Assembly: GCA_035691305.1 (NCBI GenBank)
Contig: DASSJF010000033.1
Location: forward strand, 1 to 64,000
Direction: 5' to 3'
DNA from: a bacterium
Lineage (GTDB): Bacteria; Sysuimicrobiota; Sysuimicrobiia; Sysuimicrobiales; Segetimicrobiaceae
DNA: 64,000 nucleotides
The notes under the pieces are model-generated. The model was not told the origin of the DNA, searched no databases, and saw nothing but the letters and a program-made list of their open reading frames with translations. Positions within the stretch are counted from its first letter, which is position 1; each line of letters starts with the position of its first letter. This document shows positions 1-64,000 of the stretch, piece by piece. The translations under genes and the position numbers were made by a program.

Positions 1-70
1 CCTCACCCACCGCGGGCGGGTGTAGACGATCGCGCTGAACCGTCCGCCGCTCAACCTCGTCACCGGGCAG

Positions 71-763
71 ATGCTGCGCGAACTCGAGGCGGCGCTCGAT
101 CTCCTCGAAGAACGCGAGGAGACGCGCGCCGTGATCCTGACCGGCTCGGGGTCGCGGGCTTTCTGCGCCGGGGCCGATCTGCGCGACGAGGCGGACCACA
201 CCCCGGAGGCCGGCCGGAAGTTCCGCGAAGCGGGCCGCCGCGCCGTCGAGCGCATCGAGACGTTTCCGAAGCCGGTGGTCGCGGCCGTCAAGGGCTGGTG
301 CATCGGCGGGGGCACGGGGTTCGCGTGGGCGTGCGACATCCGTGTGGCCGCCGCGGGAGCGACGTTCCGCGCCGGCGACGTCTACCTCGGCATGATTCCG
401 ACCTGGAGCCTCGGGATGGTGCGGCTCGTCCACTACATCGGCCGCAACCGCGCTCTGGACGTCCTGCTGCTCGGCGAGGACATCTCGGGCGCGCGCGCCT
501 TCGAGTTGGGCCTCGTCAGCCGCGTCGTGCCGGACGACGCGCTTGACGCCGAAGCCGCGCGGATCGCGGAGCGTCTCTCCTCCGGCGCGCCGCTGGCGAT
601 GCGGGCGATCAAGGAGGGCGTGCGCGCGCAGGCGCGCGACGGGCTTCCCGAGGCCGCGGCGCTCGAGGAACGCTGGGCTCGGCGCATCCTAGCGTCGCAC
701 GACGCGCGCGAAGGCATCGCGGCGTTCAAGGAAAAGCGGGCCCCCGCGTTTGAGGGCCGATAG
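71..763 (+). CDS. Enoyl-CoA hydratase/isomerase family protein, 5' end interrupted or truncated
   Basis: This is a crotonase-fold enzyme, probably hydrating a trans-2-enoyl-CoA in fatty or aromatic acid beta-oxidation in the cytoplasm. The family landmarks are present: the CoA/oxyanion-hole segment SRAFCAGADL near residue 30, the second oxyanion segment GWCIGGGTGFAWACDIRVAA near residue 76, and the YLGMIP and FELGLVSRVVP segments further on. At 230 residues it is about 30 short of the usual 255-265. Upstream, the same frame reads TIALNRPPLNLVTGQ, the normal family N-terminus, directly after an in-frame TAG at 23-25. The annotated ATG is therefore only the first methionine after a probable interruption. 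The acyl-CoA dehydrogenase gene starts 3 nt after its stop, so they look co-transcribed. Confidence 0.85.
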   Translation: MLRELEAALDLLEEREETRAVILTGSGSRAFCAGADLRDEADHTPEAGRKFREAGRRAVERIETFPKPVVAAVKGWCIGGGTGFAWACDIRVAAAGATFRAGDVYLGMIPTWSLGMVRLVHYIGRNRALDVLLLGEDISGARAFELGLVSRVVPDDALDAEAARIAERLSSGAPLAMRAIKEGVRAQARDGLPEAAALEERWARRILASHDAREGIAAFKEKRAPAFEGR

Positions 764-766
764 GGC

Positions 767-1912
767 GTGGACTTCGCACTCTCGCCGCGCCAGCGCGACC
801 TGCAGGCACGGACGGCGCAGGTGCTCGCGCGCGCCGTCGAGCCCGTGGCCGCCGCCGCGCCGCGCGGCGCCAAGCTGACCGCGGATCAGCTCCGCCGGAT
901 CTACAAGGCGCTCGCGCCGCTGGGATATCTCGGCGGCACGCTGCCGGAAGCCGACGGCGGCGCCGGGATGAGCTACGTGGACTACGGCCTGCTCCTCGAA
1001 GCCCTGGCGCACGGTCCGGTCGTCCTGGGAGAGGTCGTCCCGCCGCGCACGATCTCCGCGCTCGGCACGGCGGAGCAGAAGGCGCGGTGGCTGCCGCGTC
1101 TTCTCGCCGGCGACTGGATCTCGACGGCCGCGATCACCGAGCCGCAGGCGGGCTCGGACGTGCGCGCGCTGCGCACCACGGCGGTGGCGGACGGCCCCTA
1201 CTTCCGAGTGACGGGCCGGAAAAAGTGGATCAAGCTCGGCGGCGTCAGCGATCTCATCACGCTCCTCGTCGTCGCCGAGCCATCGGGCGGAGCGCCCGGC
1301 ACGAACCGTTTGGTGTTGGAGCGCGCCGAGTCACCGTGGGTGAGCGAAGAGCTGGACAGCGTCGGCCTGCGCAACCTGTCGTACGCCGAACTGCGCTTCG
1401 AGGACGTCAAGGTGCCGCGCGAAAACCTGCTGGGCTCGCCGGGCGGCGGCACCGAGGCGTTCTATCGGGCGATCGAGGCGTCGCGGGCGCTCGTGGGCCT
1501 GCAGGCTGTTGGGCTCGCCGAGGCCGCGCTTGCCGACGCGGTTGCGTACGCGCGGGACCGGGTCGCGTTCGGACGGCCGATCGCCAAGTTCCAGGCGATC
1601 CAGACGGCGCTGGCGGACGCCGCGTCCGAGCTCGACGCGGCGCGCCTCTTGTGCCTCCGGGCGTTGTGGCTGCTCGACCAGAAGCGGCGGTGCCCGAAAG
1701 AAGCGTCGATGGCGAAGCTCTTCGCAACGGAGGCCGCGGTGCGGATTTGCGGGACGGCGATGGAGTGCATGGGCGCGCATGGGCTCTCGGAGGCCGCGGG
1801 CGTCGAGCGGCGCTCGCGGGACGCGAGGATGCTGACGGTCATCGACGGCACGAGCGGCATCCAGCGGCTGATCGTGGGCCGCGAAATGCTCGGGACGCCG
1901 GCCTTCGTGTGA
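767..1912 (+). CDS. Acyl-CoA dehydrogenase family protein
   Basis: A 381-residue FAD enzyme that would oxidise an acyl-CoA to the 2-enoyl-CoA, the step before the neighbouring hydratase. The N-terminal helical domain is followed by the flavin/substrate segment ISTAAITEPQAGSDV (about residues 123-137), the beta domain with VTGRKKWIKLGG, and the C-terminal helical domain with ARDRVAFGRPIAKFQAIQ and MECMGAHGLSEAAG. At the place of the usual catalytic glutamate (YEGT) it has IDGTSGIQR, so the base is an aspartate. The start is GTG, 3 nt after the hydratase stop, with only a weak upstream purine stretch, which suggests translational coupling. The substrate cannot be told from sequence. Confidence 0.93.
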   Translation: MDFALSPRQRDLQARTAQVLARAVEPVAAAAPRGAKLTADQLRRIYKALAPLGYLGGTLPEADGGAGMSYVDYGLLLEALAHGPVVLGEVVPPRTISALGTAEQKARWLPRLLAGDWISTAAITEPQAGSDVRALRTTAVADGPYFRVTGRKKWIKLGGVSDLITLLVVAEPSGGAPGTNRLVLERAESPWVSEELDSVGLRNLSYAELRFEDVKVPRENLLGSPGGGTEAFYRAIEASRALVGLQAVGLAEAALADAVAYARDRVAFGRPIAKFQAIQTALADAASELDAARLLCLRALWLLDQKRRCPKEASMAKLFATEAAVRICGTAMECMGAHGLSEAAGVERRSRDARMLTVIDGTSGIQRLIVGREMLGTPAFV

Positions 1913-1922
1913 GGCGCCTCCG

Positions 1923-4088
1923 GTGACCACGGCGGCGCCCCGGGCGGCGGTGCGCGACATTCTGCACCCCTCGTCGGTGGCCGTGTTCGGCGCGTCAGAG
2001 AACGTCGCGAAGTTCGGCGGCCGCATCATGCACTACCTCGTCAAGCATGGGTTCGCGGGCGAGATCCTGCCGATCAATCCGAGCCGGACGGCGGTGCTCG
2101 GCCGGCGCTGTTACCCGCGGATCGGCGATGCCCCGGGCCCGGTCGACGTGGCGATTCTGGCCGTGCCGCCCCAGGCCGTGGTGCCCGCGGTGGCGGAATG
2201 CGCCGACGCCGGCGCGCGCTGCTGCGTGGTGATGACGACGGGGTTCGCGGAGGCGGGCCCCGAGGGGAGCGCGCGGCAGGACGCGCTCGTCGAGATCGTG
2301 CGCCGTTCCGGGCTGCGCCTCATCGGGCCCAACTGCATGGGCCTGATCAACCCGCCTCACCGGCTCGCCCTCACCTCGTCGCTCGTCCTGGACGTGGAGT
2401 CGCTGCTTCCGGGCCGCGTCGGTCTCATCAGCCAGAGCGGAGCCCTCATGGTGTCGATCTACAACCGCGCGCACGACGCCGGCATCGGTTTCAGCGCCTG
2501 CGTCTCGCTCGGCAATCAGGCCGACGTCGAGATCTGCGACGTGCTCGAGTACATGCTGGACGACCCCGGGACCGACGCGGTCGGGCTCTACGTGGAGGGT
2601 TTCCGGGACGCGCGGCGGTTCCTGAGCCTCGCCGACGATGCGCAGAGGCGCGGCAAGCCCCTCATCGTGGTGAAGGCCGGGCGCAGCGCCGCCGGCGTGC
2701 GGGCCGCGCGGTCGCACACGGCGAGCCTCGCCGGTTCCTACGCGGCGTTTGAGGCGGCCTGTCGGGAGCGGGGCGCGCTCCTGACCGACGATCCCGACGG
2801 GATGATCCTGGCGGCGGACGTCCTGCGCCGGCGATACGCGACGGGAGACGGCAGCCGCATCGGGGTGCTGTCGCCGTCCGGCGGCGGCGCCGCCGTGGCT
2901 GTGGACCGCGTGACCGGCGCCGGGCTCGAGCTCGCGGCCCTACGGCCCGACACCAGGGAGGCGCTCCTCGAAATTCTGCTGCCGCCGCAGGCCGACAATC
3001 CGGTCGATCTCGGCGGGCGGCGCGATGGGGATCCGATCGCCGGTGCCGATCGCGCGATGTCCGTACTCGCGGGGGACCCCGAAGTCGGGGCGGTGCTCGT
3101 CGCGCTGACGACCGTGCCGTTTTACGAGGAGACGACCCGGGCGCTCGCTCGGGCGGCTGTGCGAAGCGGCAAGCCGGTGCTGTTCGCGGTGACGCCGGGA
3201 TCGGCGGCCGACGGCCCGCGCCGCGTGCTGCGAGAACTCGGCTGCCATTCCTACGACCGGTTGGACGATGCGCTCCGCGTCGCCACGTTGTGGAGCGCGC
3301 ATCGCCGTCGGGCGCCACGCGGTCCGATTTTCTCCGGCGATCATGCCTCGAGCGGTCGTGCCTCGGGCGGGCGCGTCCCGATCGCGCCGGACCGGCTCGA
3401 GGCGCTGCAGCGGCTGCCGGCCGGCCCGCTCACGGCTCCTCAGGTGCGGGCGGCGCTGGAGGCGTACGGTGTTCCGGTCGCGCGCGAGCGCGCAGCGGCC
3501 ACGATCGAACAGGCCGCGCAGGCCGCGCAGTCCATTGGGTACCCGGTCGCGCTGAAGGCGGTTTGCCGGGGGCTCGTGCACAAGACCGATGCCGGCGTCG
3601 TCGAACTCGACCTCGCGGATCCGGACGCGCTGGCCCGCGCATGGGACCGGATCGCGCGTGCGGTGCGGCGTCTCTCCGGCGCGGTCTGCGAGGGCTGCGT
3701 CGTGCAGGAGATGATTGCCGGGGAAGCGGAGGTCATCGTGGGGGCGACGCGGGACGAACAATTTGGGCCGGTCGTCCTCGTGGGATGGGGCGGGGTGCTG
3801 GTCGAAGTCCTGCACGACGTCCAGATGGCGCCGGCTCCGGTCACGGCCGGTCGTGCGCTGGACCTCCTTCGAGGCCTGCGCATGTGGCCGCTCCTCGCCG
3901 GCGTGCGCGGACGGCCCGCGCTCGACGTCGAGCGGGTCGCCGAGATTGTCAGCCGCGTGAGTATGCTCGCCGAGGACCTGGGCGAGCGGCTCGTCGAGCT
4001 GGACGTGAACCCCGTCGTGGTGGGGCCGCGGGGAGCAGGAGCGGCTGCCGTGGACTGCCGAGCGACGCTGGACGGAGGCATCGCATGA
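1923..4088 (+). CDS. Acetate/acyl-CoA ligase (ADP-forming), fused alpha-beta
   Basis: A 721-residue fused acyl-CoA synthetase of the NDP-forming superfamily, which interconverts acyl-CoA + ADP + Pi with acid + CoA + ATP (or acts as a protein acetyltransferase-type relative). The order is: CoA-binding Rossmann domain from residue 5 (SSVAVFGAS), a succinyl-CoA-synthetase-like middle domain with VGLISQSGAL and RSHTASLAGSYAAFEAA (the histidine here is the likely phospho-acceptor), then an ATP-grasp domain from about residue 500 (GYPVALKAVCRGLVHKTDAG, GATRDEQFGPVVLVGWGG). No GNAT domain is visible. The GTG start lies 10 nt after the dehydrogenase stop. The 3' end overlaps the next gene by ATGA. 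It probably recovers ATP or activates the acid at the end of this acyl-CoA route. Confidence 0.92.
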   Translation: MTTAAPRAAVRDILHPSSVAVFGASENVAKFGGRIMHYLVKHGFAGEILPINPSRTAVLGRRCYPRIGDAPGPVDVAILAVPPQAVVPAVAECADAGARCCVVMTTGFAEAGPEGSARQDALVEIVRRSGLRLIGPNCMGLINPPHRLALTSSLVLDVESLLPGRVGLISQSGALMVSIYNRAHDAGIGFSACVSLGNQADVEICDVLEYMLDDPGTDAVGLYVEGFRDARRFLSLADDAQRRGKPLIVVKAGRSAAGVRAARSHTASLAGSYAAFEAACRERGALLTDDPDGMILAADVLRRRYATGDGSRIGVLSPSGGGAAVAVDRVTGAGLELAALRPDTREALLEILLPPQADNPVDLGGRRDGDPIAGADRAMSVLAGDPEVGAVLVALTTVPFYEETTRALARAAVRSGKPVLFAVTPGSAADGPRRVLRELGCHSYDRLDDALRVATLWSAHRRRAPRGPIFSGDHASSGRASGGRVPIAPDRLEALQRLPAGPLTAPQVRAALEAYGVPVARERAAATIEQAAQAAQSIGYPVALKAVCRGLVHKTDAGVVELDLADPDALARAWDRIARAVRRLSGAVCEGCVVQEMIAGEAEVIVGATRDEQFGPVVLVGWGGVLVEVLHDVQMAPAPVTAGRALDLLRGLRMWPLLAGVRGRPALDVERVAEIVSRVSMLAEDLGERLVELDVNPVVVGPRGAGAAAVDCRATLDGGIA

Positions 4089-5800
4089 CCGCAAATAGTG
4101 ACGCAGACAACGTCCGCGAGGCGCGCGCCCCCGTCGGGGTGGCGGCCAACCGGGGACGGGCCGCCGCCGCGAAAATGACCGGCGGCCAGGCGCTCGTCCG
4201 GTCGCTCGCGATTCAAGGCGTCGAGATCGTGTTTGGACTGCCGGGCGTGCAGCTCGACGGCGCCTTCGACGCGCTCTGGGAAGCGCGCGACGCGATCCGC
4301 GTCTACCACACCCGCCACGAGCAGGCCGCCTCGTACATGGCCGACGGTTATGCGCGGACGACGGGGCGGGTAGGGACGTGTCTCGTGGTTCCGGGCCCCG
4401 GCCTCCTGAACGCCGCGTCCGGTCTCTCCACGGCGTACGCCTGCTCCGCGCCGGTGCTCTGCATCGCGGGACAGATCCCGTTCAGGTCCATCGGGCGGGG
4501 CAGCGGCATGCTGCACGAAATCCCGGACCAACTCGGCGCGGCCCGTTCGTTCGCGAAATGGGGCGGTCAGGCCGGCCGTCCGGAGGACGTGCCCGGCATG
4601 ATGCGCGAGGCGTTCCGGCAGCTGTCAACCGGACACCCGCGTCCCGTCGTCGTCGAAATGCCGCAGGACGTGCTGCTCAACTCGGGCGAGGTGACGCTCT
4701 CGGACCGTGTGGCGCCCGCGCCGCGGGCCGGCGATCCCGACGCGATCGAAGCGGCCGCGGAGAAGCTGGGGCACGCCGTACGGCCGCTCATCTTTGCCGG
4801 CGGGGGCGTGCTGCGATCCGACGCCTGGACATCCCTGGAGCGGGTCGCCGGCATGCTCGAAGCGCCGGTCATCATGTCGAGCAGCGGCCGCGGCGCCGTC
4901 TCGGACCGGAACTACCTCGCGCAAACGATGGTAGCGGGACCCGAGCTGCTCCCGTCCGCCGACGCGGTGCTGGTGGTGGGCAGCCGGTTTCTACAACCGT
5001 CGCAATCGAAGTGGCGGCCGCGGACCGACCAAACGGTCATTCAGATCGATATCGATCCGGAGGAGATCGGCCGGAACGCGCCGGCCGCGGTCGGCGTCGT
5101 CGGGGACGCCGACCTCGTTCTTCAGGAGCTGCTGGTCCGCATTCCGCGGCACAATCGGCCGCGCGAATCACGCAGAGCGGAATGCGAAGCCGTCAGGAGC
5201 AGGGTTGAAGCGGCGCTCGGCGCGCTCGAGCCGCAGCGGTCATACGCGCATGCGATCCGCGACGCCCTGCCCGAGGACGGGATCGTGGTGAGCGGCGTTA
5301 CCCAGCTCGGGTACTGGATTCAATTCGGGACGTTCCCGATCTACCGGCCGCGGACGCTGATCACACCGGGGTATCAGGGCACGCTCGGATACGAGTACGG
5401 GACGGCGCTCGGCGCGCAGGTGGGCGCGCCGAAGCAGCGGGTCGTCGCGATCTGTGGCGATGGAGGCTTCATGTACCAGGTGGGGGAACTCGCGACGGCC
5501 GTGAAGCACCGCATCAACGCCATCGCGATCGTCTTCAACGACGGCGCCTTCGGCAACGTGCGGCGGATGCAGGAGCAGATCTACGGCGGACATCTGATCG
5601 CCTCCGATCTCCACAACCCGGACTTCATGAAGCTCGCGGACGCCTTTGGTCTCCGGGGGCTGAGGGCCGACGGACCCGAGGGACTTCGCAAGCAGTTGGA
5701 GACCGCGCTGCGCGACGACGCCCCGGCCCTCATCGAAGTCCCGGTCGGACCGATGCCGTATCCGTGGCCGGTGGTCCGGCCCGGGATCCAGCGAGATTAG
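4085..5800 (+). CDS. Thiamine-diphosphate-dependent enzyme, acetolactate-synthase-like
   Basis: A 571-residue three-domain ThDP enzyme: N-terminal pyrimidine-binding domain with the conserved glutamate in YHTRHEQAASYMADGYAR (about residue 80), a central domain, and the C-terminal pyrophosphate/Mg domain with GDGGFMYQVGEL followed by the IVFNDGAFGN end of the motif. The HEQ and ADGYAR signature resembles acetolactate synthase, benzoylformate decarboxylase and glyoxylate carboligase more than oxalyl-CoA decarboxylase. The ATG at 4085 overlaps the previous stop (ATGA), which decides the start; the much longer open frame upstream is only an antisense-free shadow of the synthetase gene. No ALS small subunit is adjacent, so a catabolic 2-keto acid or hydroxyacyl role is more likely than branched-chain synthesis. 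Confidence 0.88.
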   Translation: MTANSDADNVREARAPVGVAANRGRAAAAKMTGGQALVRSLAIQGVEIVFGLPGVQLDGAFDALWEARDAIRVYHTRHEQAASYMADGYARTTGRVGTCLVVPGPGLLNAASGLSTAYACSAPVLCIAGQIPFRSIGRGSGMLHEIPDQLGAARSFAKWGGQAGRPEDVPGMMREAFRQLSTGHPRPVVVEMPQDVLLNSGEVTLSDRVAPAPRAGDPDAIEAAAEKLGHAVRPLIFAGGGVLRSDAWTSLERVAGMLEAPVIMSSSGRGAVSDRNYLAQTMVAGPELLPSADAVLVVGSRFLQPSQSKWRPRTDQTVIQIDIDPEEIGRNAPAAVGVVGDADLVLQELLVRIPRHNRPRESRRAECEAVRSRVEAALGALEPQRSYAHAIRDALPEDGIVVSGVTQLGYWIQFGTFPIYRPRTLITPGYQGTLGYEYGTALGAQVGAPKQRVVAICGDGGFMYQVGELATAVKHRINAIAIVFNDGAFGNVRRMQEQIYGGHLIASDLHNPDFMKLADAFGLRGLRADGPEGLRKQLETALRDDAPALIEVPVGPMPYPWPVVRPGIQRD

Positions 5801-7104
5801 CCCGGCTTCCGGCCGGACCCCAGCGCGTCTCGGAAGAACGCGAGGACCTTGGGCCACGAGTCCGCGGCCGCGGCGGCGTTGTCCTTCGGATTGCCGCCGT
5901 ACGCCAGCGCGCGGCCGGCCAGCGGGTGGAGCGACGCGGTAACCGTCGCCGGCAGGCCGGGCGGGCCGATGATGTGGCCGGCGCCCGGATACGAGAGGTG
6001 GGTGTACGGGAACGGGTGATGGTGGCGCGCGAGCCGCTTCATCGCGATGTCCGCCAAGACCGGTGACGGCCACATCTGATCGTCCTGCCCGGAGATCAGA
6101 AGCACCGGCCCGTTGATGCGCTCGACCGGAATTTCGGCGGCTTCCGCGGCCCCCCGGTCCGCGAGCGCGCGCAGGAACCGCGGCGTGAGGGCAAGCGGTT
6201 CATCAGACGGCGCCGGTTCCTCCATTTGAGCCGCATCGCGCGAGGAGAGAAACGGCAGGACCGTTTTCCCCTTCCACGTCCATGCCGGCCGCCGGTACCG
6301 TTCGGTCAGGCTGCCCCCGGAGATGCCCGCGTGGACGACGCCGCTCGGGACGTTGCCCACGACGGCGCGAATCTGCCCGAACATCGCCCCGAGCAAGAGC
6401 ACCAGTTCTCCGCCGCGCGACCCGCCCATCGCACCGAGCGGCTGCCCGGCCACCGCCTCGTGCCGGCGGAGCCACCGGATCGCCGTCTCGAAGTACTCCA
6501 GCGGAATGTCCGCCAGCGCTTCCGGAAGATGGCCGGCGCGGAAATACGCGAGCGCGAGTCCGACGAACCCATGCGACGCCAGCAGCGACGCGTTCGCCTC
6601 GGGCACGCCGCCCCCGGATCCGGGCACGACGATCACCGCGGGACGGGGCGTGCCGCCGGCCGGGCGGAACAGCGTCGCGAAGAGGCCGTCGTCGCGGACC
6701 TCGGTGCGGGAGACGCCGGGCCCCACGAACAGGCGGGTCGCCCGCGCGGCCGCGGCCGGCTCCGCGCCGGCTTCGGCCGTGAACTCCGTCTCGAGCGGCG
6801 AGACAGCGCTCCACGGTCCGCCGGCCTCGCCTTCCACGACCCGCATCGACCAGAAGAGCCCGCGCGCATCGGCGGTGTCATACGTGCCGTCGAGCGGACG
6901 CGTGACCGCGACGTCGATCGTGCCGTCCAAATCGGCCTCGAACACGGCGTGCGACTCCCACCGCCGGCCGAGCCCGTCGCGCATCCGCGCCCGCAGCGTC
7001 ACCGCCCGGCCGGATCGGCAGCCGGAGACTACGACGCCGATCGGACCGTCGACAAGGCCGGACGCCGGCGTCACCGACACACGAAGGCTACCCTGTTGTG
7101 CCAC
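5797..7104 (-). CDS. Acyl-CoA thioesterase / BAAT-like alpha/beta hydrolase
   Basis: A 435-residue protein with the two-domain build of bile-acid-CoA:amino acid N-acyltransferase/acyl-CoA thioesterase: an N-terminal beta-sandwich (VTPASGLVDGPIGVVVSG, WSMRVVEG) and a C-terminal alpha/beta hydrolase domain. The nucleophile elbow is GAMGGSRGGELVLL, with serine rather than the cysteine of mammalian BAAT. The acid is in LLISGQDDQMWPS and the histidine in YPGAGHIIG. It probably hydrolyses acyl-CoA or another activated ester. I chose GTG at 7104 because the sandwich domain begins just after it and a TGCTACACT -10 lies exactly upstream; the open frame continuing to 8265 is antisense to the dipeptidase. 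It converges with the ThDP gene, overlapping by 4 nt. Confidence 0.88.
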   Translation of the reverse strand: MAQQGSLRVSVTPASGLVDGPIGVVVSGCRSGRAVTLRARMRDGLGRRWESHAVFEADLDGTIDVAVTRPLDGTYDTADARGLFWSMRVVEGEAGGPWSAVSPLETEFTAEAGAEPAAAARATRLFVGPGVSRTEVRDDGLFATLFRPAGGTPRPAVIVVPGSGGGVPEANASLLASHGFVGLALAYFRAGHLPEALADIPLEYFETAIRWLRRHEAVAGQPLGAMGGSRGGELVLLLGAMFGQIRAVVGNVPSGVVHAGISGGSLTERYRRPAWTWKGKTVLPFLSSRDAAQMEEPAPSDEPLALTPRFLRALADRGAAEAAEIPVERINGPVLLISGQDDQMWPSPVLADIAMKRLARHHHPFPYTHLSYPGAGHIIGPPGLPATVTASLHPLAGRALAYGGNPKDNAAAAADSWPKVLAFFRDALGSGRKPG

Positions 7105-7110
7105 CGTTCG

Positions 7111-7119
7111 AGTGTAGCA
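7111..7119 (-). promoter_or_regulatory. Extended -10 promoter giving a probable leaderless mRNA
   Basis: On the minus strand the sequence reads TGCTACACT, an extended -10 (TGn plus TACACT). The hexamer ends at 7111, seven bases before the G of the GTG at 7104, so transcription would begin on or next to the start codon. No Shine-Dalgarno sequence precedes that GTG. No clear -35 is visible, as expected for an extended -10. Confidence 0.5.
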
Positions 7120-7188
7120 ACTGGACGCGGCGACGGTCGTTTGCGCCCCGCAAAAGGGCCGCCGCGGCTTTCCGGTGAAAGGGGACGC

Positions 7189-8280
7189 ATGGACGGGCGG
7201 GCCGGCACGCCGTACTTTACCGCGGCCGACGCGGAGCTCACGCGCCGCATCGGCGTCGTCAACCTGCACGACGATTTTCCCATCGCGATCGCCAAGCGGC
7301 GCTTCGACGGCGTGTACGACTCGCTCAGGACGTTCTGGCTGCCGCGCTTTCGCGCCGGCGGGGTGAGCGCGGTTGTCGCCGCGATCTTCACGCCGTCGGT
7401 GTACGTGCCCGAAGGGTCGCTGCGGCACGCGCTGTGGCTGCTCGACGGCCTCTTTACCGAGATCGAGCAGAACCGTGACAGCATCGAAGTCGCGCTGACC
7501 GCCGGCGATCTTGGCCGGATCGCCGCCCAGGGGAAGGTCGCGGTCCTGATCGGGCTCGAGGGGGCGGAGCCGCTCGGCAACGATCTCGCGGTCCTGCGGC
7601 TGCTGCACCGGTTGGGTCTGCGGATGCTGTCCGTGACGTGGGCGCGGCGTACGGCCTTCGGGGTCGGGGATTGGGAGCACGACTCGCCCGGCGGCCTGAC
7701 GCGCCTCGGGCAGCGCGCGATCAAAGAGATGAACCGCCTCGGCATCGTCGTCGACGTCTCGCACGGATCCGACCGCACGACCGCGGACGTGCTGGCCGCC
7801 TCGACACGGCCCGTGATCGCGAGCCACGCGAACGTGCGGGCGCTCCGCGACCACCCCCGGAACCTGACCGACGAGACGGTTCGGGCGATCGCGAAAACCG
7901 GCGGCCTCGTCGGCGCCGTGGCCGTTCCCGGCTTCATCGACGCCGCCGAGCCGACGATCGCCCGGTGGGTCGACCACATCGACCACCTGATCGAAATCGC
8001 CGGGATCGACCACGTCGCGATCGGCGCCGACTTCTACCGGCACGAGCGGGAGATCCACGCCGCGCAGGGCATCGCCGAGGCGGACGGGGCTCTGTTTCCG
8101 GGGACCGCGCGCTTCGTTTTTCCCGGCATGGAGAACTCCGAGGATTTGCCGGGCCTCACCGCCGAGCTGCTGAAGCGCGGCGCCACGGAGGCCGACCTGC
8201 GCAAGATCTATCGGGACAACTTCCTGCGGGTGATGTCGGTCGTCGCCGGCGAGGGCCGGCCGCAACCGGTCCGTTCGTGA
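7189..8280 (+). CDS. Membrane dipeptidase family (M19) peptidase
   Basis: A 363-residue zinc peptidase of the renal dipeptidase family, expected to cleave dipeptides, including those with D-residues, or related amides. The metal-site segments are visible in order: NLHDDFPIAIA (HxD, about residue 25), GLEGAEPL (bridging glutamate, about 124), VVDVSHGSDRT (histidine, about 191), IASHANVRALRDHPRN (about 208) and HVAIGADF (aspartate, about 277). No signal peptide is seen, so it should be cytoplasmic. The start is ATG preceded by GAAAGGGGA. Its stop overlaps the GTG start of the glycosylase gene. A dipeptidase suits the many peptide-type importers in this window. Confidence 0.92.
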   Translation: MDGRAGTPYFTAADAELTRRIGVVNLHDDFPIAIAKRRFDGVYDSLRTFWLPRFRAGGVSAVVAAIFTPSVYVPEGSLRHALWLLDGLFTEIEQNRDSIEVALTAGDLGRIAAQGKVAVLIGLEGAEPLGNDLAVLRLLHRLGLRMLSVTWARRTAFGVGDWEHDSPGGLTRLGQRAIKEMNRLGIVVDVSHGSDRTTADVLAASTRPVIASHANVRALRDHPRNLTDETVRAIAKTGGLVGAVAVPGFIDAAEPTIARWVDHIDHLIEIAGIDHVAIGADFYRHEREIHAAQGIAEADGALFPGTARFVFPGMENSEDLPGLTAELLKRGATEADLRKIYRDNFLRVMSVVAGEGRPQPVRS

Positions 8281-8903
8281 AGTCCGCGGCGGAGCATCGG
8301 CGCTGCTCGTGGGCCGCCGGGGACCCGCGGCTGATCGCGTATCACGACAAGGAATGGGGCACCCCCACTCACGGCGACCGCGCGCTCTTCGAGCTGCTGG
8401 TGCTCGAGGGCGCGCAGGCCGGGCTGTCGTGGCTGACGATTCTCCGCAAGCGGGCGGCCTATCGCGCGGCCTTCGCGCGGTTCGATCCTGAGGCGGTGGC
8501 GCGGTTCGACGCAGCGCGGCGGAGCAGGCTGCTGCGGGACCCGGGTTTGGTGCGAAACCGGTTGAAAATCGCCTCCGCGGTCGCCAACGCGCGGGCCCTG
8601 CTCGCCGTGCGGGACGAGTTCGGAAGCTTCGACGCCTACGTGTGGCGGTTCGTCGACGGCAGGACGATCCGCCGGACGCGCCGGACGCCGAAAGACGTCC
8701 CGGCCGAGACAGCCGAATCGCGCGCGCTCAGCAAGGACCTGCGGCGGCGGGGTTTTACCTTCGTGGGGCCGACGATCTGCTACGCGTTCATGCAGGCGGC
8801 CGGGCTCGTCGACGACCACCTGGTGACGTGCTTCCGGCGCGCGGCGGCGCGGGGATTGGAAGCGGCGTCCGGTTCTAGCGGTCGGGTAGTGGCACGCCCT
8901 TGA
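8277..8903 (+). CDS. tag: DNA-3-methyladenine glycosylase I
   Basis: A 208-residue base-excision repair glycosylase that removes 3-methyladenine from alkylated DNA. The zinc ligands of the Tag family are present: Cys in RRCSWAAGDP and His in IAYHDKEWGTP at the N-terminus, then His and Cys in LVDDHLVTCFR near the C-terminus. The family segments FELLVLEGAQAGLSW and GFTFVGPTICYAFMQAAG are intact. The start is GTG at 8277, overlapping the dipeptidase stop (GTGA), so it is translationally coupled. The C-terminal 29 nt overlap the convergent STAS gene. The last ~15 residues are arginine/serine rich and probably unstructured. Confidence 0.94.
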   Translation: MKSAAEHRRCSWAAGDPRLIAYHDKEWGTPTHGDRALFELLVLEGAQAGLSWLTILRKRAAYRAAFARFDPEAVARFDAARRSRLLRDPGLVRNRLKIASAVANARALLAVRDEFGSFDAYVWRFVDGRTIRRTRRTPKDVPAETAESRALSKDLRRRGFTFVGPTICYAFMQAAGLVDDHLVTCFRRAAARGLEAASGSSGRVVARP

Positions 8904-9243
8904 GCGACGTCTGCGCGGCGTCCATTGTCGAATAGACCGGAATCATCCGGAAGAAGTTGAGCATGTCGATGACCCGCTCGACGCGGTCGCGGGGATTGAC
9001 CAGCACCATGAGCCGGTTGTTTTCGCGGCAGATGCGGCGGTGGATGAGAAACTCCCGGAAGCCCGTGCTGTCGATGAAGCTGACGTCGCTGAGGTCGACG
9101 ATGACGTGGCGTCCGTGGGACACCGCTTCGGCCAGCGCGTCGTGAAGGATCGGGACGGTGGAGAGATCAATCTCGCCGTGCGGGTGGACCACCTCGGCGG
9201 CGGACGCCTCATCGACGTCGCAGTTCAGGAGTGGATGCGTCAT
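8875..9243 (-). CDS. STAS-domain anti-sigma factor antagonist
   Basis: A 122-residue single STAS domain, the fold of SpoIIAA/RsbV, which binds an anti-sigma kinase and is controlled by phosphorylation of one serine. The key motif is VSFIDSTGFREFL, with the phosphorylatable serine of DSTG near residue 66, preceded by HVIVDLSDV. A good Shine-Dalgarno GGAGGTG lies 8 nt before the ATG at 9243. The longer open frame to 9315 is not needed. No kinase, phosphatase or sigma factor is nearby, so its partners are encoded elsewhere. Its 3' end overlaps tag convergently. Confidence 0.88.
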   Translation of the reverse strand: MTHPLLNCDVDEASAAEVVHPHGEIDLSTVPILHDALAEAVSHGRHVIVDLSDVSFIDSTGFREFLIHRRICRENNRLMVLVNPRDRVERVIDMLNFFRMIPVYSTMDAAQTSLKGVPLPDR

Positions 9244-9313
9244 CTGCGATACACCTCCGGCCCCGACGTCACAACCACCGGCGCGCGTCCGGAATTTACC
9301 CGGCTCTCGGTCC

Positions 9314-10015
9314 ATGGAAACCTGCCGGCGGGGAGCGCCTGAGATCGAGCGGGAGCGGCGCGCGCCGGCGTCCGAGAATGGCGCGGCGGACCGCCTGCGG
9401 CTCCTCGACTGGAGGGAGCGCGTCTTCGCGCTGTACCAGTCGATCCGGGCGTCGGGGGATCCGGCGTCCGCGTGGACGGCGTGGCGCGCGGCGCGAGAGG
9501 CGCTGTTCCGGCACCACCCGCAGTCGCCCGTGCCGGAGCGCCTGCGGGCACGCTACACCGGTTCGTACTATCCGTACGACCCGGCGGCGCGTGTGCTCGC
9601 GGACGTCGTGGATGTGCCGCCGGCGTCGCACCGCGTGGCTGCAAGCGACGGGACGGCCTACCGGTTCACGCGGTTTGCCGCGGCGCGGTTCCGGCTCCGC
9701 GGATCGGCCTGGGCGCTCGGACTCTACTGGCTGGAGGGGTACGGCGGGGGCCTGTTCCTGCCGTTTTGCGACCGGACGAGCGGCGTCGAGACGTACGGGG
9801 CCGGTCGCTACCTGCTGGACACGGTCAAGGGCGCGGATCTCGGCCTCGAGGGCGGCCGCCTGGTCTTGGATTTCAATTTCGCTTACAATCCATCATGCGC
9901 GTACGATCCGCGCTGGAGCTGTCCGCTCGCGCCGCTGGAAAATCGGCTGGCGGTCGCCGTGCGGGCCGGCGAACGCAACCCGGCGATGTCGCTCGAGGAG
10001 GCCACCGATGCCTGA
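9314..10015 (+). CDS. DUF1684 domain protein
   Basis: A 233-residue protein of the conserved DUF1684 family. The function is unknown. The hallmark C-terminal half is clear: LYWLEGYGGGLFLPFCDRTS, then ETYGAGRYLLDTVKGADLG, LDFNFAYNPSCAYDP and CPLAPLENRL, a set of invariant aromatic and acidic positions that looks enzymatic. I start it at ATG 9314 since the upstream residues in this frame are shadow of the divergent STAS gene region. It overlaps the nitroreductase gene by 8 nt, so the two should be translated together. It probably acts in the cytoplasm, as no signal peptide is seen. Confidence 0.82.
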   Translation: METCRRGAPEIERERRAPASENGAADRLRLLDWRERVFALYQSIRASGDPASAWTAWRAAREALFRHHPQSPVPERLRARYTGSYYPYDPAARVLADVVDVPPASHRVAASDGTAYRFTRFAAARFRLRGSAWALGLYWLEGYGGGLFLPFCDRTSGVETYGAGRYLLDTVKGADLGLEGGRLVLDFNFAYNPSCAYDPRWSCPLAPLENRLAVAVRAGERNPAMSLEEATDA

Positions 10016-10592
10016 CACGAACCGCGCCGCGGCGGTGCTGGACGTCATCCGGACCCGCCGCAGCGTGCCCAAGCTGAAGCCCGATCCGGTGCCGCACGAA
10101 CTGGTGGGGCGCCTCCTGGACGCGGCGGTTTGGGCACCCAACCACCGGGTGACCGAGCCGTGGCAGTTCTACGTCCTCGAAGGCGAATCGAAGCGGCGCT
10201 TCGCCGAGATCCGGCGCGACGCCCGACGCCGAGCGATGCCCAACCCCGACGCCCCCGAGGTGCAGCCGGCGCTCGACAAAGTCTACCGCGACACGGTGGA
10301 CACGCCCCTCATCATCGCGGTGACGTCGGCCATGCCGGACGACCCGGAGACGCGTGAAGAGGACATCTGGGCGACGTACGGGGCCGCGTACGCGTTCATG
10401 CTCGGCGCCTGGGCCGAGGGATTGGGGACCTACTTCCGGACGGGCGCGATCCGCGACGATCCCGCGCTGCGGCGCCTCTTCGATCTGCCCGACAACCGCC
10501 GGGTGATCGGCATCATCTACGCCGGCTACCCGGTGGAGGTGCCGAGCCGGCGGCGGACGCCGGCCTCCGAAAAGACGGTGTGGCTGCGCTAG
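10008..10592 (+). CDS. Nitroreductase family flavoprotein
   Basis: A 194-residue FMN-dependent NAD(P)H oxidoreductase. The N-terminal FMN-phosphate segment TRRSVPKL (about residue 16), the segment WAPNHRVTEPWQFYV (about 42) and the C-terminal VIGIIYAGYP are typical. The middle AAYAFMLGAWAEGLGTYFRTG is the dimer-interface helix. The end, SEKTVWLR, is common in this branch. The substrate is unknown; nitro compounds, quinones or enoates are all possible. The ATG lies inside the end of the DUF1684 gene (8-nt overlap), so the two are translationally coupled. Confidence 0.9.
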   Translation: MPDTNRAAAVLDVIRTRRSVPKLKPDPVPHELVGRLLDAAVWAPNHRVTEPWQFYVLEGESKRRFAEIRRDARRRAMPNPDAPEVQPALDKVYRDTVDTPLIIAVTSAMPDDPETREEDIWATYGAAYAFMLGAWAEGLGTYFRTGAIRDDPALRRLFDLPDNRRVIGIIYAGYPVEVPSRRRTPASEKTVWLR

Positions 10593-10594
10593 CC

Positions 10595-10616
10595 CGCCGG
10601 CCGGGCAGCGCCGGCG
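10595..10616. terminator. Inverted repeat between convergent genes, possible terminator
   Basis: A 7-bp perfect stem (CGCCGGC with GCCGGCG, 8-nt loop) fills most of the 27-nt gap between the convergent nitroreductase and monooxygenase genes. There is no T-tract on either side, so it would be a weak or factor-assisted terminator. In GC-rich DNA such a stem can arise by chance. Confidence 0.3.
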
Positions 10617-10619
10617 TCG

Positions 10620-11597
10620 TCAGCGGCCGCCGCCCTCCACGTACGGGAGCACCTCTTCGATCACCCGGCGCAGCTGCCCCATCTGGTCCCAGCCGGTGCA
10701 GCGCAGCCCGATCGTGTCGATGCCCATTCGCGCGTAGACGTTGAGGTGCTCGATGCACTGCTTCGGCGACCCCGCGGCGGTCCAGCTTTCGACGCGATCC
10801 GGCTTGAAGCCCACCATGTAGTACGCGTCGAGGAACTTCTTTGACTCGGCGAGCGCCGCGGCCCGATCCTCGTTCACGTTGATGTTGTGGTAGAGACTCG
10901 TTTCGAGCTCGTCCGGGTTCCGGCCGACGTCGCGCGCCTTCTGGCGGACGTCGTTGAGCCTCCACCGCACGTCGTCGGCGTCGGACAGCGACGTCTGCCA
11001 GCCGTCGGCGTGCCGGGCCACGCGAAGGTGCGTGCGTTCGATCCGGTCGCGCGTTCCCGTGGCGTTGTTGGCGATCCAGATCGGCGGCCGCGGCTTGGCC
11101 GCCGGCTTCGGCTCGATCGTGATGTCCTGCAGGCGGTAGTGCTTGCCCTCGAAGGTGACCTCATCCTCGGTCCAGAGGCGCTTGAGGATCGTGATCCACT
11201 CGACCATGCGCTCGACCCGGGCCTTGCCGTCGACTCCATAGTGCGCGGCTTCCACCGCGCCGCCGGCCTGGGGCACGATGCCGGTGCACGCGATGAGGAG
11301 GGTGCGGCCGCCCGCCAGCAGATCGAGGCTCGCCCACTGGTACGCGAGCAGCACGGGATCACGCAGCGGGAAGCTCGCCATGCAGGCGGGCGCGAGCCGC
11401 ACGCGCTTCGTGCGCGCGGCGATGCCGGCCAGCAGCGTGATCGACTCCATGCGCGGCTTGCCGAGCAGGCTGTCGCCGACCCAGACGTCGCTGTACCGGC
11501 CGGAGCGCTCGGCGGCCTCGGCCATCTGCAGCATCTGCTCCGGGGTCGTGAGGCCCATGAGCACGCCGCGGTTCGGCAGCGTCAACGCGAACTTCAT
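10620..11597 (-). CDS. LLM-class flavin-dependent oxidoreductase
   Basis: A 325-residue luciferase-like TIM-barrel protein of the F420/FMN-dependent type. The N-terminus MKFALTLPNRGVL, the segments DVWVGDSLLGKPRMESI and RLAPACMASFPLRDPVLLAYQWASLDLL are typical of the class; it could oxidise or reduce a small substrate with reduced flavin or F420. I prefer ATG 11597, which has GAGGTG 9 nt upstream, over GTG 11609. It is a clear paralogue of the divergent gene at 11715, with near-identical N-terminal motifs. The substrate is unknown. Confidence 0.88.
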   Translation of the reverse strand: MKFALTLPNRGVLMGLTTPEQMLQMAEAAERSGRYSDVWVGDSLLGKPRMESITLLAGIAARTKRVRLAPACMASFPLRDPVLLAYQWASLDLLAGGRTLLIACTGIVPQAGGAVEAAHYGVDGKARVERMVEWITILKRLWTEDEVTFEGKHYRLQDITIEPKPAAKPRPPIWIANNATGTRDRIERTHLRVARHADGWQTSLSDADDVRWRLNDVRQKARDVGRNPDELETSLYHNINVNEDRAAALAESKKFLDAYYMVGFKPDRVESWTAAGSPKQCIEHLNVYARMGIDTIGLRCTGWDQMGQLRRVIEEVLPYVEGGGR

Positions 11598-11618
11598 CGG
11601 TCCGCTCACCTCATTCCC

Positions 11619-11664
11619 TGATTTTGGTGATGCAGGTATCTCGCCGGCCGGACGATGATTTTGG
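11619..11664 (+). repeat. Direct repeat of TGATTTTGG in the divergent intergenic region
   Basis: The 9-mer TGATTTTGG occurs at 11619-11627 and again at 11656-11664, 37 bp apart, inside the 117-bp gap between the two divergent LLM genes. The AT-rich word stands out in GC-rich DNA, so it may be a regulator site serving both genes. I could not identify clear -35/-10 pairs around it. Confidence 0.35.
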
Positions 11665-11714
11665 GAAGGGGATGCGATTACCTTTCGTCGACGTTACGCG
11701 AGGGAGGTCTTGGA

Positions 11715-12707
11715 GTGAAGCTTGGATTGAGCCTGCCGAATCGCGGCGTGTTGTTCGGAGCCATTTCCGTGGACGAGATCCTGCAGTTGAGCGAGATCGC
11801 GGACCGGAGTGAAGCGTTCGACTCCGTCTGGGTCGGCGACAGCTTGATTGCCAAACCCCGGCTCGAGGCGATCGCGACGCTCGCCGCGATCGCGGCGAGG
11901 ACGCGCCGCGTCCGCCTCGGGACGGCGTGCATGGCGAGCTTCGTCTATCGCAACCCGATCATTTTTGCGATTCAATGGGCGACGTTGGACGTGCTGAGCC
12001 GCGGCCGCGCGCTGCTCTGCGCGTGCATGGGCGCGAGCGGCGGCGAAGGCATGGGCGAGGCGCAGAACGAGGTGCAGGTCCTCGGCTTTCGCCCCAAGGA
12101 GCGCGTGAGCCGTTTCGAAGAAGGCATCGAAGTCGTGCGCCGCCTTCTCAACGAGGCGCCGGTTACGCACGAGGGCGCCCACTACCGGTTCGACAGCCTC
12201 ACCCTCGAGCCGCGCCCGATCCAGCGGCCGCTGCCGGTCTGGGTCGCGAACGAGCCGAACCTCGACAAGCCCGACCTGGCCGACCGGCAGTGCCGGCGGG
12301 TCGCGGCGTTCGCCGACGGGTGGATGACGGACGGCGGGCCGACGCCGGCGGTCTTCGCGGCGCGGTGGCGGCTGCTCTCGCGGCACCTGCGGGAGGCCGG
12401 CAAGGATCCGGACACATTCCCCACGTCCTACCATATGATGATCAACATCAACGACGATCCTCGCCGCGCCTGGGACGACGGCGTCGGCTTCCTCACCAAG
12501 TACTACGGCCCGATGCGGGAGGACTTTCTCCGGATCTGGCTCGCGGCGGGGCCGGCCGAGGAGGTCGTCGCGCGAATCCAGGCGTACATCGACGCGGGGT
12601 GCCGGCTGCCGATTCTCCGCTTCGCGGCGTGGGACGCGCCGGCGCAGATCCGGCGGTTTCTGGACGGCGTCTACCCGCGGCTCAGGGCCGCGCACGCCGG
12701 GGCGTGA
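11715..12707 (+). CDS. LLM-class flavin-dependent oxidoreductase (paralogue)
   Basis: A 330-residue luciferase-like protein. It begins VKLGLSLPNRGVLFGAIS and carries SVWVGDSLIAKPRLEAIATL and TACMASFVYRNPIIFAIQWA, matching the minus-strand neighbour at 10620-11597 almost position by position in the first 100 residues. The start is GTG at 11715 with GGGAGGT 6 nt upstream. It overlaps the convergent molybdenum hydroxylase gene by 26 nt. Such pairs often act on different but related substrates. The cofactor (FMN or F420) cannot be read from sequence alone. Confidence 0.88.
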   Translation: MKLGLSLPNRGVLFGAISVDEILQLSEIADRSEAFDSVWVGDSLIAKPRLEAIATLAAIAARTRRVRLGTACMASFVYRNPIIFAIQWATLDVLSRGRALLCACMGASGGEGMGEAQNEVQVLGFRPKERVSRFEEGIEVVRRLLNEAPVTHEGAHYRFDSLTLEPRPIQRPLPVWVANEPNLDKPDLADRQCRRVAAFADGWMTDGGPTPAVFAARWRLLSRHLREAGKDPDTFPTSYHMMININDDPRRAWDDGVGFLTKYYGPMREDFLRIWLAAGPAEEVVARIQAYIDAGCRLPILRFAAWDAPAQIRRFLDGVYPRLRAAHAGA

Positions 12708-15015
12708 CGCGAGACGCGGCGACGAGCCGCAGGATCACCGCGGGCGTGATCGGCACGGCGTCGATCGCGACGTCGAAGGGCCGGAGCGCGTCTTCGACGG
12801 CGCCGGCGAGTACCGCGTACGCCGGGATCGTTCCGCCTTCACCGGCGCCGCGGGCCCCGAGCGGATTGAGCGCGCTCGGGGTCTCGAGATGGTCAATCTC
12901 GATCGAGGGCGCGCCGGAGGCTCGCGGGAGAGCGTAGTCCGCGAGCGAGCCGGTGAGCGGCTGGCCCGCGTCGTCGTAGCGCAGCGCCTCGCGGAGCGCG
13001 CCGCCGATGCCCTGCACGGTGCCGCCCGCGATCTGCCCCTCCACGGCCGCCGGCTGCAGCACGCGGCCGCAGTCGTGCGCGACCAGATAGCGGAGAATGC
13101 GCACCTCGCCGGTCTCGGGATCGACGGTGACGATCGCGGCGTGGACGCCGCTCGCGTACGTCGCGCCTCCGGGCGCGAAATGCGCGCCGGCCTCGAGTCC
13201 CGGGCCGTCGGGGACGAGCAGGGGCCTGCGCCCGGATGCGCTGGCGCGGGCCAGTTCGTCCAGGCCGATGCCGCGCTCCGGCGCGCCGGCCACGAACGCG
13301 CGCCCGCCGGCCAGCCGGATGTCCGCGGCCCTCGCTTCGAGCACGCGGGCGGCCGCCTGCGCCGTCCGCTCTTTGACTCGCCTCGCCGCTTCCGCGACGG
13401 CGGACCCGGCGACGACCGCGGCCCGGCTGCCCCACGTGCCGACTCCGTACGGAATCGCCGCCGTGTCCCCGAGCCGCACGCGGATTCGCCCGGCCGGCAC
13501 GCCGAGCTCCGCCGCGCAGATCCCGGCGAGCAGCGTCTCGAGTCCTTGTCCCTGCGAGCAGATGCCCGAGGCGACGGTGATGCCGCCGGCGCCGTCGATC
13601 CGCACGAGCGCCGTCTCGAACGTGCCTGCGCCGGTGGACTCCATGTAGCACGCGATCCCGGCGCCGAGGTACCGACCGGCCGCGCGCTCCGCCGCCTGCC
13701 TCCGCCGGAAGGCGGGTAGATCCAGGCGTTCGAGGATCCGGTCGAGGCACGGCGCGCAGCTCCCCGCGTCGTACACCACGTCCGCGCCGCCCAGCGCGAC
13801 GCCGGTCCGGTACGGAAACTCGTCCGGCCGCAGCAGGTTGCGGCGACGCAGCTCCGACGGTTCGAGACCGACCGCGCGGGCCCCGCGGTCCAGGGCGCGT
13901 TCGAGCGCGAACACGGCTTCGGGCTGTCCCGCGCCCCGGTACGGGATCGCCGGCGGCTTGTTCGTGAACACCGACGTCGCGTGCAGATCCAGCGCCGGAA
14001 TGCGGTAGGGACCGGCGAGGCTCGCCAGCGTGACGAGCGGCAGGCGCAGACCGTACGGGGTGTAGGCGCCGTTGTCGTGCAGCACGCGGTCCCGCAAACC
14101 GAGAATGGTGCCGTCCGCGGCGAGCGCGAGCGCGATCCGGTGCCGTTGTCCGCGGCTGTGCCCGCTCAGCATCAGGTGCTCGCGGCGGGATTCGTTCCAC
14201 CGGATCGGCCGGCCGGTGCTCAACGCCAGCCGGGCGCACAAGACCTCCTCCGGCGCGAGACACAGCTTGCTGCCGAAGGCGCCGCCGACGTCCGGCGCCA
14301 CCACGCGGATGGACGCCTCGGGGCGATCCAGCGCGAGCGCCAGGCCCAGGCGGATGACGTGGGGCACCTGCGTCGAGGTCCACACGGTCAGCAGTTCGTC
14401 CGCGGGATCGTACCGCGCGACGACGCCGCGCGGCTCGATCGGCTGCGCCGAGCTGCGCGGCATCTCGACGTCGAGTTCGACCGTCACGGCCGCCGCCGCA
14501 AACGCGTCGTCCGGCGCGCCGACGGTCGTACGCCACGTTCCGACGACGCCGTCCGGGCAGCGGTCGTGCAGCGGCGCCGCGCCGCCTTCGGCGACCCGCC
14601 TCGGATCCGCGGCGACCGGGAGCGGATCGTAGTCGACGTCCACGGCGGCCGCCGCGTCCGCGGCCGCGTATGGCGTCTCGGCGAGGACCGCGGCGACGGC
14701 CTCGCCGGCGTAGCGGACGCGATCGGGCGCAAGCGGGGACTGGGCCGCGGGACAGCGGGGCGCCGGCGATGTCACCATCGGCATCAACGGACGATTCGCC
14801 GCGCCGAGGTCGCGGGCGGCCAACACGGCGACCACATCGGGGAGCGCCGCCGCACGATCCCGGTGGACGGCAACGACGCGGGCGTGTGCGTGCGGGCTGC
14901 GGACAAGCGCGAGATGCAGCATTCCCGGAAGCCGGATGTCGGCAACGTACCGGCCGCGACCGCGGAGAAACCGGAGATCCTCGAGACGGCCGGTGGCCGG
15001 GATGTGTTCGCTCAT
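12682..15015 (-). CDS. Xanthine dehydrogenase/CO dehydrogenase-family molybdopterin-binding subunit
   Basis: A 777-residue large subunit of the xanthine-oxidase family of molybdenum hydroxylases. The N-terminal domain starts RFLRGRGRYVADIRLPGMLH. The Mo-cofactor segments follow: PDVGGAFGSKLCLAPEE (about residue 250), IPYRGAGQPEAVFALERALD (about 340), GICSQGQGLETLLAG (about 455) and, near the end, GARGAGEGGTIPAYAVLAGA, which carries the catalytic glutamate. The loop is YRGAGQ, not the AYRCSF of true CO dehydrogenase, so it is probably an aldehyde or N-heterocycle hydroxylase. The Fe-S and FAD subunit genes are not next to it. The ATG at 15015 matches the family N-terminus; the frame beyond is spurious. 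Confidence 0.9.
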   Translation of the reverse strand: MSEHIPATGRLEDLRFLRGRGRYVADIRLPGMLHLALVRSPHAHARVVAVHRDRAAALPDVVAVLAARDLGAANRPLMPMVTSPAPRCPAAQSPLAPDRVRYAGEAVAAVLAETPYAAADAAAAVDVDYDPLPVAADPRRVAEGGAAPLHDRCPDGVVGTWRTTVGAPDDAFAAAAVTVELDVEMPRSSAQPIEPRGVVARYDPADELLTVWTSTQVPHVIRLGLALALDRPEASIRVVAPDVGGAFGSKLCLAPEEVLCARLALSTGRPIRWNESRREHLMLSGHSRGQRHRIALALAADGTILGLRDRVLHDNGAYTPYGLRLPLVTLASLAGPYRIPALDLHATSVFTNKPPAIPYRGAGQPEAVFALERALDRGARAVGLEPSELRRRNLLRPDEFPYRTGVALGGADVVYDAGSCAPCLDRILERLDLPAFRRRQAAERAAGRYLGAGIACYMESTGAGTFETALVRIDGAGGITVASGICSQGQGLETLLAGICAAELGVPAGRIRVRLGDTAAIPYGVGTWGSRAAVVAGSAVAEAARRVKERTAQAAARVLEARAADIRLAGGRAFVAGAPERGIGLDELARASASGRRPLLVPDGPGLEAGAHFAPGGATYASGVHAAIVTVDPETGEVRILRYLVAHDCGRVLQPAAVEGQIAGGTVQGIGGALREALRYDDAGQPLTGSLADYALPRASGAPSIEIDHLETPSALNPLGARGAGEGGTIPAYAVLAGAVEDALRPFDVAIDAVPITPAVILRLVAASRVTPRRARP

Positions 15016-15107
15016 CGAGTGCGCCCGCGGTTCATTCGACCAGGCAGAGACCCGTCCTCCGCCACGGGGGAGGGCGGCCGCGCCGGCCTGTGGAAGTGTC
15101 GCCGGCG

Positions 15108-17063
15108 ATGCCGCCGCAGTTTCCACTGCTTTTCTCACCGCTCCGCATTGGCTCGGCCGAAGTCAAGAACCGGATCGTCAGCACGTCGCACGACGCCTCC
15201 TTCGGCTCGGGCGGCTATCCCACGGATCGCTACGTTCGCTACCACGTGGAAAAGGCGAAGGGCGGCGCCGGCCTCGTGCAGGCGTTCGGCACGACGAGCG
15301 TGCACCCGAGTTCGCCCGGCGGGCCCGGCAACGTGCAGATCTTCGACGATTCGATCGTGCCGTATTTTTCGCACATGGCCGCGGAGATCCACCGCTGGGG
15401 CGCGCTTGTCACCTGCCAGCTGGTGCACCGCGGGCGCCGGATGAGCGTGCTGGCCTCGCGGCGGGCGGCGGTGGCGCCCTCCGAGACGCCCAACGAACGG
15501 ACGTGGGAGGTGCCGCACGCGCTCTCGGTCGCGGAGATCCGCGAGCTCGTCGACGCGTATGCCGCGGCCGCGGTCCGGACGCGGGACGGCGGCTTCGACG
15601 GGGTGGAACTGGCGTTCTTCGGCGATATGCTGCCGGACGAGTTTCTGTCGCCGGCGGTCAACCGGCGGACCGACCGGTACGGCGGCTCGCTCGAGAACCG
15701 CGCGCGGCTCGCGCGCGAGATTGTCTCGGCGGTGCGCGAGGCGGTCGGCCGGGACTTCCTTGTCGGCGCGCGCGTGAGCGCCGAGGACTTCGTCGACGGT
15801 GAGCTCGGCCGCGAGGAGCGGCTCGCGGTCGCGCGGATGCTGGACGGGCTCGGCGCGCTGGACTTCTTCTCCGTCACGGCCGGCACGACCAAAGGGATGC
15901 GAGGCCGGCCGCGGCACGTGCCGTCGTCGTACTTCCCGCACGGAGCGTACCTCGATCTTGTCGCGCCGTACAAGCAGGCGGTGCGGGTGCCGGTGATCTA
16001 CGCGGGCCGGGTGGTCCATCCGGCGGAGGCGGAAGACGCGCTCCGCCGCGGCCTCGCGGACCTCGTCGGGATGACCCGCGCGATCATCGCCGATCCCGAG
16101 ATGCCGCGGAAGGCGCAGGACGGCCGCGTGGCGGATATCCGGCTCTGCGTCGGCGCGAACGAGGGCTGTATCGGGCGCCTCTACATGGGCCTGCCGATCG
16201 AGTGCGTGCAGAACCCGGTGATCGGCCGTGAGGCGGAACTTGCGGAGATCCGGCCGGCGGCGCGTCGCCGTCGCGTCGTCGTCGCGGGCGGAGGCCCCGC
16301 CGGGCTGGAAGCGGCGAGGGTCGCGGCGCTGCGGGGGCACGACGTCGTCCTCCTCGAGCGCGACGCGGAGCTCGGCGGACAGGTGCGGGCGGCCTCGCGC
16401 GCCCCGGGACGGGGAGAGTTCGCGGGCATCGCGGCGTGGCTCGCCCGTCAGGTGCGGCAGGCGGGCGTCGACGTGCGGCTTCGCACGGCGGCGACGCCGG
16501 AACTGGTTCGCTCGCTGGCCCCGGATGCGGTCATCGTCGCCACGGGCTCCCGGCCGCGCCTGGCGCCGCTGGAAGCGGGCGGCGGCACGGCCGTCGTGAG
16601 CGCCGAGGATGTCCTGCTCGAGCGGGTCACGCTCAGCGGGCGGGTGGTTGTCGTCGCCGACGATCCACACATGGCGGGACCGACCACGGCGGATTTTCTG
16701 GCCGGCCGCGGCTGCGCCGTCGAGGTGGTCACGCGGCACTTCCTCGTGGGCGAAGGCGTCGACGACACGCAGAAGCCCGTGATCCTCGAGCGGTTGCTGC
16801 GGGGCGGCGTAACGCTCACGCCGCTGACGGAGGCCCGCGCCGTGACGTCCGGCGGCCTGGACGTCCGGCACGTGCTCACCGGCGAGACGCGCCGGCTGCC
16901 GGCCGACGCGGTCGTGGTGGCAAACGGCGGCTGCGCCGACGATGTCCTCTACCATGCGCTGGACGGCTGGCCGGGCGAGCGGCTGCTGATCGGCGATGCG
17001 TTCGCGCCGCGGCGCGTGCACGACGCGCTGCTCGAGGCCACCCGCGCGGCGAGGGCTCTGTGA
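15108..17063 (+). CDS. NADH:flavin oxidoreductase, 2,4-dienoyl-CoA reductase/TMADH-like
   Basis: A 651-residue two-part flavoenzyme. Residues 1-360 form an Old-Yellow-Enzyme TIM barrel (FSPLRIGSAEVKNRIV, DEFLSPAVNRRTDRYGGSLE, VIYAGRVVHPAEAEDAL, LVGMTRAIIADPEMPRK). Residues 385-651 form an NAD(P)/FAD disulfide-reductase-like module starting RRVVVAGGGPAGLEAARVAA. Between them lies the 4Fe-4S loop, which reads CVGANEGC then CVQNP further on: the second of the four usual cysteines is alanine. It may reduce enoates or dienoyl-CoA, or oxidise an amine. The ATG was chosen where the barrel begins. Its stop overlaps the M24 gene start (GTGA). Confidence 0.9.
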   Translation: MPPQFPLLFSPLRIGSAEVKNRIVSTSHDASFGSGGYPTDRYVRYHVEKAKGGAGLVQAFGTTSVHPSSPGGPGNVQIFDDSIVPYFSHMAAEIHRWGALVTCQLVHRGRRMSVLASRRAAVAPSETPNERTWEVPHALSVAEIRELVDAYAAAAVRTRDGGFDGVELAFFGDMLPDEFLSPAVNRRTDRYGGSLENRARLAREIVSAVREAVGRDFLVGARVSAEDFVDGELGREERLAVARMLDGLGALDFFSVTAGTTKGMRGRPRHVPSSYFPHGAYLDLVAPYKQAVRVPVIYAGRVVHPAEAEDALRRGLADLVGMTRAIIADPEMPRKAQDGRVADIRLCVGANEGCIGRLYMGLPIECVQNPVIGREAELAEIRPAARRRRVVVAGGGPAGLEAARVAALRGHDVVLLERDAELGGQVRAASRAPGRGEFAGIAAWLARQVRQAGVDVRLRTAATPELVRSLAPDAVIVATGSRPRLAPLEAGGGTAVVSAEDVLLERVTLSGRVVVVADDPHMAGPTTADFLAGRGCAVEVVTRHFLVGEGVDDTQKPVILERLLRGGVTLTPLTEARAVTSGGLDVRHVLTGETRRLPADAVVVANGGCADDVLYHALDGWPGERLLIGDAFAPRRVHDALLEATRAARAL

Positions 17064-18187
17064 CGGACGCGGCGCGCGAAGACGCGCCGGTTGCGGAGAT
17101 CGCGGCCCGTCGCGACGCGCTGACGGGCCGGCTGGCCGCGGACGAAGCCGTCCTGGTCTACGGGTTGAGCGGCCACGCGGCCGATCTGCTCTATGTGAGC
17201 GGGTACGCTCCGGTCTTCGGCGCGGCGTATCTGTTGCTACTGCCGTCCGGACCGAGGGCGCGGCTGTGGGTGCCGTTCAACTGGGACGTTGCTCGGGCCC
17301 GGCGTGCGGCGCGCGGTGTGGACGTTCCCGCGGCGGACGGGACCGGCGCGGAGGTTTGCCGCGCCGTAGCCGCAGCCGGGGTCCGGCGTCTTCACGCCGG
17401 CCCCGCGGAGACGCTGCCCGTGGCGTTCACCGAGGCGCAGCGTGCGGCGGCCCCCGGGATCGAGATACGCCCGCTCGCGCCCGGGATCGACGTGCTCCGG
17501 CGGCGCAAGAGTGCCGCGGAAATCGCGCTGCTGCGCGAGGCGTGCCGCATCACGGACGCCGGGTTTACCGCGATCGCGGCCGGGCCCGCGGCGGGGCGGC
17601 GCGAGATCGATCTCGCCGCGGAGGCGGAGTTTGCGATGCGCACCGCCGGGGCGGAGGCCTTCGGCTGGCCCGCGGTCGTCGTCTCGGGACCCAACGGCGG
17701 CATCCCCGTAGCGTTCACCGGCACGCGCGCGCTCGAGCGCGGCGACATCGTAACCGCGGATCTCGGCGTCGTCTACCGGGGATACCGGACCGACCTCACG
17801 CGGTCGTTCGTGGTGGGACCGCCCAGCCAGGCACAGCAGCGGTTGTACGACCTGCTGCGCCGTGCGTTCGCGGCCGCGGTCGCCGCGGCGCGGCCTGGGA
17901 TCCCGGTGCGGCGGCTGCACGAGGCGGTCGCCGGCGCGATCGCGGGCGCGGGCTACGGCGGGGCGTTCGGCGTGCGCGCCGGCCACGGCATCGGCCTCGA
18001 AAGCTCGCAGGAATGGCCCGACGTCGAGACGGAAACGGGCGCGCTCGAGCCGGGCATGACCCTATGCCTCGAGCCGGGCGTGTACTTCGGGGAACGGGGC
18101 GGCATGCGCGTCGAGGAAGAGATACTCATCACCGAAACCGGTTGCGAGCCGTTGTCAGGTGAGCCGCCCGCGCTGCGGGCGATCTGA
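17060..18187 (+). CDS. M24 family metallopeptidase, Xaa-Pro dipeptidase-like
   Basis: A 375-residue pita-bread-fold protein with an N-terminal creatinase-type domain and a C-terminal M24 domain. All five metal ligands can be seen: Asp in TADLGVV, Asp in YRTDLTRSFVVG, His in AGHGIGLE, Glu in LEPGVYFGERGG and Glu in MRVEEEILIT. It should therefore be an active proline-specific dipeptidase or aminopeptidase in the cytoplasm. The GTG start overlaps the flavoenzyme stop by 4 nt. A transporter binding-protein gene follows 162 nt later, so it may serve the imported peptide. Confidence 0.92.
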   Translation: MTDAAREDAPVAEIAARRDALTGRLAADEAVLVYGLSGHAADLLYVSGYAPVFGAAYLLLLPSGPRARLWVPFNWDVARARRAARGVDVPAADGTGAEVCRAVAAAGVRRLHAGPAETLPVAFTEAQRAAAPGIEIRPLAPGIDVLRRRKSAAEIALLREACRITDAGFTAIAAGPAAGRREIDLAAEAEFAMRTAGAEAFGWPAVVVSGPNGGIPVAFTGTRALERGDIVTADLGVVYRGYRTDLTRSFVVGPPSQAQQRLYDLLRRAFAAAVAAARPGIPVRRLHEAVAGAIAGAGYGGAFGVRAGHGIGLESSQEWPDVETETGALEPGMTLCLEPGVYFGERGGMRVEEEILITETGCEPLSGEPPALRAI

Positions 18188-18349
18188 CGCGTGTCGAGGC
18201 TCGGTAGATTCCCATAACGCGAATCGTCGCGAGCTGTGATGGACCGCAGGACTCACTCCGAGTACCACGAACGTGTAGCGAGTTTACACGGTGACGCGGC
18301 AATGAACTTCGCGGCACCGGCTGATTTCCAATGTTGGGGGGGACGGGTG

Positions 18350-19936
18350 ATGGCCAGGCGGTTGAGTGCGGCGTGGATCGTTCTGCTCCTTGCAGGCGGC
18401 GTGATGACCATGGGACTGGGCGACAGGGCGGGGGCGGCCTCGGCGTCCGACACGCTGGTTATCGCGAAGGACATCTCGGATATCCACACGCCCGATCCGA
18501 ACAAGAGCTACGATATCAGCGGCGTGTTTATGCAGTTTCCGATCTACAGCCGGCTGGTCAAGCAGGAAGCGCCGGATCTCGGCAAGATCCAGCCGGACCT
18601 CGCCGCCTCGTGGACTTTCAACCCCAACGCGACAGTTATGACGTTTAAGCTGCGCGACGCTAAGTTCGGTGACGGCGCGCCCGTCACGGCCGAGGACGTG
18701 CGGTTCTCGCTGCTGCGGGCCAAGAACCTGAAGGGCTACGGCTCGTTCCTGGCCGATCCATTGAAGAGCGTGGACGTCGTCGATCCCAAGACGGTCCGGA
18801 TCACTCTGACCGACCCGAACGCCGCGTTTCTCGCGACGCTGACGGCGGGCGTGTTCTCGATCGTCGAAGCGAAGGTCGTGCGCGCGGCCGGCGGCGTCGA
18901 GACGCCCGGGGCGGACAAGCTCGACAAGGCCGAGCAGATTTTCTTCAAGGAATCCGCCGGCACGGGTCCGTTCAAGCTGGTCTCGTACACGCGGGAGTCG
19001 CAGATCGTCATGGCCCGGAACGACAACTACTACGGGCCGGCGCCATTTTTCCGGACCGTTATCATCAAGCACGTGAAGGAGCCGGCGACCCAATCGTTCA
19101 TGGTGCAGCGGGGCGACGCCGACATCGCGCTGGACCTGAGCATCAACCAGATCAACGCGATCCGCGGGAAGCCGGGATTGCAGTTCTTCCAGGACCCCTC
19201 GGCGTGGACGACATATCTCGGCATGAAGACGGCGGTCAAGCCGTGGGACAACCCGAAGGTCCGCGAGGCCGTGAAGTACGCGATCGACTACGACGGGCTG
19301 ATCAACGGGGTACTCCACGGGACGGCGCGGCAGCTCGGCAGCATCATGATGCCCGGGTTGCTGGGGTTTCCTGAATCGCTCAACAAGCAGCTGCTGTACA
19401 AGCAGGACCTGAACAAGGCGCGGGCGCTGCTGAAAGAGGCCGGGATCGGCACCGTCCACGTAGACTTTGTTTGGGGCCTCGGATTTGCGTACGGCACGGC
19501 GACCGCCGATCAGATTGCGCAGAAGCTGCGCGCGGATCTGCAGCGAGTCGGCATCATCCTAGACCCGAAGCCCGTGCAGGCCGGGATTCTCCTTACCACA
19601 GCGAGGACGGGCAAGCCCGCCACCATCCTGAACACGTGGTACCCGGACTACTTCGATCCGGACAACTTCACCTATTTCGCAAGCGGCTTCGTCGCGAAGC
19701 GGTTCAACTGGGTCGACGCGCAGGGGAAAAAGGACGGCGAAGAGGCCGCGGCGACGAGCGACGTGGCGAAGCGCGAGAGCCTCTACGAAGACTACAACAA
19801 GCGGATCGCGGCCCCCGGCTCACCGTACGCCTTTCTTGTCCAGCCGTACTCCGTTGTGCCGGCCCGCGCAGACCTGACCGGCTACCACTTCCACCCGTTT
19901 TTCTTCCTGCAGCTCGACACGCTGCGGCGCAAGTAA
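18350..19936 (+). CDS. ABC transporter substrate-binding protein, family 5 (Dpp/Opp type)
   Basis: A 528-residue extracytoplasmic solute-binding protein of the peptide/opine/nickel family. Residues 1-30 form a Sec signal peptide (ARRLSAAWIVLLLAGGV, cleavage probably after AGA) without a lipobox cysteine. The family signatures are LAASWTFNPNATVMTFKLRD, FGDGAPVTAEDVRFSLLRA and KVREAVKYAIDYDGLINGVL. ATG 18350 is preceded by a G-rich Shine-Dalgarno; the longer frame from 18236 would bury the signal peptide. The permease genes lie 3.7 kb downstream, after three enzyme genes. A strong hairpin follows the stop. The ligand is unknown. Confidence 0.92.
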   Translation: MARRLSAAWIVLLLAGGVMTMGLGDRAGAASASDTLVIAKDISDIHTPDPNKSYDISGVFMQFPIYSRLVKQEAPDLGKIQPDLAASWTFNPNATVMTFKLRDAKFGDGAPVTAEDVRFSLLRAKNLKGYGSFLADPLKSVDVVDPKTVRITLTDPNAAFLATLTAGVFSIVEAKVVRAAGGVETPGADKLDKAEQIFFKESAGTGPFKLVSYTRESQIVMARNDNYYGPAPFFRTVIIKHVKEPATQSFMVQRGDADIALDLSINQINAIRGKPGLQFFQDPSAWTTYLGMKTAVKPWDNPKVREAVKYAIDYDGLINGVLHGTARQLGSIMMPGLLGFPESLNKQLLYKQDLNKARALLKEAGIGTVHVDFVWGLGFAYGTATADQIAQKLRADLQRVGIILDPKPVQAGILLTTARTGKPATILNTWYPDYFDPDNFTYFASGFVAKRFNWVDAQGKKDGEEAAATSDVAKRESLYEDYNKRIAAPGSPYAFLVQPYSVVPARADLTGYHFHPFFFLQLDTLRRK

Positions 19937-19965
19937 CCGCGGCGCCGATCGTCGAGTAATCGCGG

Positions 19966-19992
19966 CCCGAGGCGCTCGCCGAGCGCCTCGGG
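19966..19992 (+). terminator. Perfect 12-bp hairpin after a binding-protein gene
   Basis: CCCGAGGCGCTC pairs with GAGCGCCTCGGG around a 3-nt loop, 29 nt after the binding-protein stop. The downstream tract ATCCGTCTTTCC is only mildly T-rich. It could be a partial terminator or a 3' mRNA stabiliser that raises the binding protein over the downstream enzymes and permeases. Confidence 0.6.
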
Positions 19993-20049
19993 ATCCGTCT
20001 TTCCACCGGCCGGGTTTTCGCGGTGCGGCGATTTCCGCGGAGGCAGACG

Positions 20050-21390
20050 ATGACCCAGAGCGTGGCGATCGTGGGCGCTACGATCGTGACGATGAACGAC
20101 GCGCGTGATGTGGTGGCCGACGGCACGGTGGTTATCGAGCGCGGCAGATTCGCCTCCGTGACGGCCGGGACGCGCGATCCCGGCGCGGATCGGCTCATCC
20201 GCGGCGACGGCTGCGTGCTGATGCCGGGTCTGATCAACTGTCACGTGCACACCCGGCCGGGGCGAGCGCTTGGAGATGGTCTGTCGCTCTTCGACTGGCA
20301 CGCGCTGTACCCGGACGGCCTCTGCCGCGGCATGACGGAGGCCGATTCGCGAACCGGCGGCCTGCTGGCGTTCGCGGAGTCCCTCAAACGGGGCACGACG
20401 ACGGTTATGGACATGACCTGCAAGCCGGCGGGCGCCTTTGCGGCTGCCGAGGAGATCGGGATCCGGGCCAGGATCGCGCCGCTGGCGGCGGACGCGCAGT
20501 TCGCTGGAAACGGCGCCTGCGACGTCTACGCCGATTTCGTTGAGTCGATCACGAATCTGCCTCGGCCCGCGGACGCACGCGTGCAGTACTGGCTCGGCTT
20601 CGACGCCATCAACGGCGTGACCGAGGCGACGCTTCGACGGATGAGCCAGGACGCTCAGCGCCTGCATACCGGCATCCACGGTCACATGTCGGAATCGCGT
20701 GATGACGCGGGCTGGCCCGATCGGGAGCGCGGCGAGCCGGCCGCGATCTACCTGCGGCGAACGGGCGTGCTCGGCCCGCGGACGGTCCTGGCGCACTGCA
20801 ACTGGCTGACAGCGGACGAGATCGAGGCGTTGGCCGAGACCGGGACGAGCGTCGCCCACAACCCGACCAGCAACATGAAACTGGGGACCGGCGTGGCGCC
20901 GGTCCCGGAGCTGCGGGCCCGCGGCGTCAACGTAGGTCTCGGAACCGACGGCATGCTGTCGAATTTTCATCTCGACATGTTCGAGGCGATGCGCGGCGCC
21001 TGCATGCTGCAGCGCATCCACAGGCTCGACGCGCACGCGCTGATGAGTTGGGATGTGCTGGAGATGGCCACACGCGGTGGCGCCCGCGCGATCGGCGAGG
21101 CGCCAGATCTCGGCGCGATCGAGGCCGGCAAGCGGGCGGACGCTGTCCTGCTCGACCTCGGCGGCGCGCATCTGCGTCCCCTGATCCGCGGCCGCCATGA
21201 CAATTTCGCGGCCCTCCTGACGTGGTGCGCGCACGGCTCGGACGTGCGGACGGTGCTCGTGGACGGTGTGGTGGTGGTGGAAGACCGGCGGCTGTGTCTC
21301 GCCGACGAGGCCGCCATCGTCCGCGACGCGCAGCGCGTGGCCGAGCGGCTCGTGGCGGCCCTGCCCGCGACAGGAACGTCCCCGGCGTAG
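20050..21390 (+). CDS. Amidohydrolase / cytosine-deaminase-like metal-dependent hydrolase
   Basis: A 446-residue TRZ/ATZ-type amidohydrolase. The metal-site residues are seen in order: INCHVHTRPG (HxH, about residue 68), IHGHMSESRDD (about 216), AHCNWLTADEIEAL (about 250), VAHNPTSNMKLGTG (about 272) and VGLGTDGMLSNFHLD (metal aspartate, about 300). Such enzymes deaminate or hydrolyse C-N bonds in purines, pyrimidines, triazines and related rings. ATG 20050 has GCGGAGGCAG just upstream and is preferred to the earlier start at 20023. It sits between the binding protein and the cyclodeaminase-family gene, suggesting that it acts on the imported compound. Confidence 0.9.
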   Translation: MTQSVAIVGATIVTMNDARDVVADGTVVIERGRFASVTAGTRDPGADRLIRGDGCVLMPGLINCHVHTRPGRALGDGLSLFDWHALYPDGLCRGMTEADSRTGGLLAFAESLKRGTTTVMDMTCKPAGAFAAAEEIGIRARIAPLAADAQFAGNGACDVYADFVESITNLPRPADARVQYWLGFDAINGVTEATLRRMSQDAQRLHTGIHGHMSESRDDAGWPDRERGEPAAIYLRRTGVLGPRTVLAHCNWLTADEIEALAETGTSVAHNPTSNMKLGTGVAPVPELRARGVNVGLGTDGMLSNFHLDMFEAMRGACMLQRIHRLDAHALMSWDVLEMATRGGARAIGEAPDLGAIEAGKRADAVLLDLGGAHLRPLIRGRHDNFAALLTWCAHGSDVRTVLVDGVVVVEDRRLCLADEAAIVRDAQRVAERLVAALPATGTSPA

Positions 21391-21417
21391 TGTGAAGGCT
21401 GTGCGGAGGGTCACGGC

Positions 21418-22401
21418 ATGACGCTCAGGGTACTGTCGGAGGCGGACATTTTGCGGTGCTGGTCGATGCGCGACGCGATCGACTGGCAGCGCGACGCGTT
21501 TCGCCTGTACTCAGGGGGACTCGTCGAGCGGGGGCTGCATCGTTGGATCTACACCGACGCGCCCCACGGTGTGATCGGTTTTCTGCCCGGCGTCATCAAA
21601 GACGGCGGCGGGTTCGGCATCAAGATGCTCTCCGCATTTACCGATGAGGTCACCACGCGATACGTGACCCGGGGACTCGTGCTGGTGGCCGACGGGCGAA
21701 CCGGTGAACCGCGGGCGCTGCTTGAAGGCGGAGCCGTGACCGACCTGCGGACGGGCGCCGCGACCGGCCTCGCGATCGACCTCCTGGCGAAGCGGAGCGC
21801 CCGGGTGGGCGCGATGTTCGGCGCCGGCCACGTCGCCCTAAATCAGATCGAGGCGATGTGCGAGATCCGCGACATCGAGACGGTATGGCTGTTCAGCCGG
21901 ACGCGGTCGAAGGCGCTGCAGTTCATCGAGACGATGCGCGCGAAGGGCGGCCGGATTCCCCGAGACTGGCACCTGGCGTCGAGTCCTCGCGAGGCCGTCG
22001 CGGATGCCGATATCGTGATCACGGCCACCACGACATCGACCCCGTTGTTCGACGGCCGCGACCTGCGTCAGGGCGCCTGCGTGATCGCCGCGGGCGGTTG
22101 CGTGCCGGAGAGCGGCGAGGTGGACGTCGAGACGATCCGACGCTGCGCGAAAGTCGTCGTCGACATGAAGGAGACCTGCGCGTGCGGCGAACTCGCCGTC
22201 CCGCTCGCGCAGGGGGTGATCGGCGCCGCCGACGTGGCGGAGCTCGGCGAGCTCGTGCTCAGCTCCCGTCCTGGACGGGAGCGCGACGACGAGATCACGT
22301 TCTGCAAGACGATCGGCGTGCCCGTTCAGGACCTGGTGACCGGACAGCGGCTGCTCGCGCGCGCCGAAGCCCTCGGTTTGGGACGCGTCGTAGAATTGTA
22401 A
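21418..22401 (+). CDS. Ornithine cyclodeaminase / mu-crystallin family protein
   Basis: A 327-residue NAD(P)-dependent protein. The N-terminal domain carries GFGIKMLSAFTDE (substrate-binding lysine near residue 65). The Rossmann domain starts VGAMFGAGHVALNQIEAM (about 129), slightly off the usual GxGxQ. The segment CGELAVPLAQG lies near the end. The catalytic aspartate is in SGEVDVETI. The family includes ornithine cyclodeaminase, ketimine reductases, alanine dehydrogenases and EutC of ectoine degradation; sequence alone does not decide. A Shine-Dalgarno CGGAGGG precedes the ATG. The M24-like gene follows after 22 nt, the same pairing as eutC-eutD. Confidence 0.9.
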   Translation: MTLRVLSEADILRCWSMRDAIDWQRDAFRLYSGGLVERGLHRWIYTDAPHGVIGFLPGVIKDGGGFGIKMLSAFTDEVTTRYVTRGLVLVADGRTGEPRALLEGGAVTDLRTGAATGLAIDLLAKRSARVGAMFGAGHVALNQIEAMCEIRDIETVWLFSRTRSKALQFIETMRAKGGRIPRDWHLASSPREAVADADIVITATTTSTPLFDGRDLRQGACVIAAGGCVPESGEVDVETIRRCAKVVVDMKETCACGELAVPLAQGVIGAADVAELGELVLSSRPGRERDDEITFCKTIGVPVQDLVTGQRLLARAEALGLGRVVEL

Positions 22402-22423
22402 CGGCATCGCCGGGAGGTCACGC

Positions 22424-23590
22424 ATGAGCGCGGTATCGCCGGTCGACAGACCGTTCACCACCGAGGAATACCGGGCCAGGGTGGCCCGCGTGCAGGCCGC
22501 GGCTCGGCGGCGCGGGATCGATGCCATGTTCGTGTCGATTCCAGAGAACAACTACTGGCTGACCGGGTTCCGCACGCTGGGCTACTTCTACTACATGGTC
22601 CTGCTCGTGCCGGTGGAAGGCGATCCGATCCACCTGGCGCGGTATGTCGAGAAGAATGTGATCGACGGAACCTCCTGGACCGGGCGCGCCGAATACTGGG
22701 ACGATTCGGAGGACTATCTCGACGCGACGGCGCGTATCTTCGGCAAGTACCGGCTCGATCGTGCCACCGTCTCCTTCGACAAAGGGGCGTGGTATTTCAC
22801 GTTCACCGAATTCGAAGGCCTGCAGCGACGGCTCCCGCACACCAACTGGGTCGACGGGACCGGGATCATTGAGCGCCTCCGGCTCATCAAGTCTCCCGCG
22901 GAGCAGGCCTATACTCGGCAGGCGGCCAAGATCCTGTCGGGTGGGATGCAGGCCGCGATTCGCTCGATCCGCCCCGGGCTCACCGAGAACGATGTGATGG
23001 CCACCGCGTACGATTACCTGTTGCGGCATGGCAGCGAGGTGGTCGCGGAGCCGCCGATGATCCTCACCGGCGTCCACGGGTCCATGGCGCACGCGGCGCC
23101 GGAGGGCGTCACGATCAGGACCGGGGACGTCGTCTACCATGAGATCGGCGCGTCGGTGAAGCGGTACCACGCGGCAATGATGCGCACCGCCTTCGTCGGC
23201 GACCCGCCCAAGGAGGTCATCGACCGCGTCGACTTGTGCCGGCGGGCCATCGAGGCCGGTCTCGAGCACATGCAGCCCGGCAATCCCGCGCAGGAGGTGG
23301 ACCGCGCCGTTCGCAAGGTCATGGTTGACGGAGGGTGCGGTGACCTGTTCCGCCACAAGGCCGGCTACTCTCTCGGCGCCGCGTTCCCTCCGGACTGGAG
23401 CGAGGCGCAGACATTCCAGCTGCGAGAGGGCGAGGTGGAGCCGCTGCAGCCGGGCATGATCTTCCACATCCTCCCGACCGTCTTCGACTATCCGAAGCAC
23501 GGCCTGGGCGTCAGCGACACCGTCCTCATTACCGAACACGGCCACGAGGTCCTGACCGAGGGAGATAACCACCTGTACGTTATCCGATGA
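22424..23590 (+). CDS. Creatinase-like M24 protein with the metal site lost
   Basis: A 388-residue pita-bread-fold hydrolase with an N-terminal creatinase domain (NNYWLTGFRTLGYFYYM). The catalytic domain lacks most metal ligands of M24 peptidases: the two aspartates are Glu and Ala (VVYHEIGASVKRYHAAMMRT), the two glutamates are Leu and Ser (FHILPTVF, GLGVSDTVLIT), and only the histidine of FRHKAGYSLG remains. That pattern fits metal-independent creatinase and ectoine hydrolase (EutD/DoeA) rather than a dipeptidase. A Shine-Dalgarno GGGAGGT lies upstream. It is placed between the cyclodeaminase-family gene and the permease pair. Likely role: amidine or cyclic amide hydrolysis. Confidence 0.88.
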   Translation: MSAVSPVDRPFTTEEYRARVARVQAAARRRGIDAMFVSIPENNYWLTGFRTLGYFYYMVLLVPVEGDPIHLARYVEKNVIDGTSWTGRAEYWDDSEDYLDATARIFGKYRLDRATVSFDKGAWYFTFTEFEGLQRRLPHTNWVDGTGIIERLRLIKSPAEQAYTRQAAKILSGGMQAAIRSIRPGLTENDVMATAYDYLLRHGSEVVAEPPMILTGVHGSMAHAAPEGVTIRTGDVVYHEIGASVKRYHAAMMRTAFVGDPPKEVIDRVDLCRRAIEAGLEHMQPGNPAQEVDRAVRKVMVDGGCGDLFRHKAGYSLGAAFPPDWSEAQTFQLREGEVEPLQPGMIFHILPTVFDYPKHGLGVSDTVLITEHGHEVLTEGDNHLYVIR

Positions 23591-23640
23591 AGTCGCCGGC
23601 CAGGGCTCCGGCCGTCGACGGCTGATCGGCGGATCGCTCC

Positions 23641-24654
23641 ATGGCTCGGTACATCATCCGGCGGCTCGGTCTCAGTTTGCCGACCCTGATCGGCATCACC
23701 CTGCTCACGTTCCTGATCTCGCACGCGCTGCCCGCGGATCTTGTGCTGACGAGTCTCGGCGACCATGCCGCGCAGGATCCGCAGCTCGTGGCGGCGTTCC
23801 GGCACAAGTGGGGCCTCGACCGGCCTGCGCCCGTGCAGTACGCAGTCTACCTCGGCCGTCTCGCTCGCGGTGATCTCGGCACCTCGATCGCGACCGGACA
23901 GCCGGTCAGGACGGAGCTGACCCTGTCGTTGCCGGCAACGGTCGAACTCGCAACGGCCGGCATGCTGGGCGCGATCGTCATCGGCGGCCTCCTCGGCGTC
24001 ACCGCGGCGGTCCGCAGCGATACGCCGGTCGACCTGGTCGTGCGCTCGGTCATGGCCGTTGGGGTCGCGCTGCCGATCTTCTGGTATGCGATCCTGCTGC
24101 TTTTTGTCTTCTACTTCGTGCTCGGGTGGGCGCCGCCGCCTGGCCAGCTCGACCCTGGGTTGGATCCGGGCCCGCCGATCACGGGCATGTACGTGATCGA
24201 CAGCCTGGTGCGGGGCAATTGGCTGGTGTTCCGGAACGCGCTCGCCCATCTCGTGTTGCCGGCCGTGGTGCTCGCGACGGCCGGCATGGGGTTTATTGCG
24301 CGCATCACCCGCGCCACGGTCGTCGACGTGCTGGCCCGGGACTTCGTGCGCACCGCCCGCGCGAAGGGACTCGCCGACGCGCGCGTGGTGTGGCGGCACG
24401 CCGTGCGCAACGCCCTGATTCCGATCATCACCGTGATGGGGCTCTTGTACGCGCAGCTGATGTCGGGCACCGTTCTAACCGAAGCGATCTTCTCGTGGCC
24501 GGGCCTCGGCCGCTATGCGTTCATGTCCGCGAGCAACCTCGACTTTCCCGCCGTGATGGGCATCGCGCTTGTGATCGGCGTGTTCTACGTACTTCTCAAC
24601 CTCCTCGTCGACGTGCTCTACGCCTACCTCAACCCGAGGATCCGCTACGAGTAG
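23641..24654 (+). CDS. ABC transporter permease, DppB/OppB type
   Basis: A 337-residue inner-membrane permease. It begins ARYIIRRLGLSLPTLIGIT, the usual first membrane helix. A periplasmic segment with FRHKWGLDRPAPVQYAVYL follows, then five more helices. The EAA loop that docks onto the ATPase is near residue 235 (DFVRTARAKGLADARVVWRH). The end VLYAYLNPRIRYE is typical of DppB. The DppC gene starts 14 nt later. No ATPase gene is found here or anywhere in the window. It probably works with the binding protein at 18350. Confidence 0.93.
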   Translation: MARYIIRRLGLSLPTLIGITLLTFLISHALPADLVLTSLGDHAAQDPQLVAAFRHKWGLDRPAPVQYAVYLGRLARGDLGTSIATGQPVRTELTLSLPATVELATAGMLGAIVIGGLLGVTAAVRSDTPVDLVVRSVMAVGVALPIFWYAILLLFVFYFVLGWAPPPGQLDPGLDPGPPITGMYVIDSLVRGNWLVFRNALAHLVLPAVVLATAGMGFIARITRATVVDVLARDFVRTARAKGLADARVVWRHAVRNALIPIITVMGLLYAQLMSGTVLTEAIFSWPGLGRYAFMSASNLDFPAVMGIALVIGVFYVLLNLLVDVLYAYLNPRIRYE

Positions 24655-24667
24655 CCTCGACGCTGCG

Positions 24668-25534
24668 GTGCGTGCCGCCGAGCCCGCGGCGGTTGTGGAG
24701 ATGGTGCGTGCTGTCCGATCGCGGCGCGCCTGGCGGAGGACCGGGGTTATCGTGGGGTTGATCGTGCTGGCGGCGTGGGCGGCGGTCGCGGCCGCGGCGC
24801 CGCTCCTGTCCCCTTACGGCTACGACGAGCAGCGCGTGGACGAGACCCTGCAGCCGCCGAGCGCGCGGCATCTCTTCGGCACAGACGACCTCGGTCGCGA
24901 CATCTACACCCGCGTGTTGTACGGCGGTCGAGTGACGCTGCTGATCGGCGTCGGCGTAGTCTCGGTGGCCGCCGTCGCGGGCATGGCGATCGGCACCGTC
25001 GCCGGCTATGCCGGCGGGGGCGCCGACGAACTGATCATGCGCGCGACCGAGGTCATCATGGCGTTTCCGTCGATCATTCTCGCGATGGCGATCGCGGTCG
25101 CCCTGGGGCCGGGCGTGCTTCACGCCGGGCTTGCGATGGTGCTGGTGTGGTGGCCGACGTACGCGCGGCTCGCCCGCGGCGAGGTGTTGAACATCCGCCG
25201 AATGGAATATGTGGATGCCGCGGTGGCGATCGGGCAGCGGCCGTTGCGGATCTTGTTGCGCGCGATAGTGCCCAACATCCGCGCAAGCATCATCGTGTTG
25301 GCGACGGTGGACCTGGGGGCGGCCATCATCACGGCGGCGGGCCTGAGCTTCCTCGGGCTCGGCGCGGTGCCGCCGACACCGGAGTGGGGGGCGATGGTGA
25401 GCACCGGGCGCGAACTACCCCAGGCGTGGTGGATCGCCGGTTTTCCCGGCGTGGCAATTTTCACAACAGTGCTGGCGTTCAATTTCCTCGGAGACGCGGT
25501 CCGGGACTACCTGGATCCGCGGCACCGGCTCTAG
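24668..25534 (+). CDS. ABC transporter permease, DppC/OppC type
   Basis: A 288-residue inner-membrane permease, partner of the preceding DppB-type gene. The N-terminal helix GVIVGLIVLAAWAAVAAAAP is followed by the family segment HLFGTDDLGRDIYTRVLYGG. The EAA loop is near residue 181 (YVDAAVAIGQRPLRILLRA). The C-terminus FLGDAVRDYLDPRHRL is complete. The start is GTG. The next gene, an alcohol dehydrogenase, begins 11 nt later with a strong Shine-Dalgarno, so the transcript probably continues. Confidence 0.92.
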   Translation: MRAAEPAAVVEMVRAVRSRRAWRRTGVIVGLIVLAAWAAVAAAAPLLSPYGYDEQRVDETLQPPSARHLFGTDDLGRDIYTRVLYGGRVTLLIGVGVVSVAAVAGMAIGTVAGYAGGGADELIMRATEVIMAFPSIILAMAIAVALGPGVLHAGLAMVLVWWPTYARLARGEVLNIRRMEYVDAAVAIGQRPLRILLRAIVPNIRASIIVLATVDLGAAIITAAGLSFLGLGAVPPTPEWGAMVSTGRELPQAWWIAGFPGVAIFTTVLAFNFLGDAVRDYLDPRHRL

Positions 25535-25544
25535 GGAGGTACGG

Positions 25545-26555
25545 ATGCGCGCGATCGTGATCCGTGAGCACGGCGGACGCGATAGGCTTCAGCTCGAGCA
25601 GGCTGCGCCGGCGCCCGGCGCCGGGGTGGGCCAGGCGATCGTGCGCGTCCACGCCTGCGGACTCAACCATCTCGATATCTTCGTCCGGCGGGGCATGCCG
25701 GGCAAGCACACGCCGCTGCCGTTCACCTCCGGCGGCGACATCGCCGGCGTGGTGGAAGCGCTGGGCCCGGCGGCACCGGTCGAGTCTGCGGGCGCGGCGC
25801 CGGGCATCGTCGTCGGGCAGCGCGTCCTGGTCGATCCGGCGGTCCCGGGGGGCGCGATCGGTGAAGACGTCCCCGGCGGGCTCGCGGAGTACGCCCTCGT
25901 GCCCGCGGCGAACCTGATCCCGCTGCCCGACGGCCTTTCCTTCGACGAGGCGGCGGCGCTGCCGATCGCCTACGGCACCGCCTGGCGGATGATGCTCACA
26001 CGCGGCGCCGTGCGCGCCGGCGAGCGGATCCTGATCCTCGGCGCCGCGGGCGGCGTCGGCACGGCGTGCGTGCAGATCGCGAAGATGGCGGGCTGTACCG
26101 TGTACGCCGCGGCCTCCCGTGAAGACAAGCTGGGCACACTGCGCGATCTCGGCGCCGACCACCTGATCAACTACCGCGACGTGGAGTTCGACCGCGAGGT
26201 CTGGCGGCTCACGGAGAAGCGTGGCGTCGACGTCGTCGTCGACTACACCGGCCGGGAGACCTGGTCGAGGAGCCTGCGCGCGCTCCGCAAGGGCGGCCGG
26301 CTCCTCACCTGCGGCGCGACCACCGGTTTCGAGGCGGTCACCGACCTGCGCTACGTGTGGGTGAGAGAGCTCACGATTCTCGGCTCCGACGGCTGGACGC
26401 GCGAGGACCTTCTCGCGCTGCTCGCGGCGGTTCAGGCCGGGCGGATCCGGCCGGTGATCGGCCGCGTGCTGCCGCTCGCGCAGACCGCGGAAGGCGAGCG
26501 GCTGCTCGAAGACCGCGAGGTGATCGGGAAGGTGATCATCCATCCGCTCGAATAG
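25545..26555 (+). CDS. Zinc-type alcohol dehydrogenase / quinone oxidoreductase family
   Basis: A 336-residue MDR-superfamily oxidoreductase. It has the GroES-like N-terminal domain (VRVHACGLNHLDIFVRRGMP, PFTSGGDIAGVVEALG) and a Rossmann domain with ILGAAGGVGTACVQIAK (about residue 163). The structural-zinc cysteine cluster is absent and the catalytic zinc ligands are not clear, so it is closer to quinone oxidoreductase and crotonyl-CoA reductase relatives than to classical zinc ADH. A Shine-Dalgarno GGGAGGT lies 5 nt before the ATG. An acyl-CoA ligase gene follows, so its substrate may be an enoyl or carbonyl intermediate. Confidence 0.88.
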   Translation: MRAIVIREHGGRDRLQLEQAAPAPGAGVGQAIVRVHACGLNHLDIFVRRGMPGKHTPLPFTSGGDIAGVVEALGPAAPVESAGAAPGIVVGQRVLVDPAVPGGAIGEDVPGGLAEYALVPAANLIPLPDGLSFDEAAALPIAYGTAWRMMLTRGAVRAGERILILGAAGGVGTACVQIAKMAGCTVYAAASREDKLGTLRDLGADHLINYRDVEFDREVWRLTEKRGVDVVVDYTGRETWSRSLRALRKGGRLLTCGATTGFEAVTDLRYVWVRELTILGSDGWTREDLLALLAAVQAGRIRPVIGRVLPLAQTAEGERLLEDREVIGKVIIHPLE

Positions 26556-26613
26556 CGGCGCGGCGTCCCCGGCCGGCGCCGGAGGCCCCGGGACGGCCTC
26601 TCGTGGGCCCAAG

Positions 26614-28176
26614 ATGAATACGGCCTACCGGGGCAACTTTGGCGATCTGGCGCGCGTGCCGGTGCGGGTGTTCCCCGACCGCCCGGCCGTCATCCAGGGC
26701 GACGTCACGCTGACCTACCGGCAACTGGACACCCGCATGAACCGTGTCGCGGGAATGCTGCGCGGCCTCGACGTGCGGCCCGGGGCGCGCGTGGCGCTCC
26801 TGTTTCCGAACGAGTGGCCGTTTGTGGAAGCGATCTTCGGCGGCATGCGCGCCGGCGCGGTGCCCGTGCCGCTCAACATCCGGGCCGGCTATGACACGCT
26901 GCGGTACTGCGTCGAGCACTGCGACGCGGAAGTGCTCGTCGCGTCGGGGACGCTGCGAGATGTCGCGGCGCGCCTGCGCGCCGACGTGCCGCGCCTCCGT
27001 GCGCTCGTGTCGACCGGCGATCTGCCGGCGGGCGCGCTGTCGTACGACCGCCTGCTCGGGGACGCCCCGGAGACGGTCGAGAGCGCCGCGGCCGCGCCCG
27101 GCGACGTCTGCATGCAGCCGTACACCTCGGGCTCCACCGGCCGCCCGAAGGGCGTCTTGCTGACCCATGCCGGCCAGTTTTGGAACGGCGACATGGTGCG
27201 GCGCGTGATGATGCTCGACGAGAGCGACCGCGCGCTCGTGGCCGTGCCGCTCTACCACAAGAACGCGATGGCCGCGGCGGTGAAGCCGATCCTGATGGCG
27301 GGCGGGGCGCTCGTGATTCTCCCGGGCTTCGACCCGGCCGAGGTGATCAAGGCCATCGCGCGGTACCGGTGCACCTACATCACCGGCACCCCGGCGATGT
27401 TCCGGCTCGTTCTCAACCAGAAACGCCTGCTCGCGGAGTACGACGTGACGTCGCTGCGCTGGGCCGCGTGCGGCTCGGCGATGGTGCCGCCCGACCTGCT
27501 GCGGGAGTTCGAGGACACGTTCGGCGCGAGCATCAGCGAAGGCTACGGCCTCACCGAGGGCGGCCCCGTCGTCTTCGAAAGCCCGCGGTTCGGTCCGCGG
27601 AAGGTCGGCAGCTGCGGACTGCCGTTGCCCGGCTGCGAGGTCCGGGTCGTCGGCCGGGACGGGCGCGACGCGGGGGCGGGGCAGTCCGGTGAGCTCTGGG
27701 TCCGGAATCCCGGCCTCGCCCGCGGGTACTACAAGGCGCCGGATCTGACCTCGGCCAAATTCGATCCCGCGGGGTGGCTGCACACCGGCGACCTCGTCCG
27801 GTCCGACGAGCAGGGCTACTACTATATCCTCGGCCGCGTCGACGACATGATCAACGTCGGCGGCGAGAACGTCTATCCGAAGGAAGTCGAGGACCTGCTG
27901 CTGCTGCACCCGGCCGTCCGCGAGGCGTTCGTGGTGCCGGTGCCGCACGCCGTCAAGGGCGAAGCGCCCGTGGCGTTTGTGGTGCTGCACGAGGGGCGGT
28001 CCGCGACCGCGGGCGAGCTGAAGCAGTTCTTCCTGTCGCGGGGTCCGGCGTACGCGCATCCGCGTGAGGTGTTCTTCGTGCAGCAGGCGCCGCTCGGCAG
28101 CACCGGCAAAGTCGACCGGCTGGCGCTGCGGGCGCGCGCGGTCGAGGCGGTCGGGACGCTCAAGGGAGGGGTGTAG
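26614..28176 (+). CDS. AMP-forming acyl-CoA ligase
   Basis: A 520-residue ANL-superfamily enzyme that activates a carboxylic acid with ATP and CoA. The motifs are complete: P-loop-like YTSGSTGRPKGVLLTH (about residue 170), GYGLTEGGPVVFE (about 310), LHTGDLVRSDEQGYYYILGR (about 390), DMINVGGENVYPKEVEDLL and, near the C-terminus, the catalytic lysine of PLGSTGKVDRLAL. The acid cannot be inferred; medium-chain or aromatic acids are likely. Its stop overlaps the thioesterase start by one base, so the pair is coupled. Confidence 0.92.
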   Translation: MNTAYRGNFGDLARVPVRVFPDRPAVIQGDVTLTYRQLDTRMNRVAGMLRGLDVRPGARVALLFPNEWPFVEAIFGGMRAGAVPVPLNIRAGYDTLRYCVEHCDAEVLVASGTLRDVAARLRADVPRLRALVSTGDLPAGALSYDRLLGDAPETVESAAAAPGDVCMQPYTSGSTGRPKGVLLTHAGQFWNGDMVRRVMMLDESDRALVAVPLYHKNAMAAAVKPILMAGGALVILPGFDPAEVIKAIARYRCTYITGTPAMFRLVLNQKRLLAEYDVTSLRWAACGSAMVPPDLLREFEDTFGASISEGYGLTEGGPVVFESPRFGPRKVGSCGLPLPGCEVRVVGRDGRDAGAGQSGELWVRNPGLARGYYKAPDLTSAKFDPAGWLHTGDLVRSDEQGYYYILGRVDDMINVGGENVYPKEVEDLLLLHPAVREAFVVPVPHAVKGEAPVAFVVLHEGRSATAGELKQFFLSRGPAYAHPREVFFVQQAPLGSTGKVDRLALRARAVEAVGTLKGGV

Positions 28177-28583
28177 TGTCGATCTTTCCGCTCGCGACGC
28201 TTCCGGAGGTGCTGCGCCAGTCGCCGTACGCCCGGCTGCTGCGTCTGGAGATGGTCCGCGCCGCCGCCGACGGGGTGGTCGTCCGGATGCCGTTTCGGGG
28301 TGAGCTGATCGCCGGCGACGACGAGCTCGCGCAGTACGTGCACGGCGGGGCGATCGCATCCCTGATCGACATCGCGGGGACCTTCGCGATCATCGCCGCC
28401 GTCGGTCACGACGTCGTGACGGTCGACCTGCGGATCGATTACCTGCGCCCCGTGAAATCCGGCGATCTTCTGGCAAGTGCCAAGCCCGTTCGGGTCGGCC
28501 GATCGCTCGCGGTCGCGGACGTCGAAGTGACCGGTGCCGACGGCAAAGTGGCGGCCGTCGGGCGGGGCCTCTTCAAGCCGTAG
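28176..28583 (+). CDS. PaaI-type hotdog thioesterase
   Basis: A 135-residue single hotdog-fold protein. The segment YVHGGAIASLIDIAGTFAII (about residues 53-72) is the family active-site helix, followed by VTVDLRIDYLRPVKSGDLLA and VADVEVTGADGKVAAVGRGL. It would hydrolyse acyl-CoAs, for example releasing CoA when the upstream ligase product accumulates. The GTG start shares its first G with the ligase stop codon. It forms a tetramer in the cytoplasm in known relatives. Confidence 0.9.
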   Translation: MSIFPLATLPEVLRQSPYARLLRLEMVRAAADGVVVRMPFRGELIAGDDELAQYVHGGAIASLIDIAGTFAIIAAVGHDVVTVDLRIDYLRPVKSGDLLASAKPVRVGRSLAVADVEVTGADGKVAAVGRGLFKP

Positions 28584-28607
28584 CCGGATCGTACGCGGCG
28601 GCGCCCG

Positions 28608-29282
28608 CTAGACGACCGTCAGCGCGCCGCCGGGCGTGTCCAGTTCGACCGCGGCGACGCCGCTCGCGGCCGCGCGCTCGAACGCGACGTTGAGATCCTC
28701 GCCGAGCAGCTCCCGGAACCGCGCGCCCGCCGCGTCAGGATTGGGATCCCCGAGCCGTACGGTGCGGATACCGCGCGCCTTGGACGGGTGCTCGACCTTC
28801 GCTTCGGCCGGATGCTGTCCCGGCGGCACCTGCCATTCGATCACGAACGGCAGCACGCTCGGCTCGCCGGGCTCGACCAGCATCTGGCTCCGCCACCGCA
28901 GAGTGACCCCGTCGGGACGCTGACGCGCGCCGGCGACGGGCGGGGCGAGTTCCAGGCCCGCGCCGAGCAGATGCTCCCGCAGCGCGTCGAGGTTGTCGGT
29001 GCGCACCGCCCAGGTCGCGAACGTCCGGCCGTCCTCCACCGCGCGGGTGATCCGGCGGGTCATCCGAGACCGCTCGCCTTCCGCGTTATCGACGACCGCG
29101 ATCAGCTCGAGATACGTGGACCCGAGCGGGATGATCATGTTCGCGGTGCCGACGCCCGGGTGGCGCCCGCCCTCGAGCGCGCGCAGCCCGTACGTCGTCT
29201 CGAACCTTCGGGCGGCCTCGGTGAGGTCGCGGACGGCGACGAGAATATGGTCGGTGGATGCGCGCGGACGCGAGCGGGGCAT
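28608..29282 (-). CDS. VOC-superfamily glyoxalase-like protein
   Basis: A 224-residue protein of the glyoxalase-3-like VOC branch. It begins STDHILVAVRDLTEAARRFE, has the metal/beta-alpha strand LGSTYLELIAVVDN (about residue 55) and a second, degenerate half ending VAAVELDTPGGALTVV. The function is unknown; relatives are dioxygenase- or isomerase-like. I start it at ATG 29282, since the 15 residues before it are arginine-rich and unconserved-looking. It is transcribed against the neighbouring operons. Confidence 0.85.
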   Translation of the reverse strand: MPRSRPRASTDHILVAVRDLTEAARRFETTYGLRALEGGRHPGVGTANMIIPLGSTYLELIAVVDNAEGERSRMTRRITRAVEDGRTFATWAVRTDNLDALREHLLGAGLELAPPVAGARQRPDGVTLRWRSQMLVEPGEPSVLPFVIEWQVPPGQHPAEAKVEHPSKARGIRTVRLGDPNPDAAGARFRELLGEDLNVAFERAAASGVAAVELDTPGGALTVV

Positions 29283-29402
29283 GGCGACTCGCGTTCTCGC
29301 CGGGCGGACAGGAGTCCTCCGGCCCAAACTGAATCAGAGAGACGCCGCACATAGTTTGCAGATGCGGGCGGGTGCGCCCCGGCGGCGCAAAGGAGCGTGG
29401 GG

Positions 29403-30305
29403 ATGGCCACGATCGCGTTCTTCGGTGCGGGCATCATGGGTGAGCCGATGGTCGGTCACCTGCTCGCCGCTGGCCACCGGGTCGCCGTCGTCGCGCACCG
29501 CTCGCGCGGGCCGATCGACCGCGTCGTCGCGAAGGGCGCGGTCGAGGCGCCGAACGCCGCGGAGGCGATCGGGCGGTCGCAGATCATCATCACGATGCTG
29601 CCCACCGCGGACGACGTGGAGGCGCTGCTCTTCGGAAGCGCCGGCTCGCCGGGCGCCGGACACACCGTCATCGACATGGGGACGAGTTTCCCGCCGCACA
29701 CCCGGCGCATCGCGGCCCGCGTGACCGGGGCCGGCGGACGGTTTCTGGACGCACCGGTCACCGGCGGTCCGAAAGGCGCGCAGGACGGCACGTTGACGAT
29801 CATGGTCGGCGGCGACGCCGCGACGCTCGCCGACGTGCGCCCGGTCTTCGACGCGATGGGGTCCAACATCTATCATTTCGGGCCGGTCGGCGCGGGGCAC
29901 ACCGCGAAGCTCATTCAGAATATGATCGGCATCATCGCCAGCGCCGGCATCGCGGAGGGGTTCGCCTTCGCCGCCGCGGCCGGCCTCGACGTCGAGCAGT
30001 TCTTCACGATGCTGGCGTCCTCGACGTCGAACAGCCCGGCGCTCCAGGGGATGGTGCCGAAGGTGTTCGCCGGGGAGTTCGAGCGGGTCGGTTTCCGTCT
30101 CGATCTCGCCTACAAGGATATCCGCCAAGCGACGGCGCTGGCGCGCGAGATGACGGTGCCGCTCCCGGCCGCGAACGGCGCCGTCGAGCTGATGCAGCTC
30201 GCGCGGGCGTTTGGGTACGGCGCCCAGGACGCGACCGCGATGATCCGAGGTCTCGAATCGCTTCTGCGGCTCGAAGTTCGGCCGCGCAAGAAGTCCCAGC
30301 CATAG
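29403..30305 (+). CDS. 3-hydroxyisobutyrate dehydrogenase family NAD(P)-dependent oxidoreductase
   Basis: A 300-residue beta-hydroxyacid dehydrogenase. The Rossmann motif IAFFGAGIMGEPMVGHLLAA is at the N-terminus. The substrate segment FLDAPVTGGPKGAQDGTLTI is near residue 118. The catalytic lysine is in GAGHTAKLIQNMIG (about residue 170). It would oxidise a 3-hydroxyacid or tartronate-type substrate. ATG 29403 is 7 nt after AAAGGAG, which makes it better than GTG 29397. A binding-protein gene follows 14 nt after its stop, so it may belong to that transport operon. Confidence 0.92.
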   Translation: MATIAFFGAGIMGEPMVGHLLAAGHRVAVVAHRSRGPIDRVVAKGAVEAPNAAEAIGRSQIIITMLPTADDVEALLFGSAGSPGAGHTVIDMGTSFPPHTRRIAARVTGAGGRFLDAPVTGGPKGAQDGTLTIMVGGDAATLADVRPVFDAMGSNIYHFGPVGAGHTAKLIQNMIGIIASAGIAEGFAFAAAAGLDVEQFFTMLASSTSNSPALQGMVPKVFAGEFERVGFRLDLAYKDIRQATALAREMTVPLPAANGAVELMQLARAFGYGAQDATAMIRGLESLLRLEVRPRKKSQP

Positions 30306-30319
30306 GGAGGCGTCTTGGA

Positions 30320-31921
30320 ATGAGGATGCGGGCCGGTGCGATCGTACTGGCGGTACTGCTTGTGGCGGGCGTGGGCGGCGTGCCCGCGCGCGGTCAGGGA
30401 CCCGCCCAGGCAGTGGTGGCGATGTGGGGGCTCCCGATCCGCATCCTCGGCAGCAGCGAGGCGGTCACCGCCTACGTGAGTCTGCTCATCAACGATTCGC
30501 TGACGACCGTCGACGCGGCCGGCAACGTGGTGGGCCGGCTCGCCTCGAAATACCCCGTCTCGCCGGACGGGAAAACCTACCTCGTCACGCTGCGCGACGC
30601 CAAGTTTTCGGACGGTACGCCGATCACCGCGCAGGACGTCAAGTTCAGCTACGAGCTGTACCTGCATCCGAGGTACCCGACGACGCCGCCCGCGCTGCTC
30701 GAGATCGCGGGCGCGCCGGAGTACAAAGCCGGGAAGGGCGCGTCCGTGACCGGCATCACCGTCGTCAACCCGAAGACGGTCCGCTTTATTCTGAACCGGC
30801 CGTACCCGTTCTTCTACGAGCAGATCGGTAACGCCCCGATCCTCCCGGCCAAGGCGCTCGCCGGGTTGGACGTCGCGCGTCTGCAGGAGTCGCCGTTCAC
30901 CAGGAAGCCCATCGGGGCAGGGCCGTATCGTCTCACGGACTGGCGGGAGCGGGAGAGCATTACCTTCGATGCGTCGCCGAGCTACTACGGCGGTGCGCCG
31001 AGCCTGCCGCGCGTGATCCTGAAATTGATTCCCGAAGACGCCACCGTGCTCGCGGAGCTGCGCGCCGGCAACATCGACGCCGGCCGGATCCTGCCCGACG
31101 CGTACCGGAGCTTTCAGCGGGACCCGCAGGTCAACACCGTGCGCGTGCCGGGCGACACGTACTACTGGTTCGCGGAGAACGTCCGGATGCCGATGTTCCA
31201 GGACGTGCACGTGCGGCAGGCGATGGCGTTCGCGATCAACCGCCGGGAGATGCTGCGCGCGCTCTACCAGGGCCTCGGCTCGATCCCGCAGAGTCCGATC
31301 CATCCGAGCCTCTGGCAGTTCGACAAGACGATCAAGGGCTATACGTACGATCCGGCGAAGGCGAAGCAGCTGCTGGCGGAGGCGGGGTGGACCCCCGGCC
31401 CGGACGGCGTCCTCCAGAAAGGCGGCCAGCGGTTCAAGTTCAAGTACGGCTTCCTCGCCGGCAAGGAGTACCAGAACCAGGCGCTGCTGGTGCAGCAGTA
31501 CCTGCGCGCGATCGGAATGGACGTGGACGTGGAGGCGCACGAGCGGGGCGACTTCTTCGGCCGCTACTTCGCCCCGGGCGGCAGCATCGAAGTGGTCGGG
31601 ATCGCCTGGTTCAACCTGTTGTTCCCGCCGCAGAGCGAGCTCGAGGACAACTTCAAGAGCACGGGCAGCGTGTCGAAGCTGCTCGGGTACAGCAATCCGC
31701 AGCTCGACAAACTGCTCGACGACGCCATCCTGACACGCGACCGCGCCCGGCAGAGGGCGATCTACTCCCAGATTCAACAGATCATCATTCAGGATGCGCC
31801 GCGCGTCATGACCATCCGGCCGGACGTCATCTGGGGCGTGCGGAAGCGCTTTGCGCTGCCGGGCGGGATTGACTCGCTGCGCGCGTTCTTCGGCTCGGTG
31901 CCGCGCTGGGCGGTGCATTAG
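30320..31921 (+). CDS. ABC transporter substrate-binding protein, family 5 (first tandem copy)
   Basis: A 533-residue solute-binding protein with a Sec signal peptide (RAGAIVLAVLLVAGVGGVPA) and no lipobox cysteine. The family signatures are YPVSPDGKTYLVTLRDAKFS, DGTPITAQDVKFSYELYLHP and VRQAMAFAINRREMLRALYQ. GGGAGG lies 9 nt before the ATG. The next gene, 7 nt downstream, is a close paralogue of exactly the same length, so this is a tandem duplication. The two probably bind related ligands for the same permease pair (33557-35400). Confidence 0.93.
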   Translation: MRMRAGAIVLAVLLVAGVGGVPARGQGPAQAVVAMWGLPIRILGSSEAVTAYVSLLINDSLTTVDAAGNVVGRLASKYPVSPDGKTYLVTLRDAKFSDGTPITAQDVKFSYELYLHPRYPTTPPALLEIAGAPEYKAGKGASVTGITVVNPKTVRFILNRPYPFFYEQIGNAPILPAKALAGLDVARLQESPFTRKPIGAGPYRLTDWRERESITFDASPSYYGGAPSLPRVILKLIPEDATVLAELRAGNIDAGRILPDAYRSFQRDPQVNTVRVPGDTYYWFAENVRMPMFQDVHVRQAMAFAINRREMLRALYQGLGSIPQSPIHPSLWQFDKTIKGYTYDPAKAKQLLAEAGWTPGPDGVLQKGGQRFKFKYGFLAGKEYQNQALLVQQYLRAIGMDVDVEAHERGDFFGRYFAPGGSIEVVGIAWFNLLFPPQSELEDNFKSTGSVSKLLGYSNPQLDKLLDDAILTRDRARQRAIYSQIQQIIIQDAPRVMTIRPDVIWGVRKRFALPGGIDSLRAFFGSVPRWAVH

Positions 31922-31928
31922 GGGACCG

Positions 31929-33530
31929 ATGAAGACACGCACGGCCGCGGCGCTGCTCGTCCTCGGCCTGGCGGCGGGGTTGGCGGGCGCCCCCGCCCGC
32001 GGCGACGCGCCGGCCCAGGCCGTCGTCGCGATCTCCAACCTGCCGTCCCGTCTCCTCGGCGTCAGCCAGGCGGTCGCGGCGGAGGTCGGCCAGTTGATCA
32101 ATGACTCGCTGACGGCGGTGGATGCACGGGGCAACGTCGGCGGCCGGCTGGCGGCGCGGTATCCGGTCTCGCCCGACGGCAAGACGTATCTCGTCACGCT
32201 GCGGGATGCCCGGTTCCAGGACGGCACGCCGGTCACGGCGCAGGACGTCAAGTTCACGTACGAGCTGTACCTGCACCCGAAATATCCGACCACGCCGCCG
32301 GCGCTGCTCGAGATCGCGGGCGCCCAGGAGTACAAGGCGGCCAAGACGCCCCACGTGACCGGCATCACGGTCGTGAATCCGAAGACGGTCCGGTTCATCC
32401 TCAACCGGCCGTATCCGTTCTTCTACGAGCAGATCGGCACGGTAGCCATTCTTCCGGCCCACGCGCTCGCCGGGCTCGACGTGGACCGGATACAAGAAGC
32501 GCCGTTCACGCGCCGGCCGATCGGCGCCGGACCGTACAGGCTTACGGACTGGCGGGAGCGGGAGAGCATTACGTTCGAAGCGTTCCGGGATTATTGGGGC
32601 GGCGCGCCGACCCTGCCGAGGCTCGTGCTGAAAGCCGTTCCCGATGACGCCACCGTCGCCGCGGAGTTGCGCGCCGGCAACATCGACGCGGGGCGCGTCA
32701 TTCCCGAAGCCTACCGGACATTCCAGCGCGATCCGCGGATCACGGTCCTGCGCGTTCCCGGCGATACCTACTATTGGTTTGCGCCGAACTTCCGGGTGGC
32801 GATCTTCCAGGACGTGCGCGTCCGCCAGGCCATGGCGTACGCCATCAACCGTCCGGAGATGCTGCGCGCGCTGTACCAGGGGCTCGGTACCGTCGCGCAG
32901 AGCCCCATCCATCCGAGCCTCTGGCAGTACGACAAGAACATCAGGGGCTACTCGTACGATCCGGCCAGGGCGAAGCAGTTGCTGGCCGAGGCGGGCTGGA
33001 CTCCGGGATCGGACGGCATCCTCCAGAAGGGCGGGCAGCGCTTCGCCGTCAAGTACGGATTCCTTGCCGGCAGGGACTATCAAAATCAGGCGCTCTTGAT
33101 CCAGCAGTATCTGCGCGCGGTCGGCATCGACATCCAGGTTCAGGCGGTCGAGTTCGGCGACTTCTTCAGCCGCTACTACACGCCCGGCGGGAATTTCGAG
33201 CTGGCCGGGCTCGCGTGGTTCAACCTGCTCATCCCGGTGCAGGCCGAGCTGGACAATAACTTTCGGAGCAGCGGCATCGGCGCCCGGACCCTCGGATACA
33301 ACAACCCGGAGATGGACAAGCTGCTCGACGAGGCGATCCTGACCCGCGACCGCGCCCGGCAGCAGGCGGTCTACGCGGAGATTCAGCAGCTGGTCATCCG
33401 GGACGCGCCGCGCGTGCTCACCGTGCGCCCCGACGTTCTCTGGGGCATCCGCCGGCGTTTTGTGGTGCCGGCAGACATCGACTCGCTCAGCGCCTTCTTC
33501 AAATCGCTGCCCCGCTGGAAGGAGCGGTAG
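31929..33530 (+). CDS. ABC transporter substrate-binding protein, family 5 (second tandem copy)
   Basis: A 533-residue solute-binding protein, the duplicate of the preceding gene. The signal peptide (KTRTAAALLVLGLAAGLAGA) again has no lipobox. Long stretches are shared, for example RFILNRPYPFFYEQIG, IGAGPYRLTDWRERESITF and SPIHPSLWQ. Differences cluster in patches such as ENVRMPMFQ against PNFRVAIFQ, which could alter ligand choice. The start is ATG 31929; the frame open from 31851 belongs to the end of the first copy's region. The permease gene follows after 26 nt. Confidence 0.93.
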   Translation: MKTRTAAALLVLGLAAGLAGAPARGDAPAQAVVAISNLPSRLLGVSQAVAAEVGQLINDSLTAVDARGNVGGRLAARYPVSPDGKTYLVTLRDARFQDGTPVTAQDVKFTYELYLHPKYPTTPPALLEIAGAQEYKAAKTPHVTGITVVNPKTVRFILNRPYPFFYEQIGTVAILPAHALAGLDVDRIQEAPFTRRPIGAGPYRLTDWRERESITFEAFRDYWGGAPTLPRLVLKAVPDDATVAAELRAGNIDAGRVIPEAYRTFQRDPRITVLRVPGDTYYWFAPNFRVAIFQDVRVRQAMAYAINRPEMLRALYQGLGTVAQSPIHPSLWQYDKNIRGYSYDPARAKQLLAEAGWTPGSDGILQKGGQRFAVKYGFLAGRDYQNQALLIQQYLRAVGIDIQVQAVEFGDFFSRYYTPGGNFELAGLAWFNLLIPVQAELDNNFRSSGIGARTLGYNNPEMDKLLDEAILTRDRARQQAVYAEIQQLVIRDAPRVLTVRPDVLWGIRRRFVVPADIDSLSAFFKSLPRWKER

Positions 33531-33546
33531 GGGGCGCGTCCGCCCC
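33531..33546 (+). repeat. Short hairpin between binding-protein and permease genes
   Basis: GGGGCG pairs with CGCCCC around the loop CGTC, starting at the first base after the stop of the second binding-protein gene and ending 10 nt before the permease GTG. The stem is only 6 bp, so chance is possible in this GC-rich DNA. It may also hide the permease ribosome-binding region. Confidence 0.4.
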
Positions 33547-33556
33547 GCCGCGGTCC

Positions 33557-34510
33557 GTGGCCGGCTATCTCGTCCGCCGCCTCGTCGCGCTCGTTCCGCT
33601 GGTCTTCGGCATCACCGCGATCACCTTCGCCCTGCTGGTGCTGGCGCCCGGCGATCCGGTGCAGTTCTTGATTCCGCCGGAGCAGCGCGGCTCCGCCGAC
33701 ATCGCCCAGTTCCGCCACGAATTGGGTTTGGACCGGCCCCTGCCGGTGCAGTACGTGTCGATGATGGCCGACCTGTTCACCGGCCGGCTGCGCAGCTTCA
33801 GCGACCGGCGCCCCACCATGCGTCAGGTCGCCGACGCGCTGCCGACGACGCTCATCCTGACGCTCGCGTCGGTCGCGCTGACCGGGGCGCTCGCCCTGCC
33901 GATCGCGTTTCTGTCGGCGACCCGGCCCTACAGCGTGGTCGATCACGCGGCGACGCTGTTTTCGCTCCTCGGGATCTCGCTGCCGACGTTCTGGTTCGGG
34001 CTGGTGCTGATCTTCGTCTTCACCGAGCAGTTGGGTCTCCTGCCCGCGAGCGGGATCCGTCCGACCGGCACCGCCGGATACTCGCCGTTCGTCATCTGGC
34101 GTTTCCTGATCATGCCGACCGTCGTGCAGGCGCTCGGTATCCTGCCGGTCCTGGTCCGCTACGCGCGGTCGTCGCTGCTGGATTCCCTGAGTCAGGACTA
34201 CGTCAAGGTGGCGCGCAGCAAGGGCCTCGCGGAGCGGACCGTGCTCCTCAAGCACGTGGCCCGCAACTCGCTGCTGCCGGTCGTGACGATCACGGCGCTC
34301 CTGCTGCCGTTTCTCCTCAGCGGCTCGGTGATCGTGGAGTCGATCTTCGCCCTGCCGGGGCTCGGGCGGCTGGCGGTGGGCGCCGCGCTGTCGCGCGACT
34401 ACCCCACGGTGCTGACGACGACGGCGATCGCCGGGATGCTCGTGGTGCTCAGCAACCTGCTCGCGGACGTGGGATACCTGTACCTGGATCCGCGGATCCG
34501 GCACGGATGA
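33557..34510 (+). CDS. ABC transporter permease, DppB/OppB type
   Basis: A 317-residue inner-membrane permease. It starts AGYLVRRLVALVPLVFGIT and has six predicted membrane helices. The periplasmic segment holds FRHELGLDRPLPVQY. The EAA loop is near residue 213 (DYVKVARSKGLAERTVLLKH). The C-terminus YLYLDPRIRHG is complete. The start is GTG, with no strong Shine-Dalgarno. The stop overlaps the DppC start (ATGA). Confidence 0.93.
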   Translation: MAGYLVRRLVALVPLVFGITAITFALLVLAPGDPVQFLIPPEQRGSADIAQFRHELGLDRPLPVQYVSMMADLFTGRLRSFSDRRPTMRQVADALPTTLILTLASVALTGALALPIAFLSATRPYSVVDHAATLFSLLGISLPTFWFGLVLIFVFTEQLGLLPASGIRPTGTAGYSPFVIWRFLIMPTVVQALGILPVLVRYARSSLLDSLSQDYVKVARSKGLAERTVLLKHVARNSLLPVVTITALLLPFLLSGSVIVESIFALPGLGRLAVGAALSRDYPTVLTTTAIAGMLVVLSNLLADVGYLYLDPRIRHG

Positions 34511-35400
34511 GCGCGCAGATCGCTCCCGCCGCCGCACCGGCTCCCGCGCGCGCCGTCGCGGCGGGCCGCCGCCGCGGCCCGTGGCATCGGTTCGTCCGCA
34601 ACCCGCGCGCGATCATGGGCGCCGCGATCATGGTGTTCTTCCTGCTCGTCGCCGCCGGCGGGCAGCGGTTCGCGCCGTACCCGCCGTCCGCGCCGCACGT
34701 CCTCGACATCCTCCACGCGCCGGACGGGCGCTACCTGCTCGGCACCGACGATCTGGGGCGCGACATCCTGAGCCGCATCGTCGTCGCGTCCCGCGTGTCG
34801 CTCGCGATCGGCGTACTCTCGATGCTCGTCTCGATCGTCGCCGGTGTGCTCGTCGGGACGCTCGCGGGCTATCTCGGCGGGGCGGCCGACGCGGTTCTGA
34901 TGCGGGTCACCGACGTCGTGCTCGCGATCCCGGTGTTCTTCCTGACCGTGGCGTTTCTCGCGCTCTTCGGCCCCAGCGTCGGCCGGCTGATCTGGATCAT
35001 CGGCTTGACCGCCTGGCCGCCGGCCGCGCGCCTGGTCCGCGTTGAGATGCTCGCGCTGCGGTCGCGCGACTTCGTGACGGCCGTCCGCGCCACCGGCGCG
35101 TCGAACGCCCGCATCATCGTCCGCCACCTGCTGCCGAACGTGGTGCCGGTGATCGTGATCTCGGCGACGTTGCGGGTCGGGCTGGCGATCCTGACGGAGG
35201 CCGGATTGAGCTTCCTCGGGCTCGGCGTGCAGCCGCCGCAGCCCAGTTGGGGCAACATCATCGCCGACGGCCGCGAGTACCTGGGCGTCGCGTGGTGGGT
35301 GTCGCTGTTCCCCGGCGCCTGCGTCTTTCTCGCGGTGATGGCGTTCAATCTGGTCGGGGACGGGCTGCGCGACGCGTTCGATCCCCGGCTGCAGATTTGA
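34507..35400 (+). CDS. ABC transporter permease, DppC/OppC type
   Basis: A 297-residue inner-membrane permease. A basic N-terminal tail (about 40 residues, alanine- and arginine-rich) precedes the first helix AAIMVFFLLVAAGG. Then comes YLLGTDDLGRDILSRIVVAS, and the EAA loop is near residue 187 (DFVTAVRATGASNARIIVRH). The end GDGLRDAFDPRLQI is complete. ATG 34507 overlaps the upstream stop by 4 nt, so the start is secure; the earlier open frame from 33460 is a shadow of DppB. An amidohydrolase gene follows after 19 nt. Confidence 0.93.
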   Translation: MSAQIAPAAAPAPARAVAAGRRRGPWHRFVRNPRAIMGAAIMVFFLLVAAGGQRFAPYPPSAPHVLDILHAPDGRYLLGTDDLGRDILSRIVVASRVSLAIGVLSMLVSIVAGVLVGTLAGYLGGAADAVLMRVTDVVLAIPVFFLTVAFLALFGPSVGRLIWIIGLTAWPPAARLVRVEMLALRSRDFVTAVRATGASNARIIVRHLLPNVVPVIVISATLRVGLAILTEAGLSFLGLGVQPPQPSWGNIIADGREYLGVAWWVSLFPGACVFLAVMAFNLVGDGLRDAFDPRLQI

Positions 35401-35419
35401 CCTCGGGGAGGGGCTGGGC

Positions 35420-36607
35420 ATGGCCGGGCTGATTCTGCGCGGCGCGCGGGTGTTCGACGGCACGGGGAGCGCTCCGCGCCTCCGGACGGTGGTGATCGAC
35501 GGCGATCGCATCGCCGACGTGCTCGACGGCGACGCACCGGACGCCGGCGGCGCATCCGCGCGGACCCTCGAGCTCACGGGCCGTACGCTGCTTCCGGGCC
35601 TGATCGATCTCCACGTGCACCTGGGGTGGGGCGCGCGCGGCGCGGCGCCCACCGCGGCCTCGGTCGCGCTCGCGGCCGCCCGCAACGTGCGGGCCACGCA
35701 GGCCGCCGGGATCACATGTCTCCGCGACGTCGGCACGCAGGCCGGAGCGGCGATCGCGGTACGGGACGCGGTGGCGAGGGGCGAGATCGCCGGCTCGCGC
35801 GTCTATCCCTGCGGCCAGATCATCTGCATGACCGGCGGGCACGGCTCCGAGGCGCCCGCGCCGCCGGGGTTCGCGCGCGAGGCCGACGGCCCCGATGACT
35901 GCCGCCGCGCGGTGCGCGAGCAGGTCAAGGCGGGCGCCGCCTGCATCAAAGTCACGACCAACGGCCCGCTGAACGTCGTGGAGTTTACCCAGGACGAGCT
36001 GAACGCCATCGTCGACGAAGCGCACCGGCTCGGTCGCCGCGTCGCCTGCCACGCCTCGCTGCTCGAGTCCACCAAGATGGCGATCCGCGCCGGTGTGGAT
36101 ACGATCGAGCACGGCTGTGACCTGGACGAGGAGACGGCGCGCGCGATGGCCGGCCGCGGGATCACGATGGTGCCGACGCTCCTCGTTTCGAAGCTGATCA
36201 TGGACCGCTGGGAGGAGTACAAGGCCGTTCCCATGATGCGCTCGATCCCGGTGCGGGCGAAGCGGCACGTGGAGAGCTATCAGATCGCGATGGCCGCCGG
36301 GGTTACGATGGCGGCCGGCACGGACATCTTCTTCGGGCTCGGCCGGTTTGAGTCGCTGCCCGAGGAACTCGCCTATATGGTCGAGTGCGGGATGAGCGCG
36401 TCCGACGCGCTGGTCGCGGCGACGCGGCACGGGGCGGAGGCGCTCGGCGCCGGCGACCGGCTCGGGACGGTCGCGCGGGGCAAGCTTGCGGACCTGGTGG
36501 CGGTCGAGGGCGATCCGACGGCGGACATCGCCGCGTTGCGGCGCGTCGCGCTCGTCGTGCAGGGGGGACAGGCGATCGTGGGCGGCGGACCCGACGCGAA
36601 GTCCTAG
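35420..36607 (+). CDS. Amidohydrolase family protein, imidazolonepropionase/Xaa-Arg dipeptidase-like
   Basis: A 395-residue amidohydrolase. The metal-site elements are LIDLHVHLGWG (HxH, about residue 65), CIKVTTNGPL (likely carboxylated lysine, about 176), GRRVACHASL (about 211), DTIEHGCDLDEET (about 231) and AAGTDIFFGLGRF (aspartate, about 300). The Lys-His-His-Asp layout matches the imidazolonepropionase and Xaa-Arg/Xaa-Lys dipeptidase branch. A Shine-Dalgarno GGGGAGGGG lies upstream. Its position directly after a peptide-type permease pair suggests that it cleaves the imported dipeptide or lactam. Confidence 0.92.
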   Translation: MAGLILRGARVFDGTGSAPRLRTVVIDGDRIADVLDGDAPDAGGASARTLELTGRTLLPGLIDLHVHLGWGARGAAPTAASVALAAARNVRATQAAGITCLRDVGTQAGAAIAVRDAVARGEIAGSRVYPCGQIICMTGGHGSEAPAPPGFAREADGPDDCRRAVREQVKAGAACIKVTTNGPLNVVEFTQDELNAIVDEAHRLGRRVACHASLLESTKMAIRAGVDTIEHGCDLDEETARAMAGRGITMVPTLLVSKLIMDRWEEYKAVPMMRSIPVRAKRHVESYQIAMAAGVTMAAGTDIFFGLGRFESLPEELAYMVECGMSASDALVAATRHGAEALGAGDRLGTVARGKLADLVAVEGDPTADIAALRRVALVVQGGQAIVGGGPDAKS

Positions 36608-36729
36608 GCGGGCGTGGCGTGACCCAGGCCGAGCGGGAGCCCTCGCCCGCGGTCGCGCCCGGAACACGAGCACGACGCAGGCCGCGGCCCGGCGCCGCTG
36701 GAGGAGCGTGCTCCACCGCGGCGTACCCA

Positions 36730-37758
36730 ATGCCCATGCGCATTGACGTCGCCACGCACGTCCTGCCCACGCGCTACTTCGCACGGCTCAACGAGATCCC
36801 GGGCTTCTTCATGGCGAAGCGGATGAAAGGGATCCCGTGTCTCTACGATCTCGACGTGCGGTTCCGGGTGATGGACGTCTTCGGCGAGTACCGGCAGGTG
36901 CTTTCCCTCGCGCTGCCGTCGATCGACCGCCTGGGACCGCCGGACGCCACGCCGGATCTGGCGCGGCTCGGCAACGATGGGATGGCCGAACTCGTCGCCG
37001 TGCACCCCGACCGGTTCGCCGGCGCGTTCGGCGGCCTGCCGTTGAACAACCCCGACGCGAGCATGCGGGAACTGGAGCGGCTGGCCGGAGAGCCGGCGTT
37101 CTTCGGCGTGCAGATTTACTCCAACGTCGCGGGCCGGCCGCTCGACGAGCCGGCCACGCTCGCGGTGATCGAGGAAGCGGCGCGGCGGCGGATGCCGATC
37201 TTTCTGCATCCGGCGCGGGCGGCGAGCTTCCCCGACTACGTGACGGAAACGCAGTCGCTGTACGATCTGTGGCAGATCTTCGGGTGGCCGTACGAAACGA
37301 CGATCGCGATGGCGCGCCTGGTCTTCACCGGCCTCTTCGACCGCCATCCCGACGCGGTGATCATCGCCCACCACCTCGGCGCGATGGCGCCGTACATGTC
37401 CGGCCGGATGAACGGCGGCTGGGAGCAGTTCGGCACGCGCGGCGAAGAAGGGAAGGCCGAGACCTTGCCGGTGCGGCTGGCACATCCGCCGGCCTGGTAC
37501 TTCCGCCGGTTCTACGCCGACACCGCGCTCTTCGGGTCGGCCCACGGGATGCGCTGCGGGCTCGCGTACTTTCCGCCGGAGCGTGTGCTGTTCGGCAGCG
37601 ACACGCCGTTCGATCCCGAGGGCGGCCCGCGTTACATCCGCGACACCCTCGCCGACCTCGACGAAAGCGGCATCTCGCCGGACCACCGCCGGATGATCGA
37701 CGAGGGCAACTTCCGGCGCCTCGCGGCCGAGCGCGCGCGGGTCCGCGCGCCGTCGTAA
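36730..37758 (+). CDS. Amidohydrolase-2 family protein, ACMSD-like
   Basis: A 342-residue TIM-barrel protein of the aminocarboxymuconate-semialdehyde decarboxylase group, which covers metal-dependent decarboxylases and hydrolases. Visible elements are DVATHVLPTRYF at the N-terminus, IFLHPARAA (about residue 159), VIIAHHLGAMAPYMSGRMNG (about 212) and LFGSDTPFDPEGGP (about 286). The first histidine of the usual HxH is alanine here, so the metal site is altered. The start is uncertain: ATG 36730 or 36736 matches the family N-terminus, whereas GTG 36619 would add a 37-residue low-complexity tail. The substrate is unknown. Confidence 0.87.
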   Translation: MPMRIDVATHVLPTRYFARLNEIPGFFMAKRMKGIPCLYDLDVRFRVMDVFGEYRQVLSLALPSIDRLGPPDATPDLARLGNDGMAELVAVHPDRFAGAFGGLPLNNPDASMRELERLAGEPAFFGVQIYSNVAGRPLDEPATLAVIEEAARRRMPIFLHPARAASFPDYVTETQSLYDLWQIFGWPYETTIAMARLVFTGLFDRHPDAVIIAHHLGAMAPYMSGRMNGGWEQFGTRGEEGKAETLPVRLAHPPAWYFRRFYADTALFGSAHGMRCGLAYFPPERVLFGSDTPFDPEGGPRYIRDTLADLDESGISPDHRRMIDEGNFRRLAAERARVRAPS

Positions 37759-37785
37759 CCCCGCTCGGGTCCGGCTGTCCTCCGG

Positions 37786-37791
37786 TACACT
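37786..37791 (+). promoter_or_regulatory. Possible -10 box of a leaderless or short-leader sugar kinase mRNA
   Basis: TACACT ends 9 nt before the GTG at 37801, and no Shine-Dalgarno sequence lies between them. The spacing would allow a transcript with almost no leader. No -35 is evident, and the box lacks the TG extension, so this is weak evidence. Confidence 0.3.
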
Positions 37792-37800
37792 GAGCGCAGC

Positions 37801-38655
37801 GTGGCGCGCGTCCTGGTGCTCGGCCTTGCCGTGCTGGACCACCGGTTCTGGGTCGACGCGTGGCCGCCCACCGGACGCATGCCGGCGCGCGCATACGCGG
37901 AGGAGCTCGGCGGGCAGGGCGCCGTGGCCGCGGCGGCGGTTGCGCGTCTCGGCGGTGCGGCGATCTTCGCGGGGTCGCTGGGCGGGGACCCGGCCGGAAC
38001 GCGCGTCGCCGCATTCCTCAAGTCGTACGGCGTCGACCTGCGGCACACGCAGGTGTTCCCCGGCGGCCGGACCCCGGTGTCGTCGATCGCGATCGTGCCC
38101 GGCGGCGAGCGGTTCATCACCGCCTATCCCGGCGAGGGGCTCCCCGACGAGCCGTACCTCGCCCCGATCGACGCGCTCGACCGGACGCAGGCGGTGCTCG
38201 TGGACAGCCGGCTCCCGCGCGCGGGTGCCGTTCTCGCCGCGGCCGCGCGCGCGCGCGGGCTCCCCGTCGTAGTGGATTTCGACCTGGACAGCCCGGCGGT
38301 GTGGGCGCTCGTCCGCACCGCGACCCACATCATCGCCGATGAGGACGTGGCGGCGCGCCGCGGCGGCGCTCCCGCGCTGCTCGAGTCTCTACGCGCGGAT
38401 GGCCTCTGGGGTGCGGTGACGCTCGGAGCGGACGGCGTGCTCCATGCGGACGGCCGCCTGCCGGCGTTCGAGGTGACGGCCCGCGACACCACCGGCGCGG
38501 GTGACGTCTTCCACGGGGCGTTCGCGCTTGCGTTGGCGGAGGGACGCGGTCCGGAGGCCTGCCTGCGGTTCGGCGCGGCCGCGGCGGCGCTGCGCTGCGA
38601 ATCGGGAAGCGTGCCCGACCGGCGGGCGGTGGACCGGCTGCTTTCGAGCCGGTAG
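37801..38655 (+). CDS. PfkB-family carbohydrate kinase
   Basis: A 284-residue ribokinase-fold sugar kinase. The N-terminal sugar-binding segment GGQGAVAAAAVARLGG (about residue 38) and the C-terminal anion hole with catalytic aspartate DTTGAGDVFHGAFALALAEG (about 228-247) are intact. It would phosphorylate a ketose or related sugar at a terminal hydroxyl, in the style of ketohexokinase and sulfofructose kinase. The sugar is not identifiable. The start is GTG. It converges with the aminotransferase gene, 8 nt apart. Confidence 0.9.
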   Translation: MARVLVLGLAVLDHRFWVDAWPPTGRMPARAYAEELGGQGAVAAAAVARLGGAAIFAGSLGGDPAGTRVAAFLKSYGVDLRHTQVFPGGRTPVSSIAIVPGGERFITAYPGEGLPDEPYLAPIDALDRTQAVLVDSRLPRAGAVLAAAARARGLPVVVDFDLDSPAVWALVRTATHIIADEDVAARRGGAPALLESLRADGLWGAVTLGADGVLHADGRLPAFEVTARDTTGAGDVFHGAFALALAEGRGPEACLRFGAAAAALRCESGSVPDRRAVDRLLSSR

Positions 38656-38663
38656 GCGCGCGG

Positions 38664-39857
38664 CTAGCGCGACGGCGCGGGGACGGCCGCCGCGTACTGC
38701 TCCGCGAAGAACCGCTCGCACGCCGTCACACCGGCGCCGAGCGGCACGTGGATGCCGGCCATCGTGCAGGCGAGCTCCGTGCCCGCGAGCGTCGCGAGGA
38801 CCTCCAGCTCGTTCAGCGCACCGAGGTGCCCGATCCGGAAGACTTTGCCTTTCACGCGGCCGAGCCCGACGCCGAGCGAGAGATTGAGCCGTCCGGCCGC
38901 AGTCCGCACGACGGCATCTGAATCCGCGCCCCGCGGCACTACCACCGCGGTGAGGCTGTTGGAGTGCCATTCGGGGCGCGCGCAGAGGTTTTCGAGCTCC
39001 CAGGCAGACACGGCGCGCCGTACGCCCTCCGCCAGCCGGCGGTGCCGATCGAGAACGTTGGTCAACCCCTCTTCGAGCAGCATCCGCACCGCCTCGCGGA
39101 GCCCGTAGAGGGTCAGGGTCGCCGGCGTATAGGGGAAGTACCCCCGCTGCATCTCGCGGATCACCGGCCGCCAGTCGAAGAAGTATCGCGGGAGCGCCGC
39201 GCGCTCCGCGGCCTCGAGCGCCCGCGGGCCCGCGCAGAGGACCGCCATGCCGGGCGGAAGCATCAAACCCTTCTGCGTGCCGGTCAGGGCGACGTCGATC
39301 TTCCAGTCGTCGAACCGCAGGTCGATGCTGCCGAGGGCGCTCACGACGTCGACCATGAACAGGGCGGGATGCCGCGCCGCGTCGATCGCCGTGCGGATCG
39401 CCGCCAGATCACTCGTCACCCCGGTCGACGTCTCGTTGTGAACGACGAGGACCGCCCGGTACCGGTGGCCGGCGTCCCGCACGAGATGCTCGCCCACCTG
39501 CTCGGGCGGCACGCCGTCGCCCCACGGCACGTCGACGGCGTCGACCGTGAGGCCGAGGCGTCGCGCGCATTCGGCGTACAAATGGCTGAAGTGTCCGTTC
39601 ACGAACGCGAGCACGTGGTCGCCGGGGCTGAGCGTGTTGACGAGCGATGCTTCCCACGCGCCCGTGCCCGAGGCGGGGTAGAGCACGATCTCGCCGCGCC
39701 GGGTCCCGAACACCTGCTTGAGGCCGGCGACCGCTTCGTGCACGACCGCCGCGAGATCCGGCCCGCGGTGATCGACGACGGCGCGGTCCATCGCGCGGAG
39801 GATCCGCTCGGGCACGTTCGTCGGACCGGGGATCTGCAGAAAGTGGCGGCCTGCCAT
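38664..39857 (-). CDS. Alanine--glyoxylate / serine--pyruvate aminotransferase family protein
   Basis: A 397-residue class V PLP aminotransferase. The N-terminus HFLQIPGPTNVPERILRAMD is diagnostic. PLP contacts are ASGTGAWEASLVN and MVDVVSALGSID. The Schiff-base lysine is in ALTGTQKGLMLPPG (about residue 200). It would transfer an amino group from alanine or serine to glyoxylate or a similar 2-oxoacid. I start at ATG 39857; the 50 residues upstream in frame are not family-like. The gene is divergent from the NHL-repeat gene, with a 182-nt gap between them in which I see no clear promoter. Confidence 0.92.
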   Translation of the reverse strand: MAGRHFLQIPGPTNVPERILRAMDRAVVDHRGPDLAAVVHEAVAGLKQVFGTRRGEIVLYPASGTGAWEASLVNTLSPGDHVLAFVNGHFSHLYAECARRLGLTVDAVDVPWGDGVPPEQVGEHLVRDAGHRYRAVLVVHNETSTGVTSDLAAIRTAIDAARHPALFMVDVVSALGSIDLRFDDWKIDVALTGTQKGLMLPPGMAVLCAGPRALEAAERAALPRYFFDWRPVIREMQRGYFPYTPATLTLYGLREAVRMLLEEGLTNVLDRHRRLAEGVRRAVSAWELENLCARPEWHSNSLTAVVVPRGADSDAVVRTAAGRLNLSLGVGLGRVKGKVFRIGHLGALNELEVLATLAGTELACTMAGIHVPLGAGVTACERFFAEQYAAAVPAPSR

Positions 39858-40039
39858 GGTGCGATCCGACTTCGCATAGCCGCGGGAGATGTCCTTCGCA
39901 CGGCCGAACAACACGCTCAAGCGGTCTGCGCGGGATCCGCCGCCGCTCCGCGCGGGGCCACGCCCTCGGGATTTCTGCAGGTGAACGTCGCTCGGGTCCA
40001 CGAACAACCTCGATGACCTGCCGAAGCGGGGAGGGCGCG

Positions 40040-40987
40040 ATGCGCGTTGGGAGCGACGAGCACACCTACGACGTCCAGGACAGTTTCGGGAAGCTGCCGG
40101 ACGGTTGGTCGTATCTGGAAGTCTCGGGCGTCGCGGTGGACGGGCAGGACCGCGTCTACGTGTTCAACCGCGGCACGCATCCGATGATCGTGCTCGACCG
40201 GGACGGCACGTTTCTCCGTTCGTGGGGCGAGGGGATGTTCACCCGGCCCCACGCCGCGACGATGGCGCCCGACGACACCCTCTGGCTGGTCGACGACGGC
40301 GACCACACGATCCGGCACTGCACCCTCGACGGCAAGGTGCTGCTCACGATCGGGACGCCGAACCAACCGGCCCCGAAGTGGAGCGGCACGCCGTTCAACC
40401 GGCCGACGCACGTCGCGCTCGCCGCGGACGGCTCGCTCTACATCACGGACGGCTACGGCAACACGCGGGTGCACCGGTTCACGGCAGACGGCCGGCACCT
40501 GGGGTCGTGGGGTGAGCCGGGCACGGACCCCGGCCAATTCAACCTCCCGCACAATGTCGGCGTCGATCGAACGGGGCGCGTGTACGTCGCCGACCGCGAG
40601 AACTTCCGCGTGCAGATCTTCGACTCGGGCGGCCGCTTCGTCGGCCAGTGGAACAACCTCTACCGGCCCTGCGGTCTGTACGTCGACCGGCAGGGCGACG
40701 AGGACCGCGTCTACGTCGGCGAGCTGTGCTCGAGCATCGGGGTTAGCGAGGGCATCCACAACCTCGGCGCGCGCCTCCAGATCTTCGCGCCGTCCGGCCG
40801 GCGTCTGGCGCGCATCGGCGCGCCGCTGCCCGGCAGCGGTCCGGGAGAGTTCGTCGCGCCGCACGCGGTGGCGGTCGATTCGCGGGGGGACGTCTACGTC
40901 GGCGAAGTGTCGTACACGATCCGCGGCAAATCGCTGACGCCGCCCCGCGAGCTGCGCAGCCTGCAGAAGTTCGTCCGCGTGCGCTAG
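40040..40987 (+). CDS. NHL-repeat beta-propeller protein
   Basis: A 315-residue protein made of about six beta-propeller blades. Repeats include GVAVDGQDRVYVFNRG, HVALAADGSLYITDGYGN, NVGVDRTGRVYVADREN and AVAVDSRGDVYVGEVS, each followed by a RVHRF/RVQIF-type strand. Relatives are annotated as peptidyl-alpha-hydroxyglycine alpha-amidating lyase-like. No signal peptide is seen, which is unusual for lyases that act outside the cell. The ATG has GGGGAGGG 4 nt before it. The function is unknown; a lactonase-like or ligand-binding role is possible. Confidence 0.85.
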   Translation: MRVGSDEHTYDVQDSFGKLPDGWSYLEVSGVAVDGQDRVYVFNRGTHPMIVLDRDGTFLRSWGEGMFTRPHAATMAPDDTLWLVDDGDHTIRHCTLDGKVLLTIGTPNQPAPKWSGTPFNRPTHVALAADGSLYITDGYGNTRVHRFTADGRHLGSWGEPGTDPGQFNLPHNVGVDRTGRVYVADRENFRVQIFDSGGRFVGQWNNLYRPCGLYVDRQGDEDRVYVGELCSSIGVSEGIHNLGARLQIFAPSGRRLARIGAPLPGSGPGEFVAPHAVAVDSRGDVYVGEVSYTIRGKSLTPPRELRSLQKFVRVR

Positions 40988-41175
40988 TCGGCGCCCGCGT
41001 ACGGAGGGGAGGCGAGCCGCGGGCGCTCCTCGACGATCAGCAGCTCGCGGAACCGCACTTCCCACTCCTCCAACGCCAGACCGGTATCGCGGCCACGTCC
41101 GTGTCTTACCCGGGCGAAGGGAGAAGGCGCCGCCGCGGTAAAGACGAGGGGACTCTTCGGCTGAGGAGGACGGCT

Positions 41176-42771
41176 GTGGGCAACCAGGGGGACAGGACGG
41201 ACGCACTGACGCGAATCACGCGGCGCGGTCTGTTCGGGGGGGCGGCCGCGGCGGCCGCGGGCGGATGGCTCGGCGGGGATCTGGCCGTCGGGACCGCGGC
41301 GGCGGCGCCGCGCCGCGGGGGCACGCTTCGCATCGCCGAGATCGGCGAGCCGCTCACGCTCGACACGGTCGCGACGACGGCCGATCTGACGTCCACGATT
41401 ACGCTCCCGGTCTTCGAGGAACTGTTCATCTTCGACGCCAACTGGCGGATCCAGCCGCTGCTCGCGTCCGGGTACACCGTCAGCAAGGACGGCCTGACGT
41501 ACACGTTCACGCTGCGCAAGAACGTGCCGTTCCACAACGGCCGCGACATGACGCCGGCCGACGTCGTGTCCTCGCTCAACCGCTGGGGCCGGGTCAGCCC
41601 GCGCGGGCCTTCCGTCTATCAGTACGTCGACAGCGTCCAGCCGATCGGCGACGGCGTGGTGATGAAGCTCAAGCGGCCCTACGCGCCGCTGCTCGCTTTT
41701 CTGGCCCTGCCGAACGGCGCCGCGGCGATCATGCCTCGCGAGATCGCCGAGGCGGCCGGCACCAGCCCGATCAAGCAGTTCATCGGCACCGGCCCGTATC
41801 GTTTCGTTGAGTGGGCGCCGGACCGCTACGTCAAGCTGGCGCGGTTCGACCACTACGCCGCGCGCAGCGAGCCGCTGAGCGGCTACGCCGGCAAGCGCGA
41901 GGCGTGGGCGGACGAGGTCCTGTATTACCCCGTCTCGCAGGTGGCGACGCGGATCGCCGGGGTGCAGAGCGGCGACTACGACGTCGCGGACGGCATCAAC
42001 CAGGACGCCTACGCGAGCCTGAAGAACGACCAGCGCGTCGTCCCGGAGATCATCCGTCCCGGGTCGTTTCTCACGTTCTTCTTCAACAAGAAACAGGGCA
42101 TCATGGCGAACGAAAAGCTCCGCGAGGCCGTCCTGGTCGCGCTCGACATGCAGCCGATCATGTCCGCGACTTTCGGCAATCCGGATCTGTATTCACTGTA
42201 CCCGAGCATCTACCCGAAGGGCACGCCGTGGTACACGACCGCGGGCTCGGAATGGTACAACGTGCACAACGTCGCGCGGGCCAAGGACCTGATGAAAGAA
42301 GCCGGGTACGCCGGCCAGCCGGTGCGCTGGCTCACCACCCAGCAGTACGACTACATGTTCAAGAGTACGGTGGTGGCGACATCGCAGCTGCAGCACGCCG
42401 GGTTCAACGTCGACATGCAGGTGCTGGAGTGGGCCGGCGTCCTCGACCACCGCAACAAGCCCGCGGACTACGACATGTTTACGACCTCGCACGGGTTCGT
42501 CCCCGACCCGGCGCTGATCACAGTGTTCAGCTCCGCGTACCCGGGGTGGTACGATACTTCGACAAAGAACGCGCTGCTCGGCGAGTTCACGAGCGAGGCC
42601 GATCCGGCGGCCCGCGTGAAGACGTGGGCCAAGCTCCAGGCGCTCATGTACAAGGAGGCGCCGATCGTCCGGCCCGGCGAGTTCTACGGCCTCTTGCTGC
42701 GCAGCCGGGCGCTCGAGACGTTCCGGGCCTCGTACTGGATCGTCCCGTGGAACGTCGCCGCGGTGAAGTGA
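41176..42771 (+). CDS. ABC transporter substrate-binding protein, family 5, with Tat-type signal
   Basis: A 531-residue solute-binding protein. The N-terminus carries a twin-arginine signal (TRITRRGLFGGAAAAAAGG) and no lipobox cysteine. The family signatures are SGYTVSKDGLTYTFTLRKNV, HNGRDMTPADVVSSLNRWG and IGTGPYRFVEWAPDRYVKL. I choose GTG 41176, with GAGGAGGA 5 nt upstream, over the frame start at 41101, which would put 25 arginine-rich residues in front of the signal. The permease genes follow. Tat export implies folding before secretion. Confidence 0.9.
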   Translation: MGNQGDRTDALTRITRRGLFGGAAAAAAGGWLGGDLAVGTAAAAPRRGGTLRIAEIGEPLTLDTVATTADLTSTITLPVFEELFIFDANWRIQPLLASGYTVSKDGLTYTFTLRKNVPFHNGRDMTPADVVSSLNRWGRVSPRGPSVYQYVDSVQPIGDGVVMKLKRPYAPLLAFLALPNGAAAIMPREIAEAAGTSPIKQFIGTGPYRFVEWAPDRYVKLARFDHYAARSEPLSGYAGKREAWADEVLYYPVSQVATRIAGVQSGDYDVADGINQDAYASLKNDQRVVPEIIRPGSFLTFFFNKKQGIMANEKLREAVLVALDMQPIMSATFGNPDLYSLYPSIYPKGTPWYTTAGSEWYNVHNVARAKDLMKEAGYAGQPVRWLTTQQYDYMFKSTVVATSQLQHAGFNVDMQVLEWAGVLDHRNKPADYDMFTTSHGFVPDPALITVFSSAYPGWYDTSTKNALLGEFTSEADPAARVKTWAKLQALMYKEAPIVRPGEFYGLLLRSRALETFRASYWIVPWNVAAVK

Positions 42772-42773
42772 AC

Positions 42774-42790
42774 CCGTCCGCGCAGGACGG
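42774..42790 (+). repeat. Short hairpin between binding-protein and permease genes
   Basis: CCGTCC pairs with GGACGG around the loop GCGCA, two bases after the binding-protein stop and 16 nt before the permease GTG. The stem is 6 bp. It matches the position of stronger hairpins at 19966 and 57817. Confidence 0.4.
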
Positions 42791-42806
42791 TCCGGCCGCG
42801 TAGCGC

Positions 42807-43748
42807 GTGCTGTCGTACCTGACCGGACGGCTGGCGGCACTGCTGCCGGTGCTGCTGGTCGTCGCGGTCGTAGTGTTCATGCTGATTCACGTCACGCCCG
42901 GGGATCCGGCGCGGATCCTGCTCGGGCAGGACGCGACCGATGAGCAGGTGGCCGCGCTGCGGCACGATCTCGGCCTCGACCGGCCGCTGCCGCTGCAGTT
43001 CGCGCTGTGGATCGGCCGGGCGGTGCGGGGCGACCTCGGCCTGTCGTTCTTCCTGCACCTCCCGGTGACGGCCGACATCGCCGAGCACGCGGGTCCGACC
43101 GCCATGCTTTCGCTGCTCGGGCTCGGCGTCGCGCTCGCGATCGGCATCCCGGTCGGCGTCGTGTCCGCGGTCTTCCGCAACTCGTGGCTCGACCAGGCCA
43201 GCCTCGCGCTCGCGATGCTGGGGGCGGCCGTGCCGAGCTTTTGGCTCGGGCTGTCGCTCATCGTGCTCTTCGCGGTCGACCTGGGCTGGCTGCCGTCGTC
43301 CGGGTACCGGCCGCCCGGCGCCGGCCTGGGGCTCAGCCTGCACTACCTGTTGTTGCCGGCGCTCGCGCTCGGCCTTCCGAATTCGTCGCTGATTATTCGG
43401 TTCACGCGCAGCAGTCTGCTCGACGTGCTCGGGAACGACTACATCCGCACCGCGAGCGCGAAGGGGCTGCCGCGACCTCGGGTGATCTTCCGCCACGCGA
43501 TGCGCAATGCGCTTGTCCCGATCCTCACCGTGGTCGGCCTGACCTTCGCCGCGCTGATGGGCGGCGCGGTCGTCACGGAGACGGTGTTCAGCCTTCCGGG
43601 GATCGGGCAGCTCGTGGTCTCGTCGGTGCTGCGGCGCGACTACCCCGTCATTCAGGGCGTGGTGCTGCTGGTCGCGACGATCTACGTGCTCGTCAACCTG
43701 GCGGTTGACATGATGTACTTCGTGGTCGACCCGAGAGTCCGGTATTGA
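42807..43748 (+). CDS. ABC transporter permease, DppB/OppB type
   Basis: A 313-residue inner-membrane permease. The first helix is LTGRLAALLPVLLVVAVVVF. The periplasmic motif is LRHDLGLDRPLPLQF. The EAA loop is near residue 210 (DYIRTASAKGLPRPRVIFRH). The C-terminus MMYFVVDPRVRY is complete. The start is GTG. The stop overlaps a TTG start of the DppC-type gene (TTGA). No ATPase gene is nearby. Confidence 0.92.
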   Translation: MLSYLTGRLAALLPVLLVVAVVVFMLIHVTPGDPARILLGQDATDEQVAALRHDLGLDRPLPLQFALWIGRAVRGDLGLSFFLHLPVTADIAEHAGPTAMLSLLGLGVALAIGIPVGVVSAVFRNSWLDQASLALAMLGAAVPSFWLGLSLIVLFAVDLGWLPSSGYRPPGAGLGLSLHYLLLPALALGLPNSSLIIRFTRSSLLDVLGNDYIRTASAKGLPRPRVIFRHAMRNALVPILTVVGLTFAALMGGAVVTETVFSLPGIGQLVVSSVLRRDYPVIQGVVLLVATIYVLVNLAVDMMYFVVDPRVRY

Positions 43749-44656
43749 GGGCGGCGGGGCAAATCGCGCCTCCGGCGGCGGGCGGAGTGCCGGCGTCGCG
43801 GCGCGCGGGCGGGCGCCGAGGCGCCGCGACGCTGCTCGCGCGAATGGTGCGCCGCCGCCGCATCGTGGCGGTCGGATTGGTCCTGCTGCTGACCGTATTC
43901 GGCGCGGCGCTGCTCGCGCCGCAGCTGGCGCCGTACGATCCAATCGCCCTCGACGTGCCGGCCCGCCTCGCGGCGCCGGGCCATGCGCACCCGTTTGGGA
44001 CGGACGAGTTCGGCCGGGATATCCTCAGCCGGACGCTCTACGGAGCGCGGCTGTCGCTGGCCGTGGGCGCGCTCGTCACGCTGCTCGCGACGACGGCCGG
44101 AATCGCGGCGGGCCTCGTCGCCGGCACCAACCGCCGGGCGGACCGCGTCTTGATGCGGATCATGGACGGGCTCATGGCGTTTCCGGACATCCTGCTCGCG
44201 ATCGCGCTGATGGCGTCGCTCGGCCCGAGCGCCCGGAACGTCGTGATCGCGCTCGGCTTCGTCTATACGCCGCGCATCGCGCGAATCGTCCGCGCGTCGG
44301 TGCTGGTCGTCGCCTCCCAGGAGTACGTTGAGGCCGCCCGCGCGGTCGGGGCGTCGCTCTGGCGCATCCTGCTGCGGCACATCCTCGTCAACACGGCGTC
44401 GCCGGTGATCGTCCAGGCGACCTTCATCACGGCCTACGCGATGCTCGGCGAGGCGGCGCTGAGTTTCCTCGGCGTCGGGATCCCCCCGCAGATTCCGACG
44501 TGGGGCGGGATCATCAGCGAGGGCCAGGTGTACCTCCGGCAGGCGTGGTGGATCAGCATCTTTCCGGGAGCGGCGATCGTCCTCAGCGTGCTGAGCCTGA
44601 ACCTGCTCGGCGACGGGCTGCGGGACTTTCTCGACCCGCGCCTCCGCTACTCGTAG
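43745..44656 (+). CDS. ABC transporter permease, DppC/OppC type
   Basis: A 303-residue inner-membrane permease. A basic N-terminal tail is followed by the helix VAVGLVLLLTVFGAALLAP, then HPFGTDEFGRDILSRTLYGA, and the EAA loop near residue 192 (EYVEAARAVGASLWRILLRH). The end GDGLRDFLDPRLRYS is complete. The most upstream start is a TTG that overlaps the DppB stop; a later start within the basic tail is possible. The next module begins 117 nt on, after a small inverted repeat (GCCGCC/GGCGGC) at 44657-44671. Confidence 0.91.
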   Translation: MRAAGQIAPPAAGGVPASRRAGGRRGAATLLARMVRRRRIVAVGLVLLLTVFGAALLAPQLAPYDPIALDVPARLAAPGHAHPFGTDEFGRDILSRTLYGARLSLAVGALVTLLATTAGIAAGLVAGTNRRADRVLMRIMDGLMAFPDILLAIALMASLGPSARNVVIALGFVYTPRIARIVRASVLVVASQEYVEAARAVGASLWRILLRHILVNTASPVIVQATFITAYAMLGEAALSFLGVGIPPQIPTWGGIISEGQVYLRQAWWISIFPGAAIVLSVLSLNLLGDGLRDFLDPRLRYS

Positions 44657-44773
44657 GCCGCCGCGGGCGGCGAGGTACAGGGAGACCGCCCGATGCTATG
44701 GAACGAACCTCTGCCATCGGCGGGCCGTAGTCTCAGGGATTGACGCGCGTTATCGATCCAGGGGGGTGGGTGT

Positions 44774-46381
44774 ATGGCACGCTCGACGTCTGACGGACGG
44801 ATGACCCGGCGCCAGATCCTGGCCGGCGGGCTTGCGCTCGGGGGAGGCCTGGCCGGATACGATCTCGTGCGTGGCAATTTGCCGGAGGCGTTCGCCGCCG
44901 CGGCGACGCCGAAGCCCGGCGGGACCCTCGTCGCGGCCCAGGAAGTGGATCCCGTCAGCCTCGATCCCGACACCAATTCGAATTTCTCGGCGCTGCAGGG
45001 TTACGAGCACGTGTACGAGAGCCTCACGATGTACGACGAGAAGACCAACGTCGTCCCCTGCCTCGCGGAGAAGTGGGAGATCCAGAACGGCGGCAAGACG
45101 TACGTCTTCCATCTTCGACCCAACGTCAAGTTCCACAACGGGCAGCCGATGACGGCGGACGATGTCAAGTACAGCATCGACCGGGTGCTCGATCCCAAGA
45201 CGGCCTCGCCGTGGCGGGACGCGCTCGCGTCGATCAGCCAAGTCACGGTCGTCGACCCGATGACGGTGCGCACGGACTTGAGCGCGCCCTATCCCGACCT
45301 GCTGGGCGCCTTTGCGATGCTCCGCGCGTCCGGCATCATGCCGAAGGGCCTCGCCGAGCGGGAGAACCTCAAGATCAAGGCGATAGGCACCGGCCCGTTC
45401 AAGCTCGTCGAGTACGTGCCCCAGGATCACCTGACCTACGTCCGCAACGACGACTATTGGGACAAGCCCTATCCGTACCTTAAGAGCATGACGTTCAAGA
45501 TTCTGACGGAAGAGAACGCGCGGCTCGCGGCCCTGCGGGCCGGCCAGGTCGAGTACGCGGCGCTTACCGCGCAGGGCGTGGCACAACTCGAGCACGCGCC
45601 CGGCATCACGGTGATGAAGGCGCCGAACGCCTGGGTGGCACTGCACTACATCAACGTCAGCCAAGGGCCGCTGCGGGACGCCCGCGTGCGCCGCGCGATG
45701 CGGATGGCGGTGGATACGAACGAGATCATCCAGAAGGCGCTGTACGGCGCCGGCGTGCCGTCCGGTCCGGTTCCGACCGGGTACGGCGACTGGTCGCTCG
45801 ATCCGTCCACGCTGCCGTTCCGCAAGGCCGACATCGACGGCGCGAAGAAGCTGCTGGCGGAGGCCGGTTATCCCAACGGCGGCTTTGCGGTGGAGATCAA
45901 ATGCTCGCCGCAGTACCCGGAGTTCGTGGCCAGCACCCTCGTGGTGCAGCAGGCGCTGCGGCGGTTGAACATCAACGTCAACGTCGTGCAGATGGAATGG
46001 GGAGCCTTCGTCGCGTCGCACGCCCAGGAGATCAAAACCGTGGGCAAGGAGGGCGGCCAGATCTTCGCCTCCGCCAACACGTTCCGGCCGGGCCCCGACG
46101 GCTATCTCTATCCGTACTTCGCCTCCAAGGGCGCCGCCAACGACGGCGGGTACTTCAACCCGAAGATCGAGCCGCTCTTGGCCGAAGCGCGCGCGATCGC
46201 CAACCACGACCAGCGCCGCAGCCTGTACGTCGAAATCCAGCGGATGCTGCTCGAGGAATCGCCGAACTGGTGGTGGTACGCCAAGTACAGCCTCGAAGCC
46301 CTGTCCACGAAGGTCGCCGGGTATCGTCAGTCGTTCACGGGGCGGCGGATCTTCCTGAAGAAGGCCTGGATCGCCGGCTGA
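44774..46381 (+). CDS. ABC transporter substrate-binding protein, family 5, with Tat-type signal
   Basis: A 535-residue solute-binding protein with the twin-arginine signal GRMTRRQILAGGLALGGG and no lipobox cysteine. The family signatures are AEKWEIQNGGKTYVFHLRPN, HNGQPMTADDVKYSIDRVLD and VRRAMRMAVDTNEIIQKAL. A G-rich Shine-Dalgarno (GGGGGGTGGG) precedes the ATG. It is the second of two Tat-type binding proteins in neighbouring modules, but its sequence differs clearly from the first, so the modules are not a recent duplication. The ligand is unknown. Confidence 0.92.
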   Translation: MARSTSDGRMTRRQILAGGLALGGGLAGYDLVRGNLPEAFAAAATPKPGGTLVAAQEVDPVSLDPDTNSNFSALQGYEHVYESLTMYDEKTNVVPCLAEKWEIQNGGKTYVFHLRPNVKFHNGQPMTADDVKYSIDRVLDPKTASPWRDALASISQVTVVDPMTVRTDLSAPYPDLLGAFAMLRASGIMPKGLAERENLKIKAIGTGPFKLVEYVPQDHLTYVRNDDYWDKPYPYLKSMTFKILTEENARLAALRAGQVEYAALTAQGVAQLEHAPGITVMKAPNAWVALHYINVSQGPLRDARVRRAMRMAVDTNEIIQKALYGAGVPSGPVPTGYGDWSLDPSTLPFRKADIDGAKKLLAEAGYPNGGFAVEIKCSPQYPEFVASTLVVQQALRRLNINVNVVQMEWGAFVASHAQEIKTVGKEGGQIFASANTFRPGPDGYLYPYFASKGAANDGGYFNPKIEPLLAEARAIANHDQRRSLYVEIQRMLLEESPNWWWYAKYSLEALSTKVAGYRQSFTGRRIFLKKAWIAG

Positions 46382-46409
46382 CGGGTCCGGCGCGCCCCGG
46401 GCAGACCCG
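46382..46409 (+). repeat. Imperfect inverted repeat between binding-protein and permease genes
   Basis: CGGGTC pairs with GACCCG, enclosing a smaller CGG/CCG pairing with a bulge. It fills most of the 33-nt gap after the binding-protein stop. The structure is weaker than the hairpins at 19966 and 57817, and may be chance. Confidence 0.3.
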
Positions 46410-46414
46410 GTTCC

Positions 46415-47362
46415 ATGCGGTATCTCATCCGGCGCGGGCTCTGGACGGTCGCCGCCCTGCTCGGCGTGTCCGTCGTGATCTTCCTGCTGGTGCGCCTGTT
46501 GCCGGGGACGATCGTCGATATCCTCGCGGGTACCGAGGGCCAGCTCAGCCCCGCGCAGCAGGCGGCGGTGATGCACCAGTTCGGCTTAGATCGGCCGCTG
46601 CCGGTCCAGTACCTGTTCTGGCTCGGCAGTATGGTGCGCGGGGACCTGGGTTGGTCATACCGGTCCGGGCAGCCGGTTGCGCCGCTCCTGGTCTCCCGGC
46701 TGCCGATCACGGTCGAGCTCGCGATGCTCTCGGTCGTCGGCGTGGCGCTCGTCGGGATTCCCCTGGGCATCCTGGCCAGCGTCTCCCGCAGCGTGCGGAT
46801 GAAGACGGCGGTGCAGATCGTCGGCCTCCTGGGGCTCTCCGTGCCGAACTTCTGGATCGCGATCCTGCTGATCATCACCGCCTCGTACCTTTTCCACTGG
46901 CTTCCGGCCCTGATCTACGTCCCGCCGTGGGCCGAGCCGTGGGTCAATCTCCAGCAGATGTTCCTGCCCGTGTTGTCGCTCGCCCTGGGCCTCGCCGCGG
47001 TGGTGGTCCGCATGACGCGATCCTCCATGCTCGAGGTGTTGGGGCAGGAGTACGTCACGGTGGCGCAGGCCAAAGGCGTGCCGGCGTGGGGCGTGTTGCT
47101 ACGGCACGCGCTGCGCAACGCGCTGATCCCGATCATCACGGTGCTGGGCCTGCAAATGGGCTACCTGCTCGGAGGCGTGGTGATCACCGAGCAGATCTTC
47201 GGGCTTCCCGGCCTCGGCTGGACGCTGCTCAACGGCGTCTACCAGCGCGACTATCCGGTGGTGCAGGGCACCGTGATGTTCTTCGCCGCGACGTTTGTGC
47301 TCGTCAACCTCGCCGTGGATCTGACCTACACGTCCCTGGATCCTAGAATTCGCTACGAATGA
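46415..47362 (+). CDS. ABC transporter permease, DppB/OppB type
   Basis: A 315-residue inner-membrane permease. It begins RYLIRRGLWTVAALLGVSV and carries VMHQFGLDRPLPVQYLFWL in the periplasmic segment. The EAA loop is near residue 211 (EYVTVAQAKGVPAWGVLLRH). The C-terminus LTYTSLDPRIRYE is complete. The DppC-type gene starts 17 nt later. It is the permease of the binding protein at 44774. Confidence 0.93.
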   Translation: MRYLIRRGLWTVAALLGVSVVIFLLVRLLPGTIVDILAGTEGQLSPAQQAAVMHQFGLDRPLPVQYLFWLGSMVRGDLGWSYRSGQPVAPLLVSRLPITVELAMLSVVGVALVGIPLGILASVSRSVRMKTAVQIVGLLGLSVPNFWIAILLIITASYLFHWLPALIYVPPWAEPWVNLQQMFLPVLSLALGLAAVVVRMTRSSMLEVLGQEYVTVAQAKGVPAWGVLLRHALRNALIPIITVLGLQMGYLLGGVVITEQIFGLPGLGWTLLNGVYQRDYPVVQGTVMFFAATFVLVNLAVDLTYTSLDPRIRYE

Positions 47363-47378
47363 TCGGTCGCCGAACGCG

Positions 47379-48263
47379 GTGAGCCAACTGGGCGCCGCGG
47401 CTCTGCCGGTCGAACGGGCGAGCGTTCGCGCCAGGGACCGGCTGTCTCGCCGGATCGGGCGCACGCCGCCCGCGGTCATCGGCGGCCTGCTCGTGGCCTG
47501 CGTCGTCTTGGTCGCGCTCGCGGCTCCGCTGCTCGCCGCTCACGATCCCGCCGCACAGATCGCGACGCCGCTGCTGCGGCCCGGCGGCGGCTTTTCCGGC
47601 GGGACGGACCAGCTTGGACGGGACGAGCTCAGCCGGATCATCTTCGGCGCCCGCGTATCGCTGTACGTCGGCGTGCTGTCGGTGGCGGTGGCCCTGGCCC
47701 TCGGCGGAACGGCCGGCGTTCTCGCGGGATTTTACGGCGGCTGGATCGACAACGTCACGATGCGCGTGATGGACATTCTGTTCGCGCTGCCGGCCCTGGT
47801 GCTGGCGATTGCCATCACCGCCGTGCTCGGTCCCAGCCTCACGAACGTGATGCTCGCCATCGGGATTGTCTATGCGCCGACGTTCGCGCGCATTGCGCGC
47901 GGCCCGACGCTTGCCGTCGTCCGCCTTCCCTACGTCGAAGCCGCCCGGGCGATCGGCGCCTCGACGCCGGCAATCATGCTCCGCCACATCGTGCCGAACG
48001 TCTCCGCGCCGCTGCTCGTGCAGACGACCGTCTCGCTGTCGACCGCCATCCTCACCGAGGCGGCGCTCAGTTTTCTGGGCCTCGGCACGCAGCCGCCGAC
48101 GCCGTCGTGGGGACTCATGCTCAGCGACGCCCGGCAGTACATGCTGATCGACCCCTGGGTGGCCGTCCTGCCGGGCCTGGCGATCGCGGTGACCGTCCTC
48201 GGCTTCAATCTTCTCGGCGACGGGCTTCGGGACGTCCTCGATCCCCGCATCCGCACGCTCTGA
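47379..48263 (+). CDS. ABC transporter permease, DppC/OppC type
   Basis: A 294-residue inner-membrane permease. The first helix is AVIGGLLVACVVLVALAAP. The family motif here reads GGTDQLGRDELSRIIFGA. The EAA loop is near residue 184 (YVEAARAIGASTPAIMLRH). The end GDGLRDVLDPRIRTL is complete. The start is GTG. The creatininase-family gene follows after 31 nt with its own strong Shine-Dalgarno, probably in the same operon. Confidence 0.92.
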   Translation: MSQLGAAALPVERASVRARDRLSRRIGRTPPAVIGGLLVACVVLVALAAPLLAAHDPAAQIATPLLRPGGGFSGGTDQLGRDELSRIIFGARVSLYVGVLSVAVALALGGTAGVLAGFYGGWIDNVTMRVMDILFALPALVLAIAITAVLGPSLTNVMLAIGIVYAPTFARIARGPTLAVVRLPYVEAARAIGASTPAIMLRHIVPNVSAPLLVQTTVSLSTAILTEAALSFLGLGTQPPTPSWGLMLSDARQYMLIDPWVAVLPGLAIAVTVLGFNLLGDGLRDVLDPRIRTL

Positions 48264-48294
48264 CGGGCCGGATACCACGCAAGGAGGGAGTCGA

Positions 48295-49152
48295 ATGCCA
48301 AGACAGCCGTACCTGTTCGAGCACATGACCTGGGAGGAGGTCAACGGCGCCGTGCGCGCCGGCCGCGTCGCGCTGATTCCGGTTGGAACCATCGAGGACC
48401 ACGGGCCGCACCTGCCCGTCGACACCGATGTCGTCATCGCATCGGCGTTCTGCGAGCGGGCCGCGCGTCTCGCGCCGGACGAGATCGCGCTGCTGCCCTG
48501 TGTCCGCGTAGGATACAGCCCGCATCACATGGATTTTCCGGGTACGCTGACGATCCGCTGGAACACGTTCGTCGAGTACCTCGCCGACATCACGCGCAGC
48601 CTCGCGCACCACGGCTTCACGAAGATGCTGATGGTAAACGGCCACGGCAGCAACCGGCCGCTCGTCGAGATGGCCGCGCGCATTACGGTGGTGGAGCGGC
48701 CGGACGTGCACTGCGCGTATACCTCGTGGTGGGACCTGCAGGACGTGCGGGCCGCCTTCAATCCGCTGCGTGCGTCCCGGACCACGTCACACGCCTGCGA
48801 AGCCGAGACGTCCGTCTATCTGGCCGTCGACGGTTCCCGGGTCCGAATGGACCGCGCCGCCGCGGACAACACCTATCAGCAGTCGCCGCATTTCTGGGGC
48901 GATCTCATGGGCCGCAAGCCGGACCCGGCTTTTAAGAATCCCCTGTGGATGACGGAGTACTGGAGCGCCGACTCGACCAACGGCATCAAGGGCGACCCGA
49001 CGGAGGCGACCGCGGAAAAGGGGGAAAAGGCGCTGGCCGCGGGCGCCGCGGAGCTTGTCGAGATCATCCGGGAACTGCGGGCCCGGCCAATCAAGCCGCG
49101 GATGCCCCACCAGGTGCGGCCGGCGCAGCCGTTGGGAATCGCAAGGACCTAG
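48295..49152 (+). CDS. Creatininase-family amidohydrolase (first copy)
   Basis: A 285-residue metal-dependent amidohydrolase of the creatininase / formamide hydrolase (MftE, ArfB) family. The metal-site residues lie in IPVGTIEDHGPHLPVDTDVV (Glu, His, Asp, about residues 31-45), MVNGHGSNRPL (His, about 114) and HACEAETSVYL (Glu, about 173). It would open a cyclic amide or hydrolyse a formamide or N-terminal amide. A Shine-Dalgarno AAGGAGGG precedes the ATG by 6 nt. It closes the double importer region, so an imported lactam or amide is the likely substrate. A paralogue lies at 49985. Confidence 0.9.
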   Translation: MPRQPYLFEHMTWEEVNGAVRAGRVALIPVGTIEDHGPHLPVDTDVVIASAFCERAARLAPDEIALLPCVRVGYSPHHMDFPGTLTIRWNTFVEYLADITRSLAHHGFTKMLMVNGHGSNRPLVEMAARITVVERPDVHCAYTSWWDLQDVRAAFNPLRASRTTSHACEAETSVYLAVDGSRVRMDRAAADNTYQQSPHFWGDLMGRKPDPAFKNPLWMTEYWSADSTNGIKGDPTEATAEKGEKALAAGAAELVEIIRELRARPIKPRMPHQVRPAQPLGIART

Positions 49153-49174
49153 CCGCCGGCGAAGCGGTTCTGAG

Positions 49175-49927
49175 ATGTTCACGGTCGACGAACGTGACCG
49201 GGTGCGCGACCGGATCCTCGCGCTCGCGCGCGCCGACCGCCGGATCGTGGCCGGCGCGATGATCGGTTCCGCGGCGTTCGGGCCCGGTGACCGCTGGTCG
49301 GATCTCGACCTCGGGTTCGGCGTCGCCGACGGCGTGTCCGTCGCCGAGGTGCTGGTCGACTGGACGGCGGGGCTGGAGCGCGAGTGGGGCGCGGTACACC
49401 TCTTCGATCTCCAGGCCGGCGCGGCGACCTACCGGGTGTTCCTATTCCCGGGCGCCCTGCAGGTCGATCTGTCGTTCGCGCCGGCGGCGCAGTTCGGGTC
49501 GCGCGGACCCAAATTCAAACTGCTCTTCGGGACCGCGGTGGAGCACCCGCGGACCGAACCGCTCCCCGTCCGCCACCTCCTCGGGCTCGGCGTCCACCAC
49601 GCCGTCCGCGCCCGATTCTGCATCGCGCGCGGGCGGTTGTGGCAGGCACAGCACTGGATCGGCGAGATGCGCGAAATCGGGCTGACCCTCGCGTGCCGCC
49701 GCCTCGGGCTCGAGACGGCGCAGGGCAGGGGATACGATGACCTGCCCGCGGAGGCCGCGAACCCGTTCGAGGAGGCGCTGGTCCGCTCGCTCGAGCCGGT
49801 CGAACTGCTGCGGGCACTCGGGGCCGCGATCGACGGGCTGCTGCGCGAAGCAGGCGATGGGCGCGAGCTGGCGCTGCGGGTCGAGGCTCAGCTGCAGGCG
49901 TTGACGTCGGCCGATTTCGAGGGGTAA
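49175..49927 (+). CDS. Nucleotidyltransferase-domain protein
   Basis: A 250-residue protein with a minimal nucleotidyltransferase (pol-beta type) fold at the N-terminus: IGSAAFGPGDRWSDLDLGFG gives the GS motif and the two catalytic aspartates (about residues 28-47), and a third aspartate is in LQVDLSFAPAA (about 98). The C-terminal half is helical and may bind the acceptor. It resembles aminoglycoside-type or KNTase-like nucleotidyltransferases, but the substrate is unknown. ATG 49175 starts 22 nt after the creatininase stop. The frame upstream to 49055 is a shadow of the creatininase gene. Confidence 0.82.
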   Translation: MFTVDERDRVRDRILALARADRRIVAGAMIGSAAFGPGDRWSDLDLGFGVADGVSVAEVLVDWTAGLEREWGAVHLFDLQAGAATYRVFLFPGALQVDLSFAPAAQFGSRGPKFKLLFGTAVEHPRTEPLPVRHLLGLGVHHAVRARFCIARGRLWQAQHWIGEMREIGLTLACRRLGLETAQGRGYDDLPAEAANPFEEALVRSLEPVELLRALGAAIDGLLREAGDGRELALRVEAQLQALTSADFEG

Positions 49928-49984
49928 TCGCCGCCGCGGCCGAGGTCGGAAACCACGGTGTGCAAGCGAGTCGCCCCGCCGGGC

Positions 49985-50851
49985 TTACCATCCGAAGGGT
50001 AGCGCGAACGTGGGCGGCACCGCGTGGCGGTCTTGCCGCTCGGGCCTGGGTCGCGTCCGGAACCACCGCACCATGTCGACCATCTGCGCGACCGCGTGCT
50101 CGAAGACGTGCCGGCCCTTTTCCGCCGTGGCCCGCGCCGCCTCGCCGATCACGCCGCTGACGGTGTAGGTCGAGGTCCACTCTACGATCGCCGCGGGCGA
50201 CGAGGTCGTGAGGTCCACCGCGTGCCAGCGCCCCGCGCCCGGCAGCGACATGAACGCCGCCATCTCGGTCTTGATCTGCTCCGCCCGCACGCCGTCCGGA
50301 TCGACGTGCTGATACATCGACGTCTCGAGCTCGCAGGCGTGTGCGCAGCCGCCCGGCAGCACCGACTCGCGCCACTCGCGGTTCCAGCGCTCCGCGACCA
50401 GCTGCCACCAGGACAGCGTGAGGCACAGCGCATCCGTCTGGAGGATCGTCTGGCGGCCCACCTCCTCCACGAGCGGGTGGTTGGAGCCGTGGCCGTTGAC
50501 GACCACGATGCGCTTGAACCCGTGATAAGCCACGGATCGGGTGATGTCGAGGAGAAACTTCACGAAGGTGCTCGGCTCGATGTTGATCGTGCCCGGGAAG
50601 TCCATGACGTGATGGCAGTAGCCGTAGGCGACCGGCGGCAGCACCAGCATCTCGTGGGGCGACCGGCGCGCGGCCTCGTAGACGACCGCGCTGCTCAGCT
50701 TCGCGTCGACGTCCAGGGGCAGGTGGTGGCCGTGTTGTTCGGTCGACCCGACCGGCAGAACGATCACTTTGTTCATCGCCACCGCGTCGTTGATCTCCGG
50801 CCAGGTCAGATGTTCGTAGCGGTACTCGTCCGCCACTCGTCTCCGGACCAT
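49985..50851 (-). CDS. Creatininase-family amidohydrolase (second copy)
   Basis: A 288-residue paralogue of the gene at 48295, with the same metal-site segments: LPVGSTEQHGHHLPLDVDA (Glu, His, Asp), VVNGHGSNHPL (His) and HACELETSMYQHV (Glu). It also shares YGYCHHVMDFPGTINIEPST with the SPHHMDFPGTLTIRWNT stretch of the other copy. AAGGAGGAG lies just before the ATG at 50851. The alpha/beta hydrolase gene ends 33 nt upstream on the same strand, so the two look like a minus-strand operon. Opposite orientation argues against a fresh tandem duplication. Confidence 0.9.
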   Translation of the reverse strand: MVRRRVADEYRYEHLTWPEINDAVAMNKVIVLPVGSTEQHGHHLPLDVDAKLSSAVVYEAARRSPHEMLVLPPVAYGYCHHVMDFPGTINIEPSTFVKFLLDITRSVAYHGFKRIVVVNGHGSNHPLVEEVGRQTILQTDALCLTLSWWQLVAERWNREWRESVLPGGCAHACELETSMYQHVDPDGVRAEQIKTEMAAFMSLPGAGRWHAVDLTTSSPAAIVEWTSTYTVSGVIGEAARATAEKGRHVFEHAVAQMVDMVRWFRTRPRPERQDRHAVPPTFALPFGW

Positions 50852-50884
50852 CGTCTCCTCCTTGCCGCGTCGGTCGCGGTGGAC

Positions 50885-51715
50885 TTATGGATCGCGCAGC
50901 ACCCGCCCGCGCAGGAAGGCGCGGACGCTGTCCATGAACGCGGCCGTTTCTTCCGCCTGCGGCGAGTGGCCGCTCTGCTCGAAGATGTGCAGCTCCGCGC
51001 CCGGGATCCGGCGCGCGATCTCCTCGGATTCCGGCACGGGACAGATCCAGTCGTGCCGGCCGACGCCGACCCAGGCAGGCGCCTGGATGCGGCCGAGACT
51101 GTCCCGCACGTCGTAGCGTTCGTAGTCCCGGATCAGGGCCCGGCGGGTCACCGGGTCGAAATCGGCGCCGGCCAGGGACGCCGGCGCGCGCCGCGGGTCG
51201 TGATAGTAGATCGGTTGAATCGCCTCGAACGCGCGCTGAAACTCCGCCGGATCCTCGATGGAGCCGTCCCAAAGGCGCCTGTAGGCTTCGCGCATCGCCG
51301 GCGTGCCGAGGCGCTCCATGTTCGCCGTGGCCCGGGGCATGAACGCGTTGCTCGCGGAGGTGCCGACCAGAATCAGCGCCCGCGGCACCGCCGGTCGCTG
51401 CGTCGCGTAGATGAGCGAGACGAAGCCGCCCGCCGACGCGCCGAGCAGAATCGGGTGCGCAATCGCGAGGGCGCGACACAACCCGTCGAGGTCGCGCGCG
51501 AGCTGCTCCTGCGTGTACGTCGCCTCGGGCGCCTTTGCCGACCGGCCGTGACCGCGGTGGTCGTAGGCGATGAGCTGCACGAGATCGCCGAGCGGCGCGT
51601 ATTGGACGAGGCGGCCGGGATGTCCGACGCCGGGGCCTCCGTGCACCAGCACGCACGGCGGTCCGGATCCGGCGGTTTCGTAGAACAGATCGACGCCGTT
51701 CACCCGGACGTTCAT
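50885..51715 (-). CDS. Alpha/beta hydrolase, proline-iminopeptidase-like
   Basis: A 276-residue single-domain alpha/beta hydrolase. The oxyanion motif is VLVHGGPGVGHPGRL (about residue 22). The nucleophile elbow is LLGASAGGFVSLIYA (serine near residue 94). The acid is in GVGRHDWICPV and the histidine in FEQSGHSPQAEE near the C-terminus. HGGPG is typical of prolyl iminopeptidases and meta-cleavage-type hydrolases. ATG 51715 has GGGGAGGTCGC upstream; the frame to 51907 runs into the divergent gene's leader. It probably shares a transcript with the downstream creatininase gene. Confidence 0.9.
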   Translation of the reverse strand: MNVRVNGVDLFYETAGSGPPCVLVHGGPGVGHPGRLVQYAPLGDLVQLIAYDHRGHGRSAKAPEATYTQEQLARDLDGLCRALAIAHPILLGASAGGFVSLIYATQRPAVPRALILVGTSASNAFMPRATANMERLGTPAMREAYRRLWDGSIEDPAEFQRAFEAIQPIYYHDPRRAPASLAGADFDPVTRRALIRDYERYDVRDSLGRIQAPAWVGVGRHDWICPVPESEEIARRIPGAELHIFEQSGHSPQAEETAAFMDSVRAFLRGRVLRDP

Positions 51716-51782
51716 GCGACCTCCCCGCGACGGTGGCGTGCGGATGAGCCCTTCGCGTTCCGCGGCGGCGGTCCTGGAGCCC

Positions 51783-51844
51783 GTGCCGTTGTCGCGGCAC
51801 GTTCGAGGAGCGGTCGCGCGCACTCGCGAACTGACTCCAGTTCG
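51783..51844. promoter_or_regulatory. Two dyad-symmetric elements in a divergent intergenic region
   Basis: Two perfect palindromes, each with 6-bp arms and a 6-nt spacer, lie in the 191-nt gap between the alpha/beta hydrolase and CMD genes: GTGCCG/CGGCAC at 51783-51800 and CGAACT/AGTTCG at 51827-51844. Centres are 44 bp apart. The arms differ in sequence, so they would be sites for different regulators or partly chance. The rest of the gap shows no gene. Confidence 0.3.
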
Positions 51845-51906
51845 ATCCGGCGCACTGCCGGCTGTTCGGCGGCGAGGGCGCCGGGCGGCGCTACTAGGAG
51901 GGAGCA

Positions 51907-52287
51907 ATGGAGGATCACGCGCTGTTCGAGCGGGGCATGAAGATTCGCAAGACCTTGTGGCCGGATCGGGAGGGCGGAATCGCCGTCTTCCGCGCGTTGG
52001 ACCCGAAGTACGCCGACACCATTGTCGAGCAGGCGTACGGCGCCGTCTACGGTGATCCGGCGCTGGATCTCCGTACGCGAAGTCTCATTACCTGCGCGAT
52101 CCTTGCCGCGCTCGGCCGCCCCCGCGGGTTGGAGAGCCACCTGCGCGGCGCGCTCAACATCGGGATCCTGCCGGCTGAGCTGATCGCGATGCTGAAGCAG
52201 GTGGCGTTGTACGCCGGTTACCCGGTGGTGAACGACGCGTTTGCCACGCTGAAGGGCCTGCTGGACGAGGGACCGGCGGCGCCGTAG
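51907..52287 (+). CDS. Carboxymuconolactone decarboxylase family protein
   Basis: A 126-residue helical protein of the CMD/AhpD-like superfamily. The core segment RSLITCAILAALGRPRGLES (about residues 57-76) and HLRGALNIGILPAELIAM fit the 4-carboxymuconolactone decarboxylase (PcaC) type. The CxxC pair of the AhpD peroxidase branch is missing, so a redox role is unlikely. A Shine-Dalgarno AGGAGGGAGC precedes the ATG. The other protocatechuate pathway genes are absent from this window, so the true substrate is open. Its stop codon TAG forms the start of the hemE -10 box. Confidence 0.86.
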   Translation: MEDHALFERGMKIRKTLWPDREGGIAVFRALDPKYADTIVEQAYGAVYGDPALDLRTRSLITCAILAALGRPRGLESHLRGALNIGILPAELIAMLKQVALYAGYPVVNDAFATLKGLLDEGPAAP

Positions 52288-52290
52288 CAT
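52285..52290 (+). promoter_or_regulatory. Putative hemE promoter -10, likely leaderless
   Basis: TAGCAT at 52285-52290 ends six bases before the hemE GTG, and TGGACG sits 17 bp upstream at 52262-52267 as a plausible -35. There is no Shine-Dalgarno before the GTG. Transcription would start on or next to the start codon. The box includes the CMD stop codon. Confidence 0.45.
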
Positions 52291-52296
52291 AGTCTG

Positions 52297-53334
52297 GTGC
52301 CCGTTACACCGACCGGCGCGTTCCTGCGCGCCTGCCATCGTCTGCCGGTGCCGTACACTCCCGTCTGGGTCATGCGGCAGGCCGGCCGCATCCTTCCCGA
52401 ATACCGGCGAATTCGCGAGCGGATGAGCCTGCTCGAACTCGCGAAGGCGCCGGCGGCCGCCGCCGAGGTTACCGTACAACCGGTGGAGCGCCTCGGCGTC
52501 GACGCGGCGATTCTGTTTGCCGACATCCTGCTGGTGGTGGAGCCGCTCGGCCTGGGGCTCGAATATGCCAAGGGCGAAGGGCCGGTCATCGCGCGTCCGC
52601 TCCGCACCCGGGACGACGTGGCGCGTCTGCCGGACGTCGACCCGGAGGACGCCATACCGTTCGTGTTCGAAACCGTGCGCCTCGTGCGCCGGGCCCTCGC
52701 GGGCCGCGTCCCGCTCATCGGGTTCGCGGGCGCGCCATTCACCGTCGCTTCGTATTTAATCGAGGGCGGCCCGTCGCGGGACTTCTTGGCGACGAAGCGC
52801 CTCATGTACGGCGATTTTGAGACGTGGACCGCGTTGATGAAACGGCTCAGCGCGCTGACCGCGCGGTATCTCCGCGGGCAGATCGCCGCCGGGGCGGAAG
52901 CGGTGCAGCTGTTCGACAGCTGGGTCGGGTGCCTCGCGCCGGACGCGTACCGCCGCTACGTCCTGCCGCACTCGCGCCTCGTCTTCGAGGCGCTGCCGGC
53001 GGATGTCCCGGCGATCCACTTCGGAACCGGGACCGCGGGGCTGCTGGAGGCGATGCGCGACGCCGGCGGGCAGGTCATCGGCCTCGACTGGCGCGTCGAT
53101 CTTGCGGACGCGTGGGCGCGGCTCGGCTCCGAAGTCGGCGTGCAGGGCAACCTCGATCCCGCGGTGCTCCTGAGCACACCCGACGAGATCAGACGGGGCG
53201 TCGCCGGCGTGCTTGAAGGCGCCGCCGGCCGGCCCGGCCACGTGTTCAATCTCGGCCACGGGGTGCTGCCCGAGACGCCGTGGCAGCACGTCCGCGCGAT
53301 GGTAGACATGGTCCACGAGATGAGCCGCGGATAG
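52297..53334 (+). CDS. hemE: Uroporphyrinogen decarboxylase
   Basis: A 345-residue cytoplasmic enzyme that decarboxylates the four acetate side chains of uroporphyrinogen III to give coproporphyrinogen III. The family signatures are WVMRQAGRILPEYR (substrate-binding arginines, about residue 24), ADILLVVEPLGLG (catalytic aspartate), GFAGAPFTVASYLIEGG and, near the end, NLGHGVLPETPWQHV. The start is GTG at 52297, probably leaderless. It is followed by hemH and hemY in the Bacillus order. About 60 nt after its stop lies a decayed second copy of its own 3' end. Confidence 0.96.
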   Translation: MPVTPTGAFLRACHRLPVPYTPVWVMRQAGRILPEYRRIRERMSLLELAKAPAAAAEVTVQPVERLGVDAAILFADILLVVEPLGLGLEYAKGEGPVIARPLRTRDDVARLPDVDPEDAIPFVFETVRLVRRALAGRVPLIGFAGAPFTVASYLIEGGPSRDFLATKRLMYGDFETWTALMKRLSALTARYLRGQIAAGAEAVQLFDSWVGCLAPDAYRRYVLPHSRLVFEALPADVPAIHFGTGTAGLLEAMRDAGGQVIGLDWRVDLADAWARLGSEVGVQGNLDPAVLLSTPDEIRRGVAGVLEGAAGRPGHVFNLGHGVLPETPWQHVRAMVDMVHEMSRG

Positions 53335-53360
53335 TGCATCGGGGAGCCTCGCACCGGACG

Positions 53361-53435
53361 AAGATGGGCCACAAGGTCGCGGACGCAGGCGTCCGCGCGA
53401 TGGTGGACATGGTCCACGAAATCAGCCGGCGATGA
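53361..53435 (+). pseudogene. Remnant of a second hemE 3' end
   Basis: The stretch from 53390 repeats the hemE tail (from 53289) over 39 nt with three mismatches, 101 bp apart. In the same frame it encodes VRAMVDMVHEISRR, against VRAMVDMVHEMSRG in hemE. A looser match (GHKVADAG against GHGVLPE...) extends the similarity upstream to about 53361. The remnant ends in TGA at 53433, overlapping the hemH ATG as ATGA. The old hemE-hemH coupling point is therefore preserved here, while the active hemE ends 98 nt earlier. Confidence 0.65.
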
Positions 53436-54376
53436 GCCGCGCGGCGCCGGGCGCCGGCCGCTGCGACGCGGTGCTACTGATCGCCTATGGGGCGCCGGAG
53501 CGGCCCGAGGACGTCAGGCCGTTCCTCGAAGGCATTCTGCGGGGCCGCCGCGTGCCGCCGGGGCGCCTCGACGAGGTCGCGCATCACTACGACGTCTTCG
53601 GCGGGCGCTCGCCCTTGAACGAGTTGACGCGGCGGCAGGCCGCCGCGCTCGAACGCGTGCTCGCCGCGCGCGGCCGGCCTCTGCCGGTTTTCATCGGCAT
53701 GCGCAACTGGTCGCCGTATCTGCATGAGACGCTCGGCGTGATGCGGGACGCGGGCGTCCGCCGGGCCGTGGGGGTCGTCATGGCTCCGCACCGGAGCTAC
53801 TCGAGCTGGGAGCAGTATCATGAGAACGTGGCCGAGGCACGCGCGCGGGTGGGCCGAGGCGCGCCGGCGATCGATTATGTCGGACCGTGGCACACGCACC
53901 CAGGCTTCATCGGCGCGCAGGCCGAGCGGACGGACGCCGTGCTGCGCGCGATGCCGGACCCGGAGCGTGAGACGGCGGCGCTCGTCTTCACCGCGCACAG
54001 CATCCCGGCGGCGATGGGCGCGCGCAGCGACTATCCGGGGCAGGTGACGGCGTCCGCCGGTCTCGTCGCGGCGCGGCTCGGGCGCGCGAAATGGCAGGTC
54101 GCCTACCAGAGCCGGAGCGGGGATCCTCGCGAGCCCTGGCTCGAACCCGACGTGAACGAGGCGCTGCGCGGTCTTGCGGCGCGCCGGCACGCGGCGGCGG
54201 TGCTCGTGCCGATCGGGTTCGTCACGGACCACATCGAGGTGCTGTACGACCTGGACACCGAGGCCCGTGCAACCGCGGCCGTCCTCGGCGTCGGCTACCA
54301 TCGCGCGGCCACCGTGATGGACCATCCGGAGTTTATCGGGATGCTGGCCGACCTTATCGCGAGCCGGGCCGGGTGA
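53432..54376 (+). CDS. hemH: Ferrochelatase (coproporphyrin-type likely)
   Basis: A 314-residue enzyme that inserts Fe2+ into a porphyrin. The catalytic histidine is in VFTAHSIPAAM (about residue 190) and the glutamate in TDHIEVLYDLD (about 268). The segment VVMAPHRSYSSWEQYHENV is typical of the family. Order with hemE and hemY, and the Terrabacteria-like setting, suggest the coproporphyrin-dependent route, where this enzyme acts on coproporphyrin III; hemQ is not in the window. The ATG lies at the end of the hemE remnant. Its stop shares a base with the hemY start. Confidence 0.93.
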   Translation: MSRAAPGAGRCDAVLLIAYGAPERPEDVRPFLEGILRGRRVPPGRLDEVAHHYDVFGGRSPLNELTRRQAAALERVLAARGRPLPVFIGMRNWSPYLHETLGVMRDAGVRRAVGVVMAPHRSYSSWEQYHENVAEARARVGRGAPAIDYVGPWHTHPGFIGAQAERTDAVLRAMPDPERETAALVFTAHSIPAAMGARSDYPGQVTASAGLVAARLGRAKWQVAYQSRSGDPREPWLEPDVNEALRGLAARRHAAAVLVPIGFVTDHIEVLYDLDTEARATAAVLGVGYHRAATVMDHPEFIGMLADLIASRAG

Positions 54377-55929
54377 TGGACGCGGAGAAACTCGGAGAGA
54401 TCCCGGGCGCCGGCGGCACCGAGCCGGCGCGGCGCCCACGCCGCGTCGTCGTCGTCGGCGCGGGCATCGCCGGGCTGGCCGCGGCGCTGCGGATCGCGGA
54501 AGCGGTCCCGGCGGCCGATCTCGTCGTCTGCGAAGCGGGTGCCCGCGCCGGCGGCGTGATCGCGACGGATCGCGAGGGCGGCTACCTGGTCGAACTCGGT
54601 CCGGACTCGTTCCTCACGGAGAAGCCGGAAGCGCTGCGCCTGTGTGAGCGCGTCGGCCTCGGGGACGACCTGATCGGGGTGGCGCCCCGCGCGGCCCGGG
54701 CCTATGTGGTCCACGGCGGCCGCCTCGTTCCGATTCCGGACGGCTTCCGGCTTGTCGCGCCGACGCGCCTTTGGCCGTGGCTCCGTTCGCCGCTGTTCTC
54801 GTGGCCGGGTAAGGCGCGCATGGCGATGGACCTCGTGCTGCCGCGCGGGCGGTCGCCCGCCGATGAGACGGTCGGATCGTTCGTCACCCGCCGGTTCGGC
54901 CGCGAGGCGTTCGAGCGCGTCGCGCAGCCGATGATCGGCACAATCTACACAGGTGACGCGGCCGCGCTCAGCCTCGAGGCCACGATGCCGCGCCTGGCCG
55001 AGGTGGAGCGCCGCTACGGGAGCGTGATCCGCGGCTTGGTCCTGGCGCAGGCGGCCGCGCGGAGCGGGGTGGGGCGCACAACGGGCGCACCCGCCGGGAT
55101 CCCGCCCGGCACCCGGTCCGGGCGGCGCCTCGGCATCTTCGCCACGCTGTCGGCGGGCATGCAGACGCTGCCGGACGCCGTGGCGGCACGCCTCCCCGCG
55201 GGGGCGCTGCGGCTGCGCACCGCCGTCCGGACCGTGACGCGGCCGCCGGACGGGTCCCGTTACGCGGTCGCGCTCGAGACCGGACCGGCGCTCGAGGCCG
55301 ACGCCGTCGTCGTCGCGGTGAACGCGCCGGCCGCGTCGCGCCTGATCGCCGGGCTCGACGGCGCGCTCGCCGCGCAACTCGGCGGGATCCCCTATGCGTC
55401 CTCGGCGAGCGTCACGCTCGCGTACCGGCGCGGCCAGATCCCGCACCCGCCCGACGGCGTGGGTTTCGTGGTGCCGCCGGCGGAGCGCCGGCCCATCCTG
55501 GCGGCGTCGTTTTCGAGCACGAAGTTTCCCGGCCGGGCGCCGGACGGTGCGGTCCTCATCCGCGTATTCCTCGGCGGGGCCCTGGCGCCCGAGATGGTGG
55601 GGCTGGATGACGATCGTCTGGTGCGGATCGTTCGCGGCGAGATGACGGCGCTGCTCGGTGAAGCCGGGACGCCGCAATTCGTGCGGGTGCTGCGGCATCG
55701 CGACACGATGCCGCAGTATGTCGTGGGGCATCTGGCGCGGGTCGCGGAGATCGAGCGGCGGCTCGCCGGTTTGCCCGGCCTGGCGCTCGCCGGGTCGGCC
55801 TACCGGGGGATCGGGATCCCGGACTGCATCCGGTCGGGCGAGGCCGCCGCGGATGCCGTGCTCGAGGCTATCCGCGCCCCGACAGCCGCGGATCCAGCGC
55901 GTCGTGGAGGCCGTCGCCCGCCAGGTTGA
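54376..55929 (+). CDS. hemY: Coproporphyrinogen/protoporphyrinogen oxidase
   Basis: A 517-residue FAD amine-oxidase-fold enzyme that oxidises the porphyrinogen to the porphyrin. The FAD motif RRVVVVGAGIAGLAAALRIA is near residue 22, after a 20-residue polar tail. Other segments are GGYLVELGPDSFLTEKPEA, FERVAQPMIGTIYTGDA and, at the end, LALAGSAYRGIGIPDCIRSG, which contacts FAD. ATG 54376 overlaps the hemH stop by one base and settles the start. The last ~20 residues are a proline/arginine-rich extension that runs antisense into the 3' end of the DppC-type gene (62-nt overlap). Confidence 0.93.
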   Translation: MDAEKLGEIPGAGGTEPARRPRRVVVVGAGIAGLAAALRIAEAVPAADLVVCEAGARAGGVIATDREGGYLVELGPDSFLTEKPEALRLCERVGLGDDLIGVAPRAARAYVVHGGRLVPIPDGFRLVAPTRLWPWLRSPLFSWPGKARMAMDLVLPRGRSPADETVGSFVTRRFGREAFERVAQPMIGTIYTGDAAALSLEATMPRLAEVERRYGSVIRGLVLAQAAARSGVGRTTGAPAGIPPGTRSGRRLGIFATLSAGMQTLPDAVAARLPAGALRLRTAVRTVTRPPDGSRYAVALETGPALEADAVVVAVNAPAASRLIAGLDGALAAQLGGIPYASSASVTLAYRRGQIPHPPDGVGFVVPPAERRPILAASFSSTKFPGRAPDGAVLIRVFLGGALAPEMVGLDDDRLVRIVRGEMTALLGEAGTPQFVRVLRHRDTMPQYVVGHLARVAEIERRLAGLPGLALAGSAYRGIGIPDCIRSGEAAADAVLEAIRAPTAADPARRGGRRPPG

Positions 55930-56830
55930 ACGAGAGCACGACGAGCGCGATCGCGGCGCCCGGCGCGAGGGCCGCCCAGAAGTCGGTCAGCAGGTAGCGG
56001 TAGCTGTCCGCGAGCTGCGCGCCCCATTCCGGCGACGGCGGCTGCGCGCCGAGGCCCAGGAAGCCGAGCCCGGCGGCTTCGAGGATGGCCGACCCGACGC
56101 CCAGGGTGGCCTGCACGACGAGCGGCGCGGCCGCGTTCGGCAGGATCGCCCGCAGCAGCACCCGCCACTGTCGGGCGCCGCTGGCGCGCGACGCGGTGAC
56201 GTATTCGAGTTCTTTGATCGACAGCGTCGACGCCCGCGCCACCCGCGCAAACGACGGGATGTTGACGACGCTGACGGCGAGGATCGTGTTGTTCAGACCG
56301 GGTCCCCGCAGGGCCACGATGCCGATCGCCAGGATGATCGACGGAAACGCCAGCATCACGTCCATCACCCGCATGATCGCGCTCTCGGTCCGGCCGCCCA
56401 CGTAGCCCGCCGTGACGCCGAGCAGCGCGCCGATCGACAGGGCCCCCGCGACGGCCACGAACCCCACCGTCATCGAGATCCGCGCGCCGAGGATGACTCG
56501 GCTGAAGACGTCCCGTCCCAATTGATCGGTGCCGATCCAATGTTGGGCCGACGGCGGCTTCAAGCGCGCCAGCAGATCTTCGTCGTCGGGCCCCTGCGGG
56601 GCGATCTGTGACGCGAAGATCGCGATGAGCGCAAAGAAGATGATCATGCCGAGACCGATTCGCGCGTTGCCGTTGCGCCAGAACCGGCGCATCGCCATCC
56701 GCAGGGCCGAGCGACCTCTGCCGGCGGTCCCGCGGGACGCGGCGCGCCGGGCCGCGATATCGGCCGGCGACGCGCCCTCGGCCGCGGACGACGGTTTAGA
56801 CGTAACGGATACGGGGGTCGAGAAACGCAT
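55868..56830 (-). CDS. ABC transporter permease, DppC/OppC type
   Basis: A 320-residue inner-membrane permease. A 45-residue basic tail precedes the first helix (LGMIIFFALIAIFASQIAP). Then comes HWIGTDQLGRDVFSRVILGA, and the EAA loop is near residue 205 (EYVTASRASGARQWRVLLRA). The end GDGLHDALDPRLSGRG is complete. The first ATG overlaps the DppB-type gene by 35 nt; an internal ATG at 56698 would remove the tail and is a possible alternative. It is the last gene of the minus-strand importer operon and overlaps hemY. Confidence 0.91.
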   Translation of the reverse strand: MRFSTPVSVTSKPSSAAEGASPADIAARRAASRGTAGRGRSALRMAMRRFWRNGNARIGLGMIIFFALIAIFASQIAPQGPDDEDLLARLKPPSAQHWIGTDQLGRDVFSRVILGARISMTVGFVAVAGALSIGALLGVTAGYVGGRTESAIMRVMDVMLAFPSIILAIGIVALRGPGLNNTILAVSVVNIPSFARVARASTLSIKELEYVTASRASGARQWRVLLRAILPNAAAPLVVQATLGVGSAILEAAGLGFLGLGAQPPSPEWGAQLADSYRYLLTDFWAALAPGAAIALVVLSFNLAGDGLHDALDPRLSGRG

Positions 56831-57800
56831 AGAACACGTCGACCGTCAGGTTGACCAGCACGAAGAAGAGCGAGAAGAACAGGATGCCGGCCAGGATCAC
56901 CGGGTAGTCGCGGAACAGGATCGAGTCGTACATGAACCGTCCGACCCCGGGCCACGAGAAGAGTGTTTCCGTGAGCACGGCGCCGGTCAGAAACGAGCCG
57001 AACTGCAGCCCGACCACGGTTACCACCGGCAGCAGCGCGTTGCGCAGGCCGTGCATGAGCACGACGGCGCCGCCGGTGAGGCCCTTCGCGCGGGCGGTGC
57101 GAATGTAGTCCTGGTGCAGCGCGTCGAGCATCGACGCCCGGGTCATCCGGGCGATGATCGCCGTTGGAATCGAGCCGACCGTGACGCTCGGCAGAATGAG
57201 GTGCTTGAGCGCGTCCCCCGACGCCGCCCAGTTGGCGGTCAACAGCCCGTCGAGGACGGCGATGCCCGTGATCGACTGCAGCGACGTGTTGACGTCCAGC
57301 TGTCCCGAGGTCGGCAGCACGTGGACGTAGATGCTGAAGACATAAATCAGCATGAGCGCCAGCCAGAACACCGGGATGGAGACGCCGCCGAGGGCGACCA
57401 CCATGCCGAGCCGGTCGAAGATCGAGTTGGGCTTGGCCGCGGACAGCACCCCGATCGGAATCCCCACGCACAGCGCCACGGTCAGGGCGCCGAGGGTCAG
57501 TTCGACGGTCGCGGGAAAGCGGGGGCGGTACTCCGCGACGACCTTGCGGTGGCTGTCGAGCGACTCGCCGAAGTCGCCGTGGAGCACGTTCCAGAGGTAG
57601 ATGCCGTACTGCACCGGCAGCGGCTTGTCGAGGCCAAACTCGTGCTGGACCCGCTCGATCGCGCCGGGGGTCGCGTGCTCACCCACGTAGACCGTCGCCG
57701 GGTCGCCCGGAATGAGGTGGACGATCAAGAACGCGACCGCCGACACGCCGAGCAGGATCGGCAGCAGGGCGACGAGGCGGCGGGCGATGTAGCGGGCCAT
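56796..57800 (-). CDS. ABC transporter permease, DppB/OppB type
   Basis: A 334-residue inner-membrane permease. It begins ARYIARRLVALLPILLGVS and has HEFGLDKPLPVQYGIYLWN in the periplasmic segment. The EAA loop is near residue 230 (DYIRTARAKGLTGGAVVLMH). The C-terminus VFYAFLDPRIRYV is complete. The ATG at 57800 is 60 nt after the binding-protein stop, with a strong hairpin in between. It is the middle gene of the minus-strand importer operon. Confidence 0.93.
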   Translation of the reverse strand: MARYIARRLVALLPILLGVSAVAFLIVHLIPGDPATVYVGEHATPGAIERVQHEFGLDKPLPVQYGIYLWNVLHGDFGESLDSHRKVVAEYRPRFPATVELTLGALTVALCVGIPIGVLSAAKPNSIFDRLGMVVALGGVSIPVFWLALMLIYVFSIYVHVLPTSGQLDVNTSLQSITGIAVLDGLLTANWAASGDALKHLILPSVTVGSIPTAIIARMTRASMLDALHQDYIRTARAKGLTGGAVVLMHGLRNALLPVVTVVGLQFGSFLTGAVLTETLFSWPGVGRFMYDSILFRDYPVILAGILFFSLFFVLVNLTVDVFYAFLDPRIRYV

Positions 57801-57816
57801 TACCCGCGGATACGGA

Positions 57817-57844
57817 GGGGGCGCGAACCCGAGTTCGCGCCCCC
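57817..57844 (-). terminator. Perfect 12-bp hairpin between binding-protein and permease genes
   Basis: GGGGGCGCGAAC pairs with GTTCGCGCCCCC around a 4-nt loop, in the 60-nt gap after the binding-protein stop (57861) and before the permease ATG (57800). There is no T-tract downstream, so full termination is unlikely. As in other importer operons, such a stem can protect the upstream mRNA and lower permease expression. Confidence 0.65.
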
Positions 57845-57860
57845 ATCACGCGTCGCCCTC

Positions 57861-59465
57861 TTACTTACTGAAGTACACCAGTTCCATATATTCGTTCGAG
57901 TCGGGCTGCCCGATCAGGCCCTCCACGTTCTTCCGCATCAGGATCGGCACCTTGGCGTGCGCGATCCAGATGTTGGGCAGGTCGTGGGAGATCAGCGTCA
58001 TGGCCTGCGCGTACATCGCGGCCCGCTTCGCCTGGCTGTTCTCGGTCTTCGCCTTGTTGATCAGGTCGAAGACAGCCGGGTTGTTGTACGACCACCGCGC
58101 GCTCGTGGCGTCGTACTTCGGGAAGAAGAACCCGAGCCAGTCGTCCGGATCGCCGTTGTCGCCGATCCAGCCCGCCATGTACAGCGGGAACTTGTTGCTC
58201 TTCTGGTCCTTGAGGTAGGTGGCCCAGTCCTCGGTTTGAAGGTGCGCCCGGATGCCCACCTTGTTGAGGTCGCTCGCGATCGCCGTGCCGATCTCCTTGC
58301 CGTTCGGGAAGTACGGCCGGCTCACCGGGATGTACCAAAAGTCGAAGGAGAACCCGTTCGGATAGCCCGCTTCCGAGAGCAGCTTCTTGGACTGCGCCGG
58401 GTCGTACGGAATCGGGTCGGGGCTGGAGGCGCGGCCCCACATCCCCGGCGGCATCGCCTGGCCTGCCACCGCGCCGTACCCGGAGTACAGGCCCTGGACG
58501 ATCGCCGGCCTGTTGATCGCGTACGCGATCGCCTTGCGGATCCGGATGTCCTTCATGAGCGGGTCGTTCATGTTGATCTTGAGCCAGCTGGTGTTGAACG
58601 GCGGCCGGTAGCCGACCTTCAGGTTCGGGTCGCTCAACGCGGCCTTCACGTCGTCGACGTTCGGCAGCTCGATGGCGTTGACTTCGCCGGCCTTGAGGGC
58701 CAGGAACCGCGCGGAGTTATCCTTGATCACGCGCATGATCAAGCGCTGCACCTTCGGGAGGCCTTTGCGGAAGAAGCTGGGGTTCGCGACCATCGTAACG
58801 TGGTCGTCGCGCACCCACTCCACGAACTTGAACGGGCCGGTGCCCACCGGGTGCGTGCCGACGCCCGTGCCGCCGTACTGCTTGAACGACGCCGGGCTTG
58901 CGATCTGGAACGCGATGATCGTGAGGTTCTGCAGCAGCGGGGAGTTGGGCTGCTTCAGGATCAACTGCACCGTGTACGGGTCGACGACTTTGGCCTCTTT
59001 GTAGGAGTCGGCCATGAAGTCGCCCCAGTACTCGTACTCGCCGCCCTTGACCTCATGGTAGGGGTTGTCTTTGAAGGCCCAGCGGTCGAAGTTGGTCTTG
59101 ACCGCTTCCGCGTTGAACGGCGTCCCGTCGTGGAACGTCACGCCCTGGCGGAGTTTGAAGGTCCAGGTCAATCCGTCGGGCGATACCTGCCAGCTGGTGG
59201 CGAGATCCGGCTCGATGTCGGTCTTGCCGGGTTGCGCGCGGACCAGCAGGTTGAAGATCTGCGTCGTCACTTCGTAGGTTTCGCCGTTCGTGCTGACGGG
59301 GCTGTCCATCGAGTCGCCATCCCCGGACTTGCCCCAGATGAACGTCGTGGGGGCCGCGGCCCAGCCCGTCACCGAGCCGGGAACGAACAGCATCCCGGCG
59401 ATCAAGACGGCAACGATGCCGAGCGAGGTCGCCACGCGCCTCCACCCCTGTGGCGCTGTCACCAT
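57861..59465 (-). CDS. ABC transporter substrate-binding protein, family 5 (DppA-like)
   Basis: A 534-residue solute-binding protein. The signal peptide is VATSLGIVAVLIAGMLFVPG with cleavage near WAA-AP and no lipobox cysteine. The family signatures are LATSWQVSPDGLTWTFKLRQ, TFHDGTPFNAEAVKTNFDRW and IRKAIAYAINRPAIVQGLYS. It resembles DppA/glutathione- or dipeptide-binding types more than the other five binding proteins here. AAGGAGG lies 6 nt before the ATG. First gene of the minus-strand operon, divergent from thrS. Confidence 0.94.
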   Translation of the reverse strand: MVTAPQGWRRVATSLGIVAVLIAGMLFVPGSVTGWAAAPTTFIWGKSGDGDSMDSPVSTNGETYEVTTQIFNLLVRAQPGKTDIEPDLATSWQVSPDGLTWTFKLRQGVTFHDGTPFNAEAVKTNFDRWAFKDNPYHEVKGGEYEYWGDFMADSYKEAKVVDPYTVQLILKQPNSPLLQNLTIIAFQIASPASFKQYGGTGVGTHPVGTGPFKFVEWVRDDHVTMVANPSFFRKGLPKVQRLIMRVIKDNSARFLALKAGEVNAIELPNVDDVKAALSDPNLKVGYRPPFNTSWLKINMNDPLMKDIRIRKAIAYAINRPAIVQGLYSGYGAVAGQAMPPGMWGRASSPDPIPYDPAQSKKLLSEAGYPNGFSFDFWYIPVSRPYFPNGKEIGTAIASDLNKVGIRAHLQTEDWATYLKDQKSNKFPLYMAGWIGDNGDPDDWLGFFFPKYDATSARWSYNNPAVFDLINKAKTENSQAKRAAMYAQAMTLISHDLPNIWIAHAKVPILMRKNVEGLIGQPDSNEYMELVYFSK

Positions 59466-59586
59466 GCGACGCCTCCTTGCGGTACAGGATGTCTTCGGAA
59501 CCCCGGTAGATTCGGTGCGGCTAAGAACACTCCTTGCCTCTCGGGCCCGCCGTTACACCAGGCCGGTCGCCGCGGCGGCGGCCACG

Positions 59587-59595
59587 TGCTATAAT
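59587..59595 (+). promoter_or_regulatory. Extended -10 promoter of thrS
   Basis: TGCTATAAT is a consensus -10 hexamer with TGn extension. No good -35 is found at 17 bp. Transcription should begin near 59602, directly ahead of the T-box leader. Confidence 0.7.
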
Positions 59596-59601
59596 GTGGG
59601 T

Positions 59602-59868
59602 GTTCGGCGATGACGGGGACGAGTAGGCCGGACGGCGGACGAGAGAGAGGCGGGATCACGGCTGGAAGTCCCGCCCGGACGCCGGGCTGAAAACCTCCCC
59701 TGAGCAGTTGGGCGGACGCCGTGCCCGAGGCTCACGGACGCGGCTACGCCGGCCGGGAAGCGCCCGTGACCGCGCATGGAGTTGTCCGCCGCGCCGCTCG
59801 TGAAGCGCGGCGGGAAGGTGGGTGGAACCGCGGATCCTCCGTCCCATTAGGACGGGGGTTTTTGTTTT
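59602..59868 (+). ncRNA. T-box leader (tRNA-Thr-sensing riboswitch) of thrS
   Basis: A leader of about 265 nt that binds uncharged tRNA-Thr and lets transcription continue into thrS. Stem I carries GATGACGGGGACGAGTAGG (AGTA loop-E type) and AGAGAG near 59642. The specifier codon is ACC at 59693-59695, in CTGAAAACCTCCCC, which codes threonine. A stem CCGCCGCGC/GCGCGGCGG precedes the T-box, GGGTGGAACCGCG at 59820-59832, an exact match to the consensus. The T-box side can pair as antiterminator, competing with the terminator that follows. The exact 5' end is inferred from the -10 box. Confidence 0.93.
59836..59868 (+). terminator. Regulated terminator of the thrS T-box
   Basis: CCTCCGTCC (59836-59844) pairs with GGACGGGGG (59850-59858, one G-T pair) around a 5-nt loop, followed by TTTTTGTTTT. 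It is a classical intrinsic terminator. It begins three bases after the T-box motif, so the two structures can exclude each other. Confidence 0.9.
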
Positions 59869-59935
59869 GTCACGCTGTACGCGAGCCTGCCGGGCTCACC
59901 GGCGGCCCTGCGGCAAAGTGGAGGAGATGGTTGCG

Positions 59936-61921
59936 ATGGCCGAACGGACGTCGGCAATAGGCCGCGAAGGCGGCCACGGCTGGGGTGAGCAGATCACGCT
60001 GCGCCTGCCGGGCGGGGCGGCGCGGACCTTTCCTCGCGGCGTCAGCTTGGCCGAGGTGGCGGCCCGCGAGCCGGGCGCGCGGGCCGTGCTGGCCGCCAAG
60101 GTCGACGGGGACGTCCGCGATCTCACCGCGCGTCTCGACCGCGACGCGTCGGTCGAGTGGCTGACTTTCGCGGAGCCCGCCGGCCGCGAGGTCTACTGGC
60201 ACAGCACGTCGCACCTCCTCGCCCAGGCCGTACGGGAGCTCTTCCCAGAGGCGAAGCTCGCGATCGGACCGCCGATCGAGGACGGCTTTTACTACGATTT
60301 CGACATCGGCCGCACGTTCACGCCCGAGGATCTCGACCGGATCGAGACCAAGATGCGGGAGCTGGCCGCGCGCAACCAGCCGATCGAGCGGATCGCCGTC
60401 CCGCGCGCGGAGGCGGCGCGGCTGTTCCGGGACCGCGACGACGTCTACAAGAGCGAGCTGCTCGAGGGCATCGCGGACGATCCGGTGAGCTTCTACCGGC
60501 AGAACGGGTTTCAAGACATGTGCCGGGGCCCGCACCTGCCGGCAACGGGCCTCATCAAGGCGGTCAAGCTGCTCAGCACGTCGGGGGCGTACTGGCGCGG
60601 CGACGAGCGCCGGCCGATGCTGCAGCGGATCTACGGCATTTCGTTTCCCGAGCAGGCCGCGCTCGACGACTACCTCGCGCGCGTGGAGGAGGCCAAGCGC
60701 CGCGACCACCGCAAGCTCGGCCGGGAGCTGGGCCTCTTCGCGTCCGTGCAGGAAGTGGGACAGGGCCTGCCGCTGTGGCTGCCGCGCGGCGCGACGGTGC
60801 GCCGGCTGCTGGAACGCTACATCATCGACCTGGAAGAGAGCCTCGGCTACGCCCACGTGCACACGCCCGACCTCGCGAACGTCGAACTGTACAAGATCAG
60901 CGGGCACTGGGATCACTATCGCGAGAACATGTACCCGCCGATGAAGGTCGACAACGAAGAGCTCGTGCTGCGCCCGATGAACTGTCCGCACCACATCATG
61001 GTGTTCAAGCAGGGCCGGCACAGCTACCGCGAGCTGCCGGTGCGGATCGCCGAGCTCGGCACGATGTACCGGTATGAGCGGTCCGGGGTGCTGACGGGGC
61101 TTGCGCGCGTGCGCGCGATGACGCTGAACGACGCGCACATCTTCTGCCGTCCCGACCAGCTGATGGACGAGTTCATGGCCGTGGTGCGGCTGATCCAGCG
61201 CGTGTACGCCGACCTCGGCCTGCATCCGTTCTGGTATCGGGTGTCGCTCCGGGATCCCCACGACCGCCAGAATTTCGTGCAGAACGACGCGATGTGGGAA
61301 TCCGCCGAAGGGCAGTTGCGCCGGGCGATGCAGGCGCTCGGCCTCGAGTACGTGGAGGCACCGGGCGAGGCGTCGTTCTACGGCCCCAAGCTCGACGTGC
61401 AGGTGCCCAACGTGATGGGCAAGGACGAGACGATCTCGACGGTGCAAATCGACTTCTACCTGCCCGAGCGGTTCGGCCTGGAATACATCGGCGAGGACAG
61501 CCAGCCGCACCGGCCGGTGATGATCCACCGCGGCGTCATCAGCACGCTCGAGCGGATGATGGCGTTCCTGATCGAGCAGTACGCGGGCGCCTTCCCGCTC
61601 TGGCTCGCGCCGGAGCAGGTGCGCGTGCTCCCGATCGCCGACCGGCATCTCGCCTACGCGCGCCGGATCGCCGACGCGCTGCGCGGCGGGGGCCTTCGAG
61701 TCGAGGTGGACGCGAGCAGCGAGCGCACCGGCCACAAGATCCGCGAGGCGCAGCTGATGAAGATTCCGTACATGCTCGTCGTCGGCGACCGCGAGGAGGC
61801 GCAGAACGCCGTCGCGGTGCGCAGCCGCGCCAAGGGCGACGAAGGCACGCAGCCGCTCGAGGCGTTCGCCCGGCGGGTCGGTGCGGAGGCCGCCGCGCGC
61901 GCGCACCAGCCGGCGTCTTAG
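59936..61921 (+). CDS. thrS: Threonyl-tRNA synthetase
   Basis: A 661-residue class II synthetase charging tRNA-Thr. The order is: TGS domain (ITLRLPGGAARTFPRGVSLA, residues ~15-80), the editing SAD domain with HSTSHLLAQAV and CRGPHL, the catalytic core with the zinc-binding RPMNCPHHIMVFKQ, motif 2 TMYRYERSGVLTGLARVRA and motif 3 RPVMIHRGVISTLERMMAFL, and the anticodon-binding domain from about 560. ATG 59936 is 9 nt after GGAGGAG, better than ATG 59927, where the spacing is too short. The expression is controlled by the upstream T-box. It converges with the YceI gene (4-nt overlap). Confidence 0.97.
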   Translation: MAERTSAIGREGGHGWGEQITLRLPGGAARTFPRGVSLAEVAAREPGARAVLAAKVDGDVRDLTARLDRDASVEWLTFAEPAGREVYWHSTSHLLAQAVRELFPEAKLAIGPPIEDGFYYDFDIGRTFTPEDLDRIETKMRELAARNQPIERIAVPRAEAARLFRDRDDVYKSELLEGIADDPVSFYRQNGFQDMCRGPHLPATGLIKAVKLLSTSGAYWRGDERRPMLQRIYGISFPEQAALDDYLARVEEAKRRDHRKLGRELGLFASVQEVGQGLPLWLPRGATVRRLLERYIIDLEESLGYAHVHTPDLANVELYKISGHWDHYRENMYPPMKVDNEELVLRPMNCPHHIMVFKQGRHSYRELPVRIAELGTMYRYERSGVLTGLARVRAMTLNDAHIFCRPDQLMDEFMAVVRLIQRVYADLGLHPFWYRVSLRDPHDRQNFVQNDAMWESAEGQLRRAMQALGLEYVEAPGEASFYGPKLDVQVPNVMGKDETISTVQIDFYLPERFGLEYIGEDSQPHRPVMIHRGVISTLERMMAFLIEQYAGAFPLWLAPEQVRVLPIADRHLAYARRIADALRGGGLRVEVDASSERTGHKIREAQLMKIPYMLVVGDREEAQNAVAVRSRAKGDEGTQPLEAFARRVGAEAAARAHQPAS

Positions 61922-62550
61922 GGCGCGCGGGCGACGATATGCAGGGTGACGGTGACCGGATCCCGCGCCACGAAGATGAACGCACGCGGGTAAGGGATTC
62001 CGTAGTCGGCCATCCGGACCGTCGCCGTGGCGTCGGCGGTGTACTCCGCGGCGAGGGCCAGTACACGCGCGGTGAACGCGGTTTCCCGCGCGACGTCGCG
62101 GATCACGAGCCGTCCGCGGACCTCCGCGGGGAACGGCTTCACCGCGGCGCCGGGCTGGGCCGTCGCCGTGCCCGTGAACGTGATCGCGGGATAGGTGGCG
62201 GTCTGGAGGAAGGTCGCGTACATCGCGCGGTCGCGCATCCCGATCCCGGTCGTGATGGTGCGCGCGTCGACCGCGGCGGAGATCCGCGCCGCGTAGACGT
62301 CGCCGCCCGCCGGTTCCACCTCGACGCGGCCGGTGACCCGGGTCGTGTGACCGGAGAAGCCACCGCGGTTGTCCGGGACGTCGAACTTGACGGACGACTC
62401 GCCCGGCACGATCGCAAACGCCTGCAGCGGGATGACCGCAGCGCGCAGGGCCGGAGCCGCCGGAGCCGGGGCCGCCGCGGCGCACAGCATGGACCCGGCG
62501 GCGATCGCCGCCAGCAGCACGAGGCCCGGTCTGATCCACACCGTCGCCAT
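61918..62550 (-). CDS. YceI-family secreted protein
   Basis: A 210-residue protein with a Sec signal peptide (PGLVLLAAIAAGSMLCAAAA, about residues 9-28) and a lipocalin-like YceI beta-barrel. Family segments include FAIVPGESSVKFDVPDN, RDRAMYATFLQTATYPAITF and VRGRLVIRDVARETAFTARV. YceI proteins bind isoprenoid quinones or polyisoprenes in the periplasm; whether this one does is unknown. ATG 62550 is where the signal peptide begins; the 16 residues before it look spurious. Confidence 0.9.
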   Translation of the reverse strand: MATVWIRPGLVLLAAIAAGSMLCAAAAPAPAAPALRAAVIPLQAFAIVPGESSVKFDVPDNRGGFSGHTTRVTGRVEVEPAGGDVYAARISAAVDARTITTGIGMRDRAMYATFLQTATYPAITFTGTATAQPGAAVKPFPAEVRGRLVIRDVARETAFTARVLALAAEYTADATATVRMADYGIPYPRAFIFVARDPVTVTLHIVARAP

Positions 62551-62630
62551 GGCGTTTTCAGTCTGAGTGCTACCCCGCGCGTGTATCCGTCGCGTCACGG
62601 CGGCGCCGTCCCCGAGCCGGACCGACGGCC

Positions 62631-63605
62631 ATGAGCGCGCCCGCGCCGTCCGTCTATCTCCTCGTCGGCGAAGAGGACGTGCGCGCGGAGGCGGCGCTGC
62701 GCGCGATCCTGCGCGACGTCGTGCCGGAAGAGGAGCGCAGCCTCAACCTCGATGTGCTCGACGCCGGGGGCGTGCCGATCCAGGACGTCATCACGAGGGT
62801 CGAAACCCTGCCGTTCTTCGGTGCGCGGCGCGCCGTCGTGTTCAACGTGCGGAGTCCGGAATCGTGGCGCGCCGCTGAGCAGGACGCGCTCGCGGACTAC
62901 CTGAGCCGGGGTTCGCCTCCGTCCGTGCTGATCGTCGTCGCGCCGCACCTCGACAAGCGGCGCCGCCTCACCGGGGTGCTCGAGCGAACGGCGCAGGTGA
63001 TCCGCTGCGACCCGATCGCTCCGGAAGAGGCGCCGGCCTGGCTTGCCGCGCGCGCCCGCGAGTCCGGCAAGACGATCACGCCGGAGGCGGCGGCGCAGCT
63101 GGTCGAGCTGGCCGGCAGCGGCCTGCGCGCGCTCGGCCTCGAGGTGGCCAAGCTGGCCGCCTACACCGGGGACCGCACGACGATCACCGCGGATGACGTG
63201 CGCGAAGTCGTGAGCCACGTCGCGGCGCAGGCGACGATCTTCGAGATGATGGACGCGGTCGGCCACCGGCGGCCGGACGACGCGTTCCGCCTGCTCGACG
63301 CCCTGATCGCGCTCGGGGAGCCGCCGCTGCGCATCCTGTATATGTTGGAAGACCAGGTGCGCATGCTGGCGCGGGTGCAGGAACTCGTCGACCGCGGCGT
63401 CCGCGGCCGCGCCGACGTGCAGAAGGCCCTCGGTTCGCGGGCCTGGCGATACCGCGACTATCAGAAGCAGGTCCAGGCGTTCGGACGGGTCGACGTGGAG
63501 CCCCTGCTTGGGTTGCTGCTCGAAACCGACGGGGCGATCAAGACGGGGCAGATGGCGCCGCGGCTTGCGCTCGAGACGCTGATCGTTCGCATGAGCGCGA
63601 TCTAA
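62631..63605 (+). CDS. holA: DNA polymerase III delta subunit
   Basis: A 324-residue clamp-loader subunit that opens the beta sliding clamp during replication. The N-terminal segment YLLVGEEDVRAEAALRAILR and RVETLPFFGARRAVVFNV are typical, with AAA+-like lid and a helical C-terminal collar (EDQVRMLARVQELVDRG). It is linked to rpsT, as in many genomes, where holA and rpsT often lie next to each other, here convergent. The ATG has no clear Shine-Dalgarno. The length is normal for the family. Confidence 0.94.
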   Translation: MSAPAPSVYLLVGEEDVRAEAALRAILRDVVPEEERSLNLDVLDAGGVPIQDVITRVETLPFFGARRAVVFNVRSPESWRAAEQDALADYLSRGSPPSVLIVVAPHLDKRRRLTGVLERTAQVIRCDPIAPEEAPAWLAARARESGKTITPEAAAQLVELAGSGLRALGLEVAKLAAYTGDRTTITADDVREVVSHVAAQATIFEMMDAVGHRRPDDAFRLLDALIALGEPPLRILYMLEDQVRMLARVQELVDRGVRGRADVQKALGSRAWRYRDYQKQVQAFGRVDVEPLLGLLLETDGAIKTGQMAPRLALETLIVRMSAI

Positions 63606-63611
63606 ACAGAA

Positions 63612-63635
63612 CCGCGGCGGAGAATTCCGCCGCGG
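63612..63635. terminator. Bidirectional hairpin terminator between holA and rpsT
   Basis: CCGCGGCGGA pairs perfectly with TCCGCCGCGG around the loop GAAT, in the 55-nt gap between the convergent genes. On the minus strand it is followed by TTCTGTTTA, a moderately T-rich tract, so it should best serve rpsT. Confidence 0.7.
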
Positions 63636-63660
63636 ACACGACCGGCGCGCCCGGCGGGCG

Positions 63661-63930
63661 CTACGCGGTCGCCGTTGCCCGCCCCTGCGATCCGGCCCAG
63701 CGCATCAGGCGCGACTTCTTCCGTGCCGCCGCGTTCGGGTGCATGATGCCCTTGCGGGCCGCCGCGTCGAGCGCGCTGATGGCCGCGCGCAGCGAGTCGC
63801 CGCCCGGCTGCTCCGCCGTGCGGGCGTCTTTGACGAGCGTCTTCACCTCGGACCGGATCGCCTGATTGCGGACCGCGCGCTTGAGATCCTGACGTTTCCG
63901 CTTCAGGCCGGACTTCGTGCGCTTTGCCAC
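63661..63930 (-). CDS. rpsT: Ribosomal protein bS20
   Basis: An 89-residue, highly basic, helical protein of the 30S subunit that binds the 5' domain of 16S rRNA. The start VAKRTKSGLKRKRQDLKRA and the segment GIMHPNAAARKKSRLMRW are diagnostic of bS20. The start codon is GTG, preceded by GGAGGT; non-ATG starts are known for rpsT in other bacteria and may help control its level. A hairpin terminator lies beyond the stop. Its promoter is at 63990-63998. Confidence 0.97.
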   Translation of the reverse strand: MAKRTKSGLKRKRQDLKRAVRNQAIRSEVKTLVKDARTAEQPGGDSLRAAISALDAAARKGIMHPNAAARKKSRLMRWAGSQGRATATA

Positions 63931-63989
63931 ACCGCACCTCCGCTTGATGCCGCCGCGGCGTCGGACGGTTTCCGCGACGAGCGACGCTC

Positions 63990-63998
63990 ATTGTAGCA
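63990..63998 (-). promoter_or_regulatory. Extended -10 promoter of rpsT
   Basis: On the minus strand the sequence reads TGCTACAAT, an extended -10 matching those of thrS (TGCTATAAT) and the thioesterase gene (TGCTACACT). The -35 would lie outside the window. It gives a leader of about 50 nt before the GTG. Confidence 0.6.
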
Positions 63999-64000
63999 CA

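Follow-up and report, generated by a model that had tools for sequence, protein, structure and literature searches.

We found that ten consecutive genes on the + strand of a contig from an uncultured soil bacterium (positions 15108–28176 of the window, i.e., of the whole stretch of 64,000 nucleotides analyzed) form an array composed of a six-gene core and a dispensable four-gene branch. The genes encode, in this order, a flavin reductase (OYE), a first M24 protein (M24a), a binding protein, an amidohydrolase, an OCD-family protein, a second M24 protein (M24b), two Dpp-type permeases, a dehydrogenase and an acyl-CoA ligase. With a probability of roughly 0.5, the array is a catabolic operon for a small nitrogen-ring solute, which would be broken down by a route that is DoeA-like but different; the best reading of the predicted substrate class is a cyclic amidine, imine or amide acid. 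The array is more than a product of chance: third-position GC lies between 0.85 and 0.93 across every gene, the gene order is conserved across genera, and all ten genes are under purifying selection (dN/dS 0.08–0.24), with the lowest values for the OCD gene (0.086) and M24b (0.079). The OYE and M24a genes overlap by 4 nt, and a promoter and terminator scan of the array revealed no convincing internal terminator, the matches falling within genes. The divergent neighbor encodes a molybdenum hydroxylase large subunit of the CODH/XDH family (12682–15138, − strand; Pfam, with NCBIfam scores below the cut-offs). Its position is kept, with a nucleotide match in genomes G005 and G002, and it is uncertain whether it is part of the ten-gene system.

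The complete cluster is present in only two of the 12 genomes of the family. Genome G005, from the same family, encodes all ten genes in identical order with 64–80% identity. Conservation of gene order, a check proposed in the first-pass annotation of this DNA, was found in one other genome, G005, and partly in the sister genome G002. Identity to the window gene amounts to 64% for M24a and 80–87% for M24b in G005 and, in G005 and G002, respectively, to 77 and 86% for the binding protein, 74 and 82% for the amidohydrolase, 78 and 90% for DppB, 78 and 88% for DppC, and 80 and 87% for the acyl-CoA ligase; the dehydrogenase is kept in both. The OCD and M24b genes are cleanly absent from G002, where the stop of the amidohydrolase gene and the start of the DppB gene overlap as TGATG at the junction left by their loss, while OYE and M24a are reduced to a collinear remnant with an M24a scrap of 42–56 bp. 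Since G002 lacks these four genes and keeps the six others, the array divides into a core and a dispensable branch. The core would comprise the binding protein, amidohydrolase, permeases, dehydrogenase and ligase, and the optional branch (OYE with M24a, and OCD with M24b) would be losable as a whole. The core of G002, present without the four genes, is also what one would expect of two systems at one locus, in which the core serves one solute and OYE+M24a/OCD+M24b, as an inserted set, serve a second one. We consider this unlikely, as OCD and M24b lie between the amidohydrolase and permease genes in both complete copies and show core-like divergence, the remnant in G002 points to loss rather than late gain (at least for OYE and M24a), and all four genes are missing together.

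Every gene named in the first-pass annotation was found where it had been placed and in the family it had been given (Pfam). The OYE gene upstream and the dehydrogenase and acyl-CoA ligase genes downstream had been missed; all three are kept in G005. The importer consists of a Dpp/Opp-type solute-binding protein (18350–19936; Pfam SBP_bac_5, 1.4e-80), with a signal-peptide start at 18350 and HbpA and DppA as best PDB matches, a DppB-type permease (23641–24654; Pfam) and a DppC-type permease (24668–25534; Pfam). No importer ATPases are encoded in the operon or on this contig; oligo_HPY ATPases are located elsewhere in the genome, on contigs 8, 35, 41, and 59, with a weak one on contig 69. The FadH/OYE-type flavin reductase (15108–17063; Pfam Oxidored_FMN and Pyr_redox_2) scores 582 bits against TIGR03997, below the cut-off of 793, and its nearest solved relatives are NCR, 2,4-dienoyl-CoA reductase, and histamine and trimethylamine dehydrogenases. 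The amidohydrolase (20050–21390; Pfam Amidohydro_1) is of the ATZ/TRZ type (N-heterocycle aminohydrolases) with intact metal and catalytic motifs (HxH, HxxE, H, and D, found as CHVHTR, HGHMSES, AHCNWL, and GTDG). Its best NCBIfam match is 5'-deoxyadenosine deaminase with 294 bits against a cut-off of 522, and its AlphaFold model, based on two sequences only, has a mean pLDDT of 37.6. The last two genes encode a member of the zinc-type alcohol dehydrogenase/quinone oxidoreductase family (25545–26555; Pfam, PDB 2eih) and an AMP-forming acyl-CoA ligase (26614–28176; Pfam).

The OCD/mu-crystallin-family protein (21418–22401; Pfam OCD_Mu_crystall, alignment and tree) is, judged by its residues, likelier a ketimine-type reductase than a cyclodeaminase, since a Cys is aligned with the catalytic Asp228 (P. 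putida numbering) of ornithine cyclodeaminase (for the role of this residue, see PMC3497308). The carboxylate-binding Lys69 and Arg112 of cyclodeaminase are present as the nearly invariant K69 and R111. In the tree, the protein falls on the P2C/ketimine-reductase side and EutC on the AlaDH side; a grouping with EutC was rejected (p-AU 0.0002), and the score against the EutC profile is 139 bits (cut-off 472). M24b (22424–23590; Pfam Creatinase_N and Peptidase_M24, ligands and fold) is creatinase/DoeA-like and, as had been claimed, metal-free: all five metal ligands are lost, and the alignment shows E,A,Y,L,S where PepQ has D,D,H,E,E. The creatinase/DoeA-type histidine is kept as H223, a residue that hardly varies among 24 aligned sequences; we take its role to be that of the histidine in creatinase. 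DoeA (6twk) is the best PDB match in sequence and fold alike, the model (pLDDT 74.5) having a usable fold and active-site loops of low confidence. M24b scores 248 bits against the DoeA_2 profile (cut-off 575) and 202 in the second DoeA/EutD comparison (cut-off 613), and its placement in one clade with DoeA was rejected in the trees (p-AU 0.020 and 0.0002).

M24a (17060–18187; Pfam and ligand alignment) had been described as an active M24 protein. It does retain all five metal ligands (D,D,H,E,E), but Val and Gln stand where Xaa-Pro peptidases have their two catalytic His, and the G005 ortholog shows the same replacements. A peptide-scavenging operon, with a Dpp importer, two M24 peptidases and otherwise incidental genes, would account for the dipeptide-transporter families of the binding protein and both permeases and for the M24 peptidase family, yet it is quite improbable given that M24b is devoid of a metal site and M24a of the catalytic His pair (for the role of these residues, see PMC5774706), and it leaves the conserved OCD, amidohydrolase and OYE genes unexplained. 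The genome is rich in paralogs (18 M24 matches), so that the transfer of function at the family level is weak, and the window alone contains four Dpp-type importers. With such numbers, genes that share no pathway could come to lie side by side by chance where importers and amidohydrolases abound, but such neighbors are very unlikely to have kept a ten-gene order across genera with tight spacing and under strong constraint.

In the catabolic operon that we favor, the binding protein and DppB/DppC would import the small solute, powered by ATPases from other contigs of the genome. The amidohydrolase would remove an amino group or open a C-N bond in the nitrogen ring, the OCD-family enzyme would use NAD(P)H to reduce a cyclic C=N (ketimine), and the cyclic amidine or amide so formed would then be hydrolyzed by the metal-free M24b in the manner of DoeA, the kept histidine replacing the metal. 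The acyl-CoA ligase and the dehydrogenase may channel the acid to central metabolism. Because the core genes persist without OCD and M24b, the amidohydrolase need not feed these two enzymes. The pathway is possibly an unrecorded one, as the first-pass annotation had suggested with a cyclic amidine, an opine or a modified amino acid as candidate substrates. Literature searches on this gene combination gave no match, no combination of amidohydrolase, OCD and M24b was seen in the plasmid loci inspected (a few records being unannotated), and a scan of genome contigs found G005 as the sole cluster copy and otherwise distant M24 proteins. A more tentative proposal is that the ring is opened by a route not described before: a ketimine-type OCD reductase and a metal-free M24 protein, a pair that arose separately from EutC-EutD, would act in sequence on a cyclic amidine or amide other than ectoine, after the amidohydrolase and flavin reductase have made the ring ready. 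If true, the pairing of reductase and metal-free M24 would be a reusable ring-opening module that is not confined to the use of ectoine, and C-N hydrolysis of small cyclic compounds would be the activity of many DoeA-like proteins that databases label as Xaa-Pro peptidases. For finding the substrate, a natural comparison is at hand in the sister genomes that carry or lack the branch.

In a hand-read survey without statistics, M24b homologs often adjoin ring-opening hydrolases, their neighbors being hutI-type, PxpABC, hydantoinase A/B, ATZ/TRZ and ectoine eutABCDE genes; several homologs in the same survey have no ring-hydrolase neighbor. The closest M24b outside the family (G485, 41%) adjoins hydantoinase A/B and MmgE/PrpD. 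A closer OCD group (40–45%) occurs in another phylum, and the OCD of genome G006 (53%) lies beside a dihydropyrimidinase-like amidohydrolase; no M24b was found nearby in the loci inspected for either.

The first-pass annotation had likened the OCD-M24b pair to eutC-eutD. A DoeA-type metal-free M24 adjoining an OCD-family gene was supported, as was an importer with catabolic enzymes in a conserved order, distinct from the known ectoine pathway; a kinship to EutC-EutD closer than superfamily level was not supported, and the trees built for both proteins count against a eutCD origin. EutB and EutE were correctly noted as missing, the best proteins genome-wide reaching 269 bits for EutB (cut-off 413) and 112 bits for the EutE/DoeB deacetylase (cut-off 403), and EutA is not present within the array. 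On these sequence grounds, the array is not an ectoine cluster, because the M24b-DoeA and OCD-EutC groupings are rejected and no EutB or EutE scores over the cut-off. A divergent ectoine/5-hydroxyectoine cluster, with OCD as EutC and M24b as EutD, would fit the best match of M24b to DoeA, the eutC-doeA-like adjacency and the reported Gram-positive ectoine clusters without eutE (PMC13188858), but is hardly credible with both proteins far under the EutC/EutD cut-offs, the catalytic Asp kept in EutC but missing from the window OCD, and an importer of the SBP_bac_5 and not the Ehu/Ueh type.

Among known systems, the ATZ/TRZ amidohydrolases (MTA/SAH and 5'-deoxyadenosine deaminases, atrazine chlorohydrolase) share family and catalytic motifs with the window amidohydrolase, which reaches the curated cut-off of none of the families listed. 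Pyrroline-2-carboxylate reductase (6t3e), the nearest solved relative of the window OCD by sequence, is nevertheless distant from it and likewise lacks the cyclodeaminase Asp. Creatinase has the metal-free pita-bread fold in common with M24b at 16–18% identity in fold alignments, DoeA being much nearer. The eutABCDE/doeAB clusters of Halomonas elongata, Sinorhizobium and Ruegeria likewise combine an importer with an OCD-family reductase immediately followed by a metal-free DoeA-type M24, whereas the window array is without EutE, EutB and EhuB-type parts, places its OCD and M24b outside the EutC and DoeA clades, and adds an amidohydrolase, an OYE and an acyl-CoA ligase to a Dpp-type importer.

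The window contains an array of ten forward-strand genes (15108-28176) with an intergenic spacing of -4 to 162 nt. They encode, in order, an OYE/FadH-type reductase (15108-17063), an M24 protein (M24a, 17060-18187), a binding protein (18350-19936), an ATZ/TRZ amidohydrolase (20050-21390), an OCD-family protein (21418-22401), a second M24 protein (M24b, 22424-23590), DppB and DppC permeases (23641-24654 and 24668-25534), a zinc-type dehydrogenase (25545-26555) and an acyl-CoA ligase (26614-28176). Every gene named in the first-pass annotation is present, and the upstream reductase and the downstream dehydrogenase and ligase are part of the same array. Third-position GC bias is strong in all ten genes. 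A molybdenum hydroxylase large subunit of the CODH/XDH family (12682-15138, reverse strand) lies divergent from the array, and its position is conserved. The genome (3.58 Mb, 87 contigs, with the window on contig 33) looks like a metagenome assembly. Its relatives, 43 genomes of one order with seven families and then none closer than the domain, would fit the phylum Sysuimicrobiota (CSP1-3; PMC11604079) and perhaps the soil family Segetimicrobiaceae within it.

Soil bacteria frequently carry catabolic operons that have no assigned function. The array described here is a real, conserved operon that is probably functional, and its role is most likely the import and ring opening of a cyclic nitrogen compound. 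Gene order is conserved in a relative: genome G005, from another genus of the same family, carries all ten genes in the same order with protein identities of 64-80%, its copy being split over two contigs with the break within M24b. Rough dN/dS values between window and G005, with dS near saturation, are 0.079 for M24b, 0.086 for the OCD-family protein and at most 0.24 (M24a). G005 also has an extra M24 gene between the ligase and HIBADH (L045, 5581-6762), in the place occupied in the window by a VOC-like open reading frame (28608-29327, reverse strand).

Within the window's genus, G002 retains the binding protein, amidohydrolase, both permeases, dehydrogenase and ligase (82-90% identity); G001 has no orthologs of the amidohydrolase and permease. 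All that is left of the OYE-type reductase and M24a genes in G002 is a collinear remnant (42-56 bp) spanning their boundary, which shows that the two were once present and have been lost. The OCD and M24b genes are missing from the locus, where the amidohydrolase stop and permease start overlap as TGATG, and no ortholog of either was found at other sites within the limits searched; since both are present in G005, loss is the simpler reading. With six genes kept as a core, the four absent ones thus behave, on the basis of this one genome, like a branch that the core can do without.

The binding protein belongs to the Dpp/Hbp type. Four Dpp-type importers occur within 64 kb (18350-25534, 30320-34510, 41101-44656 and 44774-48263). 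No Dpp-type ATPase is encoded on this contig and about nine such genes lie on other contigs, with pairs on contigs 8, 35, 41 and 59, which suggests that the importers share ATPases. A creatininase-family gene (48295-49152) adjoins one importer; its nearest match is mycofactocin MftE, below the MftE cut-off. In the amidohydrolase, the aminohydrolase motifs for zinc and Glu are present, but its scores stay below the cut-offs of the families listed.

M24a has all five metal ligands intact, while Val and Gln replace both catalytic His of Xaa-Pro peptidases, in the window and G005 alike; in E. coli aminopeptidase P these two histidines are His243 and His361 (PMC5774706). Judged by these residues, M24a is probably not a canonical prolidase. 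Other chemistry is known on M24 scaffolds, e.g., DddP (PMC4108388).

In the alignment, the OCD-family protein retains Lys69 and Arg111, with a Cys at the column of Asp228, which is catalytic in ornithine cyclodeaminase (PMC3497308). This Asp is kept in EutC and AlaDH and is absent also from the nearest solved relative, pyrroline-2-carboxylate reductase 6t3e. We infer a ketimine-type reductase. Kinship with EutC beyond the superfamily level is not supported; the tree separates the two (p-AU 0.0002). In genome G006, an ortholog (53%) has a dihydropyrimidinase-like amidohydrolase and an M20-like reading frame upstream of it and no M24b nearby (L089, 6040-9735); by its predicted content, this locus is a further case in which the OCD group occurs together with a putative ring hydrolase.

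M24b is metal-free as proposed: like DoeA, it has other residues (E, A, Y, L, S) at all five metal-ligand positions of M24. It keeps the histidine that M24 hydrolases have ahead of the first ligand, nearly invariant among homologs. DoeA is its nearest solved protein by both sequence and predicted fold; yet its scores do not reach half the cut-off values for DoeA, and a single clade with four DoeA proteins was rejected (p-AU 0.020 with 29 rows, 0.0002 with 31 rows). Apart from the G005 ortholog, the closest sequences are 34-41% identical. Homologs often adjoin C-N ring-opening genes, be they of the imidazolonepropionase type, those for 5-oxoprolinase PxpABC or hydantoinase A/B, a further ATZ/TRZ gene or the ectoine genes, but several do not; this neighborhood, read by eye, is a lead and not a statistic.

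Membership in ectoine utilization is rejected: as first noted, eutB and eutE are missing (no EutB or EutE above cut-off in the genome) and the importer belongs to another family, and M24b and the OCD-family protein fall outside the reference clades. The likeness to EutC-EutD concerns the proposed working mode, to be kept apart from membership: the OCD-family protein and M24b may work like that pair, in which case reduction would come first and metal-free ring hydrolysis second.
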